From contig JBAIAA010000118.1 in the NCBI GenBank assembly GCA_037893245.1, positions 744,001 to 808,000 of the forward strand: 64,000 nucleotides of DNA, in the 5' to 3' direction. Below, one piece after another: positions 1-64,000 of this stretch. The first letter of the stretch is position 1. Every line of letters begins with the position of its first letter. The DNA is from Crossaster papposus. Taxonomy: Eukaryota; Echinodermata; Asteroidea; Velatida; Solasteridae. Position numbers and translations under genes: made by a program. The notes under the pieces were generated by a model. It was not told where the DNA came from. It searched no databases and saw only the letters and a program-made list of their open reading frames with translations.

Positions 1-450
1 AACAAAGCGGTCGAACTCCTGCAATTACTCGCGTAAATCTCGTGGCCGATTTGCGACGCCGGCCCTGCAAATAAAGTTCGGGATATGACCTTATTAACGC
101 GTGCGCTGCGGACTGACTGTGGTACGTGTATAATTCACGCGTAGTTCTGCGTTGCCGAAGGCACGTTTACCTACCTGCCATAAGCGGCGCCCTTCCTCGT
201 GGCCTATGTTGATGACTCTCGTGTTTCACATGTCACCGTACAAATGGATACCAGTGTCCCGCCTTCCCTTCTCTATTGTACAATGTATGGAGCGTACTGA
301 CATCGTACGTGCAAGTACGCTTAATACAATGTACACGTATACTGGGGCCTTGCAATCAAGGACAAAAAACATGAAATTTCAAGGGTGTCTCAGGGTATGT
401 CCAAGTTCGCCTTTTGCTACAAAACACAGGGAAGTCTGAGAAGTACTTTT
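1..450. other. intergenic, nothing recognised
   Basis: No gene is visible. An open frame at 152-439 has no recognisable domain and no splice context, and is taken as chance. The stretch at about 360-450 resembles 3100-3200 (both read roughly as an AAATTTCAAGGGTG-like run followed by a CAGGGTATGT-like run), so it is probably the edge of the repeat block that follows. Confidence 0.5.
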
Positions 451-3400
451 ACATTAACCTTTAGAGCAAAAAACAAGATTATATCTGTCTGGGTTAATTT
501 TTTAGGAATTTTTTAAGGAAAAGAGGTAATTTCATTATAACTTCCGGTCTGGTGACGTCATATTTTTTTATTTCCGTCAACCTGTTCCTATCATGAAGCT
601 GATTATATACATCAGTTATAAAGTGATTTGAACAAACTTCGCCACACACATCAACAGATTGTTCATTTCAAACATTTTTCAACCTGCCGCTAGAGGGCGC
701 TAAAACAATTTATGATGTCACCGATCACTTTTTTGTAGAGCGCAGCCTAGCTAGAGACTAACATCGTTAAAAGTAAGTTCAAATCATTTTCCACTTTTAA
801 ATTATAAGCCACTTCCGGTTTGGACCGGAAGGAAGGGTCACGTGATTTTACGCACACGAGATAAAATGAAGACCCTTAATTATTCTATCGATTCCCACAA
901 ACATCTAGTTTCGGTCTTTCGCGGTTGATTTTGTATTGATTTTCAAAGATTAAATTATTAAAACTTTAAGATGACGTCACATGTCACGTGGTGACGTCAT
1001 GATGACATCCGAGTTTTAGGCACTAGCTCAGTATGAGTTCCGAGTATGTGCAAAGTTTCAATGACATTGAAGTCTGTTTAATGACAAAAGTGACCGCCAG
1101 AATGAAACGTGTACAAAGTCTATGCGATTTATGGCACAAGAACAAGAAGAAGAAGAAGAAACTAGAACTACGTCTGTTCGAGGAACAGAACATAGGGCTT
1201 TTTCGCATGTACATTTTGTTTAGATTTAGTTTTCAAGAAATTAAACTATTATACCTTAAAAAACATTCAAAACGAATTTAACTGAATTGAAACAGATTAA
1301 AATGAATTTAAACAGATTAAATCAAATTTAAATGATTTTGAACGAATTTAAACTATTAAAAACATTTTTAAAGAATTGAAAATAAAATAAAACGAATATA
1401 AACGCATGTAAACAAAATCAAAGTTCATGACGTCACATGCCCCCTGATGACGTCACCACGACAATACGTGTCAATTCACATATTGTCACTATGATATTGG
1501 TCTGTGCCAAGTCTGCAGTCAATCTGATCAAAGGAAGTGTGAATTTTTTAAGTGGAATAAAATTAGAAAGAAAGAAAAATTCATTAAAAATGAATTGATA
1601 ACGTCAGTAATACGTCACTTCGGTTTTGCGTACCAATGATCGTATCTAACTTCTCAAGTTTCATGACGATCGGACCTATTCTTTTGTTTATTTTTTAAAG
1701 TTATGTTTTTGATGACGTCATTACGAAGTCACACACGTCCAAGGATCAAATAAAGGATACAAATAGGCGTACAGCTCAAAAACTTATTGGAAATAAATTG
1801 GAATTTTTTTGAAATAAATTGTTTTAATGAAAGTATATGATTGACACCCCTTGGTATATAGCTGTAGTGGTGGCGTAACTACGGAGGACGTCCTTCCTTC
1901 CCGTTGGAGATATATGTGCGCCCCTGGGTACTACCCCGACCCCCATTTGAAATGTATAATTACTACACACAAGTTCCTGTATTCAGTACGTGCTCCTCTG
2001 GAAAATTGGTGCACGGCTTTAAGATATTCAGCTCTAGGCCGCTGCTTGTTGTATTGCACTTCCGGTTTGGACCGGAAGGAAGGGCCAAGTGATTTTACGC
2101 CCGGGCGATAAAATAAAGATCCTGAATTATTCTATCAATCGCCACAAACTTCAAGTTCAGGGCATTTGCTGTTGGTTTATTGATTTTCAAAAATTAAATC
2201 TATTGCACCTTTAAGATGACGTCACGTGACCCCTGATGACGTCATAATGGCGTCCTTCTGCGAGACATGAGTTCATAAATATGAAGGCGCTCGATTATGC
2301 TATAAAATCGCGTAAAATTCGAACTCAGATCTTTCATAGTTGATTTTATAAAGATTTTAAAAGATTAAATATAGAAATCAATTTCAACCTGCCGCTAGAG
2401 GGCGCTATAACATGTTATGACGTCGCCGGAATTTTTTGGAAAAGTTTATTCTAGCCAGACAATAACATCGTTGAAAGTAAGTTCATATCATTTTTCACTT
2501 TCAAATTATGAGGCACTTCCGGTTTAGACCGGAAGGAAGGGTCACGTGATTTCACGCACACGAGATAAAATGAAGATCCTGGATTTTGTTCTATTAATTG
2601 CCACAAAATTCAAGTTTCGGTCTTTTGCGGTTGATGTTTTATTGATTTTCAAAGATTAAATCAATTGCACCTTTAAGATAAGGTCACGTGGCCCTGATGA
2701 CGTCTTTCTCGTGGTGTCTGTCGGCGAGACTGGAGTTCACTATTGGGTCTTCACCTGGGTCAAGTTTATGGGAATACGACTTTGTTTTTCCGTTAAAAGT
2801 GCTTTGAATTGTGCAATCAACGTTTACAAAGTCTACGGGGTTGGATTCTGCGTAGCCGAAAGCGTGTTTACCTACCTGTCGTACGCGGCGCCCTTCCCCA
2901 TGGGCAATTTGATGACGTCATCTTGTTTCACAGGTTGGCGGCTAGTGTCCGCTTGGGTGAGCGTACATGTGCTTGCACGAACGATGTCAGTGGTGATACA
3001 TTTGCTCAATGCATAATACACTATCAGTGTATACGTACATGTACTAGCATGTATATTATACGTGTGCCATGCACACGTAAGGGGTCAATGCTTTTTGCAC
3101 CTAGGCCAAAACGATTACATTTCAAGGGTGCCGCAGGGTATGTTCAAGTTCGTTTTTTGCCCCAAAATACAGGGAAGTTCGAGAACTACTTTTACATTAA
3201 CCTTTAGAACAAAAATCAAGATTGTATCTGTCAGGTTTAATTTTTTTGGAATTTTCAAAGGAAAAGGAGTCTTTTCATTCTAACTTCCGGTCTGGTGACG
3301 TCATAATTTTTTCTTCCCGTCACCTTGTTCCTAGCATGAAGCTGATTAAATACACCGGTTATAAAGTGATTTCAGCAAACTTCGCCACACACATCAACAG

Positions 3401-3870
3401 ATTATTCATTTTAACAATTTTTCAAACTGCCGCTAGAGGGCGCTATAACATGTTATGACGTCACCAATATTTTTTTTGAAAAATACATTGTAGCCAGACA
3501 CTAACATCGTTGAAAGTAAGTTCATATCATTTTTCACTTTCAAATTATGAGGCACTTCCGGTTTAGACCGGAAGGAAGGGTCACGTGATTTCACGCACAC
3601 GAGATAAAATTAAGATCCTGGATTATTCTATCTATTGCCACTAAAATTTAGTTTCGGTCTTTTGCGGTTGATTTGTTATTGAATTTCAAAGATTAAATCA
3701 ATAACACCTTTAAGATGACGTCACGTGACCCCTGATGACGTCACCATGACGTATTTCTGCGAGACACGAGTTCACTATGGGGTCTTCACCTGGGTTAAGT
3801 TTTATGTAAATACGACTTTGTTTTCGATTAAAAGTGACGGGCAGAAAAAACGTGTACAAAGTCTATGGGG
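450..3870. repeat. diverged repeat block rich in CRE, E-box and ETS-like palindromes
   Basis: The same segments recur several times. The inverted ETS-like unit CTTCCGGTTTGGACCGGAAG (or close variants) followed by GGAAGGGTCACGTGA occurs near 812, 2058, 2515 and 3554. The phrase TGCCGCTAGAGGGCGCT occurs near 684, 2393 and 3427. Palindromic TGACGTCA sites recur about a dozen times (for example near 551, 972, 1428, 1447, 1710, 2217, 2234, 2921, 3296, 3716, 3734), often as a pair flanking CACGTG. Successive units differ by substitutions and small indels, so this is an old, diverged tandem or dispersed family. No long coding frame runs through it. Whether it is a transposable element, satellite or regulatory array cannot be settled from one locus. 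Confidence 0.75.
1262..1420. repeat. degenerate AT-rich tandem repeat
   Basis: Loosely repeating units of about 14-18 bp around the phrase AAACGAATTTAAACT run through this interval with many substitutions. No coding potential is seen. It lies inside the CRE-rich block and separates two of its units. Confidence 0.6.
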
Positions 3871-3879
3871 TTTAGGTTA

Positions 3880-4105
3880 CTAAAAGAAAAGAAAAAAAAA
3901 AAAAAGAAGAAGAAGAAAAAAAAAAATCAGAACAAAAACAAAGGCTTTTTCGCAAAATTGCGAAAAAGCCAAAAATAAAACAAACAGAACGAAAAGAAAG
4001 GGTTTTTCGCTTTTAAGCGAAAAACCCAAAAAAAAAAAAAAAGAAAAAAAAAAACTTTAACGATTACAATAGCTGTTTCGGCTGAATTGCCGAAACAGCT
4101 AATTA
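3880..4105. other. A-rich tracts carrying three successive perfect hairpins
   Basis: Three short inverted repeats sit one after another, separated by purine or poly-A runs. Arm GGCTTTTTCGCAA is mirrored by TTGCGAAAAAGCC (about 3941-3970); GGGTTTTTCGCTT by AAGCGAAAAACCC (about 3999-4027); AGCTGTTTCGGC by GCCGAAACAGCT (about 4069-4099). Loops are 2-6 nt. They resemble transcription terminators, but in a eukaryotic repeat context a role is unknown. They could equally be foldback scars or replication-slippage products. Confidence 0.7.
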
Positions 4106-4722
4106 GCGCGTGGTGACCAATCGCTGTAGCGCATTATCGCGACTTCTGGGGCCTTTCGCGCGGTTTCCAGTCAGTTCTACAGAAGGCGTCAATGCTAGAT
4201 CAAGTACCTGAATTACCCGAAGAATTATAACTGAGTGTTGCCGTAGCGGATTGCTGGCGAACGGGATTGACCGGTGAGTCAGCGTAGAAGTTGTTTGTTA
4301 GATTACTGGGGACCAGGGTTAAACGGGCGAGGTAGACCGCTTAGTTTGGGGATTTAGCAAAGCTTAGAGGGATCGGAGGGCTTGCACGCTGGGTGTATGT
4401 TTCATGCCTGTTGGCGTGGCGTCGGCTGAGCAGTCCTGGTTGTTGAGCTAGTTGTTCCCGTAGAGGTTTACTGAGTTAGCGGTTTAAGTGTCCCGTGTGG
4501 TCTAGTCAGATTTCCTTGAGCTATTCGTTGATCACTGTAGTTATTCAGGTGTATGGTGGAACCTGCGAGGTTTACCTATGCTCGCTGCCAGTGAGCTGAA
4601 CCTGGTCAAGGTGCGTGGTACCTCGTGAGGCTTACTCTGTGAATATTTAATGAGGTTGCCTGTTAAGTGTTTCATTACCCTGCTTTTCCTTGTGTTTCTT
4701 TATATTACTATAACACATATAA

Positions 4723-5000
4723 GGATTATAATTGTATAAGCTGTGTGAGGCTTACACTGTATAAAGATAACTTGTTGTAAAGATATTATATCGGTATAAG
4801 CTGTGTGAGGCTTACACTGTATAAAGATAACTTGTTGTAAAGATATTATAATTGTATAAGCTGTGTGAGGCTTACGCCGTATAGAAAGAGCTTACTGTGA
4901 ACAGGTTATATTGTATAAATTATAGTTAACGTGGTGCAGTTGACCACGTGAGGCTTACCGAGCCGGGTGAGGCTTACCGAGCCTTGTGAGGCTTACTGAG
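4723..5000. repeat. 60-bp tandem repeat grading into an 18-bp tandem repeat
   Basis: Three consecutive 60-bp units begin with CTGTGTGAGGCTTAC at 4741, 4801 and 4861. The first two units are nearly identical and the third is diverged. They are followed by a shorter iteration of GTGAGGCTTACCGAGCC-type units of about 18 bp (about 4949-5000). Earlier sequence (about 4560-4640) holds the related phrase CGTGAGGCTTACTC, so the array may begin further upstream in degenerate form. No open reading frame spans it. Confidence 0.8.
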
Positions 5001-5788
5001 CTTCGTAAGGATTATTAGGTGGTGCAGTTGACCACTTTATTTCTGTATAAACTAACTGATTGTTAATTAACACTGATTCATTGACAAGAGAAGAATAATA
5101 AGAATCATAACTGAAATTCTTGTCGCTGTGAGGATTATTTGGATCACTGTGAGGTTTATTATAATTATTTAGTGCTCTGCTATTATATCAAGTTAACCAT
5201 GCAGTCATAAAACGGTGGTATATTTCCACCAAACGAGCTGCCCCTAGGTTAAGTCCGCCGTTCGTTTATTGTCCCCCCCCCCCTTGCGTCTGGATAGCCG
5301 CTCATCCTTGCGCGAGGTTAATAAATATATTTGTTGGATAATAAGAGTTGGTTGGAGTCCTGGGATAATAAGACCAGTCCCCATCTAGGTCCTCCGCCGG
5401 TTCCGCCACAATACTGTCTTGTGTACACATCCATACACACGCACATAATCCTGTATTTGTGTATAATGAATAATTCATGAGAGGCTCAAACTCGGTCGCT
5501 GATTGGATCCCTCGGAAAAGCGAGGGAGAATCGTCGAAAACTAAGGTTAAAGTTAACAATTGATTGCCAACTAGTGCTAGACCCTTTGGGGAATCCAAAA
5601 TCATGTACGTTTGTCAAACGTCAGCTCCAGTGCGAACATGGATTCAGCTGCATTTTGTAAACTACGCATCATGAGACCAGCGCGCACGAAGCCGGGATTT
5701 GAAAAAGAGACAGCATTAACGAATCTGCGCGCGTGGGCGCCGAAATAACCCAAAGGGTCTAGGGCTAGACTAGATAGGACAACGCGTA
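5000..5788. other. intergenic, no recognised gene
   Basis: Two minus-strand open frames of 71 and 100 codons (5302-5816) abut each other but show no known domain and no good splice sites. A C-run of about 13 bases lies at 5271-5283. I see nothing I can name here. Confidence 0.4.
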
Positions 5789-6150
5789 TGTGTCGTGGCC
5801 TCGTGGTCTGGAGCATTGAATTTGTAATCTGTAGGTAAAGCTACAGGTTGGGGGTTCGAGTCCGGCCTGGGACTATGGTACGTGTGCCCTTGGGCAAGGC
5901 ACTTTGTCACTCATTGCTTCTCTCCACCCAGGAGTAAATGGGTACCTGTGAGGGCAGAGATGGTTATTGTGGTTGAATTTAGCTACTTTGCGCCGAAATG
6001 GCAGCATTGAGCTGTATACTCCCCAGGGAGCTGAGATGGTATTTGGAATGTTTCATGGGCCTAATGACCGGGGTAATAATGTAAAGCGCTTTGATACACC
6101 CACATTGTGGGAGTCTAAAGCGCTATATAAGAACTAACATTATTATTATG
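5789..6150 (+). mobile_element. tRNA-derived SINE
   Basis: The 5' part carries a tRNA-like head: GTGGCCTCGTGGTCTGGAGC as an A-box-like region and GGGTTCGAGTCCGG as a B-box (RNA polymerase III promoter). A unique body follows, with the phrase GGGCAAGGCACTTTGTCACT. The 3' end reads AAAGCGCTATATAAGAAC followed by ATTATTATTAT, the kind of tail shared with L2/CR1-type LINEs. This structure identifies a SINE mobilised by a LINE. It is about 360 bp and looks full length. Confidence 0.85.
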
Positions 6151-6654
6151 TGTTTGTGCACGAAGGCGTGATCCGAAACAATGGCGGCGAGCTTACTGCA
6201 GCGGGTAAACGCGGCATATGTATTCACTCTGGAAACTAGTCAAGTAGTTATCGATATTATCGGATTTTTTTTCGTATGGGGGTTATGAGAAACTTAAGCG
6301 CTCTACCAATAAAATCAATAAAAAAACCATTAAATTAACTAACGAATTACGATAGTGAGTCATGCAGCTTTTTCACACTTTCTTGATATATAGGCCTAGC
6401 TAGGCCTAATATTTTTTCTTACGTAATGTAGCCTACACTTTTGGCCCTTCCCTGAAATTGGTTTCCAGTATATTGCTCTTTTATTTTACCACCCCTATAG
6501 GTCGTTTAATAGTTCAGTTGGAGACAGACACAGAGTGAATTTAATGGTCGTATTGAATTTCTAAAATGACATAGAACACTCATAGGGCATATACTGGAAG
6601 AACGAAATTGAACCGCACAAGAACAATTATATTTATATTTTAAATGCAGAACAA

Positions 6655-7730
6655 ATTTATTTATAAACAGCAATACAAAAAGCAAAAATTAAAATCATTT
6701 AAAGTAGAGTTACTTGTATAACATTCAAAATTATAAAACGATGACGACAATTGAATTGACAAAGGAATGCTATTCAAAACGTTTGCACCAGCATACTTAT
6801 ACGACTGCTTGAACTCAATATTGGGTTTAGTGAAAACAAAATCAAAGAGCAGCATTTCTGGTATTAAAGCCATGTCTATCGAAATACATTTCAACGTCAT
6901 TACATAATCTAATTGGAGCAATCCCATGAACACATTTATACATTAAACAGGCTAAGAAGAAATGTATTCTTATTTCTAGAGTTTGCCAAGTAATTGTTGA
7001 ATAATGTCTTTGCCATGATAATTACCATAGTCAAAATTATTAGAGACAATCCAAGCAGCTCTTTTTTGCAATCTGAGAAGAGCATTTTACTGGTCAGGGA
7101 AAAATTTTCCAACACGGAACAAGCATAGTCAAAACATGGTTCAATGGTCGTCTTATAAAGATTGTCAAGTAACTGACTATTAATAGTATGTCTAAGTCTG
7201 GATAATAAATTTACATGTACTTTGTAGGCAATTAATTTACAGAGATTTCTTACATGTGGTTCCCAAGTGAGGTTATCATCAACTTCAAATACCGAACACT
7301 GTTTACTTGTTCAAGCTGGGTGCCTTCAGAACAATTTTTAATTTGTCAGAATCGTTAGTATGACAAGATTGCAAAAGCATGATTTTAGTTTTATTTGGTT
7401 AAATGCTAAGTCTATTAATATTATACCAAGTAAAAAGTCATCAATATTAGATCGTAACACCCGGTTTGTATCATGGGCATTTTTTCCTGTCACATAAATA
7501 ACATCATCTTCTGCGAAGATATTACAAGTACTGAAATTAAAATTGTGTGTAATGTCATTAATAACAAAAAAAATGAACAATATAGGACCTAGTACACTCC
7601 CCTGTGGAACTCCAACAGTAATATCATTAGAGTTGGATAATTTATCATGGCAACTCACAACTTGTTTTCTATTTAAGATGTAATTCGTAAACCATTTATG
7701 TTCATTACCTGACGCACCGTACTCAGTTTA
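6655..7730 (-). pseudogene. LINE reverse transcriptase fragment (degenerate)
   Basis: On the minus strand, 7338-7658 encodes the reverse-transcriptase core with GVPQGSVLGPILFIFFVIND and FAEDDVIYVTG, the latter replacing the usual Y/F-A-D-D catalytic box with an inserted Glu. Downstream, 6661-6933 in another frame encodes a typical LINE ORF2 tail (FKQSYKYAGANVLNSIPLSI). Frame changes and stops separate the two pieces, so the element is dead. Family is probably CR1/Jockey-like, judged only from the RT and tail motifs. No endonuclease domain is visible upstream, so it is 5'-truncated. Confidence 0.85.
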
Positions 7731-8149
7731 AAAATAAGAGATCATGATCAACGTTTAGATTTCATAATAGACATGACAAGATTTCTAGTCTTACATGTAT
7801 ATACTCGGCTAAATGAGTCACGGCGATTTTTTTTAATTGAATGAGCTTTTAAAAAATGATAAAAATCCCTCTTATACATCAATTTAATAATACAAGGGGT
7901 CATCCAGGGACAATAATCTCAGCTCTGCCCGTCGCTTCAGTTTATATTAGGCTCGTCTTCTTTCTCCCGTACCACTAGCCTACAGCATTCCGACTCCAAA
8001 TGGTTTGAGCACACTGACCGCAGCCAGCTGCAGCTCGGTGGCAATACGATTTAGACGAGCTTACAGAACTTTACACGCACAAGTCACCGCTTTCTAGCCG
8101 GGTTTTTTTTTCTGAGGAAATTAGGGGGAAATAACTCAAAATTAATCAA

Positions 8150-8705
8150 ACAATATAGGCAGTACAAGGCAATACAATACAAGGCAGTTCATGGACATGC
8201 ACCAAGTTACATAGCTGACCTGATTGAGCGGTACACTCCATCTCGGCGACTACGATCTTCAAATGAACTTCGCCTCCAGCCTCCTTGCACACGATCCCGC
8301 ACCAAGTTCTACGGGGATCGATCATTTTCTCAGGCTGCAGCTCATCTGTGGAACTGCTTGCCCAACAGTCTCCGTCAAGCTGACTCATTGAACACTTTCA
8401 AGTCTCTCCTGAAGACTCATTTATTCGTGATATAGACGAGCCTTTCTCGTTCTGTTTCATAGCCTAGTCGTTTTATATTTGGTTATAAAGTATTACTTGT
8501 ACTCTATGTTTTTATCAGATCTGTTAGTGGTAGTTATAGGTTGCAGTTTTTATCGTAAGTTTTATAGTACATTTCAAGTCTTTTTATTCGTATATCTTTA
8601 TTTCACGCTTTTTAGATAAGTCCAGATTGTGTTATTTATAAACTGTAAGGCGCTTAGAGGTGTTTTTTCACATAAAGCGCATTATAAATATCTATTATTA
8701 TTATT
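8150..8705 (+). pseudogene. L2/CR1-type LINE 3' end
   Basis: The plus strand encodes the extreme C-terminus of a LINE ORF2: YKAVHGHAPSYIADLIERYT, then RTKFYGDRSFSQAAAHLWNS and LPNSLRQADSLNTFKSLLKT, ending at a TAG near 8437. An AT-rich 3'UTR follows, closing with GTAAGGCGCTTAGAGGTG, AAGCGCATTATAAAT and ATTATTATTATTA. That tail is close to the SINE tail at 6100-6150, suggesting the SINE uses this class of LINE machinery. This is a 5'-truncated copy; only the last 90 or so codons remain. Confidence 0.85.
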
Positions 8706-9950
8706 AGGCCTACGCATTTTGGTTACTTACTTATTAAGTAGGCCTATTGTTAGGCCTAAATAACAGGCTAGTTTTACAAGGGTGCAACTCGAATGTATTT
8801 AAAAAATGTTCTGCAATTCGAACTTAAACGTCGATTTGTCGCCGTACTCTGAAGCTACGGGAAATCATAATAAAGCGTCCGCGAGTGTGTACTAGACCAT
8901 AAATTTACGTAACATCACATAGGCCTAGTAGTACTAGTACAGTAGCATCAAGAACGACTTACTTGCAAAATAATAGTCCATATTTCCGACTCAATGGACA
9001 TCCTTCTCCGGGCACTTCACTGCTGCGCAGACCATAACCAATGTTCTTATCTATTTTAAACCATTTGGGTGCAAAATCCTGTTTTTCCTCCAAATGTGAC
9101 TAACTTAAGAAAAAAAGTCTTCCACTTTTTAAAAAACTTCCATAAGTCGTGCACAAACGCGGTCGCGTCACGTTCGTTCTTAACCCTTTGAAAAAAACAC
9201 GCGCGCGTACGCCATTTAGACGCGAAGGCCTATCCAGTCTATATAATGGAGATCAATGGGTGCGACCATTGATCTCCAATATATATTGTTATACCGCGGC
9301 AATAGATTGTGAATTTTTATTGGTCGAGAAGCGTTCACGTGACATGCCACAAAAACGCATGTATCCGAGTGTGCCGATGTATGAGCATGGTATGAGTGAT
9401 GTACGCCGAGTACGCGTGGTACATGAGTTCATGTACCCCACGGCAGGGGGGGGGCGGAGGGGGGGCCCAAAAAAGTGCGCCACCAACGTTGGTTTGTATC
9501 TCATTCGTTCTTCCGCGCTTGCAAGCAAAGATCGTAGAGCGCCGTAGGCGCAAGATAGATTACTTCACCTCCAAAATGGAGGTACGACATGGAGCGTTTT
9601 GGGCGCCATTTTAATAAGCGAAACATGAAAAAACTCCCGGATGTGCCGTTTGTTTACATGTAAATCATCGCCGTCTTCGGACCACAAGTTCGGATGCTTA
9701 AACCGCCAGAATTGTCAATCTTCCAGATCAGAAAGAACAAGCAAAGCTCAGTGCACTGAATAAAGTTGGTTTTTAATAAATTGTTGGTATTTGACACGTA
9801 AATTTTCCATTTGTCGACCCGACCAAAAATCGTTGATGCGTCGACCGGAGCGCGCACAGACAACTCGACGGATAAGACAACTCGACTGCGCACGGTTCGC
9901 GTCATTGCGGCCGCGAACTGCTGTGTTTTGGCAGGGCGCTACACATCACG
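8706..9950. other. intergenic with palindrome and G-rich run
   Basis: A short perfect inverted repeat (TGGAGATCAATGG and its complement) lies at about 9247-9279. A G-run segment at about 9446-9475 followed by GTGCGCCACCAACGTTG recurs at about 33218-33277, so it is part of a dispersed repeat. No coding sequence is supported. Confidence 0.5.
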
Positions 9951-10110
9951 ATCGAGTTGGCTCAACGGTCGAGTAGGCTCAACGGTCGAGTTGGCTCAAC
10001 GGTCGAGTTGGCTCAACGGTCGAGTTGGCTCAACGGTCGAGTTGGCTCAACGGTCGAGTTGGCTCAACGGTCGAGTTGGCTCGACTTGGCGCGACGGTCG
10101 AGTTGGCTCG
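9950..10110. repeat. 17-bp minisatellite
   Basis: The unit CTCAACGGTCGAGTTGG repeats about eight times with almost no variation between about 9958 and 10080, then degrades to two variant units by about 10110. The near identity suggests recent expansion. A long open frame crosses it only because 17 bp repeats lack stops; it is not a gene. Confidence 0.92.
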
Positions 10111-10533
10111 ACCTTCCTCTGCAGTAAGGTTTAGCGTTTGATTTATCGATTTCTTTGTTTGTGTTTGTGATTTTATCACTAGCAAGTAGCAAAATATTTG
10201 CCTAATTTATTTATAAAATAAGTATGACTAATGACTGTAAAGTTAGTCTATCCCCAAGGGCTAATGTCAGGAGCGATAGCAATGTTACAACGTTGTATAC
10301 ATCATTGTATAATTGTATTCCACACAAATAATTAAAACTCATTTGCACAGTTTTGCACAGTTTTTTTTGTATAATCTTTAGTTGCAAAATATTATTAACA
10401 TCTTGTTTTCACAAAATAAAATAACAAATTATGAAAGATATAGATGTCGATAAAAGTACAAATAAAACATTAAATAAACCATTTACAGCTGTCAAAAAGA
10501 AAATTACTTTCGTTAAGTTTTCTTGGTTTAAAT

Positions 10534-10805
10534 TTAAAGGTAGGATACACCATTTGCAGATATCGAAAATATTTACTACCGAATTATTAATAAATATCTT
10601 ACTTATTTGAAAGTAAATAATGATTCTAGGCATCTCGCAAAAAAAAGAAGATAAAACAATCGCTGTTTTTGTGCTTTTCTCGGCATCCGTGATTGTAAAA
10701 CTTCGGACAGGTCAGTTAAACGATATTTACTATAAGATACAACCCCCCAAATCTACCCATTCATGATAATTAAAACAATTACCAATGGTGTATCCTACCT
10801 TTAAG
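10534..10805. mobile_element. TTAAAGGTAGGATACACCAT-family MITE, copy 1
   Basis: Terminal inverted repeats read TTAAAGGTAGGATACACCAT on the left and the near-complement ATGGTGTATCCTACCTTTAA on the right. The internal phrases TATTTACTACCGAATTATTA and GGTCAGTTAAACGATATTTA are found in all other copies (near 36.4, 42.5, 47.9, 49.0 kb). It is about 270 bp and carries no coding sequence. Ends with TTAA fit a TTAA-targeting family (piggyBac- or Kolobok-like), but an autonomous partner is not in the window. Confidence 0.85.
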
Positions 10806-11935
10806 TAATGATACTAAAATAAATTTAAATCAAATAAGTTAAGATGGCCTAAGAGTAAGACAATTAAAGCTGTTTACTACTGGTGTATTTAAGTAATTAA
10901 ACAAAAATACAAATAACTTGTTATAAAGATGAGCCCGTGACACTTTATACAATTTTCATTTGTAGTTGGATGAATCTGTAAATAGATGAAAATGTTGATG
11001 TTGGCTACATTTGGTCGATTTGTGTGATATCCCAATCGCACTATGTGAATGGGAAATCTATTGTTTATGCAGCCATCCGTAGTTCGATTATAAGCAGAGA
11101 AATGTTTACACCATCGACAGATTGTGCAACAAGACTTGCGCTTTGCTCGACCGCGCAAAATCCTGATCTTGCAGCAACATGTTTGCACAATCACACAAGT
11201 CTTGCGTTGCACAATTTGTCGATGGCAAATGAACACATGATACCTGTGCGAACGATATGGGTTCAAGGTGACTATATAGGTCCAAGGCCCCCGGGTTCAA
11301 GGTGACTATATAGGTCCAAGGCCCCCCCCCCCCCCCCCCCCCCCCCTTATTTTGATTTGCACACACACAATATAATAGTTGCCATTTAGTTCCCCCCTGA
11401 AAAATTGGTGCACCCCCAAGTTGCCCTTTAAAAAATAGACCATGTAGTTACGCCACTGGATAGATCACCTGATAGCCACGACCAGAAAATATGTTTACAC
11501 TACGAGTTGGCGAAAGGGTATTTCATGACAGTTCTTAAACAAAGGAAATTGTTGCATGCCTTCATCACTCATCACGCCAGGTGCCATTACATGTAGTTGA
11601 ATCCAACTGATCTATCCTGGCAGTCTTTGAAAAGTTGATCTCGTCTGTACATAAAGAAAAAAAATGCAAGTACAAATTTAGCAATGTTCAAAAAGGTATT
11701 TCTGCCCCCATTCCACTGACCTTCCTGGACACACGAGCCTACTTGTAATTAATCGTATGACAGCAAACACATTTTACAGCTTCTCAATCAAAACATGCAT
11801 GGCTTGAATTTGTACTAAAGGAGATGTACTGGTACATTTGTTTTGAGTTTAGGTCAAAATCTCTTGAAGTTGAAAAATAGAAATCTACATAAATGCCACA
11901 GTGAAAAGATCTGAAGGAAGTGGTAGGCCATTGGC
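10806..11935. other. intergenic with a short duplication and C-run
   Basis: The phrase GTTCAAGGTGACTATATAGG is duplicated in tandem at about 11261 and 11294, followed by a pure C run of about 23 bases (11324-11346). Near 11440-11460 GTAGTTACGCCACTGG is the complement of a GTGGCGTAACTAC motif also found near 1870 and, as GTGGCATAACTAC, near 18248, probably the end of a dispersed element. No gene is seen. Confidence 0.5.
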
Positions 11936-12115
11936 GTGTCCAGGGGGGGGGCTTTGGGGGCTGAAGCCCCCCGCACGCGCGGATCCCCCCAAAAAAAATG
12001 AAAGAGAAAAAAGAAGGAAAGGAGGAAAGAAAAAACGAAAGAAAAAACGAAAAAAAAAAATATGATTTGACTCAGCCCCCCGCAGGAAAAAATCCTGCAC
12101 ACGCCTCTGCAGGCT
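11930..12115. mobile_element. small inverted-repeat element, hAT-like ends
   Basis: The left end TTGGCGTGTCCAGG followed by a G-run is mirrored on the right by CCTGCACACGCC. The interior is purine-rich low complexity (GAAAGAAAAAACG iterations). Short GC-rich TIRs of this type are typical of hAT-like non-autonomous elements. No clear 8-bp target duplication was seen, so the family call is tentative. Confidence 0.5.
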
Positions 12116-13550
12116 GTTCATTTTCGAATCATTTAGTATTCGATATTCGAAACTGCGTCATGAGTTATGACCGAATAGTCAAATATTCCAAACTTGGGTT
12201 TAAAAAGAAAACAGTTTTTGAAAGGTATAAGTTACTGGGCGACGATATTAAACTTTATTTGTGGGTGAATATTGTTGCTTGTACCTGCTGATTTGTGTAA
12301 CTTTCTGGTACATGATTATTGTGTTTGATTCTCTGAAAAAAGCATGTGCAATACAGTTGGTATAACACAGGAAACTTTGGTTGCCTAGAGCCCTGGCATG
12401 GTTGTCGTGGCGCCGTCTGGGCCCGGGATTTGTCAAGCTCTGCGACCAAATAGCTCACCTCTATAAGCACAAGGCAATATGTGATGTGTAGTACACCGGC
12501 ACACGGCATCTTTGTCACTGTACATGTCTAACAAAGGAATGGGCATGGTAAGAAAAAGAAGAAACAAATGTTTTAACGAATATTCAAACTAGCAAAATGG
12601 TATTCAAATATTTGGTTGATATTTGAATATTCGAAACCCCTAGAATGTGGGACTCAATGAGCCAGTTCAGTATCTCAATGAAATAGTCTAGGTCAAAGGT
12701 TATTCAGGATAAAATTGCTGATGTAATGTCACGCGATGCTAAGCAAACTGCCCATTCTGATTGAATTTAAGATGATTGAATTTAAGATGGTGCGACCATT
12801 AATAAAGCGTGCGTTAGTTATGCGGAATGACCTGTGACCCATTTAGTTGAAATGACAAATTGAATAATTTGTATCAATATGGTCCAGTTTGATTTGACAC
12901 TGCATATTACAATGTACCTTGAAGTCCAAGACGGTCATCAATTCTACCATGGCTGTCAATCTCTTATCCTACTGTGGTCATAAGTTCTTCACACTAACCT
13001 AGCCCACATCTCTTCGTCACATCCTGGTCGTTGATTCTACGCCCAATCCTCGCTGTCAGTTCTTCCTGGCTGCCATATTTCTAGTTTCAATTTAAGATGT
13101 AATTCTTGTTATACAAATATTGTTTTAGTATTTATTAGTAATAATTAATTTATCACATCAGGTCAATAAGAAGTTTATCCGGTCTTGTAACTCATCATCA
13201 GGTTCATATTTGCCTATTTAAATGAATCATTACAATTGGCATTCCTTGGTCATAATTCTTTATAATTTGACTAAATTAATGACCAAAATTATGATCGACT
13301 GGATGTTGTGTTTTGACTTTATTACAACTTCACTGTCCAAAGGAAATTATAATTGCAATTCATGTGCTTGATGCCTCCTCAACTAGGCCCTACATAAATT
13401 GTATAAAAATGACCACTCCTTCGAACCAGCACATGGCCTATACTAGATTAAACATTCCTATAGCTTGTGAGCAATGGCCCTCGGTTCAAATCACAGCGTC
13501 ACGTGAAGCTATTTGCAGATTATTGTATTTTCTTCCTAAGTTTCATTGAT
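12116..13550. other. intergenic, nothing recognised
   Basis: AT-rich DNA without splice-bounded coding segments or recognisable elements. Short inverted stretches (ATATTTGAATATTCGAA-like near 12590-12640) occur but define no element. Confidence 0.4.
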
Positions 13551-13555
13551 CTGGA

Positions 13556-13672
13556 GTAGTCCGAGTTACTGACTGGACTCTAGTTATCGCTTCTTTAACA
13601 TTTGGACATCGCCAGATGATGTCCAAATGATAAAAAAAAAAGCGATAACTAGAGTCCAGTAACTCGGACTAG
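13556..13672. repeat. about 115-bp near-perfect palindrome
   Basis: The left arm GTCCGAGTTACTGACTGGAC..GCTT is mirrored by AAGCGATAACTAGAGTCCAG..GGAC; inner arms CATTTGGACATC and GATGTCCAAATG extend the stem. The left arm has one extra GACT. Such a stem is a short foldback MITE or a recent inverted duplication. It lies about 950 bp upstream of the nuclease start codon. Confidence 0.85.
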
Positions 13673-14333
13673 ATCTGGAGGATTTATTTTTTAATTGCAC
13701 TTGGTTTGATCATGTTTGATCATGGAGCTATACAAAAAGGCTGATGCCCATCTCATGAATGCAAAGTCACAATGAAATTGAAGGTAGCCATAAATCATTA
13801 TGGTAAAAATGTCTAAGTCTATAAACAGTGCCTTGGTTAATATTTATAATTGCCAATTTCAGTGCAACATGACATTGGTCTAGCTGCTGCCCGTTTCTGC
13901 CCATTTGATTAACAAATTGTAGGGCCTACATGTATAATTTTATCATGGTCAACAATTTTAACTGAATTAATTGGAAGTCTATCCAAAAGTCAGTAGGAAA
14001 TGGTCGAACTAGAAGTAGTAAAGTAGCCTAGGCCTACCGTTTACATTTGAGAAAAGTCGGAAAGACGTTACTAAAGACAGTCTGTGAAACTGAAAGGACG
14101 TCGCCAGCTTGTCTGGTTTATAATTCCGTTTCTAATCACCCAAAATATTTGACCTAAAGAAACACATTTTTATACACCTAAACAAAATGCATACCTGCAA
14201 ATACTTACCAAATATGCTTCACGTCATTATGACTGCCGATCATTTTTAGAATGCTATCTGATTTGTTTACTTTTATGTGTTGTCAAGTTGTTTACTACAC
14301 GTGGGGCGATGTGTCACACACAAGTTCGCTTAC

Positions 14334-14344
14334 CAAAATGGCGG
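14334..14344 (+). promoter_or_regulatory. YY1-like site upstream of the nuclease gene
   Basis: AAAATGGCGGC matches the animal YY1 consensus and lies about 285 bp upstream of the XPG-like start codon, in a locally GC-rich stretch (14300-14620) unlike the surrounding AT-rich DNA. No TATA box is evident. Promoter function is inference. Confidence 0.4.
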
Positions 14345-14619
14345 CCGATCTGCTCCATGCCGTACTACCATCAGCCAATGGGCGTTTAGTACACAGTAAA
14401 CTGTCTTGCGCCGCTGCGCGGCGCTCTAGGGTCTTTGCTTGCAAGGTACACATTGATTCATAGCATTGTGCACACACGTAGACGTGACACAGCACATGCA
14501 CAATTCCACGCACGAGGCACGGTGATCGCGCCCTGTCTGATCGCGTTGCAAGCCCGTCTTTTTGAATGACACACCGGCGGTAGCGTGGTATTGTGATCGG
14601 CCGGCCAACTGTTTACAGC

Positions 14620-17600
14620 ATGGGAATCAAAGGCCTGCTGTCGAAATTGCGTGAGCATTCCCAAAGGATACACATATCAGAGCTTCCCCCAAACAGTCGG
14701 ATCGGGATTGACGCCTCTATTTGGCTGTATAAAGGAGCTTCCAAGTGTTGTTTAGAGCTCGTACAAGGAGTAGACACCGACATGTAACACATCATGTTAC
14801 AAATGTATATCGTTTCCTTGACCTTGCTCTATGGTGATATTTTAAATGGATCACACAATCATAAACGGATAGTATAATCATGGATGAATAAGATTAAGAA
14901 GGAATGTTGTTGAATTGTGAAATTGCATATTGTTAGTTTTGGAATTCGACAAAATTCTACAAATTCGTTAAAAAGAGGCATTACAGATAGATCTGCTTGT
15001 TGTAGTTGTTGTAGGGGTGGTCCATGACTTTTAACCAGGCTTATACATGTAATTACATGTGGAATGTAAATACATCCTATTTTTAACATTGAGGTAGGCC
15101 CTAGTCATGGTAGGGATACGATGTACATAACATTGTGATGACTCGGTGACCATCTAAAAACAAAGTGAATTTTATAACACTTTCCATACATGGACATCAC
15201 TATAAATTTTCCCCTGCATGCATAATTGATCATAAAAATTAATAGAAAGCAACAGCAAGTCATAGAAATTTCAATTTAATAGCAGAGACAATATTTCAGC
15301 ATTTACAGAATATATTAAAAAATTTAAAACCAGTCTCGGTCAAAGCATGGAGGAAAAAGTATTTCTTCGTGGTCATAGGGCTTGATGAGTACAGGGTGAT
15401 CATTAAGCCATGTCCAGGTATGGACAATTTTCCAAAGTTTTCTTTTCTTAAAAGATTGTTTTTAAACGTTGGATTCGCGTGCCAACATTTACATTTGGAT
15501 TTATTGTTTTTGATTCATACTGGATGCAGATACATCAAGACATTTCTTGATGCCATAAAACTATTGGAGGGGAACAACTTGCAACCAGTTGTGGTTTTTG
15601 ATGGCGAACCACTACCTGCTAAGGCTCATCTGAATGAACAACGAGCTAGGTAAGATATGCACTGATGCTTCGAAAACAAAATCAACTTGCAGTTATTTTC
15701 AGTCACATTTTAAAAATATTTTTGTTAATGTAATTTAAAGTTCAACTGTGTTTTCCTCATGTGTCCTGGAGGAAGGTTGCAATTTTTAATTTACATTGTA
15801 CCACAAATTATGACAGTGCTTGGCCCTAACATTATAAATTATTTAAATGTTCAATTGTTACAGTATAATAAACAGATGAAATGTAACTACAGATGAAATG
15901 TATACAGATGATAATATTGTGAATACAAAAAGGAACCACTGTAATGTACTTTAATTTTCTTTTAATTTCAAATCATCATTATATCATACACGTATCTGAA
16001 TTTTTATTTTGTCTAGTGTTAGACGAGATGCCCGTGTGCAGGCACTGTCTTTACTGAGGGAAGGACAAGATGTTCATGCAAGGAGACGGGCTGCGGCTGC
16101 TGTACATGTCACCCCAGAAATGGTTGACAATGTTATAGTGGTGATTTTTTTTCTTTTGTTTGAAGGAAGGGGGATAAGAATAAAAATTACTTAAGAATTA
16201 TGTGTAGTCTCCCTGTCATTACATTTAGTTTTCATCATAAAGTCACTATTACACAGTTCAAGAAAATTAATGTCAGTGAAGTTCTTTGTTCAGTTTGATT
16301 ATTATCAAATGGAATGTACATTTGTAACCGTCTACTGTTTTCTAAAAGCAATACTGTTATGGTATAACCATAATGCCTCATGTCACATGCTGTGAATGTT
16401 CAGGGACATAATGACATCTACCTTTCAAAATAACTTGCACTTGTTACATTTTTCTACAGTCTTTGAATCGGAACCATATTCCTTGGCAACAAGCACCTTA
16501 TGAGGCCGATGCCCAACTAGCCTACATGTCTGTCAATGGACAGATTCAGTATGTTATATCCGAGGATTCAGATCTACTCGTATACGGAGCGTTACAAGTA
16601 AGTGTCGTGAACATTTTTAATGATTAAAAATTATACTTGCTAATCATAAACCGTAAAAATAATAATGAAGAGAAGAGGGTTACATACTCAAAACTAAAGA
16701 GTTCATTTAAATTTATAAAATGTTATTGCCAGCAACATTGTCAATAATAGTGAAGTTTGATTTTTGATGTTATAGTTTGTCAATGGATTCCACCTGAAAT
16801 ACAACAATTCCTTTTGAAAGGTTGACATGGTATCTCAGCAACACAATTTATTAAACATCAGAATTTGGCGTTCAGAATTTTGTGTCATATTTATTAAGAG
16901 GTATGTATTTTTAACTAAAAGTTTAATTCAATGATGCCCTACACAGGTCATTTACAAGTACAACTGCATTAATGGAAGTGGAGAAATGTTGAAGAAGACA
17001 GACCTACAGAGAGCATTTCCCGGCTACACACGCACAAAGTTTCAAGAAATGTGCATCCTAAGTGGTTGTGACTACCTTCAGTCACTGGCAGGCGTTGGGC
17101 TAGCAAGAGCTGAAAAATTTGTCAACAGTGTTTCAGCGGCAGATATCACTCGGGTAATAATTGATAAATTTTACTTAACCTGACACATTTCCCAAAAGAG
17201 GTACTACAGAGAAAAAGAAAAAGCTAACATACAATTAAAGCCAATTAATAATGTCAATCTAGCCTGTCGGGTTCCTTTTCAGAGACCACATGAAAACCTT
17301 TGTAAAAAAAGGGCTGCAACCATCTAGGAGAGTTGTCTGGCAGACATCTTGAAAAGACCTCCTCCATAGTTTCCTGGAATAAAGGCAGGACCCTGTTCTT
17401 TATTATTAATTTCTTCCTCAACATACATATTTTATTTTATAACACAGGAACTGCCAAATATTGGAAGGGTACTTGGCAGAGCATTGGTTGTGGAGCAAGA
17501 GTACATGGAGAACTTTAAGGCAGCACTCTTTGCTTTTAACCATCACGTCGTTTTTGATGAGAACAAGGGTGACCTCGTCCCATTCACACCATACAAACCA

Positions 17601-19206
17601 GGTTTCAAACTGTACCCTTCAGGGGGAATGTATCCTTTTTGTTACCATTGTAACAACATTTTCCTTTGTTGCTGTATAAAAACCGATTTGTGCTCCACCA
17701 CCTATATGTTTTAACTGGTCGTGACAAATAAGCCAATACAGTCAAAAAAATATACTTAACTTTGTGATAATAATTAAACAGGACTGACAGGAAGTTGCCA
17801 CTCCAGGGCAACATGGATGCATTGTTGTTTACTCTTGGTGACTTTGACATATCTGGTAAGCACAATATCTCTTTGAATTATGGGAAGATAGTGTTATTAG
17901 CTTTCATATAATGACATAATGACATATTGACATTACCCATCACATACAGTAATAGTGAAGTTGCCGTTCATTACACGATATTAATAAATACCTAGGAGAG
18001 TTGCTGGCTTCTGATTGGTTGAGACTCGATCAAGTGGAGTGGATTATCAGGTAGTAATAGCATGGGTTTCAAGAAGAAGCGAATAAATGTTACCTGAACC
18101 AGCAATAATCAAGCATCATGTAAGCCAATGATTGGCCGAATGCAACAGTTCTACGGTAACTTGTAACAAGGACGCGTCAAATCTTGATACGGCGCGCTAT
18201 AAAATGTACGTGTAAAACGTTTGTATCTATTCGCGCGGCATATTTCAGTGGCATAACTACGGGAAGAAAAGTGGGGGGGGGGGGGGGGGGGGGGGGTGTG
18301 CACCCCACCTGATAATGCGGGTGACCCCTGAATATTTCTCTGCCATATTTCCCATTTGGCCCAAAAGGAAATTTAGACCGATGTTCTATCCATTTTGCAG
18401 GTGTTCTTGACACGTCGTATGAGCCGGACATCACTTTTGAGAATTCAACATCAAGTCCTGATGATTCAACTCATTTACTGCGATCAAGGGGAGAGTTCAT
18501 TCACAATGTTGAGATTATCAGAAATTACAACTGGACAGTACCAGGGCTCCCTGTACTCACACTGTCCCTTGCTCTTGGAACAGGGCTTGTCAACAAAGAG
18601 CATTCCCAAATAGCCCTGAACCTGACACCACCATGGGGCATCCATCAGATCCCAGAACATGTTCATACTTCAGTGAAATGCATGGAAAAATGTGACATCT
18701 CCATCGAAGATAAGGATTACATTCTCTTATGGAAGTGGGAGTTTGTTTGGGATGGTGTTCAGTCCAGTGGAACGTCTAGTGAGATTGAACTGACAGGTAG
18801 TGCCAGTGAACTAGATAGTACAGAAAGCCCTGATATAGTTCTGTCTGGTGAAAGTAGCCCTGAAGAGGATGTCGAGCACTCCCTACCATTTAAAGTAATG
18901 GGAAGTGTTTATAAAGTTTCACGGCAGGACATGCTGCTTTCAGCGAAGGAGGCAATGGACAGAGGAGAAGAGGTTGGAGTAACCTTAGAACCAGAACCGA
19001 ACAACCCAAAGGATCCAAGAGCAATTCAAGTAATTCTACACACAAACAACAAATCTGCATGTGTGGGCTACATACAGCGAGAACTCACAGAGTTTATTCA
19101 CCCTCTGATTGTAGATTTTCAAATTGTGAAATTATGTGTGTCACATATCAAATTCCAGTTATTTAATCCTCCTGGTTATTATCTCAAAATTATTATCTCA
19201 AAATAA
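14620..19206 (+). CDS. EXO1/FEN1-like XPG-family nuclease with C-terminal HIRAN-like domain
   Basis: Eight exons join in phase: 14620-14783, 15530-15649, 16017-16140, 16460-16597, 16947-17153, 17448-17629, 17782-17855, 18401-19206, giving 604 codons and a stop. The donor of exon 3 could be 16137 instead. The protein starts MGIKGLL, the usual XPG N-terminus whose Gly2 becomes critical after Met removal. Active-site acids are all present: D31 (IGIDASIW), D79 (VVFDGEP), E151 and D153 ([10 protein letters not shown]), D172 and D174 (SEDSDLL), D224 (LSGCDYL), then the helix-hairpin-helix GVGLARA at 231-237. Spacing is nearly identical to EXO1 as recalled. An acidic Ser-rich linker (about 430-490) leads to a HIRAN-like region (about 497-590) with [16 protein letters not shown] and VGYI. 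Predicted activity is 5'-flap or 5'-3' exonuclease. It converges with a transposase-like gene 385 bp downstream. No AATAAA lies between stop and neighbour. It is unlike true EXO1 in lacking the long mismatch-repair C-terminus. Confidence 0.92.
18240..18345. repeat. G-run and GTGGCATAACTAC element end inside the nuclease intron 7
   Basis: GTGGCATAACTACGGGAAG followed by a pure G run of about 22 bases and GTGTGCACCCC interrupts the intron between exons 7 and 8. Related GTGGCGTAACTAC sequences lie near 1870 and 11450 (complement), so this is the end of a dispersed repeat inserted in the intron. Confidence 0.55.
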
Positions 19207-19553
19207 CTATCACAAGAAAAGGTAGATGGGAAGCTCTTGTACTGCTGAAATCACTCAGTGTGCGTTGAAACATTATTGTTCCAAACTACAATTTGACGAG
19301 GTACTTCGCTCATTTGAGTAAAGTGTACTGCTTTACCGATTTAAATAATTTTAATAATTTATTGTATTTTCGATAATTAACAAAGACAAATGTTAAAGCA
19401 GGTTTTCGAAAGTTCAACAATTAATGTATGATCACAACTTTTATATTTTGGTATTTCAATCTTTCCGTAAAGGCTTTGGAAAGTCATATACATGTTTCCA
19501 AACTTTTGGAAAATTCGCGACATCATCAGGATGACAGACGCACAGATGTCGAG

Positions 19554-19559
19554 TTTATT
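19554..19559 (-). terminator. candidate polyadenylation signal of the transposase-like gene
   Basis: AATAAA on the minus strand lies about 32 nt past the TGA at 19591-19593. It is the nearest canonical signal and would end the transcript inside the 385-bp gap before the convergent nuclease gene. Confidence 0.5.
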
Positions 19560-19590
19560 AATAGTGCTATGTCATTTTGGAGCTCAGTAT

Positions 19591-22500
19591 TCACAAATTG
19601 GGTGGAGCAGGAAGAGGGTTCTCCACATGGTGATATTTGTCCCTGATAGTCCGCCGACCTGCCCTTGGGGCTTTCGCCATGGCTGGGTTTTGCTTGGCTG
19701 GGTTCCTGACGGCCCATGTCTGTTCCAGTCGCTCTTGACCTTTTCTAGATGATATGTTAAATGATGGCAGTGGTCCCAGTTGATACCTATCATCTTTCGA
19801 TTGATGGTAGAAAAAAGGGAGATCTGTGTCTAACCTCTTACAAAATTCATTGAGGATCTTCCTGAAATGAAAGCACAGAAACATAATTTCAGATTTAACT
19901 ACCGTTCAATGTCATATGTTTCTTTGCAAATACCGTCTGTTCAAACCGCATATATTTTGTTGACAAATCAATTTAATTTTTTTTAATATGCCCTTTTACA
20001 AAAACCTCAGGTTGTTCTAACAACTATGCCCAGCCCAGTAAGCTTTGTTTGTCTACCACCATGCTTTTAAATCTTGCCACCAGGTTCGAAGACCATGTTA
20101 CAAATGAAAAAATGTAAAGACAATAATTCAATTTGTTCTAGAAATAATTCCTGGCCCTACGCAATACTAACAAATTTTACTTGGGAGAATTTGTATGAAT
20201 TCATCCCCCAATTTTCATGCGAATATCAACCTATATTTAAGTATGCATTCGAACCTCAATAATAAGAGCACTGTTAATACAACATTATGTTTATAACAAG
20301 TAACATTTTAGGTCCCAATTACTTGTTCTTCTTTGTGTTTATTCCTGATAAAATGGTAATCAGCAAAGTCCCAAGGACCTTATTAACAAGGTTTGACTGT
20401 ACAACTCGGAGAACACTGTACCTGTAGCTAAAGATGAAGTCTTTGTGGTCAAATATTCTACCAAGCATGTGGTGGACTACTGATATAAAAGCTTCCACAT
20501 CATCAGAGGTTGCAGCACGGGGATGTTCGGGAGGGAGTCCTTCTGACACAAGTTCATGTCGCATTTGTTGGCTCTCTATGTTTGCAAACAATCCAACCAC
20601 CACTTCTCTTGTAAAACCCTGCAACCCTTTTACTGATCTGTGGAGCATCAAAAGTCATGTATGTGTACTACATTACATTTTTTGTTAAAAGAAAAGGCAA
20701 TTTTCATTTGTCATTCCAAATTACATTGTGGTGTATTCATTAGAAAAGTCAATTTCATTTGTCATTCCAAATTACATTGTGGTGCATTTGCTAAACTAAG
20801 GCATCATACACCAGATATCTATTGATATATTGAGCATCATATGACTGCTGTCACATTCATGCTTGCATTTCCTGTTATCATTCTGAACGAAATAATGTTT
20901 CACTCAATGGTTACATTGGAGGTGGTTTTTGGCAATAAAGTGAAGTTCATGAAGAAAAGAAATGAGCATTCTTTGCTGTGAGTAATATTTTTCTTGTATA
21001 TTGATGTACACATGGTAATGTTACCCCACACAATTACACCATAGAAATGTATATTGAAGGAGGACAGGTCACAGGATGAGTAGAAGCAAGCCTGAGACTA
21101 TGACTTTCACATGGTTGCTACACAACAATATCCAGTTATACACATGAAATATTACCTGTTGACATCAATGTAGGAATAATCTCTGGTGCTTGCTCCAAAC
21201 AGCCAATCCTCTAAGATGAATGTCAGCATGTCCTTATTGAACTGTGACCTCTGTTCCTCAGTAACCCCTCTTCCATCTGTAGCCTTGTGCCAGTTGGCAA
21301 CTACTCGAGCAAACCTGAAACAACCAAATGTGGAAAGGGAAATTATCAATATTCAATTGTCAATGTATTGCACTTTGCAAGAAGCTAAAGCATGCATCTG
21401 ACACCAATACCCAGTCAAATGTGGTGGAAGTATATGTAAACTGTGACATTGAAAATGCTGAAAGAAACATGATATTATTTTAACAAAATTAATTGATGAG
21501 CAAAAACCATGTTTGTTGCTAGGACGACCCTTAACGATGCTTCAAATGGAAAATTATGACTTGAACTGTATTAAAAACTGTATGAGCAATTCAGCCTAGG
21601 TTAATGTCTGTATTGAACAGAATACGAGGCTGACAAAATATGAAAATATAGACAACAAATAGAAAAACTCCATTACAATATTTCAGAAAAAAAATTAAAT
21701 TTGCATTAAAAAAACAAAGAGAGAAACACCTGATTGTAAAAACAACAGGGAACATGATATGATAATGGGAACAAGGGAACATTGTGATTAAAAACAACTG
21801 AATTATGAATTTGATTAGGAAATAACGCGTTTGTTTCTGGCACGATTCTTGACGACGTTCTGATGCAGATCCAAACTACCCATCGTTCACCCTACTGTAA
21901 TAACATAAATTGTCTAATTATCTTTTGTTTCACATGATTTAGTAACAGCTCTGTATGTAAACAGTAAGAGAGTAAACAATGCAATATGATTTGATAATGA
22001 AGCTGTTTCAAATGGGGAACACATCAAATGGAAATAATAATACATTAGATATATATCCAGATATCCTGAAAGAAAAGCAGATATTTTTCATCAACAGAAG
22101 ATATCTGGAAAACAACAAACAATTAAATAGAACAATGATAAATTTGTGAATGAAATTAGTATGAGCATGTTCAAAAAGCCGAAGCTTATGGTTAACATGC
22201 CCTTAACAAATTCATTGGTTAGGGGATCCACTAAACGTGCATAAAAATAAATTCTTTGTTTTTTTGTTTTCATGCATGTACACAGGGCAAACCTGGCTTC
22301 ATTGGTGTAGTCTTTCCTTTCCATGAAGGAAATGACTCCAGGACTGAACATCCTTTCACAGTCTGACACATTTTGTTTTCGTTGCCCAGTTACTGCTGCT
22401 ACTGTTAGCCCAGTACTGGGGTCTTCAAGAGCTTCCACCCACCTATCCATACATTGTTAGCAAAATTATTACAATATAGACTGCATAATATTAATACATG

Positions 22501-25500
22501 TAGGAACAAATATAACAATACATCAAATCAGTCCATAAATGATCCAGCATGGAATCCTTGATTTGCAGTGCAGAAAACAACACCCATGCTTGTAAAAACA
22601 TCATTTCAAAAATTGATTTCCATCCTTTCAAAAACGTCATACTTTGCATCCTAATTGGGCGGTTGTTGTGTATAATTAGGGTCAAGTAAACATTTCAATG
22701 AAATTAAAACATATCCAATGTAAATCACCTTTTCATGTTGCAGTCAGGAATAGTTCCACGTCTCGCACAATTGGTGATTCGCTTCAGAAGATGACAGTGG
22801 TCCTCCCTGTCATGAAATTCGACTCTGGTGTCTGGGTCAACCTCAGGAACATACAGGTGATGTTTGAAGTCGATCTGCTGTTCTAAGTACTTCTTTATAG
22901 TATGCCTGTAAATGTATGTAGCCATAACACTGCGAAGACATTCTGTAACACTTTCTGAAACTCCTGCAATAATTGACCAAATAATTATTTACTTTGTAAT
23001 AAATTCATATATAAGTAGAATGAAAAATATAAAAATACTAAAGTCAAGTTCATGATAATGCTAGCTCCTGTTTAACCAGTTCGCGCCGGGATTATTTTAA
23101 CAACGCCGAGCCGACGGGCGGGATTATTTTTAACGAAACTCGATCCGAAGCGTGTTCAGGCTGATAGTGCCGGGAAGCACACCCACGCATTTCCGGCCTT
23201 GCGCGCTGCTGACATACATTTCCGAACTTGAACTTGGCGTGTTTATGCGTCATCCGTTTTAAATTTTGGGAAATTTTTGCGTTTATATACGTCATCCGGC
23301 GCGAACTGGTTAGAAAATATTGTGGTAGTGGCAGTCACAGGTATGGATTTTTATGTACAATGAAAGACTCATTAAAAAGTGAGAGTTATTTAAAAAGTAC
23401 AGTTTTTTGACTTGCACTTAATTTGTTCGAGTGTTTCTGGGTTAAAAATACAAAAACCGATATAACTACCTGGTGTCCACGTATGCACAACAGATGCTGG
23501 AGCATATAGGTGTTCATGAAGCATGTGCATTGCTGCCTTGAATGACACACCTTGCTGTAGCCGATCATATAACCACACAACATCAACAGTAGGTACAGCT
23601 GGATGAGTAACAGCAGCGCGAACAGTTGTTTCATCTGACTCAAAGATTACAGTTTGAGAGTTGATATTAAGAAATTGACAGTTTTAATCAAAACGAAATG
23701 TCTATTTTAATTAACTTTCTTTTTTTTTATAAAAAAAAATAAAAAATAAAAAAAAATGAGAAGTTGGTTACATTGATTACAGGACAATACCCATTTTTTT
23801 TTTTTTTACATGTGCATATCTAAGTGTCAGTACATTTACAGCTTTTCAAAAGTAGAGGTGTGGAATGGGGAGAGAGTTGTAAGTTTTAGTTGTGAAATGG
23901 TCCTTACAAGCAGAACTGCAAACAATTGGATGGAATATTTCTCAGTAACAATGACAAACATAAAATGAAAATATGGTCTTACACACTGCATGAGTAAAGA
24001 AAAGATTACCAGTAACAGTTGGAGTCAAGTAACTTTTGAGGTCATGCACAGGGATTGCTTTGGATTCCCTCTTTGCATCCATTAATAGCTGAATAGTTGA
24101 TACAGGCCGAGTTTCTCCTTGTGTCCGTAAGGAGTTCCACTCACCATCTGTCACAAAACCTGAAGTAATGATAACAATTTTCCAATAATGTATTCAGAAA
24201 TTTCAAACATTAGTTTGAAACATAACAAAATTTACCTTCTCCCATTATTCTTATTTTTAAAAATGTGTTCTATTAAGAACACGTGGAGTCAGGTTGGTGT
24301 GGTCCCTTTCCTTGTCTTTCACCTGTGCAATTTGCATTTCGGCCTTAGCCAACATGGGAATGTCGATCGATTTCAGTCCCCGATGTGATTTGGGCAGAAT
24401 ATCATTTCTGGGTCTTTCGGGCCCTGTTCCAACAAGACTGCGACCCTTTGGACAAGGAGTTCCTGTGGTCAGGGTTGGTGTAGTCCAGTATACTTTAGTG
24501 TTGTACCCTGGTGTTGTACCATGTTGTACCATCATCAATCCCAACTGATATCCTCTGCGTATCTTCATATCAGTATGAAATTTTCCTGTATATTTAACAT
24601 TATTTGAAGGTGAATGATTCTGATGAAAGCTAGAGCTATTTTAAGTATGGAGCCGAGCTAAATATTGTTACTCCCTGATCATTTCCACTCAAGCCAATGA
24701 TATAAATATATAGGCCGATGCCTCCAGTCCATGGGTGGATATTCCTGGGCCACATGCTGTACATGTACCACCATCAATCCCAATAACTACCTCCTGTGTC
24801 TCTCCCCTTTCAACTTGCCGACAATTCAAGAATCTCCAATCTCATAACTCCCATTACATATAAATAAAGAATATTTATTTACCAACTACAGTCATTCCAA
24901 CTGATTTCATTGACATCTTCAGCTCCCTAGCTAAACTCCTGATCTGGTCATCGGTTGCTGTTGAGATGGGCATTACTCTCACTGGTAAAGCATAAGGCTT
25001 GCTTCTCCTAAGTTCGTCCGAGATCATGAAAATCAGCAGATGGGTGGCAACTTCTCTACTGGCTCTTGTTAATCCAACTACATATGACCTTAGTTCTGAT
25101 TGAAGCTTAACCATGTCTGTCCTGTCGCCTAAAGCACAGACATAAATAGATAAATACATGTATTACATGTACCACACTTACTTTCTTCATGTATACACCC
25201 TGGTATGATTTCATTAATTTCCTTGCAATAACAGATTAACGCACATGGCTACTCAGCAACATACTATTGATTCAATTAATTTTCTAGTCTTGGTTCCAAG
25301 GCGTTACTAGGAGGATAATTCACCATAAACACAGACATAAACCTATGTACTTTATGTCTGTGGCTGGATGCATTCCACATCCCATAAATCACAGAAATAT
25401 AAAGATTTTTGTTATGTCTGTGCCATATATACACGAAAGCTGACTTTGTCGACGAAGGACACCCGCTTTAGTGAATCGCTGCTGTCCAAATCGGTACGCG

Positions 25501-28500
25501 TTGAAACAGCGCACCGTTAAGGACACCTTGAAACCAAGACTAGCTGAATAAGTAGGGGGCTTCCCTTTTTCAAAAGTTGAACTAAATTAATTTATGAATC
25601 ATCGTGGGCCGTTTTGTTTTTGGCTTGATATCTCCTTTGAAAGCTTATAACTAAACCAATGCTAGAAAATTATTGATTTAATTATGAATTATATTTTTGG
25701 GGTGCCACACCCAACAGCACACATACACCAACTATCAGAAATTCTATCTTCTGACATTTAGGAAATATTAACAAAAAACTGGGATGAGACTTACCAGTAA
25801 GGATGATATCATTTATCAATTTGGTCAGGCTTTTGTTGCTCTTTAAAAGGTCACTGTATGTTTGAGCCTCCCATGCAACTTCCATCAAGACATTGCGTGC
25901 CACCCTAGGGTTGCCTTGTTTCTTGACTAGTTTTTGTGAGGATCTGTCTTTGTCTGTGCTCATAAAAGATTTTAAAGAAATGTATGTGGAGGTTACATGA
26001 GTATGCTCAGTAAAGGCATTGTACCAAACGATGAAATGAAAGTTGTAACCCTAATATGTAGGTACATGTACATGGATGCCATGGTGGCAGGCATATCAAC
26101 AGAACAGATCAATGTGCAATATGTAGTTGAAAGAAGTTTAATAATTAATTAACATAGTTCTTGTATATCAAAATCAATTAATCATAGCTAATCACTTTTT
26201 CACTTTGTCAAGCTGGCGTAGTGTTTACTTTTCTCGCCTTCCACCGCTGTGGCCGGGTTCGATTCCTGCCTGGACCACATGTGGAAGTCCCTGCCCTATT
26301 CTATGAATTTTCTTCTGAAAATTCTTCTGGGGTTTTCCTTCCACTTCTAAAACTGTAATTTCTTCTCCTTGTCTTTAATTGATAGGTTTCTTCAGGCTTT
26401 CGAGCTTCAGTGCCTGTGACACTTTTAGGAAATTGTTAGTTTCATTACCAGAAAGAATTTAAATAAATAAATAAATAAACAAAACATCCATACTTTTTTT
26501 CAATGCTTTCTTCTCAGTCGTTAATGTCTCCAAGCAAGATGGCAGATCACTGAGCTTCAGGTTTTCGATGGCACACAATCTTGCTTTATAGGCAGAATGC
26601 GTTTCTTGCAATTGTCCATCTCCCCAATCTACATCTCCTGTCCAATCACCTTTAATATAAACAAAAATAGGAGTTGCCGAAGTTCAATGAAATAGAAATG
26701 ATTCCTCCTAATGACACAGTTGTTGTTGACCGTGCCGCAGCACGAGGACAAATTTTACAATACTGGTTATAAGGGGAACAAGAGAGATGACTCTGAAATT
26801 AACCTTCTCATACTTTTAAGGCATCCAAAGTGTTCTCCAAATATTATATGTGTCACATGTGTGTATGTCATACATGTCATTCCTTGAATTATTCAATCAA
26901 AATGAATAATTACCCTTTGTGCTCTCTCGAACTTCTTTGTTTACATCACAGGCATCAGCCTTTATCCACCATCTTCCTTGTGGGTTTGTCCGGTGGGCTT
27001 GTCTAAGCATCTCAACCTAAAGATCAAATTTAAAAAGATTCCCAAAAGATAATTAACACAACTGTAGTACTTGCTTTGCATAGGAAATTTTTTTTCTTCA
27101 AAACACCATCTTTTGTACGTGCAAATAGACAAAGAACCAACTGAATAAGCAGTAACAAAGTATCGACAAAATAGTAACAAAAACAACAATGGGACTGAAA
27201 ACCAATATTATCCCTCTATTTCTCATGGCTTGTAAAGTGAGCGAGCCTTATTGAGAAAAATACTTAAAAACAACCAAACCTGAATCGAAGCATCTGCAGC
27301 GAATGGAGTTTCTGCAATATGCTTACGCAACGTCCTGGCAGATAGACCAACAACATTAACTTTGGCCTGTGAACAGATGAATGTTCAATACAGAAATCAT
27401 TATCCGGGAATTAAAATGCAATTGTCTGTGTGTATAATTTACACCCTTTGAATCTGTTCGTGTTTAGTAACTTGTACTATAAAGGTAGACTACTTACATG
27501 TGCTGTCTCCAGTCTGTGCCATGTTTGTTTACTTGATGGCTGGTTTATGGTAAGCTTCTGTACATCAGCCTCAGATGATCGGGGGGTTGTTGTCTTGACT
27601 GGAGTTGATGTAGATGTCGGTCCAAGGGACAAAGCCACTGCTTCTGCGAGAATATCACTGGATACCTCATACTTGAACATCGGCCCAGTGAATAGCGCAA
27701 GAAATTTTTCTCCGCAGTGAGCATATAGTGTTTCAAGGAAAGAGGCATAGGCCGGGTGTATTTTGACACAATCCATGTAACGTTCATGGAAAAATTGAAT
27801 GTTGCTCTCAATCAATGGATACGGCATTCTGTTCATGTCAATCTTGCCTGATGCCAAATTATCAGCTAGTTGATAGATGATGTTCGGTCTGTTTGCCTGA
27901 AGTGTCCATATCATTCCCTCAACTAACACTCTAGCACAGTTCCTTGGCACTGAGAAGTCCGGATCAGTTGTTTTTATTGCCTTCTCGAACAGAAACTGAA
28001 GATGCTGCTTATCAGTGGAACTTGGCACACTTTTGACACTTTCGCTGCTGTCAGTGTCACTATCCCCATGTGTAACATGAAAGGTGTCCTCTGCAGCTTC
28101 TACTGTAGGGAAGATCTTTATCAGTCTTGTAACTGCACTGCGACAGGCACTATCTGTTGCAATACAAAAAAGGAAAATTAAAATTTCATTTTTAATGTGT
28201 ACTCACTGCCCATCCTTAACAACAAAATGTTGTGGTGGTGGACGCCTGTCAAAGTTAAGTTTATAAGTAAACTTCAAAATGTTAAAAGAATAACATGTGT
28301 TGCAACCTTACAAGAATTTTTTTTGAAATGGCTATATTTACCTATTTTCACAGGAGCATAGTAACTAGTTGATCAAAGTATTGATGCAACTATGCATTTT
28401 TATACATGAAGTATCATCATTATTTTACTGACCTGTTCTTGACCCGGAACACTTTAGGTTGACAAACTGGGCACAGTCTTTCCAAAATTGCTTATTCTTT

Positions 28501-29346
28501 TGCAAGGGCCAGCCAGCTTTCCCCTCTGCAGTGTGATACAGTGCAACGTAAGTCACCAGACTTTTGGTCTCACTGTCGCTCCACTGCTTCTCAGCAACAT
28601 GCTTGAAAGAGAATTAAAGAATAACAAAACTACATACCCGGTATCATTATTGGACTTGGAACTCACAATTATTTATCAGGACCTAATTGGTATACAAATT
28701 TAGATAATTTTTTTATTTTTCTTTATTTTGCAACCTAATGATGAATTTCTGATGTTGATACATGTTATTTGTCATCATCGGGTGGGGTGGCTGTATCACA
28801 GCTTCATCACCATGAACGTCACTAAAAATGTACACTGTAAATACAACATCGCATTAACGTCACAAAATCATAGCCAGTGGCAACCAGAATTCATTACCAT
28901 TTTCTTTCTAATCAAGGCGTGGGGAATACAAACATTTTCCAGCTCAGACATACAGTGTGTACATACATTACATGTCATTGACTTTTTTATTGCAGAGAGA
29001 GGGAAATATTCTTTAATAATTTTTTTTTAAACATTATGTATCTCTCCAAATCCCATAGCAGTACTGGTCAGGAGAACAATATTGTTGATACAAATTGGGA
29101 ACAATACGTGTAACAATTTCAAATAGACATAACTAAAATAATGACAATTTAGAAAAATTGGTAGAAGATTATTAGCACAAACATTTTATATTTGTTTGCA
29201 GGTTGACTGTCAGTGTCAGTAACGTGCCAATTTATTCCCTTACCTTCGGGCTTTGGTGGTGCTTTAGTGGTAAATAACGACCGTCTCTTCTTGGTGTCAG
29301 GTTTGCCGGGTGTGTCTCCAGAAGAAATATGTTGGCGCCTACTCAT
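19591..29346 (-). CDS. putative Academ-like DDE transposase, SANT/Myb-like N-terminus
   Basis: Exons in transcript order: 29346-29244 (tentative first), 28601-28433, 28153-27498, 27366-27280, 27016-26914, 26649-26494, 25953-25795, 25128-24883, 24159-23983, 23634-23470, 22963-22729, 22442-22293, 21314-21156, 20637-20422, 19861-19591. From the second exon on, all junctions keep phase and give 982 codons without a stop; the first exon ends in a phase that does not match the second, so that junction or a missing small exon is unresolved. The second exon has a SANT/Myb-like stretch (QWSDSETKSLVTYVALYHT). Numbering from it, candidate catalytic acids are D530 (GFVTDGEWNSL), D691 or D694 (FHDREDHCHLLKRI, the Asp-x-HLLKxI signature of many transposases) and E869 (TSDDVEAFISVV). 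The whole protein is rich in helices and lacks membrane segments. I recognise no specific host protein. The adjacent XPG nuclease points to the Academ superfamily; this is inference from architecture. Introns carry a SINE and two MITEs. Confidence 0.82.
23072..23313. mobile_element. TTAACCAGTTCGCGCCGG-family MITE, copy 1 (in transposase intron)
   Basis: The left end TTAACCAGTTCGCGCCGG is mirrored by CCGGCGCGAACTGGTTA. The interior GAAGCACACCCACGCATTTC and TTTATGCGTCATCCGTTTT recur in the copy at 54129-54339. It is about 240 bp, non-coding, with a TTAA-type target at the left and a decayed one (TTAG) at the right. It lies wholly within an intron of the transposase-like gene. Confidence 0.9.
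24257..24568 (-). other. 103-codon open frame inside a transposase intron
   Basis: A minus-strand frame lies between the exons ending at 24883 and starting at 24159. It encodes a basic, Pro/Thr-rich peptide (for example PKSHRGLKSIDIPMLAKAE) and could end at a CAG|GTGAAAG donor. Including it would break the clean VGMTVVG-FVTDGEW join, so if real it is an alternative exon or an unrelated remnant. No domain is recognised. Confidence 0.3.
25284..25544. mobile_element. CTAGTCTTGGTTCCAAGG MITE in transposase intron
   Basis: The left end CTAGTCTTGGTTCCAAGG is mirrored by CCTTGAAACCAAGACTAG at the right. The interior includes a subsidiary inverted repeat (ACAGACATAAACC and its partner GTCTGTGGC region). 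It is about 260 bp with no coding. The outer bases resemble the CTTGGTTGCAAGACGTCC family at 52.2 and 56.4 kb and may be a relative. Confidence 0.8.
26205..26480 (+). mobile_element. tRNA-derived SINE in transposase intron
   Basis: A B-box GGTTCGATTCC sits at about 26258, preceded by AAGCTGGCGTAGTGTTTAC as an A-box-like head. The body continues TGGACCACATGTGGAAGTCC, and the element ends in AAATAAATAAATAAATAAAC, a simple A-rich tail. Orientation is opposite to the host gene. The head and tail differ from the SINE at 5.8 kb, so this is a second family. Confidence 0.75.
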
Positions 29347-30150
29347 TGTGTGAAAAATAGGTGAATTCTACAATATGGAAATTTAAAAAGAAAAACAATT
29401 CAGCAACTTGAATAACACGAGAAAGTAGAACAATTGTTCATGTTAATTTAACGCTTCATATAATTAGAAAGACTGTTGATTATAAATAATGACTGTGGTC
29501 ATCACTAGGTTCAGGAGGAGAAAAGCAAACGATAAACGTTTATGACGTTCAGACTAGGGTTGGAACAATTCAATCAGCAAAGATAAAACACGAGCCTAAT
29601 GATTTTCTGACAGTTACTTTGACAAGTGAAAGTTAAAGGTTCGCTATATGTTAAAGCATTCCTCTATGGTTAAAGCTAAGTGGTATATTCAAACTCAATT
29701 TTGTTTGGAGAACCAACAACACTCACTAGTTCCCCAATTTTTTTAAAAATAAACTAAAACAGTGAGTACCGTTCAGAAAATTCAGCTAGCATAAAATTGG
29801 TCTCACACGACACAGGCAGTGACATTTTAATTTGAGATATGCCAACGCTATTCAATTAAATATCATACTCAAATCCCTGTTATTAGGCCTAGTATTATGA
29901 ATAATTACCAGGTTGTTGAAAAGTAAAGCTTCATGATTATACACCACTGTTTAGTGTTACTTTACACACTCGCGTAAAACGTAAATAGAAAGCTGTCACT
30001 TGCAGTTGCACTGTGTGTCGATTCAGTCATGGAGAAATAAGACACATTATTCAGTCCAGTCAGTTTGTAAACAAGCTTCACACATACCGTGCGCGTGTTG
30101 TGTTCCCAGCCGTCGATTACGTGAATCCACATCTCGAAAGGTTTGGTGTC
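29347..30150. other. upstream region of the transposase-like gene
   Basis: AT-rich and non-coding on inspection. If the gene pair is a transposon, its right end should lie here or a little beyond. I compared this stretch by eye with 13.7-14.6 kb and found no convincing terminal inverted repeat. Confidence 0.4.
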
Positions 30151-30168
30151 CGACTACGTACACAAGCA

Positions 30169-30672
30169 CGGAATTTGTTTGGGGAGATGTCATTTTCGGC
30201 CAGTTTCGTTCGAAAACAACACGATAAAACGCAAGGGGTTCACAGGCAGATTTTTTTAAAAATTCAGTATATCACTGCTACATCCTTTTTTAACGTATCT
30301 ATGGAAAAAAATGAGTGGGTTCGAAGCACGATTTTTCACAATTTATCGATTATTATGGCCCTTTTTAGGGGAGGTACTTGTTAACGTCGTTTGAGTATTT
30401 GTGCACAATCTCCACGCGCATCAACGGTACGTCAACGCTTAATTTTTTCGACTGCTTTTTTAATTTTCAATACAATTTTTGTCATTGGATGATAACAATT
30501 AAGGTAAATAACAACCTTTTACAACTAAAAAAGACAAGATGTTAAGATTGGATGCCAAAAACTCTTTATTTTTCGAGTGAGAAAATTGTTCCCCCCTATT
30601 TTGAGAATGGACGGTACCACGGCGTTTCGCAATCACAGCCTCGAAGGGCCCCCCCTCCGCCCCCCCCTGCCC
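30169..30672. repeat. dispersed repeat, copy 1 of two
   Basis: From CACGGAATTTGTTTGGGGAG onward this segment matches 33454-33960 closely, including CAGTTTCGTTCGAAAACAAC, GATAAAACGCAAGGGG and the closing CGAAGG followed by a C-rich run. The two copies are about 3.3 kb apart in the same orientation. Frames of about 120 codons are open in both copies but accumulate different substitutions and show no domain. Confidence 0.85.
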
Positions 30673-31430
30673 CACGGGGTACATGAACTTTCTTTTTCCA
30701 GGCCGCGGAATTTTTTTTACACGCTAGCGCATAGCCTGGCCGGCCATTTCTGTGATAAATACCATGGAAGCGACTGATATTAGAGTCTAGCAATTATTAG
30801 CTGGTACTACGTAAATTGTTCATGTTCATTGTTCAAATGTTCATGTGCGATGTAAACAGGGAACAGTGAAGTTAGCACTTTCGGCAACGACTGACGACCG
30901 CCATTGTTGTTTACACCGGCATTCGTTTATGCTGTTCGTCTGGTTTTTTTCTGTTCCAATTTTGCCTTATTTTCTCCGTAAGAATCTATTACCGTGGTAT
31001 AACAAAACAATTGTTGCCTGCTGTGACATGGTCCATGGTCCATGGTACATGAGTTCATGTACCCCACGGGGTACATGAACTTTCTTTTTCCAGGCCGCGG
31101 AATTTTTTTTACACGCTAGCGCATAGCCTGGCCGGCCATTTCTGTGATAAATACCATGGAAGCGACTGATATTAGAGTCTAGCAATTATTAGCTGGTACT
31201 ACGTAAATTGTTCATGTTCATTGTTCAAATGTTCATGTGCGATGTAAACAGGGAACAGTGAAGTTAGCACTTTCGGCAACGACTGACGACCGCCATTGTT
31301 GTTTACACCGGCATTCGTTTATGCTGTTCGTCTGGTTTTTTTCTGTTCCAATTTTGCCTTATTTTCTCCGTAAGAATCTATTACCGTGGTATAACAAAAC
31401 AATTGTTGCCTGCTGTGACATGGTCCATGG
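30670..31430. repeat. two tandem copies of a 392-bp unit, identical by eye
   Basis: The unit beginning CCCCACGGGGTACATGAAC at 30670 starts again at 31062, offset 392 bp, and the next 365 bases match without a visible difference, ending GACATGGTCCATGG in both. Complete identity indicates a very recent duplication, gene conversion, or an assembly duplication. Short palindromes (GTACATGAGTTCATGTAC) lie at the junction near 31044-31062. No gene is encoded. Confidence 0.92.
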
Positions 31431-31505
31431 CGTTTTGTACACCCTCGGGGGCCATTTGCCCCCTCGGGTGTACAAAACGCCATGGACCATTGTCACAGCA
31501 GACAA
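31411..31505. repeat. about 90-bp near-perfect palindrome
   Basis: The left arm runs from TGCTGTGACATGGTCCATGG through GCGTTTTGTACACCCTCGGG and is mirrored by CCCTCGGGTGTACAAAACGC followed by CATGGACCATTGTCACAGCA, with a central loop of about CCATTT and one extra base in the right arm. It begins at the end of the second 392-bp copy. It would form a very stable hairpin. Confidence 0.9.
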
Positions 31506-31509
31506 CAAT

Positions 31510-33210
31510 TGTATAATGTACCTGGTTTTCGTAGCGCGGGTTCTTGCTAGCGTCCAATGCGACATGTCGTACTCATAGCCAACGATAAAAAAAACCGAAC
31601 AAAACGAAGCGTGCACGACGGGCCGACGCGACGTACAGTACATGTACATGGGGGTGTATGTACGTGGTTCATTAAGAAACACGTGGCGGCGCGGCCGGGT
31701 ACGGGTAGGGAGTATTGGGACGGGTTAAAGTAAACATTTTAATAAATTCAGATGTTAGTTTTAATATCTAGTGGGCTAGTTACAATTCCTGCAGGCTAGT
31801 AACAACTTATTTGGTAGGCTGGTAACAAAAAAACTTAAAGTCGAGGCCAACGGCAACGTAGACAATGAAATGTATTTCTAAAAAGACAGGCGTCATCGCA
31901 AGAAACTATAACACACAAATTAAAGCTGTGTACACCTTACTTTTTGTCGGTCAATCTTTTGAGGAATATAACCATAAATATACCTTCACTCATGATATTC
32001 ACTTGACAGTGTTTTGAACTACCAACGTCAATAATTATCTCCCATTCATATTCCCCCCTTGGCCCTTGCGTATGATTAGGCAAAGATTCACCAAACTATC
32101 ACAGATTGGCCTCTTGTCGGTACATGAACATGTACGTACATGTGTACGTACATGTACACCCATACTATGATACACCCGTGTACGTAGCTGACGGGATTTA
32201 GCGGTCATCACGCTGCGCGCCACACTGAGACAAAAATTCCCCAAAAACATTTTTGGGCAAGTCCTCTTTTTAAACCTTTTCGGAAGTATTTAAAATGTAT
32301 CAAACTGTATTTATATAAATTTAAATAATACTTTATCGAAAAATATGCTTGATTCGGGTTGGCTCTAGCTAAATTGATTTCTTTGCGCGATTTTGTTTTA
32401 AGTGTACAAAGCAGTTTTTGGACCGATCTGGACCATAGTTATGGTTAATAATCCGGAACAAGGGAAAAAATGTCAGCGTATTTTTTTTGACGTCGTATTT
32501 TCATAACCAGAAGAGCATCAATACGAAGGAACATGTGGTAGTATCTCCACCACTCAAGGTAAACTGCTAAACCAATTTCACTTGAATATTTAAGAAGTTT
32601 TGTAACCCGGAACTAAGGTAACGACTGTGCTTTTTACATACATTAAATGTATTCGACGAGCTTGGCACGCCGCGCCTGCGCAGATTTGTTCCGCTATATT
32701 GTTTTGCGTTTATCGCGAATTTTTTTGAAAATTTATAACGCAAATTTAGAGACAAATTACACCAGACGGAACCACGAAAAGGTTCTAATTTTAGCGAAAT
32801 ATCGATGCGCTATAATAAATGAACCTGCATGCCGAGTTTGAGACCGAATAATTTCCATGAAATAAGTGAAAAAATCCCGGTTTTTGCACTGATTGACGTA
32901 TGGCCTATAGCACAGAGTGTGCTCTAGTCTAGTACAGTGCGGGGCCATAGATCACTAGGGCTAGTACCGCGCAATGTCCGATCAGACACTTTGTTTGAAG
33001 AAAAGGTAAGTCAAGGTAAACGTCGAAGTGCACTACAGCTAGCTGAGCAAAAGCACAAATGTATACTTACAAGTAGTCCAACGGCGAGTAACAAAATAAA
33101 ATACAGTATAATAGGGACATAGTCCCATGCAACCAGAGTTTCCATGGAGTTTCCCCACACCGCTAGACCTAACGGCACATTCCAGTTCTTGACTCCTTTT
33201 GGTCTTTTTA
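31510..33210. other. intergenic, nothing recognised
   Basis: A palindromic GTAC-rich run (ACATGTACGTACATGTGTAC, about 32127) is the only notable structure. Open frames are short and lack domains. Confidence 0.4.
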
Positions 33211-33217
33211 AGTTTGT

Positions 33218-34016
33218 ACAGGGGGGGGGGGGGGGGGCGGAGGGGGGGGCCCAACAAAGTGCGCCACCAACGTTGAAATGTATCTCATTCATTCTTCCAC
33301 GCTCGTGAGCTGCACATCTCACACAGTAAATACGTATAGATCGCTACCTCGAAGCGCACCATTGAAACACGTACAAATTTGCTCCGTGGATCGCTCCCCG
33401 AATTCAGTGATTCATACAACGTCCGCAAAGCCAGGTACACAGGCACGATCTACACGGAATTTGTTTGGGGAGATGTCATTTTCGGCCAGTTTCGTTCGAA
33501 AACAACACGATAAAACGCAAGGGGGTCACAGGCAGATTTTTTTTAAAATTCAGTATATCACTGCTACATCCTTTTTTAACGTATCCATGGAAAAAAATGA
33601 GTGGGGTCAAAGCACGATTTTTCACAATTTATCGATTATTATTGCCCTTTTTAGGGGAGGTATTTGTTGAAGTCGGTTGGGTATTTGTGCACAATCTTCA
33701 CGTGGTTCAACGGTACGTCAACGTAAATTTTTTTTGACTGGTTTTTCCATTTTTAATACAATTTTTGTCATTGGATGATAAAAATTAAGGTAAATAACTA
33801 CCTTTTTTTAACTACAAAAGACAAGATGTTAAGATATGATGCCAAAAACTCTTTATTTTTCGCGTAAAAAATTGTTCCCCCGCTATTTCGAGAATGGACT
33901 GTACAACAGCGTTTCACAATCGCAGCCTCGAAGGCCCCCCCCCCCCCCTCCGCCCCCCCCCCCCCCCCCCTCCGCCCCCCCCCCCCCCCCCCCCCTCCCC
34001 CCCCCCCCCCTGAGTT
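33218..34016. repeat. dispersed repeat copy 2 ending in a long C-rich run
   Basis: A G-run plus GTGCGCCACCAACGTTG (as at 9.45 kb) opens the segment; 33454-33930 repeats 30169-30650; then 33936-34010 is nearly pure C broken by CTCCG. Such a run is likely hard to sequence, so its length is uncertain. Confidence 0.8.
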
Positions 34017-34134
34017 TGTACACACATCAATGGGACCATGCTTTGTGCACAACGTGGAGCCGTGACGCTGACCAATCAGACACGTGGTGGCCTTTTATGG
34101 CCACATCAAAAGAGACCGAATGATGATGGGGTTC

Positions 34135-34525
34135 TTATATGTTTGCTATGGAAATCCTGTAGAATCTATAAGAATCCTACAGATTTTCTATAGGAATCAT
34201 GTAGATTTCTTATAGGAATCCTACAGATTTTCTATAAGAATTCTGTAGATTTCCTGTAGGAATCCTCTATAGATTTCCTATAGGAATCCTGTGGATTTCC
34301 TAAAGAAATCCTATAGGAATCCTATAAAAATTGAGTAGATTTCCTATAGGAATTCTCTATAGAGTTCTTATAGAAATCCTGTGGATTTCCTATAGGAATC
34401 CTATAGGATTCCTATAGGAATCCTATAGCATTCCTATAAATAAATCCTTTAGGAAGTGACGAAAAACCTATAGGAATCCTATAGGATAAAGGATTTGTCT
34501 TATAGGATTCCTATATGATTTTTTT
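34135..34525. repeat. degenerate TATAGGAATCC minisatellite
   Basis: About 20 diverged iterations of a unit near GATTTCCTATAGGAATCCTG run through the interval, with CCTATAGG palindromes throughout. Substitutions between neighbouring units suggest an old array. Confidence 0.85.
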
Positions 34526-35084
34526 TGTAAGGGGTGATACTAATCGTCGCAGAACGCTTATGTTTTTTTACATGTGCCAAATACTCTAGACCCCCCCCCC
34601 CCCCCCCCACCCCACCCCTTTGGAATTGTACTGCCAAAACTGGACTAGTATTAGTCCAACTCCTACACTTTAAATCTGCTGAACTGTTTTAAATATAATA
34701 GATACAAGAATAAATATTGTGCAATTCAATATCAGGGCTACTACCTGTATTTTGTTTTTATTACAAATTGAAACACAGACATAGTAATTGTTTAAAGTTG
34801 CAACATATCTTTAATTATTTCTCCTTAAATAATGAGGTAAAATTGCTAGCTTGCTGGTTCTTTGATTTTTAGCTGAGAGATAATTACTGCATCAATATAT
34901 AACACAGGGGCTCCCTTTATAGTACATTGTAACTTTGAATACAATAGTCAAGTTTACACATTATTTACGATCAGCTGGCAACAATATTTTGATTCAAGAT
35001 ATAAATAGTAATTGTACACATGTTATTAGAACCGGTATATTCCTTTATTTTTTGTTTTTCTGCGTTTTTCTGTTTGTGTAATTG

Positions 35085-35280
35085 TTTTGGGGGCCAAAAT
35101 CTAGCTTGTTGAAAACAATTCGCGTCAAAATGTATTTCCAGTCAAAATTGACGTCAATATTCACGAATTCGGGGGCAAGTCGTGAAATTTGTCGTCAATA
35201 TTGACTCAATATTCGCAACTTTGGGGGCAAGTCGTGAATTTTGTCGCGAATATTGACGTTATAGTGGCCAGTCAATAACA
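35085..35280. repeat. GACGTCAATATTCGCGAC-type inverted subrepeats (partial element)
   Basis: Alternating phrases such as TTGACGTCAATATTC and GGGGGCAAGTCGTGAA match the interior of the foldback element at 49940-50863. The other end of this interrupted copy may be 36144-36275, with the AATAT array between. Confidence 0.7.
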
Positions 35281-35782
35281 CTCTCATTCATGCTCGAAGA
35301 TTTGCTTGCTAAAAGTAATACGATTTTAATTCTGCCCATGATGTCCGCCCCCTTACAACTTGTAGAGCTAAACTGTATCGAACACCACTGGCTGTGGCTG
35401 GGCAACCGGACAACCGATTAGCTGTAATAAACAATAAATAAACAATACCTAATATTTGCCCAACCATATGCGTTAATACTGGTACATGCACATTCAATAT
35501 AAACTTATAAACTATGACAATCGCCAATTTGTGATGCGATCTGTGAAAACCCGCCACACGGTGGCAAAATAAAAAAATGAGTTGTTTTACATCTTAAAGC
35601 CGAGATCATTCTTTTTCTAATGCTTTTTCAATCAGGTCTCTGGGACCTCTACACCAAAAGTTCCGTTAAAATGAACGTCGATTATTGGCGATGCGAAGTT
35701 CTGAGAAAACAGCGTTTAACGATAGGGTACCAGAATAACAATGAAAAATCAATTTAAAAAATATAGGCCTATAATATTTGTT

Positions 35783-35996
35783 TATTATATAATATAATAT
35801 AATATAATATAATATAATATAATATAATATAATATAATATAATATAATATAATATAATATAATATAATATAATATAATATAATATAATATAATATAATAT
35901 AATATAATATAATATAATATAATATAATATAATATAATATAATATAATATAATATAATATAATATAATATAATATAATATAATATAATATAATATA
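35783..35996. repeat. (AATAT)n pentanucleotide array
   Basis: About 42 uninterrupted AATAT units, flanked by more degenerate AT. Uninterrupted length of over 200 bp implies recent slippage or long-read resolution. Confidence 0.97.
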
Positions 35997-36365
35997 CTTT
36001 TTGGAAAAAAAATATTATAATAATATACCCAAATATAAGAATAAATATATTACGCGGCAGGGATTAACGATTTATGCAAATTAGTCATATTTCCACCACT
36101 TGGATTTTTGTAGACTTTTAGTATGTCATTCTAGGGACCTTATTATGGTGGCCCTGAAGGGACTACGCAGATCGTGAATATTGACGTCAAAATTCGCGAC
36201 TTTTGGAGAATTTTGGAAAATTTCGCGACTTGCCCCAAAGTCGCGAATATTTTGACGCGAAATGTTTTCCAGCAAGCTAGGTTTTGGCTAGTCTTGCTCC
36301 AAAACCGAGTTTTTCATTTGTCCGGGGCGCACCGTCCGTCTGTCTATGCAGTTCAATAATCCTCC

Positions 36366-37490
36366 ATACTCCGAAAACGGGCTTATTAAGGGCGCCCTCG
36401 ATTGTCACGATACACCATTTGCAGATATCTACAATATTTACTACCAAATTATAAAGAAATATCTTACTCATTTGAAAGTAAATTATGATTCTAGGCATCC
36501 AGCAAAATGATCGCGCAAGATATCCTGTCACAGGATATCTTGCGTAATGAAAACTAGCGCGCATCTGCTTCCCCAGGTTTACTACACGGAGCTTAAACAC
36601 GATGAACCTCTCAAAATGGAGGCACTTTTGTTCTAACATTGCTGTATCTTTTGAACGGAGCATCGTATTAACTTGGGGTGAACAGAATATGAAAGAATAC
36701 GTTTCAGGCTTTTTCATCATGTATGTTTCGTAAACCTTTTCGAAAAAACCAGAGATCATTTTGTCTTCAAATGTTTGCACTCCGATGCAGTTGTCTATGG
36801 AGAAGCATTGAAAACTGGCCAAACGGCCCGTGTTTACACTGACCCGTCGTCTTTGACTTGACGTAGCAAGAGAACCAAAGGTCATCGAACTTTGGGGTGA
36901 ACGGTTTTGGAAAGAGAGAGAACCCCACTTTCATCCATGTAAACTTCATTTTGATTGGCTCAAAATCCACGGATCATTTTTCTTCTAAAGTTTTCTTCCA
37001 ATAAGCACCCTTCTTACAAAAAAGGCTGTTGTAAGCGTACGTGCCCCAGTGTAGTATGCGGTATGCTAATTGCAAGGTCAATCCTGTGGAGTTGAGTGCA
37101 TGAATGAGGGCGCTCTCACACACAGGAGCTTTTGCGCGTTTGGGGCCGAAAGTTTTCATTATATTATTCCGAATTTTTTTCTTTATAAAACTAAATTCGC
37201 GATCACCGGATGGCGATCGCAAAAAAACGAATAATAACAAGAATATTCAACTGCCCGACGGCGGTTGAAAACAAACGGTTTTTCGTGATTTTCTCGCCAT
37301 CAATAAATTATTGTAAAGGTCAGTTAAACGAGATTTACTATAAAATACAACACCTCAAAATCCACCCATTCATGATAATTCAAGCAATTACCAATGGTGT
37401 ATTCTACCGTATCCTAACTTACCTTTAAAACAAATCTATTGATCTCTCGTGACAATCGAGGGCGCCCTTAATAAGCTCGTTTTCGGAGTA
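36366..37490. mobile_element. 1.1-kb element with about 45-bp terminal inverted repeats
   Basis: The left end ATACTCCGAAAACGGGCTTA continuing TTAAGGGCGCCCTCGATTGT is mirrored at 37455-37490 with one mismatch by eye. The interior contains pieces of the TTAAAGGTAGGATACACCAT MITE family at both flanks (36412-36520 and about 37318-37432) around a unique core. A 202-codon minus-strand frame crosses the core but spans repeat-derived sequence and has no domain, so it is not called a gene. Confidence 0.75.
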
Positions 37491-38419
37491 TTGGGCCGAG
37501 TTCGCGCGGTCTGCTCTTGACACGCGTAACTTGTTCTTGCAAAACCCTGATGGATAGGTGGTTCACCGGTACCCGTCTGTACGTCGGCACAGCGGTAATC
37601 GGAGCTCTAACAACGTCCTCACGCGGCCACTATTAGTATTATATGCAAATCAACTGACGATACTTGAACGCCTTCGATCAATGGTTAAGTTAAGGTTTTG
37701 GCGGCGGGGCTCATTATGCTAATAGATTAAGCTGACCCTTATAGTCGTTTTCTAACTGGTCGATTGTTGCGTAGAAACTGCATAATTTGAGCGAGCGTTG
37801 AAAAGTCATAGCTAGCTCGCAAGTGTTTACGGACATCGCCTTCATTGGCATAATATTTTATCGGGGAAAGTTGAGTGATTTTTACAAAGGCTTGTAGGAA
37901 TTACACGTGAAGATTTGTAATGTCTTGCTTGATTGGTGAGGGTCGCAGTTATTTTCGATCGTTTTGCTGGGTATTTGCTTGAATGTTGAAAATGTTATGG
38001 TCAAAACTAGTTGTGTTTAGGTGCTTAGTTTTGAGTTTTCAACCGCGGCGACTGTAGAAGGCCGCGACTCTATTGAATAAACGTGTCGAACTCGGCCCTA
38101 CACTATATCGCACGCATCTAATCCAGCTGAAAAACGTTAAAACGCGGAACTCTGATAATTAAATACCTTGCCGGCTGAAATTTGCCAAGAAAATAATTAG
38201 AGGAGTTATTGAGGATATAAGACACTTGTCCCTGTTTAAATTACGATATTGCGATCATTTTGAAGGTTGGTTCTGCAGCCGTAAACATTCCCCCCTTAGC
38301 GTTAGACCATGATTGGACCATACAATGGGGCGATAAAGCACAGACCAGAATGCCTGGGAAAAATGCCGATCATGCGGCGATAAGAAACTGACCAAACACG
38401 CTGAAAAACGCCGAGTACC

Positions 38420-38639
38420 TAGCCGTACGTACGAGCTCCGAGCAAAATGGGGCTGCCTAAAAAATGACGGATTTCCCATAACCTGTGGGCAAATTAACAA
38501 AAACATCGTGACCACGAAGAAAGGATTCTAAGGCCTTTTGCTGCTCGGGTCTAAAATCTTCGAGGGATAATTTATCCGCTGCAGAATTCAAACAACACCA
38601 CAGATCTTCAGACGACAGACGACACTGAATATATGCCAT
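38420..38639 (-). pseudogene. RecQ-type helicase N-terminal exon, degenerate
   Basis: The minus-strand frame starting at 38639 reads through LSLEDFRPEQQKALESFLRG and DVFVNLPTGYGKSVIF. The first is the RecQ zero motif pattern (F-R-x-x-Q) and the second the Walker A (G-Y-G-K-S) that binds ATP. It stops at TAG just after a T-run; a shift of frame there restores plausible AAPFCSELVRT. No downstream DEAH or RecQ-C regions are present before 38.2 kb. It is therefore a fragment or pseudogene of the multi-copy RecQ-like helicases common in invertebrate genomes. Confidence 0.65.
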
Positions 38640-40270
38640 TTTGTCTTAAATGTCATGCTGGAAATAATCTGCATCTAATTTGATGACATCGGGATTCAAC
38701 CGCGTTGTGATTGGACACTCCACATCTTAGCCCCGCCTATACTTATCTGTATTCGCATACGAGGTCATGCGCTAGAAATGTAGCGCAAAATATAGGAAAA
38801 ACATAAGATTTCAAAAACCATTGATCCAAGGCGAAAAAGTAGCCTCAGTTGATTTGCATAAATAATGGCCTTATGAGGTCGCTGTTCGCACTGTATCTTT
38901 GCAAGGGGCGCAAGCTAGCTAGCAGCATACGCGGGGCACGCGTGGCGTGTATTTCTGGACGGATAACGACGGACGGATAACGACGAACTCGCCTTGACCA
39001 AGGCTACTAGTACTAGTAGATTCACTCACGCACGCTAAGACATTCCTACTTCAGGAATCAAACTGTAAATAAACGGGGAGATGTGTTCCGTGGGTGATAT
39101 GAGCCATTACCCGAGACGTTGGGCCTACCAGGGTTACCAGTCTTGTGAATTTTTTGGGAGAAGATAGAACCTAGCAGTTCTAGTCAGTTGCTTCATACTT
39201 TTTGTTCATAATGCAGATTTAGTGTTAACATGAATTCTTCTCAGAATATCTGTCTTTATAGGTAATTACGAATCATAAAGCGCATACCGTAGAAACAAAT
39301 TTTAATGTAAACATTTAAAAAATGTTTGCATACTGATAGAATTTAATGGTTGACCAGCCTCTTGCCGTTTGCTCTTACGAAATTGAATGGTCTTTGCGAC
39401 CTGATGATTTTAAATGATCTTAGGGTCTAATTGGCAGTTAATACTAACTGCTGAAATGGAATTACGCGTTTTGACTGTTGGATGCTAATTGAATGAGCCG
39501 GGTATTAAATTGAGCGATTTTTAGTTTAAATTGGTCGGGAAAACCTATCATATTAAACCTTTTCTGGATTACTCTGGCAAATCTCACCGCAATATACTTG
39601 GTTTTGTCTTATATTTGTTATCGCAATGTGTTCATTTATTGGACGGTGTCTTTATCTTTTAATTTGCCAAGATTGTGAGAATTTTTGGTTAAAATTATTT
39701 TGTATTTCAGATTACATCAGTTCAATTCAATTAAATGCAATTAAAATATTTAGGCGGATTCGTTGATAAGTTTTATAGCATTGATAATTCATAAATAAAC
39801 AGTGTATATGTACCTTTTAGTGTTATATAATTGCCAATCAACTACACATAATAGCCATACATGAAATCAATTCAGCTAGATAGTCTTATAACTAATACAG
39901 TATAGATTTTTCCGGCTATTTTAAAACGTATATTATTCAAATTCACCGATTCTAATATTCAATTTCGTCCAGCAACATCGATTTATTGCACTTGGAATGT
40001 TTTATTTCGTCTTTTGTGGTGTTGATCCTGACAATCTTTTCATGTTTTTGGTAGCTGTTCCTTGCAGTAAGTTATACTATGCGGATTGAAAATCACTATC
40101 AAAAGAACGAACACTAATTTCTTCCAGAAACCATACATGTACAATACATGTACTTTTATTCCGTAACAGTTTGATGCCATTTTTCCATCTCTTTTTAATT
40201 CTTTAACATGGCATAATCAGGCTTCCATAGCAAACGATGAAAAGAACTGGAACCGTAGTTCGTAAACTTT
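38640..40270. other. intergenic, nothing recognised
   Basis: AT-rich sequence with no domain-bearing open frame or repeat I can define. Confidence 0.4.
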
Positions 40271-40350
40271 ACAGGAACAAATTAGTAATTCATGTCAACG
40301 AATTAGCAATTCGTGGGAACGAAAGAGTAATTCATCCGAACAAATTAGCC
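40270..40350. repeat. short tandem repeat of GAACAAATTAGTAATTCATG type
   Basis: Four imperfect units of about 20 bp (GGAACAAATTAGTAATTCAT, CAACGAATTAGCAATTCGTG, GAACGAAAGAGTAATTCATC, GAACAAATTAGCC) follow one another. Confidence 0.7.
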
Positions 40351-40766
40351 ACATTAGAATAATACATGTAATACTACACTGTACCTTCCTAGACCATACA
40401 AATCGTATATTGGGTTTGCGTTTTTTTTAATAGAATGAAAACAGTGAGTGTCACTCTAATTTCAGCATTAACAATAACAACAAGCTTAATTATATTTTCC
40501 ACCACTTTACATTACACTTTACATACACTTTATAATGTTACAAAAGTCTGGTGCACTTTGATGCATACAGCAACACCAGTCAGTGCGCGCATGAGCGATC
40601 ACACTACACGTATTAAGAATAATGCCACAGTTGGACGACTGCAGGCTATAAAGTGGTTTCTTTAGAAACAATTTGCTGTACTTTTTAATTACTTGTCCTA
40701 ATTTTGAAATATTTACACAAATGTATATCAAATTAAATATTTTACAATAATTTATACCAATGCTTA

Positions 40767-41128
40767 AAGGGATCGTACACGTTTGGTAATTGGAACCCAT
40801 TGTTTGTTTCAATCCTATATAGTTATAGATATATACCATAAAACTAACCTGTAAAAATTTCATTTCAAAAGGTGGTAGCGATTTCGAGATATTGCCGAAA
40901 ATCTGGAGCGGTTATTTCCACGCAGGAAAAATAATCTGCATTGGAATACACAGTCTGAGAAACGTCACTGCAGTAACGCTTCTCAGATTTAAATTTTTGG
41001 GCATAAAAAGTGATATCTTTTCCCATAACCGCAGTACTTCAAAGTGAAAAGTTTCTAAAAATGCATTATACTCTCCTATTGTCATTAATTGTTGGAGTAA
41101 TTACCAAACGTATACGATCCCTTTAAAC
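40767..41128. mobile_element. TTAAAGGGATCGTACACGTT MITE
   Basis: TIRs read TTAAAGGGATCGTACACGTT (then TGGTAATT) at the left and the complement AATTACCAAACGTATACGAT then CCCTTTAA at the right, with a single mismatch seen. About 360 bp, non-coding. TTAA-type ends resemble those of the TTAAAGGTAGG family, so both may depend on one TTAA-specific transposase class. Confidence 0.9.
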
Positions 41129-41779
41129 CTAACCTCTCTGAATCCAACAAAATACATACCCTCCGGTTTTTAAGAAATGTTGGCGGATTGAGGATACAAT
41201 TTACCTCCATATTGAAAACTGGGGAATTTGGATGGATTGAGGATTGTAAGCCTAGCAGTACTGTAAGATTTTGATGGATTCAGGATACCTCCATTTTTGT
41301 GTGTGATAAAATTGGTGGATTTAACAACATGTACCCAATGCAGAATAATGCCTGTGCATGTACATGTAGTATCGACAGATATTGATAATTAACATTACAC
41401 AAATAAACCACAAGGTAAATTTACATAAATGTGAGGGGTTCTGGCAAAATGAGACGAGACTGGGCAGAGGTTGAATTGAGGATTCTTAGATATTAGAAAA
41501 GAGGATAACATTCTCCTTACAATGCTGTTTCTTGTGCTTCAATCGGACATTCCATTAACAAGTTATGGCTGTTTAAAGTTTGCATTTACCAACAGGTCAC
41601 AAAAGTAAAATGTTGAGAAAAAGGCCTTTGAAGTTTCGAGTTTTGTACATGTGATATACAAAATGTCAATTGTTTTTCCTTAAAAACACCGATATTCCAT
41701 TATTTTTTTACTATTTCTTTAGAAATATGGTTTCTTAGACATTTACAAAGATTTCAAAAAATAACTACCGTTCACTAAT

Positions 41780-41937
41780 TAGCCCTAACCCTCCAGGGTA
41801 TTTTGGCTAGAAACCCTGCCTGCCAGACGCAACAGATTGCATACTTTGTCACATTGACTTGTGTGCAGGATCCAACAAGGTCAAGCAGTCAACACAGATG
41901 CACTGTGCTGGATCTGGCAGGGTTAGGGTTCTAATGT
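41780..41937. mobile_element. CCCTAACCCTCCAGGG MITE, copy 1
   Basis: The left end CCCTAACCCTCCAGGG and right end GGCAGGGTTAGGG flank about 150 bp that match 45828-45990 closely (AGATTGCATACTTTGTCACA, GGTCAAGCAGTCA). The CCCTAA at the ends mimics telomeric DNA but is not iterated. Confidence 0.85.
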
Positions 41938-42094
41938 ACATTTTTCTCTTCTATAGCCTGTGCCCAGTTCGGTCTCATTTTGCCAGAACGCCTCACAAAT
42001 GTCAAAGAAATTGGCAAGACGGGACACTGTAGTTCATGACTTCTGACTAGCGCCCTCAAACAAAGATACTGACAATTTTGGTGACCGCCAAAAT

Positions 42095-42170
42095 AAAATA
42101 GGGCTCAGTTGGTGGAGTGCCGGTCCGGTATTTCGGAGGTTGTAAGTTCGAGTCCTGCCTCGCCAATTTC
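42095..42170 (+). mobile_element. tRNA-like SINE head
   Basis: GGGCTCAGTTGGTGGAGTGC (A-box-like) and AAGTTCGAGTCCTGCC (B-box) are spaced as in a tRNA, with TCGCCA at the 3' side. Anticodon-arm pairing is poor, so a SINE head or tRNA pseudogene is more likely than a functional tRNA. Confidence 0.5.
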
Positions 42171-42540
42171 TTTGTTCACTTTGATAATTAACATTAACCC
42201 TAACTCTCTACCCTATTTTTCTTACACATTGCCTAAATCCTGCAAATTTCTGCAATTCCAAAAAGTAAATCCCTCAATGTTTATGACTGGTGACCACTGC
42301 CTGAATCCTGCAAAATCCTGCAGTGGGTTTACCATTGAGATATAAAGCAGCCAAACATGGAACAAAACAGCTGCTAGTTGCCCTATTACAACAAGGGTCT
42401 GCACACATGACCCTTGGTATGCAAACGTTGCCTATTCTTGACACATAACTTACACCTTGACTGAAGCTCTATGGAGAATGTGCATAGAGCATGAGCATTG
42501 TGAAAGTACAAAGTAACAAAATAACTAAGCCTGCAGCAGT

Positions 42541-43359
42541 TAAAGGTAGTATACACCATTGGTAATTGCTTGAATTATCATGAATGGGTAGATTTGGGGG
42601 GTTGTATTTCATAGTAAATATCGTTTAACCCTAACCCTCCCAAATCCTCCAAATTCCTCATTGCAAAATGCAGGATTTTGCAGGATTGAGGTCACTTGGA
42701 GTTTGATGCATTGCAGGATTTTGCAGGATTGAGGTTACTTGGGGTTTTACCCCTGCAGGAATATGGAGGATTCAGGTTATCAGGCTGAATGTGACACACA
42801 AGGATTTTGCAGGATTGAGGTCACTTGGAGTTTGATACATCGCAGGATTTTGCAGGATTGAGGTTACTTGGGTTTTTACTGACTGCAGCCAGGGCAAGAC
42901 TGCAGGATTTTGCAGGATACAGGCTGTATGGTCACCAGTGACCAATATTGGAGGATTTTGCAGGATTCAGGTTACTTGGAGTTTTAACAATTTAGGAATT
43001 GGAGGATTTTGCAGGATTCAGGTTATGTGTAAGTAAAAATGGGTAGGGAGTTAGGGTTAACTGACTTTTCCGAAGTTTTACAATCATGGATGCCGAGAAA
43101 AGCACGAAAAACAGCGTTTGTTTTCAACCGGGGTCGAGCAGTTATTCTTATGTTATCTTTGTTTTTTCGCGATCGCCGTCCGGCGATCGCGAATTTTTCT
43201 TTATAAAATTCATTTTTTGTGAATAATTACAGGATATCTAGCGCAATCCTTTTGCCGAATGCCTAGAATCATTATTTACTTTCAATTGAGTAAGATATTT
43301 CTTAATAATTCGGTAGTAAATATTTTCGATATCTGCAAATGGTGTATCCTACCTTTAAA
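42541..43359. mobile_element. TTAAAGGTAGGATACACCAT-family MITE, copy interrupted by another element
   Basis: The left half runs from 42541 to about 42630 and ends CGTTTAA; the right half resumes at about 43058 with TTAACTGACTTTTCCGAAG and runs to GGTGTATCCTACCTTTAA at 43359. Together they rebuild the arrangement of the uninterrupted copies at 10.5 and 49.0 kb. The intervening 430 bp is the minisatellite element described separately. Confidence 0.85.
42630..43059. mobile_element. inserted element made of TTTTGCAGGATT minisatellite
   Basis: The ends read CCCTAACCCTCCC and GGGAGTTAGGG, flanked by TTAA on both sides, fitting a TTAA target duplication. The interior is about eleven variants of GGATTTTGCAGGATTGAGGT, some with ACTTGG tails. 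Related complement units occur at about 42190-42330. A TIR element carrying an internal tandem array would explain it. Confidence 0.8.
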
Positions 43360-44065
43360 CAGTTACACGGTTAACGGTTACATCAAACGGTTACATCTTT
43401 CCAGTTCGGTTAACCTTAAACTAATTTTTACAAATCGACCTTTTCTTTTTTCGAGCATAGTACACAAAGACATAAATCAAAACAAGCTTTGTTTGTCGGC
43501 ATTGTATAGGGGTAGAGGTATTTTGTTTACCTGTCTGAATACATGTATATCATTTTTGTTTGTGATTCCCATCTTTAATTAGCAATGTTTAAAAAATGTC
43601 TGCCATTTACATGGTAACAAATAAGATTATGAACAAACTTCCGAGACTTTTTGTTTTTTGTTTTGCTTGAACGTCGGTTACAGTTAACCGTTAACCGTAA
43701 CTGTAACCGCAAAACTTAAGGTTACACGGATAATTTTAAACCCGCAAACTTGCAGGCTTACAGATAACCTCAATCCTCAATTAGAAAATACAAATGTAGT
43801 CGGGTATTTCCCCAATGATGATCGGCCGAATGTCATTGAAAACTAATACAAAGTAACTTCAATTGTAAAGGCCATTACACTAGGTGCAAAAGCGAATAAC
43901 TACCGGTCACATGACCATAATGTAGCCATGACACTTTACAGCACTGGACGAAGCCACCAAAATTATCATTTTTTGTTATCTTTTAGTAAACTGTTTTAAG
44001 TAAATCATTTGCTTCGTGAATGAATGCTGCACTGTAAGAGGCATGCTTTATGGAATGTGTGTACA

Positions 44066-44715
44066 GGGGCCGATTTCACGAAACTCGCCTTAACTTACGA
44101 CTCATCTTAGGACTTAGGACGAGTCCTAGATCAAAGATCGATCTTGGCTAAGACGTGTCCTCGATCGATTTCACTAAACCCATCTTACGAAAGACGCATC
44201 GCAACTACCAATTTGATGGCTGTTTCATGTTTGTTTTTAACACTAGAGGAAACAGTCGTTGAAAAGAAATCGTAAACCAATTCCCGGCGTGCGCGCCTGC
44301 GAGAACACAAACATTTTGCTAATCTGCGCAGTACAATCACGTACGGTAGTTCTGCATGTTCTATATACGACAGAGTCAACTTGTTGGCGTTAATTGTTTT
44401 TTAAACTATGGGATTACACACATAGCAAAATATAAATCCAATCTGTTTCTTCTTCGAAACTAAAACTCTAGGCCGACATTTATAACGAGAAAATAATGCA
44501 ATGGTTTTCAGACAATACAGATTAACGTACGTACTAATGAGATAAGACGACCCCCGGACCGATCCCAAGTTAAGACGAGTTCAGCCGCGTTGCTATGGAA
44601 GTTAGGACGTGTTGAACCCGCCTTAACTTTCGTGAAATCGATCCTAGGACGAGTCGCGAGTTGGGACGAGTTACTCTTCCTAAGACGCGTCTTAGCGTTT
44701 CGTGAAATCGGCCCC
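44066..44715. mobile_element. GGGGCCGATTTCACGAAAC MITE
   Basis: The left end GGGGCCGATTTCACGAAACT is mirrored by GTTTCGTGAAATCGGCCCC at 44697-44715. Sub-terminal TTAGGACGAGTCCTAG and related GACGAGT phrases are repeated and inverted on both sides. About 650 bp without coding capacity. Confidence 0.9.
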
Positions 44716-44783
44716 AGAAGAAAAGAACCATTTTGTGGAGTATTTTTTGTTTGCTACTTTGTCATGTGGAACCTGTGATTTAA

Positions 44784-45239
44784 CCATAGAGCTAAATTAC
44801 TAGAGCGCTAACTCTTCATTCTTACGCGCGGAGATACTTTAAATCCATTCTGCGCGGAGATACTTTAAATCCATTCTGCGCGCAGACATTTTGAACTCAT
44901 GTTTGTGTTGAGAACATAATAAAAAAAGATGGATTTTATTTTAAAAGTGTACCCTAAATGCAACGCGGTTAAAAAAAAGTCATGGCAAAATCAGCTGCAG
45001 CGCACTAATACGCACATGCATTTGCGATGTTTGCGCTCATTTGCTGATCATGCGTTTCGATTTTGGGCATATCGGCTTGATTAACGCACTGTATAGAATA
45101 CAAATGCAGATCTATAGCCGTACAAAAGACGTACAAAATGTTGAGTTTTCCATAGGTTTGTGCACAAACATGGATGCGCCCAGCTCGCATCACTTTGTAC
45201 ATCGAGCCAGCGCTCTAGTAATTTAATATAGCTCTATGG
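44784..45239. mobile_element. CCATAGAGCTAAATTACTAG MITE with ATTTAA target duplication
   Basis: The left end CCATAGAGCTAAATTACTAG then AGCGCT is mirrored by AGCGCTCTAGTAATTTAATA then TAGCTCTATGG; the right arm has an extra TATTA. Six-base ATTTAA flanks the element at 44778-44783 and 45240-45245. An internal 30-bp direct repeat (GCGCGGAGATACTTTAAATC) lies at about 44826-44880. Sequence near 63.7 kb (CTAGAGCGCTGGCTCGATGT) is a second, partial copy in the other orientation. Confidence 0.85.
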
Positions 45240-45264
45240 ATTTAACAGAACTTGCAGCCCTACA

Positions 45265-45550
45265 ATATTAATACCCCAATGAAACATTCCAAATACCAAT
45301 TCGGCTCTTTGGGAAGTATACAGCTTGTTGTAGCCATTTTGATGCAGCTAAATCAATCACAGAAACCATCTCTGCCCCAATACATGTGTATCCATTTTAC
45401 TCCTCCTAGCTGGGAAGAACCAATGAGTGACATTGTGTCTTGCCCAAAGTCACACGCACCATAAACCCAGGCTGGAATCGAACCCACAACCTACAGTATA
45501 ACCCGCACACCATGAGTTCAATGTTCCAGTCCACCAAGCTAGGTTAAAAC
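45265..45550 (-). mobile_element. tRNA-derived SINE
   Basis: On the minus strand GTGGGTTCGATTCCAGCC (B-box) follows a CTTGGTGGACTGGAACATTG-type head. Downstream phrases GACTTTGGGCAAGACACAAT and CCTAGGAGGAGTAAAATGG match the general SINE body pattern at 5.9 kb and 51.8 kb. The tail is poorly defined. Confidence 0.7.
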
Positions 45551-45827
45551 CTTGTTTTCAATATACAGGTTTACAACAATTTTTCGTTCACGCAAATTAT
45601 GTCATACTTATCATTGACAACACACACTACATTGTTGTAGTACCGTCAACACAGTGTCTACACTTCTGAAACACATTACAAGTAAACAATAGAGGCATAG
45701 AACTGTAAATGCAAATGCTAAAATAGAATTTCGATCGTTTTTTGAGTTACGTTTCATTTATGAAAATGAATTTGAAATTAAATGAAAATGAATTTTTTTC
45801 GCGCGATAAATGATCTCTAACGTCTAA

Positions 45828-45992
45828 CCCTAACCCTCCAGGGTATTTTAGCTAGAAACCCTGCCAGACGCATCAGATTGCATACTTTGTCACTTTGACT
45901 TGTGTGCAGAGTGCAGCAAGGTTGTGCAGAGTGCAGCAAGGTCAAGCAGTCACCTTAGATGCACTGTGATGGGTCTGGCAGAGTTAGGGTTA
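45828..45992. mobile_element. CCCTAACCCTCCAGGG MITE, copy 2
   Basis: Same ends and interior as 41780-41937, with an internal tandem duplication of GTGCAGAGTGCAGCAAGGT that the first copy lacks. It ends about 25 bp past the TBCC stop codon, so it occupies the likely 3'UTR of that gene. Confidence 0.85.
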
Positions 45993-46017
45993 TGCAGCAG
46001 ACCATTTGCTGCCATCT

Positions 46018-47067
46018 TTACCAAACAGTAACTCGTTTTTCAGGGGGTATGACACTCCAGTTAGGCGAGGCTTTATCGCTGGCTAGCCAGTTGAAGTCAT
46101 CTATGTCATCCCAGCTGTTACGGCTACGATCAAGCTGACTTGTCTGGAAGTCCTCTTCCTGACTCTCGTAACTCCAGTTGTATGGGGCAAAACCAACACC
46201 CGAAGTGTCCTCGATAATCGCACGGCTAGTAACGTGAAGATAGAACTGGGTTGCAGTGGTGTGGTGTACACGCAGTTGCTGACAAGACACTACAACGGTG
46301 CAGTCTTGGCAATTGTCAACAAATATGGATCCAGGCACGGGACCCGAAAATACCAGGCAGTCTTTCAGATTGTTCATGTGTATGGCGTTTGGTGATCCGA
46401 ACAGTTTCACGGAACATGATTTCAGATTGGTCAGCCCAACATCCTTGGCTCGAATTTCATCAGATTTTAATGCCAAATCAGAATCAGAGAGGTCAACAAA
46501 ACCACACTGAAATTTGACCAAGTCTCCGGGGATGTTAGTTGGTGCATCCACTTCATCCACAACAGCTTTGGGTTTGTCAACATGACGCTTTGGTTTGTCG
46601 GATATTTTCTGTCTACCCTTGAAAGCAAATTTCTTCTTTGGGACGAGTTCATTCCGTTTGTCTTCAACAACAGCATAAAGGCTATAAACCTCATCCTGGA
46701 ATTTACGAATCTCATAGGAGGTCATGTAAACCGTCGACTCGGTGACAAACTTCAGCAGCTTCTGGACAGCGGTGATGAGCTCGTCAAACATGCCGGTAAG
46801 CGCTGACCTGTCAGTGTCAACGCTGCTGCCGGCCGTAGCCAGACGATTTTCGATAGCAGCCTTCTCTTTCACGAAGTTGCTCCTGAAAAAGTCAGCATTC
46901 TCCTGCTTCCCAGTTGCTGATTCCCGCTGAGTTTTTAATTCCTCCAGCTTGGCTACCCTCTCATCCTGTCGACGCTGCAGTTTATCGGTGACTCTTTCCT
47001 TAATTTCGTCGACTTCGGTGGTAAAAACACCGGCTTCAGCACTTTGCCTGTTCGTGGTCGTCGCCAT
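46018..47067 (-). CDS. TBCC: tubulin-specific chaperone C (tubulin cofactor C)
   Basis: A single uninterrupted frame of 349 codons from the ATG at 47067. An in-frame ATG 17 codons upstream (47118) is possible but the one at 47067 opens MATTTNRQ and matches the family's compact start. TBCC is the GTPase-activating cofactor that, with cofactors D and E, releases folded alpha/beta-tubulin dimers. The N-terminal third is a charged helical, spectrin-like region (VDEIKERVTDKLQRRQDERV). A Lys-rich linker follows, then the C-CAP/TBCC beta-helix domain (GFVDLSDSDLAL, LKDCLVFSGPVPGSIFVDNC). The catalytic Q-x-R-x-H loop is intact (QQLRVHH, R266), as is the downstream HVTSRAIIEDTSGVGFAPYN. Length matches the human protein, which I recall is also encoded without introns. 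A MITE sits just upstream and another just downstream. Confidence 0.97.
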   Translation of the reverse strand: MATTTNRQSAEAGVFTTEVDEIKERVTDKLQRRQDERVAKLEELKTQRESATGKQENADFFRSNFVKEKAAIENRLATAGSSVDTDRSALTGMFDELITAVQKLLKFVTESTVYMTSYEIRKFQDEVYSLYAVVEDKRNELVPKKKFAFKGRQKISDKPKRHVDKPKAVVDEVDAPTNIPGDLVKFQCGFVDLSDSDLALKSDEIRAKDVGLTNLKSCSVKLFGSPNAIHMNNLKDCLVFSGPVPGSIFVDNCQDCTVVVSCQQLRVHHTTATQFYLHVTSRAIIEDTSGVGFAPYNWSYESQEEDFQTSQLDRSRNSWDDIDDFNWLASDKASPNWSVIPPEKRVTVW

Positions 47068-47185
47068 TTTGGCTAATTTGAGATAGATGCGCGCGTGATG
47101 GATTCGTACCGTACGCATAAATAGAATAGGCGCCTAGACACGCCACAAGTCTGCTGATTGTCTTGTTTGCATTTGCGAGACGACG

Positions 47186-47427
47186 TGGCCAATTTCACGG
47201 AGCTGCTAAGCACAACAATTTGCTAAGCACAAAAAAGTCTTGCTCATTAAAAACAAGTTATCAGCCAAAATTCTACGTGTTTTTCATGCTGAGCAAAAAA
47301 ACAGCTGATTATCAATCAAAAACAATAAAGATCACGTGAAAATTTGGTCTGTAACCTTCTTTTTACCAAGGGCAAATTTTCATGCTAAGCAAATTTTTGT
47401 GCTTAGCAGCTCCGTGAAATTGGCCCG
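47186..47427. mobile_element. GGCCAATTTCACGGAGCTGC MITE, upstream of TBCC
   Basis: The left GGCCAATTTCACGGAGCTGC then TAAGCACAA is mirrored by TTGTGCTTAGCAGCTCCGTG then AAATTGGCC. It is very close in sequence to 61385-61634. It lies about 120 bp upstream of the TBCC start codon, on top of the expected promoter. Confidence 0.9.
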
Positions 47428-47940
47428 TAGGCCACCGATGCGGTCGCCCTCGCGTACACCGTACTTGTACTTGACTTGCACGCGCGCCGGATGACCTTCG
47501 ATATGCTATTATTATTTATAAGATCGATATAAATTGCATAGAATCTAAAGTTGTGTATCGAAAGTGATGAACTTTTGAAGCAATATGGAAGGCTGGGCGA
47601 GTAAATGTACATCTGATGTTTGGAAAATTCCTTTACAGAGTACAATGACGATTTGTGGGTCGGTACTTAAGATTAGCTAGACGGGGTGGGGGGTCGGACA
47701 CTGACAGTGGACAGGGTGTTGTGAGTTGTAAATGAGGTTGTGGAATGCCTAGTGTTCAAGTGTACCAGCGGTAGGTATAACCATGGAGGAATTCCTTCTT
47801 AGTCCATGGTACTATAAGTAGTTACACGTGGAAAGGGGAAAAACAGGTCTGTTTTTGACTGGTACTACTATATTAAGTACTGAATGTGGACACTATTTTG
47901 GAAGGAACTTGCAAAATAAAGGTTTCATAATAAATGAGAG

Positions 47941-48140
47941 TTAAAGGTAGGGTATACCATGGAGAATATTTCTCCATGGGTATACCATTTGCTGATTTGC
48001 ACTAGCTATCAAAATTTTGTACAGTAGTACCAAATTAATATTAATTTAATAAATATCTTACTTATTTGAAAGTAAATATAAATTTGTAGGCATCCAGAAA
48101 AAATGATTGTGCAACTGCTAGATATACTGTAAATTGTTTT
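47941..48140. mobile_element. TTAAAGGTAGG-family MITE, left half only
   Basis: Begins TTAAAGGTAGGGTATACC and continues with the family's left interior (AATATCTTACTTATTTGAAA) but loses similarity by about 48140 without a right end. A 22-bp inverted insertion (CATGGAGAATATTTCTCCATG) sits just inside the left end. Confidence 0.7.
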
Positions 48141-48723
48141 TAAAAAAATCTTCATCGCCCCAAACTTTACTGACTCTCACAAATCAACTAGGGCCCGGCC
48201 CAGGGGTGGATCCAGGATATTCTACGAAGCTATATAGAGACATGGTGGAAATAATTATCTCTCACTTAATTCACTTCAGCCATGCTTCAGCTGGTACAAC
48301 AAATTGGCCTTACAAATTGGGCTGTAATTGGCCCTCTTTTTTCTTTTGTCTTATCTTGTCGTTCGTATAAAATAATACTAGACATAGGAGAGCTATATAG
48401 CCTAATTAACAGTCCCATTGGTGGGGCTAATTTCGAACGTACGACTATATGAGACTTATCTCATTTATTAGAAGGTGATTAAAATGAGATGACTTGACTT
48501 AGACAAAAAAGTTTCCATTTTGGAGGTGGAACCATGTTTAATGTACGTACCACGCGAGTTCTTAAAGTTAAAGACAGGACAAATGCACATTTTGGTAACC
48601 ATGGTTGGAGGAGCCAGAAGTACATGCTGCCATGGCCACTCTGTCCTCACACTTGACTTGACCACTGATGATTGAAATTCCTGATTTTGAATTTACCACC
48701 CCTCTCCCCTATCCACTCAACAG

Positions 48724-49555
48724 CACTGTGCGAGGCAAGTTGGCTGCGTTGTTGCCTAGCGGTCTGTCTGTGGGCTCCACACGCAAGTCACGAACGGTGT
48801 CTCCAGCATCATGAGATCCTATCCTTCGGCTTGCCAATCTCGATTGATTGTAGTTCTGCAGTACATCTCCAAACTGTAAGTTTTTCTCTTTTTGTGTAAT
48901 GGTGGTTGTCCATATTCATTCCACATTTTCTATTGCAATCAGTGTATTCACCTTTCCTTTCATTGAGCCTTGAGATTTTACTAATCATACCTTCCCTTTT
49001 AATTTTTAATTGACCAATCTAGTAGTACTTAAAGGTAGGATACACCATTCGCATATCAACAATATTTACTACCGAATTATTAAGAAATATCTTACTTATT
49101 GGAAAGTAAATAATGATTCTACGCATCCAGCAAAATGATACCGCTAGATATCCTGTAATTATTACGAAAAATATAATTTTATAAAACAAAATTCGCGATC
49201 GCCATCGGGCGATCGCGAAAAAAACAATAATAACATAAGAACAACTGCCCGACACATCCATGATTGTAAAACTTTAGAAAGGTCAGTTAAATGACATTTA
49301 CTATAAAATACAACCCCCAATCCACCCATTCACGATAATTCAAGCAATTACCAATGGTGTAGTCTACCTTTAAGGGCTAAACTAAAAAGGGCTAAACTTT
49401 GTTATTGTTTTTTATATATTCAGCATTTCGATTCGACCAACCAATCCTCGAGTGTGTTTCTGCCAGCGTGACACCGTTAAATTGGACTCTTACGTGATTG
49501 ATCGCGCTTACTCGAGCCTGGCCCTAGAAACCTACCTGCCGAGCCGGTTACTTGG
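48724..49555 (+). other. two candidate exons of an unidentified gene
   Basis: Splice-bounded open segments are 48724-48875 (CAACAG acceptor, GTAAGT donor; a Cys-rich frame starting LCEASWLRCCLAVCLW) and 49424-49555 (TATTCAG acceptor, GTAAGT donor; frame ending SSLALETYLPSRLLG). Neither shows a domain I can name. They lie upstream of the GPS-like and transmembrane segments and could belong to the same gene. A TTAAAGGTAGG MITE separates them. Confidence 0.35.
49029..49374. mobile_element. TTAAAGGTAGGATACACCAT-family MITE, uninterrupted copy
   Basis: Both ends are present (TTAAAGGTAGGATACACCAT and AATGGTGTAGTCTACCTTTA). At its centre GCGATCGCCATCGGGCGATC forms a palindrome shared with the copies near 37.2 and 43.2 kb. 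About 345 bp; the interior frame is non-coding. Confidence 0.9.
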
Positions 49556-49939
49556 GTAAGTATCCCATAAGGCCATGCTCAAACATGGCTGCCACGTCCG
49601 GCGATACGCCTGCGGTAGGAAATTCAAGGAGGAATATTCGTTTATCCAAATTAGTCTGGATGATGTGGCGACATAAATCCATTTTGAGAGTTTCAAAGAA
49701 AAGAAATCGAAAGTTATTCAATTTTGCATGTGGCTGCATATAAATACGTATGAACGTCACTCGTTGAGTCGAGTGACTCGAGATCGTTCGTTGACTCTCA
49801 CGTACTGCGCATGTGCAACTTAAACCGATTTAGAGGCACGACTAAAGCGTGGGTGAGTAGACAAACTAACTGTGTGTATACGAGGTACATGCAACGCAAC
49901 ATGATCTACTGTCCACACATTTGCATGGCATAACCTTTG

Positions 49940-50863
49940 TATGGTGGCCCTGGAGAGACTACGCAGATCGTGAATATTGACGTCAATATTTGCAACAAAT
50001 TTCACGACTTTCCCCAAAAGTCGCGAATATTGACGTAAATTTTGACCTTAAATTTTGACCACTTTCCCCATAAGTCGCGAATATTGATGTCAAATTTGAC
50101 GTCGATATTCGCGTCAATTTTCACGACTTCCCCCGAAAGTCGCTAATATTGACGTCCATATTGACGTCAAATTTCGCAACTTGCCCCCAAAGTCGTGAAT
50201 ATCGACGTAAATATTGATGTCAATTTTCACGACCAGTCATAAATAATGACCACATTTTTTCCAGCAATTTATTTCATAGACCTCAAATTAAGTCATTATT
50301 TTAGTAATATTTATAATCGCCGCATAATACACGTTGAGTGAGGTGTATTTTGTTTTCTCGTAACGATGTTATACACAAATCGACTCATTAGTAGGCTTCA
50401 AGTTTTCCAAAACCTAGCTAGCTGTAAAAAAATTCGCGTCAAAATTTATGTACAAAATTGACATCAATATTTGCGACTTCGGGGGCAAGTCGTAAAATTT
50501 GACGTCAATATTGACGTCAATATTCACGACTTTAGGGGTAAGTCGTGAAATTTTTCTTCAATATTTTCGACTTTGGAGGCAAATCGTGAAATTTGTTGTC
50601 AATATTTGCGACTTTGTGGGCGAGTCGTGACATTTGTCGTCAATATTGACGTCAATATTGACGACTTTGTGGGCAAGTTGTGAAATTTGTCGTCAATATT
50701 GACGTCATTATTTGCGACTTTGGGGGCAAGTCGTGAATTTTTTCGCGAATATCGACGTCAAATTTGACGTCAATATTCGCGACTTTTAGAGAAAGTCGTG
50801 AAATTTGACATCAATATTTACGTCATTATTCATAATATGCGTGTCCCTCCAGGGCCACCATAT
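49940..50863. mobile_element. foldback element built from TTGACGTCAATATTCGCGAC subrepeats
   Basis: The ends TATGGTGGCCCTGGAGAGAC and GTCCCTCCAGGGCCACCATA are inverted repeats. Almost the whole interior alternates GTCGCGAATATTGACGTCAA-type units on the left half with AATATTCGCGACTTTGGGGG CAAGTCGTGA-type units (written here in two pieces) on the right half, so each half can pair with the other. Unit sequence varies by a few bases. No coding frame. A second, split copy is at 35085-35280 and 36144-36275. Confidence 0.85.
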
Positions 50864-50980
50864 CTTTGTGTGCTGACTAAAATATTTTCTGTATAAGGAA
50901 GTTCATGAAACAGACTCCAGGTCAAACTTGAATAGTTGTCGGTTTCTGAATTTCTGGTGTGTTTTTTTTTGGCCATAAAG

Positions 50981-51203
50981 TTGAATATCAGCGGCCTCAT
51001 CACTACAGTCCAGCTGGGATTCACCATCACCAACACACACTGTCGGGGTGGACTATGAGTACGTGTACTTGGACTGCAGCACCTGGAGCAGGGAGAGCCT
51101 AGATACAACGCACTACTGAGATGGCGCCATCTCCTGTGCAACGGACCACCTGACCACCTTCACTGTCGTGGGGTTCCCTGGCCGAGCGATCCAACCACTG
51201 AAG
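50981..51203 (+). pseudogene. damaged GPS-like (receptor autoproteolysis) exon
   Basis: After an AAAG acceptor one frame reads LNISGLITTVQLGFTITNTH. A shift to a second frame then gives VDYEYVYLDCSTWSRES, and after an in-frame TGA, DGAISCATDHLTTFTVVGF. The W-S, C and HLTxF pattern is the signature of GPS motifs in adhesion GPCRs, polycystins and sea-urchin REJ proteins. The frameshift and stop mean either a pseudogene or sequence errors. The segment ends with a GCAAGT (GC-type) donor. The following transmembrane exon at 54564 would fit a REJ-like order of GPS then membrane segment. Confidence 0.5.
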
Positions 51204-51276
51204 GCAAGTGATACTAACTAGTCTCAAATCAGTTTATCTCACTTGATTTTAATTGTCATTATTCTCTGGTGTGGGA

Positions 51277-51950
51277 GTGTGGCCTAGTAGTGGTTTAGGG
51301 TTTGTGACTCGTGATTAGAGAGTCAGGGTTCAAATCCTGCTGCTGGACATATGAGACCCGCTCCATCGAAATCAGGAATAAGTCTCGAAATGACTTTTTG
51401 AGATATGCACATGGTGAGAAAGGGAATTTCATAAGCTTTCTAATGATACCCATCACAAGTGTGTATCTGTTTAGGTTAACGAGTTATGATCTGATAAAGA
51501 TGGCAGTTGTCTAGTTATTTGCCGAATCCACATTCCGAGAAAAACAGCTTTGAATTGACCAAAATCATACGGACAGTGCACACAAATCCTCTTTATTTTC
51601 ATCTTTATTTATTGTTTTTACATACAAGACATTAACGACAATAATCTGTGATAACTGCCTAACTTCCTAAAAATACAATGCTCAGAAAATCGACTTGGTC
51701 ACGATTTTCACCCATGCGTTTACTTTAATGGCCGATTGCGTAAAACGGCCTCAGCGACTTATTTCTGATTACGATGGAGCGGGTCACATATGTTGTATCC
51801 TTGGGCAAGCCACTTTACCCCCACTTGTCTCTCTTTACTCAGAATTAGTAAAATGGGTAACCTGTGATGGACCAGCATCTAGTCCAGGGGAAATAGAAAC
51901 ATTCTTAATTGTTTTATGCTACTGAAACCGGAGTTAAACACCGGCCTGAT
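51277..51950 (+). mobile_element. tRNA-derived SINE split by a MITE
   Basis: The head (GTGGCCTAGTAGTGGTTTAG, B-box GGGTTCAAATCC) is at 51277-51347 and the body resumes at 51793 with TTGTATCCTTGGGCAAGCCA and CCTGTGATGGACCAGCATC. The two parts match the order of an intact SINE. The separating MITE is flanked by CATATG on both sides. Confidence 0.8.
51354..51786. mobile_element. GACCCGCTCCATCG MITE inserted in a SINE
   Basis: The left end AGACCCGCTCCATCG is mirrored by CGATGGAGCGGGTCA at the right. CATATG is duplicated at 51348-51353 and 51787-51792, a 6-bp target duplication. The interior is AT-rich and non-coding. Confidence 0.85.
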
Positions 51951-52229
51951 GAGCCACATTGACTTGTGACAGACTTTGCTTTGCTTTATTCCCTGATAAA
52001 TTCATGAAAAAAATAATATGGTGCGTTAGTTCATGTGAGGACCATTTAGTGGTAGTGAAGTAACTTACATCTGCGCACTTATAGCAATGTACATGTAAGC
52101 GCTTTCTGTCGAACACTGGTCAAAATGTCATCACGAAACTTTATCATCCCAACTCCCTGCTGTGATGTGCGTGGCTTTTCACAATCAAGGATGGCATCCA
52201 GTTCCAAATAGTCGACTAGATGTAGTCCA

Positions 52230-52440
52230 ACCTAGTCTTGGTTGCAAGATGTCCTAAGCGCGGTATGCAGTGTGCGTAGGCCGTTGATACGGACACCCTC
52301 TAATGTACGCCGTAGACCATGCCATGACCTTCGAATAGGACCTATTAGAAGGTCATGGCGTGGTCTACGGTGTACGTTAGAGGGTGCCGGCATCGGCGGC
52401 CTACGCGCACTGCACACTGCGATTAGGACTAAGTCCAACC
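52230..52440. mobile_element. foldback MITE, CTTGGTTGCAAGATGTCCTA family
   Basis: Arms mirror each other around 52339: CCATGACCTTCGAATAGG with CCTATTAGAAGGTCATGG, then GTAGACC with GGTCTAC and GTAGGCCG with CGGCCTAC. The right terminus is shortened. The family's other copy at 56363-56750 is interrupted. Confidence 0.85.
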
Positions 52441-52469
52441 ATGGTCTAACCATGTGTTCCAGTGATTAC

Positions 52470-52805
52470 TTGGTGGGTTTTGAGCGGACAAAGCAGGAGG
52501 AGAAGTTGCGGGCAGCTTGTTGCCTTGGCCTGTAGAGGAGGAAACTCTCACCCATGAACCAGATATGTGTCGATGATGTGGGAAATTCTGCAGTTGCAAA
52601 ATCGATCGAGACCTGGTGAGAAAACCCAAGAGATGAAAGCCAGGTTGCTGGGAGTGCGGAAGCCTGGATCATCTCTCCTGGCATGATGCCCAATGCGAAC
52701 CAGCAAATGACAGCCATCCCCACCACCGGCAGTGGCCGCCCCACCACAGGCGATGGCAGCTCTGCTCCGCTAGTGGTGCCAGTACAGCCCCCAATCAGAC
52801 ACCTA
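52470..52805 (+). other. possible gag-like remnant with zinc-knuckle-like Cys cluster
   Basis: One plus frame, broken by several stops, reads KPGCWECGSLDHLSWHDAQC then EPANDSHPHHRQWPPHHRRW. C-x2-C-x4-H is a retroviral-type zinc-knuckle start but the last Cys is too far. The opposite strand has a 179-codon open frame without a domain. I cannot assign it. Confidence 0.25.
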
Positions 52806-53568
52806 AGAAGACATGAAATGTAGGTGGTTGCTCCTGAACCAATGCTGATAAAGCCAGTACGGTAGTGAAGGGGAAAACAAACAGGTTGGGGTGGTGAGCC
52901 CTGCTGCAGCCGTGGGCAGCACCGGCGCAGGAGTGGCGAGGTGGGAGGCAGCCTGTCTGTGGGAGAAAAGGCAACATACCTGTACATAAGTATGTATGCA
53001 TGCATGATGCCAGATGCCTCCGTGTTTAACCGGAGGAGGCACGAAAAGGCAGCACACGAGGACCAAAGTTACTAGTGCCAGGAGTGCCCGAAGTCATAAA
53101 AGTCAGACACATGAAATGATGAAAATCAGTTTGTTTTAGATCGTATTTGTTCACTCAGCCCTTTTTCATTTGCCACCAATGTCATCTGTTGGAAACTGAA
53201 GTCGTATGTATTGTTGTGAAATGTAATATTTGACTTGGTTGAACATAATTATATCGACGATAGTTTGGGTCATACTGGCAAAATGCACCCAAAGAGGTTG
53301 TCTTTGGTTGTTGGTAATTCTTGACACAAGCCATCTTCGACTTGTCCTTTGTGAGCTTGTTTTCACTCTCAAACATTTGTGTAAATATGCAGCACAATTG
53401 TTCCTTCTGTCCAACAGGAACCCTTATAAATTTCCTGGATAGACATAATACAAAAACGTGGTTTGGAGGTTGGAGAGTCGATGTTTGATTCCTGAAATAT
53501 TGAAAATTGACAAAGTGGTTTGAGCCGAAGCCGAGAAAAAAACTATCAACAATCAACTAACATTCCTT

Positions 53569-54006
53569 CTAGCCCTTCTATGGTTTTACCTTTCAAAACC
53601 TTTCAAAATCTGCTTACTTGAGAAAATGGCTATAAATAAGTATGAACCTTTCAAAACGCTCCAGAATTTGTTGCTACTGCACTACTACACCTTTCAATAC
53701 TTTTTGAAAGGTATTTTTTTTCTCACACCAGTTTGTTCAGAAAGTTGTTTTACCTTTCGAAATCTTTCATAGGTTTCCTTTGGCATACAGTTTTCTCGCC
53801 TTTCAAAACATTTCAGTCCAAGAAACTTGAAAGGTACTTTTTTTCTCACACCAGTTTGTTCAGGGAGTTTTACCTTTAAAAATCTTTCATAGGTCCCTTT
53901 TGTCAGACAGTTTTCTCATCTTTCAAAACCTTTCAGTCCAGGAAACTTGAAAGGTTTTGAAAGGTCTGACAATTCTATGGCAACTGCACTATATATAGAA
54001 GGGCTA
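53569..54006. mobile_element. CTAGCCCTTCTAT MITE with internal 125-bp tandem repeat
   Basis: The left end CTAGCCCTTCTAT is mirrored by ATAGAAGGGCTAG. Inside, two units of about 125 bp begin GAAAGGTA and share TCTCACACCAGTTTGTTCAG and AATCTTTCATAGGT. Shorter ACCTTTCAAAACCTTTCAAA iterations flank them. Confidence 0.8.
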
Positions 54007-54128
54007 GTATATACCGAGTGTCATTTTGATATGAACATCTGGAACACAGCAAGGAAAGATTGTTGCATCTGGCCACCACTTTTTTCATCATATATTATCC
54101 CTATGAAGGTCAGTCACTGCGAAAATGT

Positions 54129-54339
54129 TTAACCAGTTCGCGCCGGGATTATTTTTAACGAAACTTAATTCAAAGCGGGTTCAGGCCGATGGTACCGGGA
54201 AGCACACCCATGCAATTCCAGCCTTGCTCGCTGCTGACAGACATTTCCGGCCATGCTCGTGACGTGTTTATGCGTCATCCGTTTTTAAATCTGTGGAAAA
54301 CTTTGCGTGTATATACGTCCTCCGGCGCAAACTGGTTAA
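54129..54339. mobile_element. TTAACCAGTTCGCGCCGG-family MITE, copy 2
   Basis: TIRs TTAACCAGTTCGCGCCGG and CCGGCGCAAACTGGTTAA with TTAA at both ends. The interior matches the copy in the transposase intron (23072-23313) apart from an internal deletion of about 30 bp near the left end. Confidence 0.92.
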
Positions 54340-54563
54340 TAATTTTTGCATGTTGGTTGTAATAAATTATTGAAGGTTTGCAGTAAAGACCGTGTAGTTG
54401 AATCTCTTACTGAAAATTGTGTCATCCAGGAGTCCTTACTCAAACGGTTCAGAACCAAACAAGTTCCTATTTTAACCACAATACCGCAAACCTTCACTCG
54501 TGCCTAAATGTTGAAAACATGTATCTGGACTGAGAAACATTCAAATTTCTACTTATTTTGCAG

Positions 54564-54648
54564 TGAAGCCAGCGCTGCCTTTGGACTGATTGTTATTGTC
54601 TTTATCGCTGTTTTCCTTTGCAAATACTGCGACAAAAACAAGACCAAG
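54564..54648 (+). CDS. candidate transmembrane exon of a membrane protein
   Basis: Bounded by TTATTTTGCAG and GTATCAG splice sites, 85 bp. The frame reads EASAAFGLIVIVFIAVFLCK then YCDKNKTK: about 20 hydrophobic residues followed by a basic stop-transfer stretch, a single-pass type I membrane anchor. Entry phase 2, exit phase 0. It may be the exon after the GPS-like segment at 51 kb, giving a REJ1-like order, but 3.4 kb of repeats lies between. A tail exon may lie at 54700-54850 (MPNLRCCTSPSPQCERPLYN frame), which I could not phase. Confidence 0.5.
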
Positions 54649-54649
54649 G

Positions 54650-55920
54650 TATCAGCTGTATAGATCTGCGACCTGATGCCGCCGCAGTCGCAGTTCTAGC
54701 TACCTGTAGTCTGAGTGATCAAGATGACAGTGGTCCAAGGAGTACCGGATCGGCTATGCCCAACCTACGTTGTTGCACTTCCCCCTCCCCCCAATGTGAA
54801 AGACCTTTGTACAACATGCCAGCCCAAGGGTACAACGCCCGGCAGGTATGGCCCAGCCTTACGGCAGCACTGTGGCCACAACAACAAATTGGAGGTTGGT
54901 ATTACATTACAGTTACAACAGAGAAATTAGGCAGCCAAGTCCAGTTACATGACTGCGGGCTTGCCTGAGATGATTAGCACCTAGCAAATCCCCATGAAGG
55001 CAGTCACTGGTAGCAAGGCCTCCCTGACTGGCCACCACTAACAGAAAATAACCCCCCAAAATGCTGTGATTAGCCTTGATTATTCTGCCTTAACAATCCA
55101 TTTTTAAAAGGGGAAAAGTAATATTTGCAATAATATTTTGTGTTGAAAAGGTTTGACAGTCCGATTCTCACAGGAGTCGGATTTATATCACCATAGCTCC
55201 ATGGTACTAGACAGCGCAGCAACAAATAGACGTAAAGTCAAGTTGCGAAATGGTGTTTCCGCCGGTCTTGTGACTTGCGTGTACCTCATATACATCATGT
55301 GCATTATGCATACGGCTTACTACAGAAGTATGCAGGCGCGCTGCATGCAGCTAGCCGTGTACCGAGTGCTTCAGGCCGGCGGGCTTGGTACGGTAACTGT
55401 GCATGCTGTAATGCATTGAACAGCAGCGCGGAAAGCAACATAATTGTTACGCTGCTGCAAAAATGCCGATACCCAAAAAAAGGCGCATTAATATTGCAAA
55501 TTCGGGAGGATATCTTATGTGCCCGTAAGGTCGGGAGTTTTTCCGGGAGTCTCCCGGCGAAATCAGAAGGGTTGGCATCTCTGTATTAAACCTTCCATGC
55601 TTTTGGATTATGTGGGTCCTTTTGAACTTTTAGACTTTAATAACTTTATTCTGAATTTGAACTATTGAACCTTCAAATCAATGTTAGACCTTCAGTTTAT
55701 CAAACAATATAATCGGGCTCTAATGACCTTTAGACTATTGCATCAAATGCTCAGATTAACGAACCTTATTTCATTTTCGGATTAATGAGGAATAAATGAA
55801 GACTATGTGCAAACAATAGAACCTTTCAGTCCTCCAGAGTTTGTCTTTTGTTGAATTTTGTCCTCGGGCATTAAAGTGTACGCTAAGTCTATGGGGTTAG
55901 GTTATAGTACACGAACAAAG
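54650..55920. other. intergenic or intronic, nothing recognised
   Basis: Apart from the possible tail exon noted under the transmembrane segment, open frames of up to 116 codons show no domain. The stretch 55290-55400 is locally GC-rich. Confidence 0.35.
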
Positions 55921-55924
55921 AGAA

Positions 55925-56215
55925 ACGTGGTCGTGGTCGGGCGGTTAAGAACTCGGTTTTCTGTTCCGCAGAGCGTGGGTTCGAGTCCCGGTGTCGACAC
56001 GTGTGTCCTTAAGCAAGGCAATTAAACCACTATTGCTTCGTCCTTCGGATAGGACGTAAAGCTGTAGGTCCCGTGCGTTGTGTAATGCACGTAAAAGAAC
56101 CCAGTAACACTCTTCGCTAAGAGAAGGGGTTCGCCCCGGTGTTCCTGGCAGCGCCTCGGAATAGGTAACTAGATATATGGCGCTTTACAAATGCATGATC
56201 ATCATCAAACACAAT
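55925..56215 (+). mobile_element. tRNA-derived SINE
   Basis: The head GTGGTCGGGCGGTTAAGAAC and B-box GGGTTCGAGTCCCG are followed by the body CTTAAGCAAGGCAATTAAAC and AAAAGAACCCAGTAACACTC. The tail reads ATATATGGCGCTTTACAAAT then GCATGATCATCATC. The CGCTTTACAAAT tail again resembles L2/CR1-type LINE ends. Confidence 0.85.
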
Positions 56216-56362
56216 AGGGTATACTCGGGCGTTATGTAAGACACGACGTGGTGTACCCTAGTGTTAAATGCAAACCAATTTTAAATGGTGCAAAACTTGC
56301 CAAATTCTGTCCAACATCCAAAAAGAATATCAGGAATATTCAAATAATATTGAAAATACATT

Positions 56363-56750
56363 TCTTGGTTGCAAGACGTCCTAATCACGGTATAAAGCAC
56401 GCCCCCTCGAACAAACACCGTAGACCACGCCATGACCTTTCGAATAGAACGTCTTGGCTAACTTACATAATTGCTTGGGAAGATAAGAGCTTAATTGTGT
56501 TGCATTTGCATGCACGCGTGACGTTGCGTGTATAATCGTGTGACTTAACATGTATGATCGATGACTCATTGGTCCTGTTTCTGTTACGTCACGCAAATGC
56601 GACACAATTCTGCTCCGAATTTTCCGAGCAATTATGTCCGTTAGCCAAGACGTCCTTTTCACATTTCATAGCGTAGTCTACAGCGTACGTTAGAGGGCAC
56701 CTGCATCAGCGGCCTACGATACTGCAATTAGGACGTCTTGCAACCAAGAC
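56363..56750. mobile_element. foldback MITE of the CTTGGTTGCAAGACGTCC family with a nested insert
   Basis: The outer ends TCTTGGTTGCAAGACGTCCT and AGGACGTCTTGCAACCAAGA are inverted. At about 56450-56653 a second pair, ACGTCTTGGCTAAC and GTTAGCCAAGACGT, encloses an inner inverted element of about 200 bp (ACATAATTGC mirrored by GCAATTATGT). Outer arm pieces GTAGACCACGCCATGACC match the copy at 52.3 kb. Confidence 0.85.
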
Positions 56751-56883
56751 TACTAAAAATGTAGCAAAATACTAAAGATATAATCATAAAATTGTGCAGG
56801 TGAGCAATCTATTTTGGAGTCGACATCCTTATTTCTTCTGTATGCAAATAATCAAGTGGTTCATTTCTGGAAATTTGAACATT

Positions 56884-57490
56884 TTAACCAGTTCGCGCCG
56901 GATGACGTATATACATGCATAAGTTTCCTCGAGATTCAAAATGGATGACGAATAAACACGTCCCAAGCATTGCTCCAAAAATCGTTTACTATCTACGGAT
57001 GACGCGTTGATTCATCAGGCACAGCAGTTTAATTCCGCGGAAGATGTGTATATACGCTGCAAAGATTTCCTTGGTTGTTGCGGTTGACGTCAACAGTTAC
57101 GCACTGCGGAGGACGAGTATACAGTACAGAACTGACGTGTATGGCATACACGCAGTAGATGTGAAAATATATGTCGACGTTGTCAAGCATGCTTCGTTGA
57201 CGCGGTGGACGTGTATATACGCTATATCGTGGTATCACGCTTCAGTGATTAAGCCTATTCAACACCATTGTCTCCATACAGTCGAGGATTATGAGCTGCA
57301 TCCAGTAATCTCTTGACATTCAAATTTCCCAACTATTGTTCCTTAGTCTCCTTTGAAATTCTTGAAAGGGTGCTTTTCAGCTAGGCTTGCAAATATTTGT
57401 ATATGTTACCGCGTACAATGTCCCCGGCCCTGGGTGTAGTTTCACACGGATGACGTATATACAGGCGTCAGATTTGTAGCGGTTGACGTA
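56884..57490. mobile_element. diverged TTAACCAGTTCGCGCCGG relative
   Basis: Starts TTAACCAGTTCGCGCCGGAT then GACGTATATAC, matching the right half of the 23.1 and 54.1 kb elements in inverted orientation, then repeats GTATATACGC and GGTTGACGT phrases to about 57490. No clean right end. Confidence 0.55.
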
Positions 57491-59300
57491 ATATCACTCC
57501 TGACTGCAGAGAGAAAAAATGCCCTAGGCGACAAAATGTTGGCAAAAACATGTAAATATCGCTGCTAATAAACTAAGTGTTGGCATCTTGCAGTATCAAA
57601 ACAGGAATATTTTACTGAATAAAAAAACCATCTTTTTCGATGAAAAGTAATCCCCTCAGTGGGCTCGTTCCCAAATATGTGAAAAAATACTTTGCAAAAA
57701 TTTGCATATTGGTGAATGTCTGGAAATTGTACAGCCATTGAGGAAATTGTGGTTTAGAGAAATTTTGATTAGAGGAAAAAACAAAGCATATACTTTATTA
57801 CGACTTTACTAAAACCCGCCGGCTATTAATAAAGAACTGGGACACAATATCCACTCAATTATTTTTAATCATTCAATATTTATTCCAAGAATAAACACAA
57901 GTGACAAAAGGAGAGAAAAAAAAAGCATCTTTGAGCCTTTTAAAGCGTATAATTGATCAAAAGTAACAGTTAACACAAATATAAACGAACGGCCTGGGAA
58001 CAGGTGTATAGGTTAATTCCTTGAAGAAATTTCCATTCTTTGAAAGCTCAAAATATCGGCAAAATTTGTGTCGGTCAGAGAATGGTTAAAAAAAGTCCCC
58101 ATAAAAGTCTCGAGTAAAAGATGCCTTTGAGGCTACAAAGCGCAGCATGCAGAGCAGAAATTAAAATTATATGTAAACAAAACAACAATTAAAACCAAGG
58201 CCCCCAAAAAACCTAGAAATGTTATACATTATCTGAAACCATTAATCTCTTTGGGACTTGCTATAATGGTACAGGATCCCATTTTAAGAGGTTCTTTGCA
58301 AGAAACACCAGAGTGGCATAATAGGTCCTATATTAATAATTCCAATTTCATGTTGTTTCGAAAGACTGTCATAAGGCAGTGACAAAATGAACAATGAAAG
58401 GGGGGGGGGGGGGTTCTACATTGTTTTTCATCACACTTTCAATATCTTACTTGTATCGAAAAAAAAAAATTGTTACACCGTGTAAAATCGACAGTAACAT
58501 GTACAACCAACTGTCTTGCCTTGTTGGCCAAGATCAAATTGTTATGACTCGGTCAACCGCAATTCTGTATTAATTCAAGAAAAAGCAAGCTTGGATCTAC
58601 CGTAGCAAACATTTTTACAGTCTTACGTTTAATACGTACTGTGGATATTCCTTTGTTTTATGTGTTAAAGAAAACATTGGCTAAATACTAAATTTGTCTC
58701 ACTTCCATAAAAATGTTATCAACTCCAAATTGTGTTCCTGGGCCCCTTAAAAGTGTGTTCCTTAATTTTTCTACACATAACCCTAACCAAATTTTTCCTT
58801 TTTTAGAGAGGGGGAAACGGAGTGTGGACGTGTGCAAGAGGTCCACAGTCCGTAACCTCTTCCTGCATTCTGTGGACACCTTTTGTTCACAGAACCACAG
58901 GGAGTATGGAAGGTTCGTACACCAGTACGTGCTATGAAAAACAATTCTCCTAAACATAAGGTATAGTAGAGTTGTAGTCGAGTATATTCAGAGTACAAAA
59001 TATTGAGCTGTTTGTTTTGAACAAAGCAAGATAAATACTGACAGTAAGCAACAAATGAAGTCAGTGTTGGAAAAAGAAAGAAAAAATGATTTTGGACGCA
59101 TAAAGAAACTTTTTAAACAAAGTTTTGGGAAAAAAATACTTGGAAAGTACTCGATCGACCGAGTACTTTGTGCTTTTGTCTTAAAAGCTTAATTCATACA
59201 AGATTCTGATTGTCCAAAGTCTTTAATTTCTTTACAAAGTATTTACTGTCCAGTGTCTGTATTATGCAGCTGTTATCCATTCATCCAAACCATCTTCACA
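57490..59300. other. intergenic, nothing recognised
   Basis: AT-rich; a 14-base G run lies at about 58399-58413. A minus-strand frame pair at 58688-58998 has no domain or splice support. Confidence 0.4.
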
Positions 59301-59306
59301 TCTGGG

Positions 59307-59697
59307 GCCAATTTCATAAAACGGGTAAGCTCAAACTTTGCTTATCATAAACATTCTTCTTTGAAAAAAACAACAGGGTTACGAACCTAACTTTCAGGTG
59401 ATGTATATTGTTTGTGACTGGTATTTTTTGTTGCTTTGAATGAAAAGCATGTGAAGTTTTGGCCAATAACCTGTTTTTACTTAGCAAGAATTTTGTGTGC
59501 TAAGCAAATTGTTGTGCTTACATATTTGTGACCCAGCACGAGTAAATGAGACACTTTGCGGCAAAAATAAAAAATTTGATTTCATCATTTAAAGCTTGTT
59601 TAGCTTTAAATGATGAAATCAAAATCTCAAATTTTATTTTTGCCTCAAAGTGTCTCATTTACTCGTGCTGGGTCACATTTTATGAAATTGGCCCCTG
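59307..59697. mobile_element. GGGGCCAATTTCATAAAACG MITE with nested palindromic MITE
   Basis: Outer ends GGGGCCAATTTCATAAAACG and TTTTATGAAATTGGCCCC are inverted, with TAAGCACAA-type interior as in the 47.2 and 61.4 kb family. At 59527-59677 a perfect-looking palindromic element is inserted: TGTGACCCAGCACGAGTAAA then TGAGACACTTTG mirrored by CAAAGTGTCTCATTTACTCG then TGCTGGGTCACA, meeting in a AAAGCTTGTTTAGCTTT loop. Confidence 0.9.
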
Positions 59698-59917
59698 TTA
59701 GTTTAGCTGGTACTCGGAAAGTACTTGACTACAACACTGATGTATAGTGTCCAAGAGTAAACATACAAGAAAGTGCAAACCACCAGAGTGTGTTGACTTT
59801 TGAAGTCTCTTATACAAACTTACTACAACAATAATCTGCTCGGCAGGTTTTTTTTTTAACATTTCTTTAACTATACACATACATGATTAACTTTTAAACA
59901 AAAATCAAAACCCACAC

Positions 59918-60449
59918 AGGGTGTCCTCCCTCAAATGCAACACTTTCTGTTGAAGATCACACTCCTTTCAGGAAGTCTATCGCCTATGTTACAATCACGT
60001 CTTGGCTATCTCGTGGTCAAATTTGAGCAAAATCGATAGGAAATTGGCTGCAAAATCGAATGTGCAACTTGAAAACCTCAATTGCAACTATCTGTTGTAG
60101 ATTTGCCTCATAAGAATATCTTGCATCATAACCAAAAAATAAGATGGCAACATATAACCATTTTTTTTCTTCAGTGTAATGAAATAAAAGAACTTGATAA
60201 TTAAGTTTCACCAAAGTAAATTGAATAAATAAATGAACGATTACTTGAACTTCTTGTACCAAACATTGACCAACACGAATATTAAACATTAGCATGGCAA
60301 GGAAAAATGTTGCTGCTAATTGTGTTTTTCAGGTTTGACCACCACGAGATAGCCAAGACGTAATGAGGATCCAAGGCTAGGCCGATAGACAATTGCCTGA
60401 AAGGAATGAGATCCTTAACACAAAGATTTGCATTTTTTAGGGGGTACAC
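59918..60449. mobile_element. MITE with long subterminal inverted repeats
   Basis: CACGTCTTGGCTATCTCGTG at about 59997 is mirrored by CACGAGATAGCCAAGACGTA at about 60342. Flanking CCTTTCAGGAAGTCTATCG and CGATAGACAATTGCCTGAAA extend the arms. Ends near CAGGGTGTCC and GGTACACCCTG. Confidence 0.75.
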
Positions 60450-60924
60450 CCTGTACTGTAGTATATAACAAAAAAAATCAAAACCCAAAACCTCAAATTA
60501 CAAAACCTTCACCAAATGGATCATTAACATTTCAATTTAATTGATATAATGGTTACACTAATAATTAAGAATGTAAGATGTGTCCATGACAACATGGGTG
60601 CAAAATAAACAATATTTTACATGATGGAAAGTGGAAAGTGGCAAGAGATGTAAGAGTTGTGTAATTTTTCTTTTTTTTGGCAATTTTTCTTTTTAAAAAG
60701 AAGTTCTAAAACTGTTAATCTTTAAACAACATTAATTAAAAGTGTTGATACAGCAAGGGTACAAAATACAACCCATACTTAAACATTATTTAAAAAAATA
60801 ACATGAACAAAAGTAATAAACCCCATACAAATCAGACAAATCTAAAGTTATTTTTAATTATACATCTACATATTACAAGTAACCACGGGCATAAACCCTG
60901 GGGGTTGGGGGTGTTACTTTCTTT

Positions 60925-60960
60925 CTGAGGAAGGGGGGGGGGGGGGGGGTGGGGGGGGTT
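60925..60960. repeat. G-rich homopolymer run
   Basis: GAAGG followed by about 18 G, a T, and 8 more G. Length is likely unreliable. Similar G or C runs at 5.27, 11.33, 18.28, 33.94, 34.59 and 58.40 kb are a general trait of this window. Confidence 0.8.
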
Positions 60961-61216
60961 ATGAGCCATTGGATCATAGTTAGAATAACAAATGCTGATT
61001 TTGAGGTCATTTTGTAAGTGTCCAATGTATGAAACAAGGACAACAAACGTTACAAAAACTTTAGTAGAAGCACCACTAAATTGTGTATTTATAAGGAGGT
61101 AAGTGCCCCAGTTTGCATTGGATGTACATACAGATCCTAAACAGTGATCTCATCCACTGCTGAACCATGGATTGTTGGTCATCCCACCACTTCGCTCAAG
61201 CACACCGCCCATACTA

Positions 61217-61685
61217 TGGGGCCAATTTCCTGGAGCTGCTAAGCACAAACATTTGCTTAGCATGAAAATTCTACCTTGGCAAAAACAGGTTTACGAACAT
61301 TTTCAGGTGATGTATATATTGTTTCGGACTGGTATTCAGCTGGTTTTTGCTTAGCATGAAAAACACATGGAGTTTTTGCTAGTAACCTGGGGCCAATTTC
61401 ACGGAGCTGCTAAGCACAACAATTTGCTTAGCACAAAAAAGTCTTGCTCATTAAAAACAAGTTATCAGCCAAAATTCTACGTGTTTTTCATGCTAAGCAA
61501 AAAACCAGCTGATTATCAATCAAAAACAATAAAGATTGCGTGAAAATTTGGTCTGTAACCTTGTTTTTACCAAGGACAAATTTTCATGCTAAGCAAATTT
61601 TTGTGCTTAGCAGCTCCGTGAAATTGGCCCCTGGTTTTACTGAGCAAGACTTTTTTGTGCTTAGAAGCTCCATGAAATTGGCCCC
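61217..61685. mobile_element. GGGGCCAATTTC MITE with a younger family copy inside it
   Basis: The outer copy opens GGGGCCAATTTCCTGGAGCT and closes AGCTCCATGAAATTGGCCCC. At about 61390-61632 a near-complete inner copy (GGGGCCAATTTCACGGAGCT to AGCTCCGTGAAATTGGCCCC) interrupts it. The outer element's interior (GTATTCAGCTGGTTTTTGCT) resumes on the right with TTTTACTGAGCAAGAC. The inner copy is very similar to 47186-47427. Confidence 0.9.
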
Positions 61686-61847
61686 TGGGTGCTGGGGAAC
61701 ACTGATGCGCTTTGAACTCTGATTGGATAGACTTTGTGTGACCTGTGAACGGAGGTCACTTGCTGTGCACTACATGCAATTCTAAAAGTCATGACTGAAT
61801 CCTTCTCAGAAATCTAAGAAGCTCAATAAGCATTTCCCGGCACCCAG

Positions 61848-61945
61848 TATATGGGCGATGCGCCCAGTATATGGGCGGTGCGCCCAGTATATGGGCGGTG
61901 CGCCCAGTATATGGGCGGTGCGCCCAGTATATGGGCGATGGGCCC
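61848..61945. repeat. 20-bp tandem repeat, five units
   Basis: Five near-identical units of GCGCCCAGTATATGGGCGGT; each holds the palindrome CCCAGTATATGGG-like core, so each unit can form a hairpin. Confidence 0.95.
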
Positions 61946-62554
61946 GAGCGAACCTCCCCACTGACCGACAGCTTTACATCACTTGTTACTGCAAGTAACC
62001 CATCAAAATAGTTGCTATAGTTTGTTTTGTAGGCACATTTATTGTTTTGTATCCTTTCATATTTGACCAAATTCTACATGGGTCTTTCAATTACATGTCA
62101 TTGTTCACACAGGATGCCAAATCTTTTTTTAATTGTTTATTTTTAAAATTGGAAACTCCAATTTCATTACAAGTTTACCAATGCATGAGGCACAACAGGT
62201 TAAATCGGGAATGATGCTGAAACACTAGATAACCTAGTTTACACGAAAAGTCATAATTCTTCGGATATCAAAGTTGCGTTTTGATTACCGATGCATTTAG
62301 TACAGTGGGGAATATGCAAATTCCGTTGGACTTAAAAAAATAAGGAAAACAACAATGGCGTATTTTCCGTGGTTCTTTTCATTTTTTTGATTACTTTCAT
62401 CTCTTTAATTACATGTATAACTCTGAAAATTCTACCTAGTTTTTCAGTGTCAATACCAACGTCGAGCAAGAGACCAGGCTTTCACTTGACTCAAATTCCC
62501 TGCATCAGACAATCAGTCCAACAAGAAGATTTTAGAAACCCCTTTCCTACATGC

Positions 62555-62970
62555 AGAGTTGTATTCAAGTCCCTGCAAGTCCTGTCACAAGTCCAGTCAC
62601 AAGTACAGTCAAAAGTAACTGGTTGAACAATGACAAAGGAATGCCTTTGTCAAAGCTCATTTGAATAGCTTGTGATTTGAATTGGAACTGGAGGACTTGT
62701 GATGGACTTGCAGAGACTTACAGGGACTTGTGATGGACTTGACTACATTCCTGTGTACATGTCCAGCTTTCTCCACACAGATTGGTTGAGAAACTCTACC
62801 AGGGTAGAAAATCCAGAGTTATTTTAGAAGCATCAAGAGGAACAATAACAAAGGGATGCTTTTGTCAAAGTTCATTCAATTAGCTTGTGATGTGTTGACT
62901 AAAGACTGATTGACTTGTGATTGGCTTGTGATTGGCTTGTGTTTGACTTGTGATCGACTTGTGATTGACT
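62555..62970. repeat. CTTGTGATTGACTTGTGA-type degenerate tandem repeat
   Basis: Iterations of GTCCAGTCACAAGTACAGTC (about 62580-62620), GGACTTGTGATGGACTTG (about 62690-62740) and ATTGGCTTGTGATTGGCTTG (about 62918-62965), the first being the complement of the others, so the block has an inverted organisation. Confidence 0.75.
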
Positions 62971-62999
62971 CTGAGAAAATCCCCTTCTTTCCTTTCGGT

Positions 63000-64000
63000 G
63001 TAAATGTCAACAGTACTCCATGTAATGTACAACATCACAATGTGCATCACAATAAGGAATGTGCATAGAATCATGGGTTGCAGTGTTTCAATCGATGGCT
63101 GTTATACTATCGTGTACTTTTCATTGAAAAATTGCACTGTAGTGAAAAATAACTCATTTGCACAGCAGGTAACATCTGATGTTTGAGTCAATCAAAAAAC
63201 ACACAGGGGAAAAAAAAGAGTTACACAATATGCAATACAGAAAAATTGACCTTTTGCCATTCACGAGCATTATCCAGTCATTATAGCGTCTGTTGAGAAT
63301 TCCAAACCTTTAACAAACAACAAATTCCAAGCGACACTCAGCCGCGTGTGCACTCTGCTTGGATGAAAAACGCAATACGCAAAACGTTTGTGAACTTTAA
63401 CGCAAATGTTCGGCCCGATATCACATTTTCATCTGCTGATCTTGTTTACAACTTAGGGTACTCTGTCAGATTTTGTGCTGTTTTCTATAAGGGTGAACTT
63501 ATTCAAACGGAAGGAACTCCAACAACAAACGCTTTTAGAATGCAAATGCAACGTCCCGTTGTACACTACTGCGCGTATTGTGCATGGTTGTCTAATGGAC
63601 GTGGCTATTCTCGCAAATGACAATAAGTCAATTTCTTGGTGTCTAAATACTTATTTTGAGTTTTGCTTTCACATAACAACGTTACCACTATGGTCAAGTC
63701 TGGCACTGATGTGCATACTAGAGCGCTGGCTCGATGTACACAGAATACTTGAAAGTCTGCCCTCAATGAATGACTATTTTGAATCAATCGGACCAATCAG
63801 GTAAGCCCCAGCACCCCCATGGTATTCGGATCAATCATAGCCGTGATGATTTACGTCTTACATGTGTACGTGAACAGACATGTGTACGTGAACAGGCATA
63901 TGATGCGCACCCGATTGTAACGAGTAAATGTGGTATTGGAGAGAAGTACGTGCACAGTGGGCGGGGCTTACCGGATCACTGTGTACTCTGAGACCAGGGG
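63000..64000. other. intergenic with partial MITE copy
   Basis: The stretch around 63715-63740 is the complement of the inner end of the 44.8-45.2 kb MITE. Frames of up to 109 codons lack domains. A short direct repeat TGTGTACGTGAACAG is at about 63862-63895. Confidence 0.45.

Follow-up and report, generated by a model that had tools for sequence, protein, structure and literature searches.

Within a 64,000-nucleotide stretch of the genome of the sea star Crossaster papposus (here called the window), a gene for an XPG-type nuclease with a HIRAN domain and a gene for a transposase-like protein face each other. The locus raises the question of whether the two belong to one mobile element, of which superfamily, and what part such a nuclease could play in it. 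The reading favored here, with a probability of about 0.8, is that of a recently active P-like DNA transposon with its own EXO1-like HIRAN nuclease, a role for that nuclease in end processing being included. At the level of sequence, the analysis establishes the boundaries, the inverted repeats, the 8-bp duplication, the copies, a second family, and two conserved convergent genes.

Boundaries and copies of the element

The preliminary description had taken 14620-29346 to be a complete element. The genes do lie there, but the element itself is larger (Table 1), with ends, found by aligning other copies, that read 5'-CAGGGGGGGGCGGAGGGGGGGCCC (the length of the poly-G run in these repeats possibly depends on the assembly). 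The true left end is placed at 9444 because a second, nested transposon intervenes between it and the genes; without this insertion and its duplicated 8 bp, the element measures 16,306 bp. Inverted-repeat searches on the left side (12000-14620 and 10000-14620) yielded best pairs no better than those of shuffled sequence, the end lying beyond, at 9444. The nested transposon, whose longest stop-to-stop frame is 135 aa, is absent from the copies on contigs C806, C264, and C877, where the sequence runs straight through. Inside it is a MITE-like short hairpin (13557-13671) with repeats TAGTCCGAGTTACTG and, as read by eye, apparently GATCTGGAG on both sides.

The target of the insertion was a tandem duplication (30670-31430, spacing 392 bp) that adjoins the right end and keeps an empty site. 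A palindrome with 33-bp arms, 94% complementary around a 5-bp center, lies at 31420-31490. Farther along, a 371-codon open frame on the minus strand (46018-47133), probably a host gene, encodes what we take to be a protein resembling tubulin-binding cofactor C.

Table 1. Positions of the features within the window
Feature	Position	Strand	Remarks
Whole element, 21,226 bp	9444..30669	.	left end common to C806, C264, C877; right end to C806; duplication
Left target-site duplication CCCCACGG	9436..9443	.	
Right target-site duplication CCCCACGG	30670..30677	.	
Left terminal inverted repeat CAGGGGGGGGGCGGAGGGGGGGCCC, 25 nt	9444..9468	+	
Right terminal inverted repeat, 24 nt	30646..30669	-	
Nested second transposon, 4,912 bp	9526..14437	.	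inverted repeats CAAAGA(T/C)C(G/C)TAGAGCGCCG, 8-bp duplication CTTGCAAG
Nested transposon duplication CTTGCAAG	9518-9525 and 14438-14445		
XPG-HIRAN nuclease gene	14620..19206	+	603 aa, 8 exons; Pfam and alignment
Nuclease exons	14620-14783, 15530-15649, 16017-16137, 16460-16597, 16947-17153, 17448-17629, 17782-17855, 18401-19206	+	
HIRAN region of nuclease gene	18883..19111	+	residues ~497-572; Pfam match 518-579
P-like transposase gene	19591..28601	-	973 aa, 14 exons; homologues
Transposase exons	28601-28433, 28153-27498, 27366-27280, 27016-26914, 26649-26494, 25953-25795, 25128-24883, 24159-24010, 23634-23470, 22963-22729, 22442-22293, 21314-21156, 20637-20422, 19861-19591	-	
Probable first transposase exon	29243..29346	-	start MSRR..GDTP
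D325/D328 of KADACD, candidate first catalytic Asp	26945..26956	-	end of predicted strand 1
D530 of VTDGE, candidate second catalytic Asp	24146..24148	-	end of predicted strand 4; invariant in 7/7 rows
D685xxH688, candidate P-type DxxH motif	22791..22802	-	invariant in 7/7 rows
E860 of DDVE, candidate catalytic Glu	20493..20495	-	present in 4/7 rows, those reaching the region
Empty target site in adjoining tandem repeat unit	31043..31129	+	100% over 87/120 joined flank bases
794-bp short copy of element ends	33219..34012	+	8-bp duplication AGTTTGTA

The genome searched comprises 1,023 Mb in 1,841 contigs and seems to contain both haplotypes of some regions; copy counts given here are lower bounds or pattern counts. 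Over long stretches the window matches C806, C264, C877, and C59, the left match starting at 14437 in the first three and at 15220 in C59, and the right-hand match in C806 ending at 30673. The C806 copy, with CCCCCCTC on both flanks, shows identities of 99.91% over 3,471 bp and 99.56% over 12,788 bp, while repeats alone match between the window flanks and the 30 kb around it. Its nuclease (602 of 603 codons aligned) and transposase (973 of 973) contain no stops and differ by 5 and 3 substitutions, respectively. In the other copies, stretches of 1.4-3.5 kb show 93.6-97.7% identity, apart from one of 836 bp in C877 at 86.8%. Their nuclease has no stop in 597 codons in C264, 3 stops in C877, and 2 in C59, with single-base indels, and the transposase of C59 has one stop in 416 codons. 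(Exons scored absent in these three may fall outside the compared stretches; transposase exons are listed at greater distance on all three contigs.) Since C877 and C59, which have internal insertions in common, may represent a single insertion on two haplotypes, how many distinct sites there are is uncertain.

The ends also occur by themselves. Exact matches to a 28-base left-end pattern number 1,179, as against 0 for the reversed control, and in a right-end search the 40 candidates scored, out of 2,280, were 96-100% identical. Both ends were recognized at 26 of 30 loci taken from the right-end search, with an exact 8-bp duplication at 18 of the 26, a 9-bp one at 1, and none at 7; once the flank was shifted by 30 bases, duplication matches fell to 0 of 26. 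The 19 short copies that were measured span 704-922 bp. On contig C245, a right end (G000:C245:289188-289686) is 99% identical to that of the window, with no coding exon on the contig among the scored matches, and this locus is possibly an internally deleted recent copy.

Because a near-identical copy stands at another site and short copies are many, the window element, apparently a recent mover, is a candidate for an active animal transposon. The proposal that one mobile element carries both genes thus gains support from copies elsewhere with shared boundaries. Shared boundaries and terminal inverted repeats, which had been named as the thing to look for, were found, the left end being common to C806, C264, and C877 and the right end to C806, and the contrary case, in which no repetitive copies would exist anywhere, is contradicted by copies with duplications of their own.

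The two genes and their relatives

The two multi-exon genes that had been described as facing each other stop to stop within 385 bp are both real. The last base of the plus-strand stop codon is 19206 and the minus-strand stop codon lies at 19593-19591, with 384 bp between them. In the plus-strand gene, 7 of 7 introns are GT-AG and the 603-aa frame is without an internal stop. Pfam returns XPG_N (1.2e-16), XPG_I (4.5e-20), and HIRAN (1.8e-07), in agreement with the proposed XPG-family assignment. As had also been claimed for the XPG catalytic acids, all are kept: residues D31, D79, E150, D152, D171, D173, and D223, which we take to be the active-site acids of XPG/EXO1 (EXO1/FEN1), are invariant in a 6-row alignment of the window protein, three Branchiostoma relatives, and two insect EXO1 sequences. 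The two XPG domains and the seven acids, all present, are those of exonuclease 1 (EXO1, XPG/Rad2 family), from which the window nuclease differs in adding HIRAN and a middle region, both common to the Branchiostoma relatives and absent from the two EXO1 rows.

The minus-strand gene has GT-AG introns in 13 of 13 cases. Its 14 exons and open frame stand as previously described, with a length of 973 aa here instead of 982 codons. Since the start MSRR..GDTP is common to the Branchiostoma proteins, the exon at 29346-29243 is likely the first of this gene, its computed join to 28601 being out of phase. Weak predicted structure models give the protein an RNase H core and an insertion domain as in P element transposase, which favors a transposase over the non-RNase-H fold, or the want of any transposase similarity, that would have told against one. 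In these models the strands fit the triad candidates D325/D328, D530, and E860, the first catalytic Asp likely being D325 or D328 of KADACD. The triad of the preliminary description (D530, D691/D694, and E869) survives in D530, which exists and fits the second catalytic Asp, but not as a set; its other members are taken to be D682/D685 (DREDH) and E860 (DDVE), with a numbering offset of 9.

The N-terminus of the transposase is perhaps Myb/SANT-like, a Myb match being present in 1 of 7 family members (E 0.0028). Scanning the 7 members with E values up to 1 allowed gave no THAP hit; of these members, P0003 is without its N-terminus, P0005 begins within that region, and the window sequence does not include the first exon. 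A search of PDB sequences with the transposase profile gave one match, a designed protein (E 0.48), and of 37 stretches in viral contigs that fit a pattern, 0 were confirmed as transposase relatives.

A second, diverged family with the same two genes lies at C999 (L051, L053, L054), in an element of ~14.1 kb. Its transposase pieces are on the plus strand (38-88% identical to the window protein) and its XPG-HIRAN pieces on the minus strand (45-80% identical), and the genes are therefore again convergent. Read by eye, its ends start CAGGGG, continue into CGGAAGGGG, and are both flanked by GTTCCAAA. When the window is compared with C999, 516 of the 603 nuclease codons give a dN/dS of ~0.12 and 370 of the 973 transposase codons one of ~0.10; dS is saturated, and an intron-edge effect is possible. 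C599, with near-identical matches, may be the other haplotype of C999. C545 and C258 carry more nuclease exons, some with stops, and C191/C513 contain pieces 38-58% identical to the nuclease (over matched pieces) that by eye look like the host EXO1. A related transposase gene fragment (residues ~54-341; 41-49% identical over its main part) is found in L052 (G000:C1177:2500-6500) within a tandem, satellite-like array whose units are ~99% alike, and ~40 places on C375, C453, C183, C733, and other contigs may carry such a fragment too.

Outside this genome, transposase relatives numbered 6 in a single-sequence search and 7 in a profile search, 4 of the latter being new; both lists may be incomplete, as the scoring in each search was confined to the ~8,000 candidates with the most words in common. 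Their hosts are amphioxus, brittle star, hemichordate, sea anemone, and octocoral. Among the best 120 of 2,387 nuclease relatives, the top three are all from Branchiostoma; P0007 alone has a precomputed HIRAN, and P0008 aligns across the same region. In B. floridae, P0001 (transposase-like) and P0007 (XPG-HIRAN) are on equally sized contigs (22,407,120) and therefore probably on one chromosome; in B. lanceolatum, P0009 and P0127 are on contigs of differing size, which counts against linkage. B. belcheri P0130 (Bbelb_035360) includes a nuclease piece (47/78 identical) and a transposase piece (44/63 identical). This P0130 is a chimeric gene model that also contains a third protein with PF25273/PF20499. 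Identity among the Branchiostoma transposases is 65-67.5% inside each of two lineages and 47-51% across them, and the nucleases show a similar split (70% over 251 residues and 56% over a further 129, versus 43-51%). As far as these sequences tell, the pair is apparently also kept in Branchiostoma.

The open state of both frames and the homologues in amphioxus, hemichordate, brittle star, and cnidarians could also be expected of a single-copy host gene pair, or a domesticated transposon, held by conserved synteny. Such a pair is extremely improbable: neither a single locus nor a lack of terminal repeats is found, copies lie at different sites with their own duplications, the two Branchiostoma lineages have diverged as far as just described, and an apparent host EXO1 exists elsewhere. 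A domesticated gene, the descendant that the preliminary description had allowed for, is rejected for the window copy by the other copies and the empty site.

Superfamily affiliation

An 8-bp duplication, as in P elements, flanks the window element, the C806 copy, the C999 family (by eye), and 18 of the 26 short copies. A motif test on the 22 different duplications available (those of 19 short copies, of the window element and its C806 counterpart, and of the short copy within the window) shows a leaning toward a G-YY..RR-C palindrome and toward the P element target GTCCGGAC (P value 0.003, from a small set). The hAT duplication motif is nTnnnnAn, and hAT ends are frequently CAGGG. A hAT element with a divergent transposase would suit both the 8-bp duplication and the CAGGG at which the ends start, but it is improbable, given that the structural match (in weak models) is to P element transposase and that, in the same small set, nTnnnnAn is not clearly favored (13 duplications, 9.6 expected, P value 0.13), as the P-like palindrome is.

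The transposase adds a further P feature, since the motif that follows its candidate second catalytic Asp, D685xxH688, has the form of the C/DxxH signature of P-type transposases (PMC8230255, in excerpt). Its nearest known counterparts are the Drosophila P element, for which inverted repeats of 31 bp, duplications of 8 bp, 3' extensions of 17 nt, and a need for GTP are described (excerpt of PMC7776569), and zebrafish Pdre2 (P superfamily, THAP9), with 13-bp repeats starting CATACC and 8-bp duplications (excerpt of PMC10983969). The window element resembles them in duplication, fold, DxxH, and internally deleted copies, and its ends start CAGGGG, those of Pdre2 CATACC. It differs from the Drosophila P element in its size (16.3 kb versus 2.9 kb; PMC7776569, in excerpt) and in the longer distance from the second Asp to the motif (155 residues versus 36). 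It departs from both in its G-rich ends, in its second gene, the XPG-HIRAN nuclease, and in a transposase that, with no THAP domain detected in the members scanned, perhaps has a Myb/SANT-like N-terminus in its stead. Because duplication, fold, and DxxH are as in P but THAP was not detected, the element is called P-like and is not filed as a P element; a P-like mobile element it very probably is. A limited literature search found no P-type element with an XPG nuclease.

The nuclease of AcademX is of the XPG type. The preliminary description had called the locus Academ-type, and in Academ the transposase is indeed accompanied by an accessory nuclease or helicase, the nuclease being found in AcademX (PMC10045372, in excerpt). 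That the locus is an AcademX element, with an Academ transposase, an XPG nuclease, and 3-4-bp duplications, nevertheless has a low probability: in the excerpt, AcademX duplications measure 3-4 bp and those of AcademH 9-10 bp, as against 8 bp in the window and C999 (1 of the 26 short copies has 9 bp), and the fold and DxxH of the window transposase point to the P element. Nor is Academ among the superfamilies with C/DxxH named in the excerpted part of PMC9587614. Academ membership is thus disfavored by duplication length and fold. Accessory nucleases (His-Me finger, lambda exonuclease-like, and DnaQ) also accompany the DDD/E transposases of KolobokP, KolobokE, and KolobokD, on the complementary strand in KolobokP, but these nucleases are of other kinds and Kolobok duplications are TTAA-specific and 4 bp long (PMC9587614, in excerpt).

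A proposed role for the nuclease

In the mechanism that we propose for this P-like element, the minus-strand protein, with its predicted RNase H core and DDE acids, its P-type insertion domain, and perhaps a Myb/SANT-like N-terminus, would pair the G-rich (CAGGGG) ends and cut and paste the element as P transposase does. A staggered cut would leave 3' single-stranded tails (17 nt in the Drosophila P element), and if the transposase staggers its cut in this way, a 3' tail rich in G would stay behind at the donor. The HIRAN domain of HLTF reportedly binds 3' DNA ends, to go by the title of a 2015 paper by Kile et al.; HIRAN here would bring the plus-strand EXO1-like 5' nuclease to the tails, where it would remove or resect flaps or the opposite (recessed) 5' strand, acting on the donor break, on the new joint, or on both. 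The G-rich donor tails would thereby be repaired by copying and not by loss. We put the chance that the nuclease processes transposon ends at about even.

The competing view, that the nuclease is a passenger gene that was picked up and serves the host or the expression of the element, not cutting or joining, is unlikely but keeps some weight. Left ends number more than a thousand, and none of the 19 measured short copies is long enough for either gene, so neither gene is needed in cis; against this, the pair is kept in two families of the genome and apparently in Branchiostoma, and the nuclease is under constraint with its seven acids kept.

With quadruplexes allowed in the folding (RNA parameters), the G-rich strand of C806 is predicted to form one within its initial 40 bases (-26.0), the other C806 strand giving -9.4 and one internal control -7.7. 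Repair of the P element break is left to the host. Tentatively, and at somewhat less than even odds, the window element may represent a separate P-like branch in which a Myb/SANT-like domain stands for THAP and in which the transposase, an EXO1-HIRAN nuclease of its own, and ends able to form G-quadruplexes are co-adapted and together steer how the donor break is repaired.

At 17 nt, the 3' tails left by P elements are unusually long (PMC7776569, in excerpt), and an element with its own 5' nuclease and a likely 3'-end-binding domain makes the P-type tail repair step testable. Accessory nucleases, reported for Academ and Kolobok in the excerpts cited above, are suggested to extend to a P branch, and the pairing of transposase and nuclease may show how such elements handle the DNA breaks that they make.
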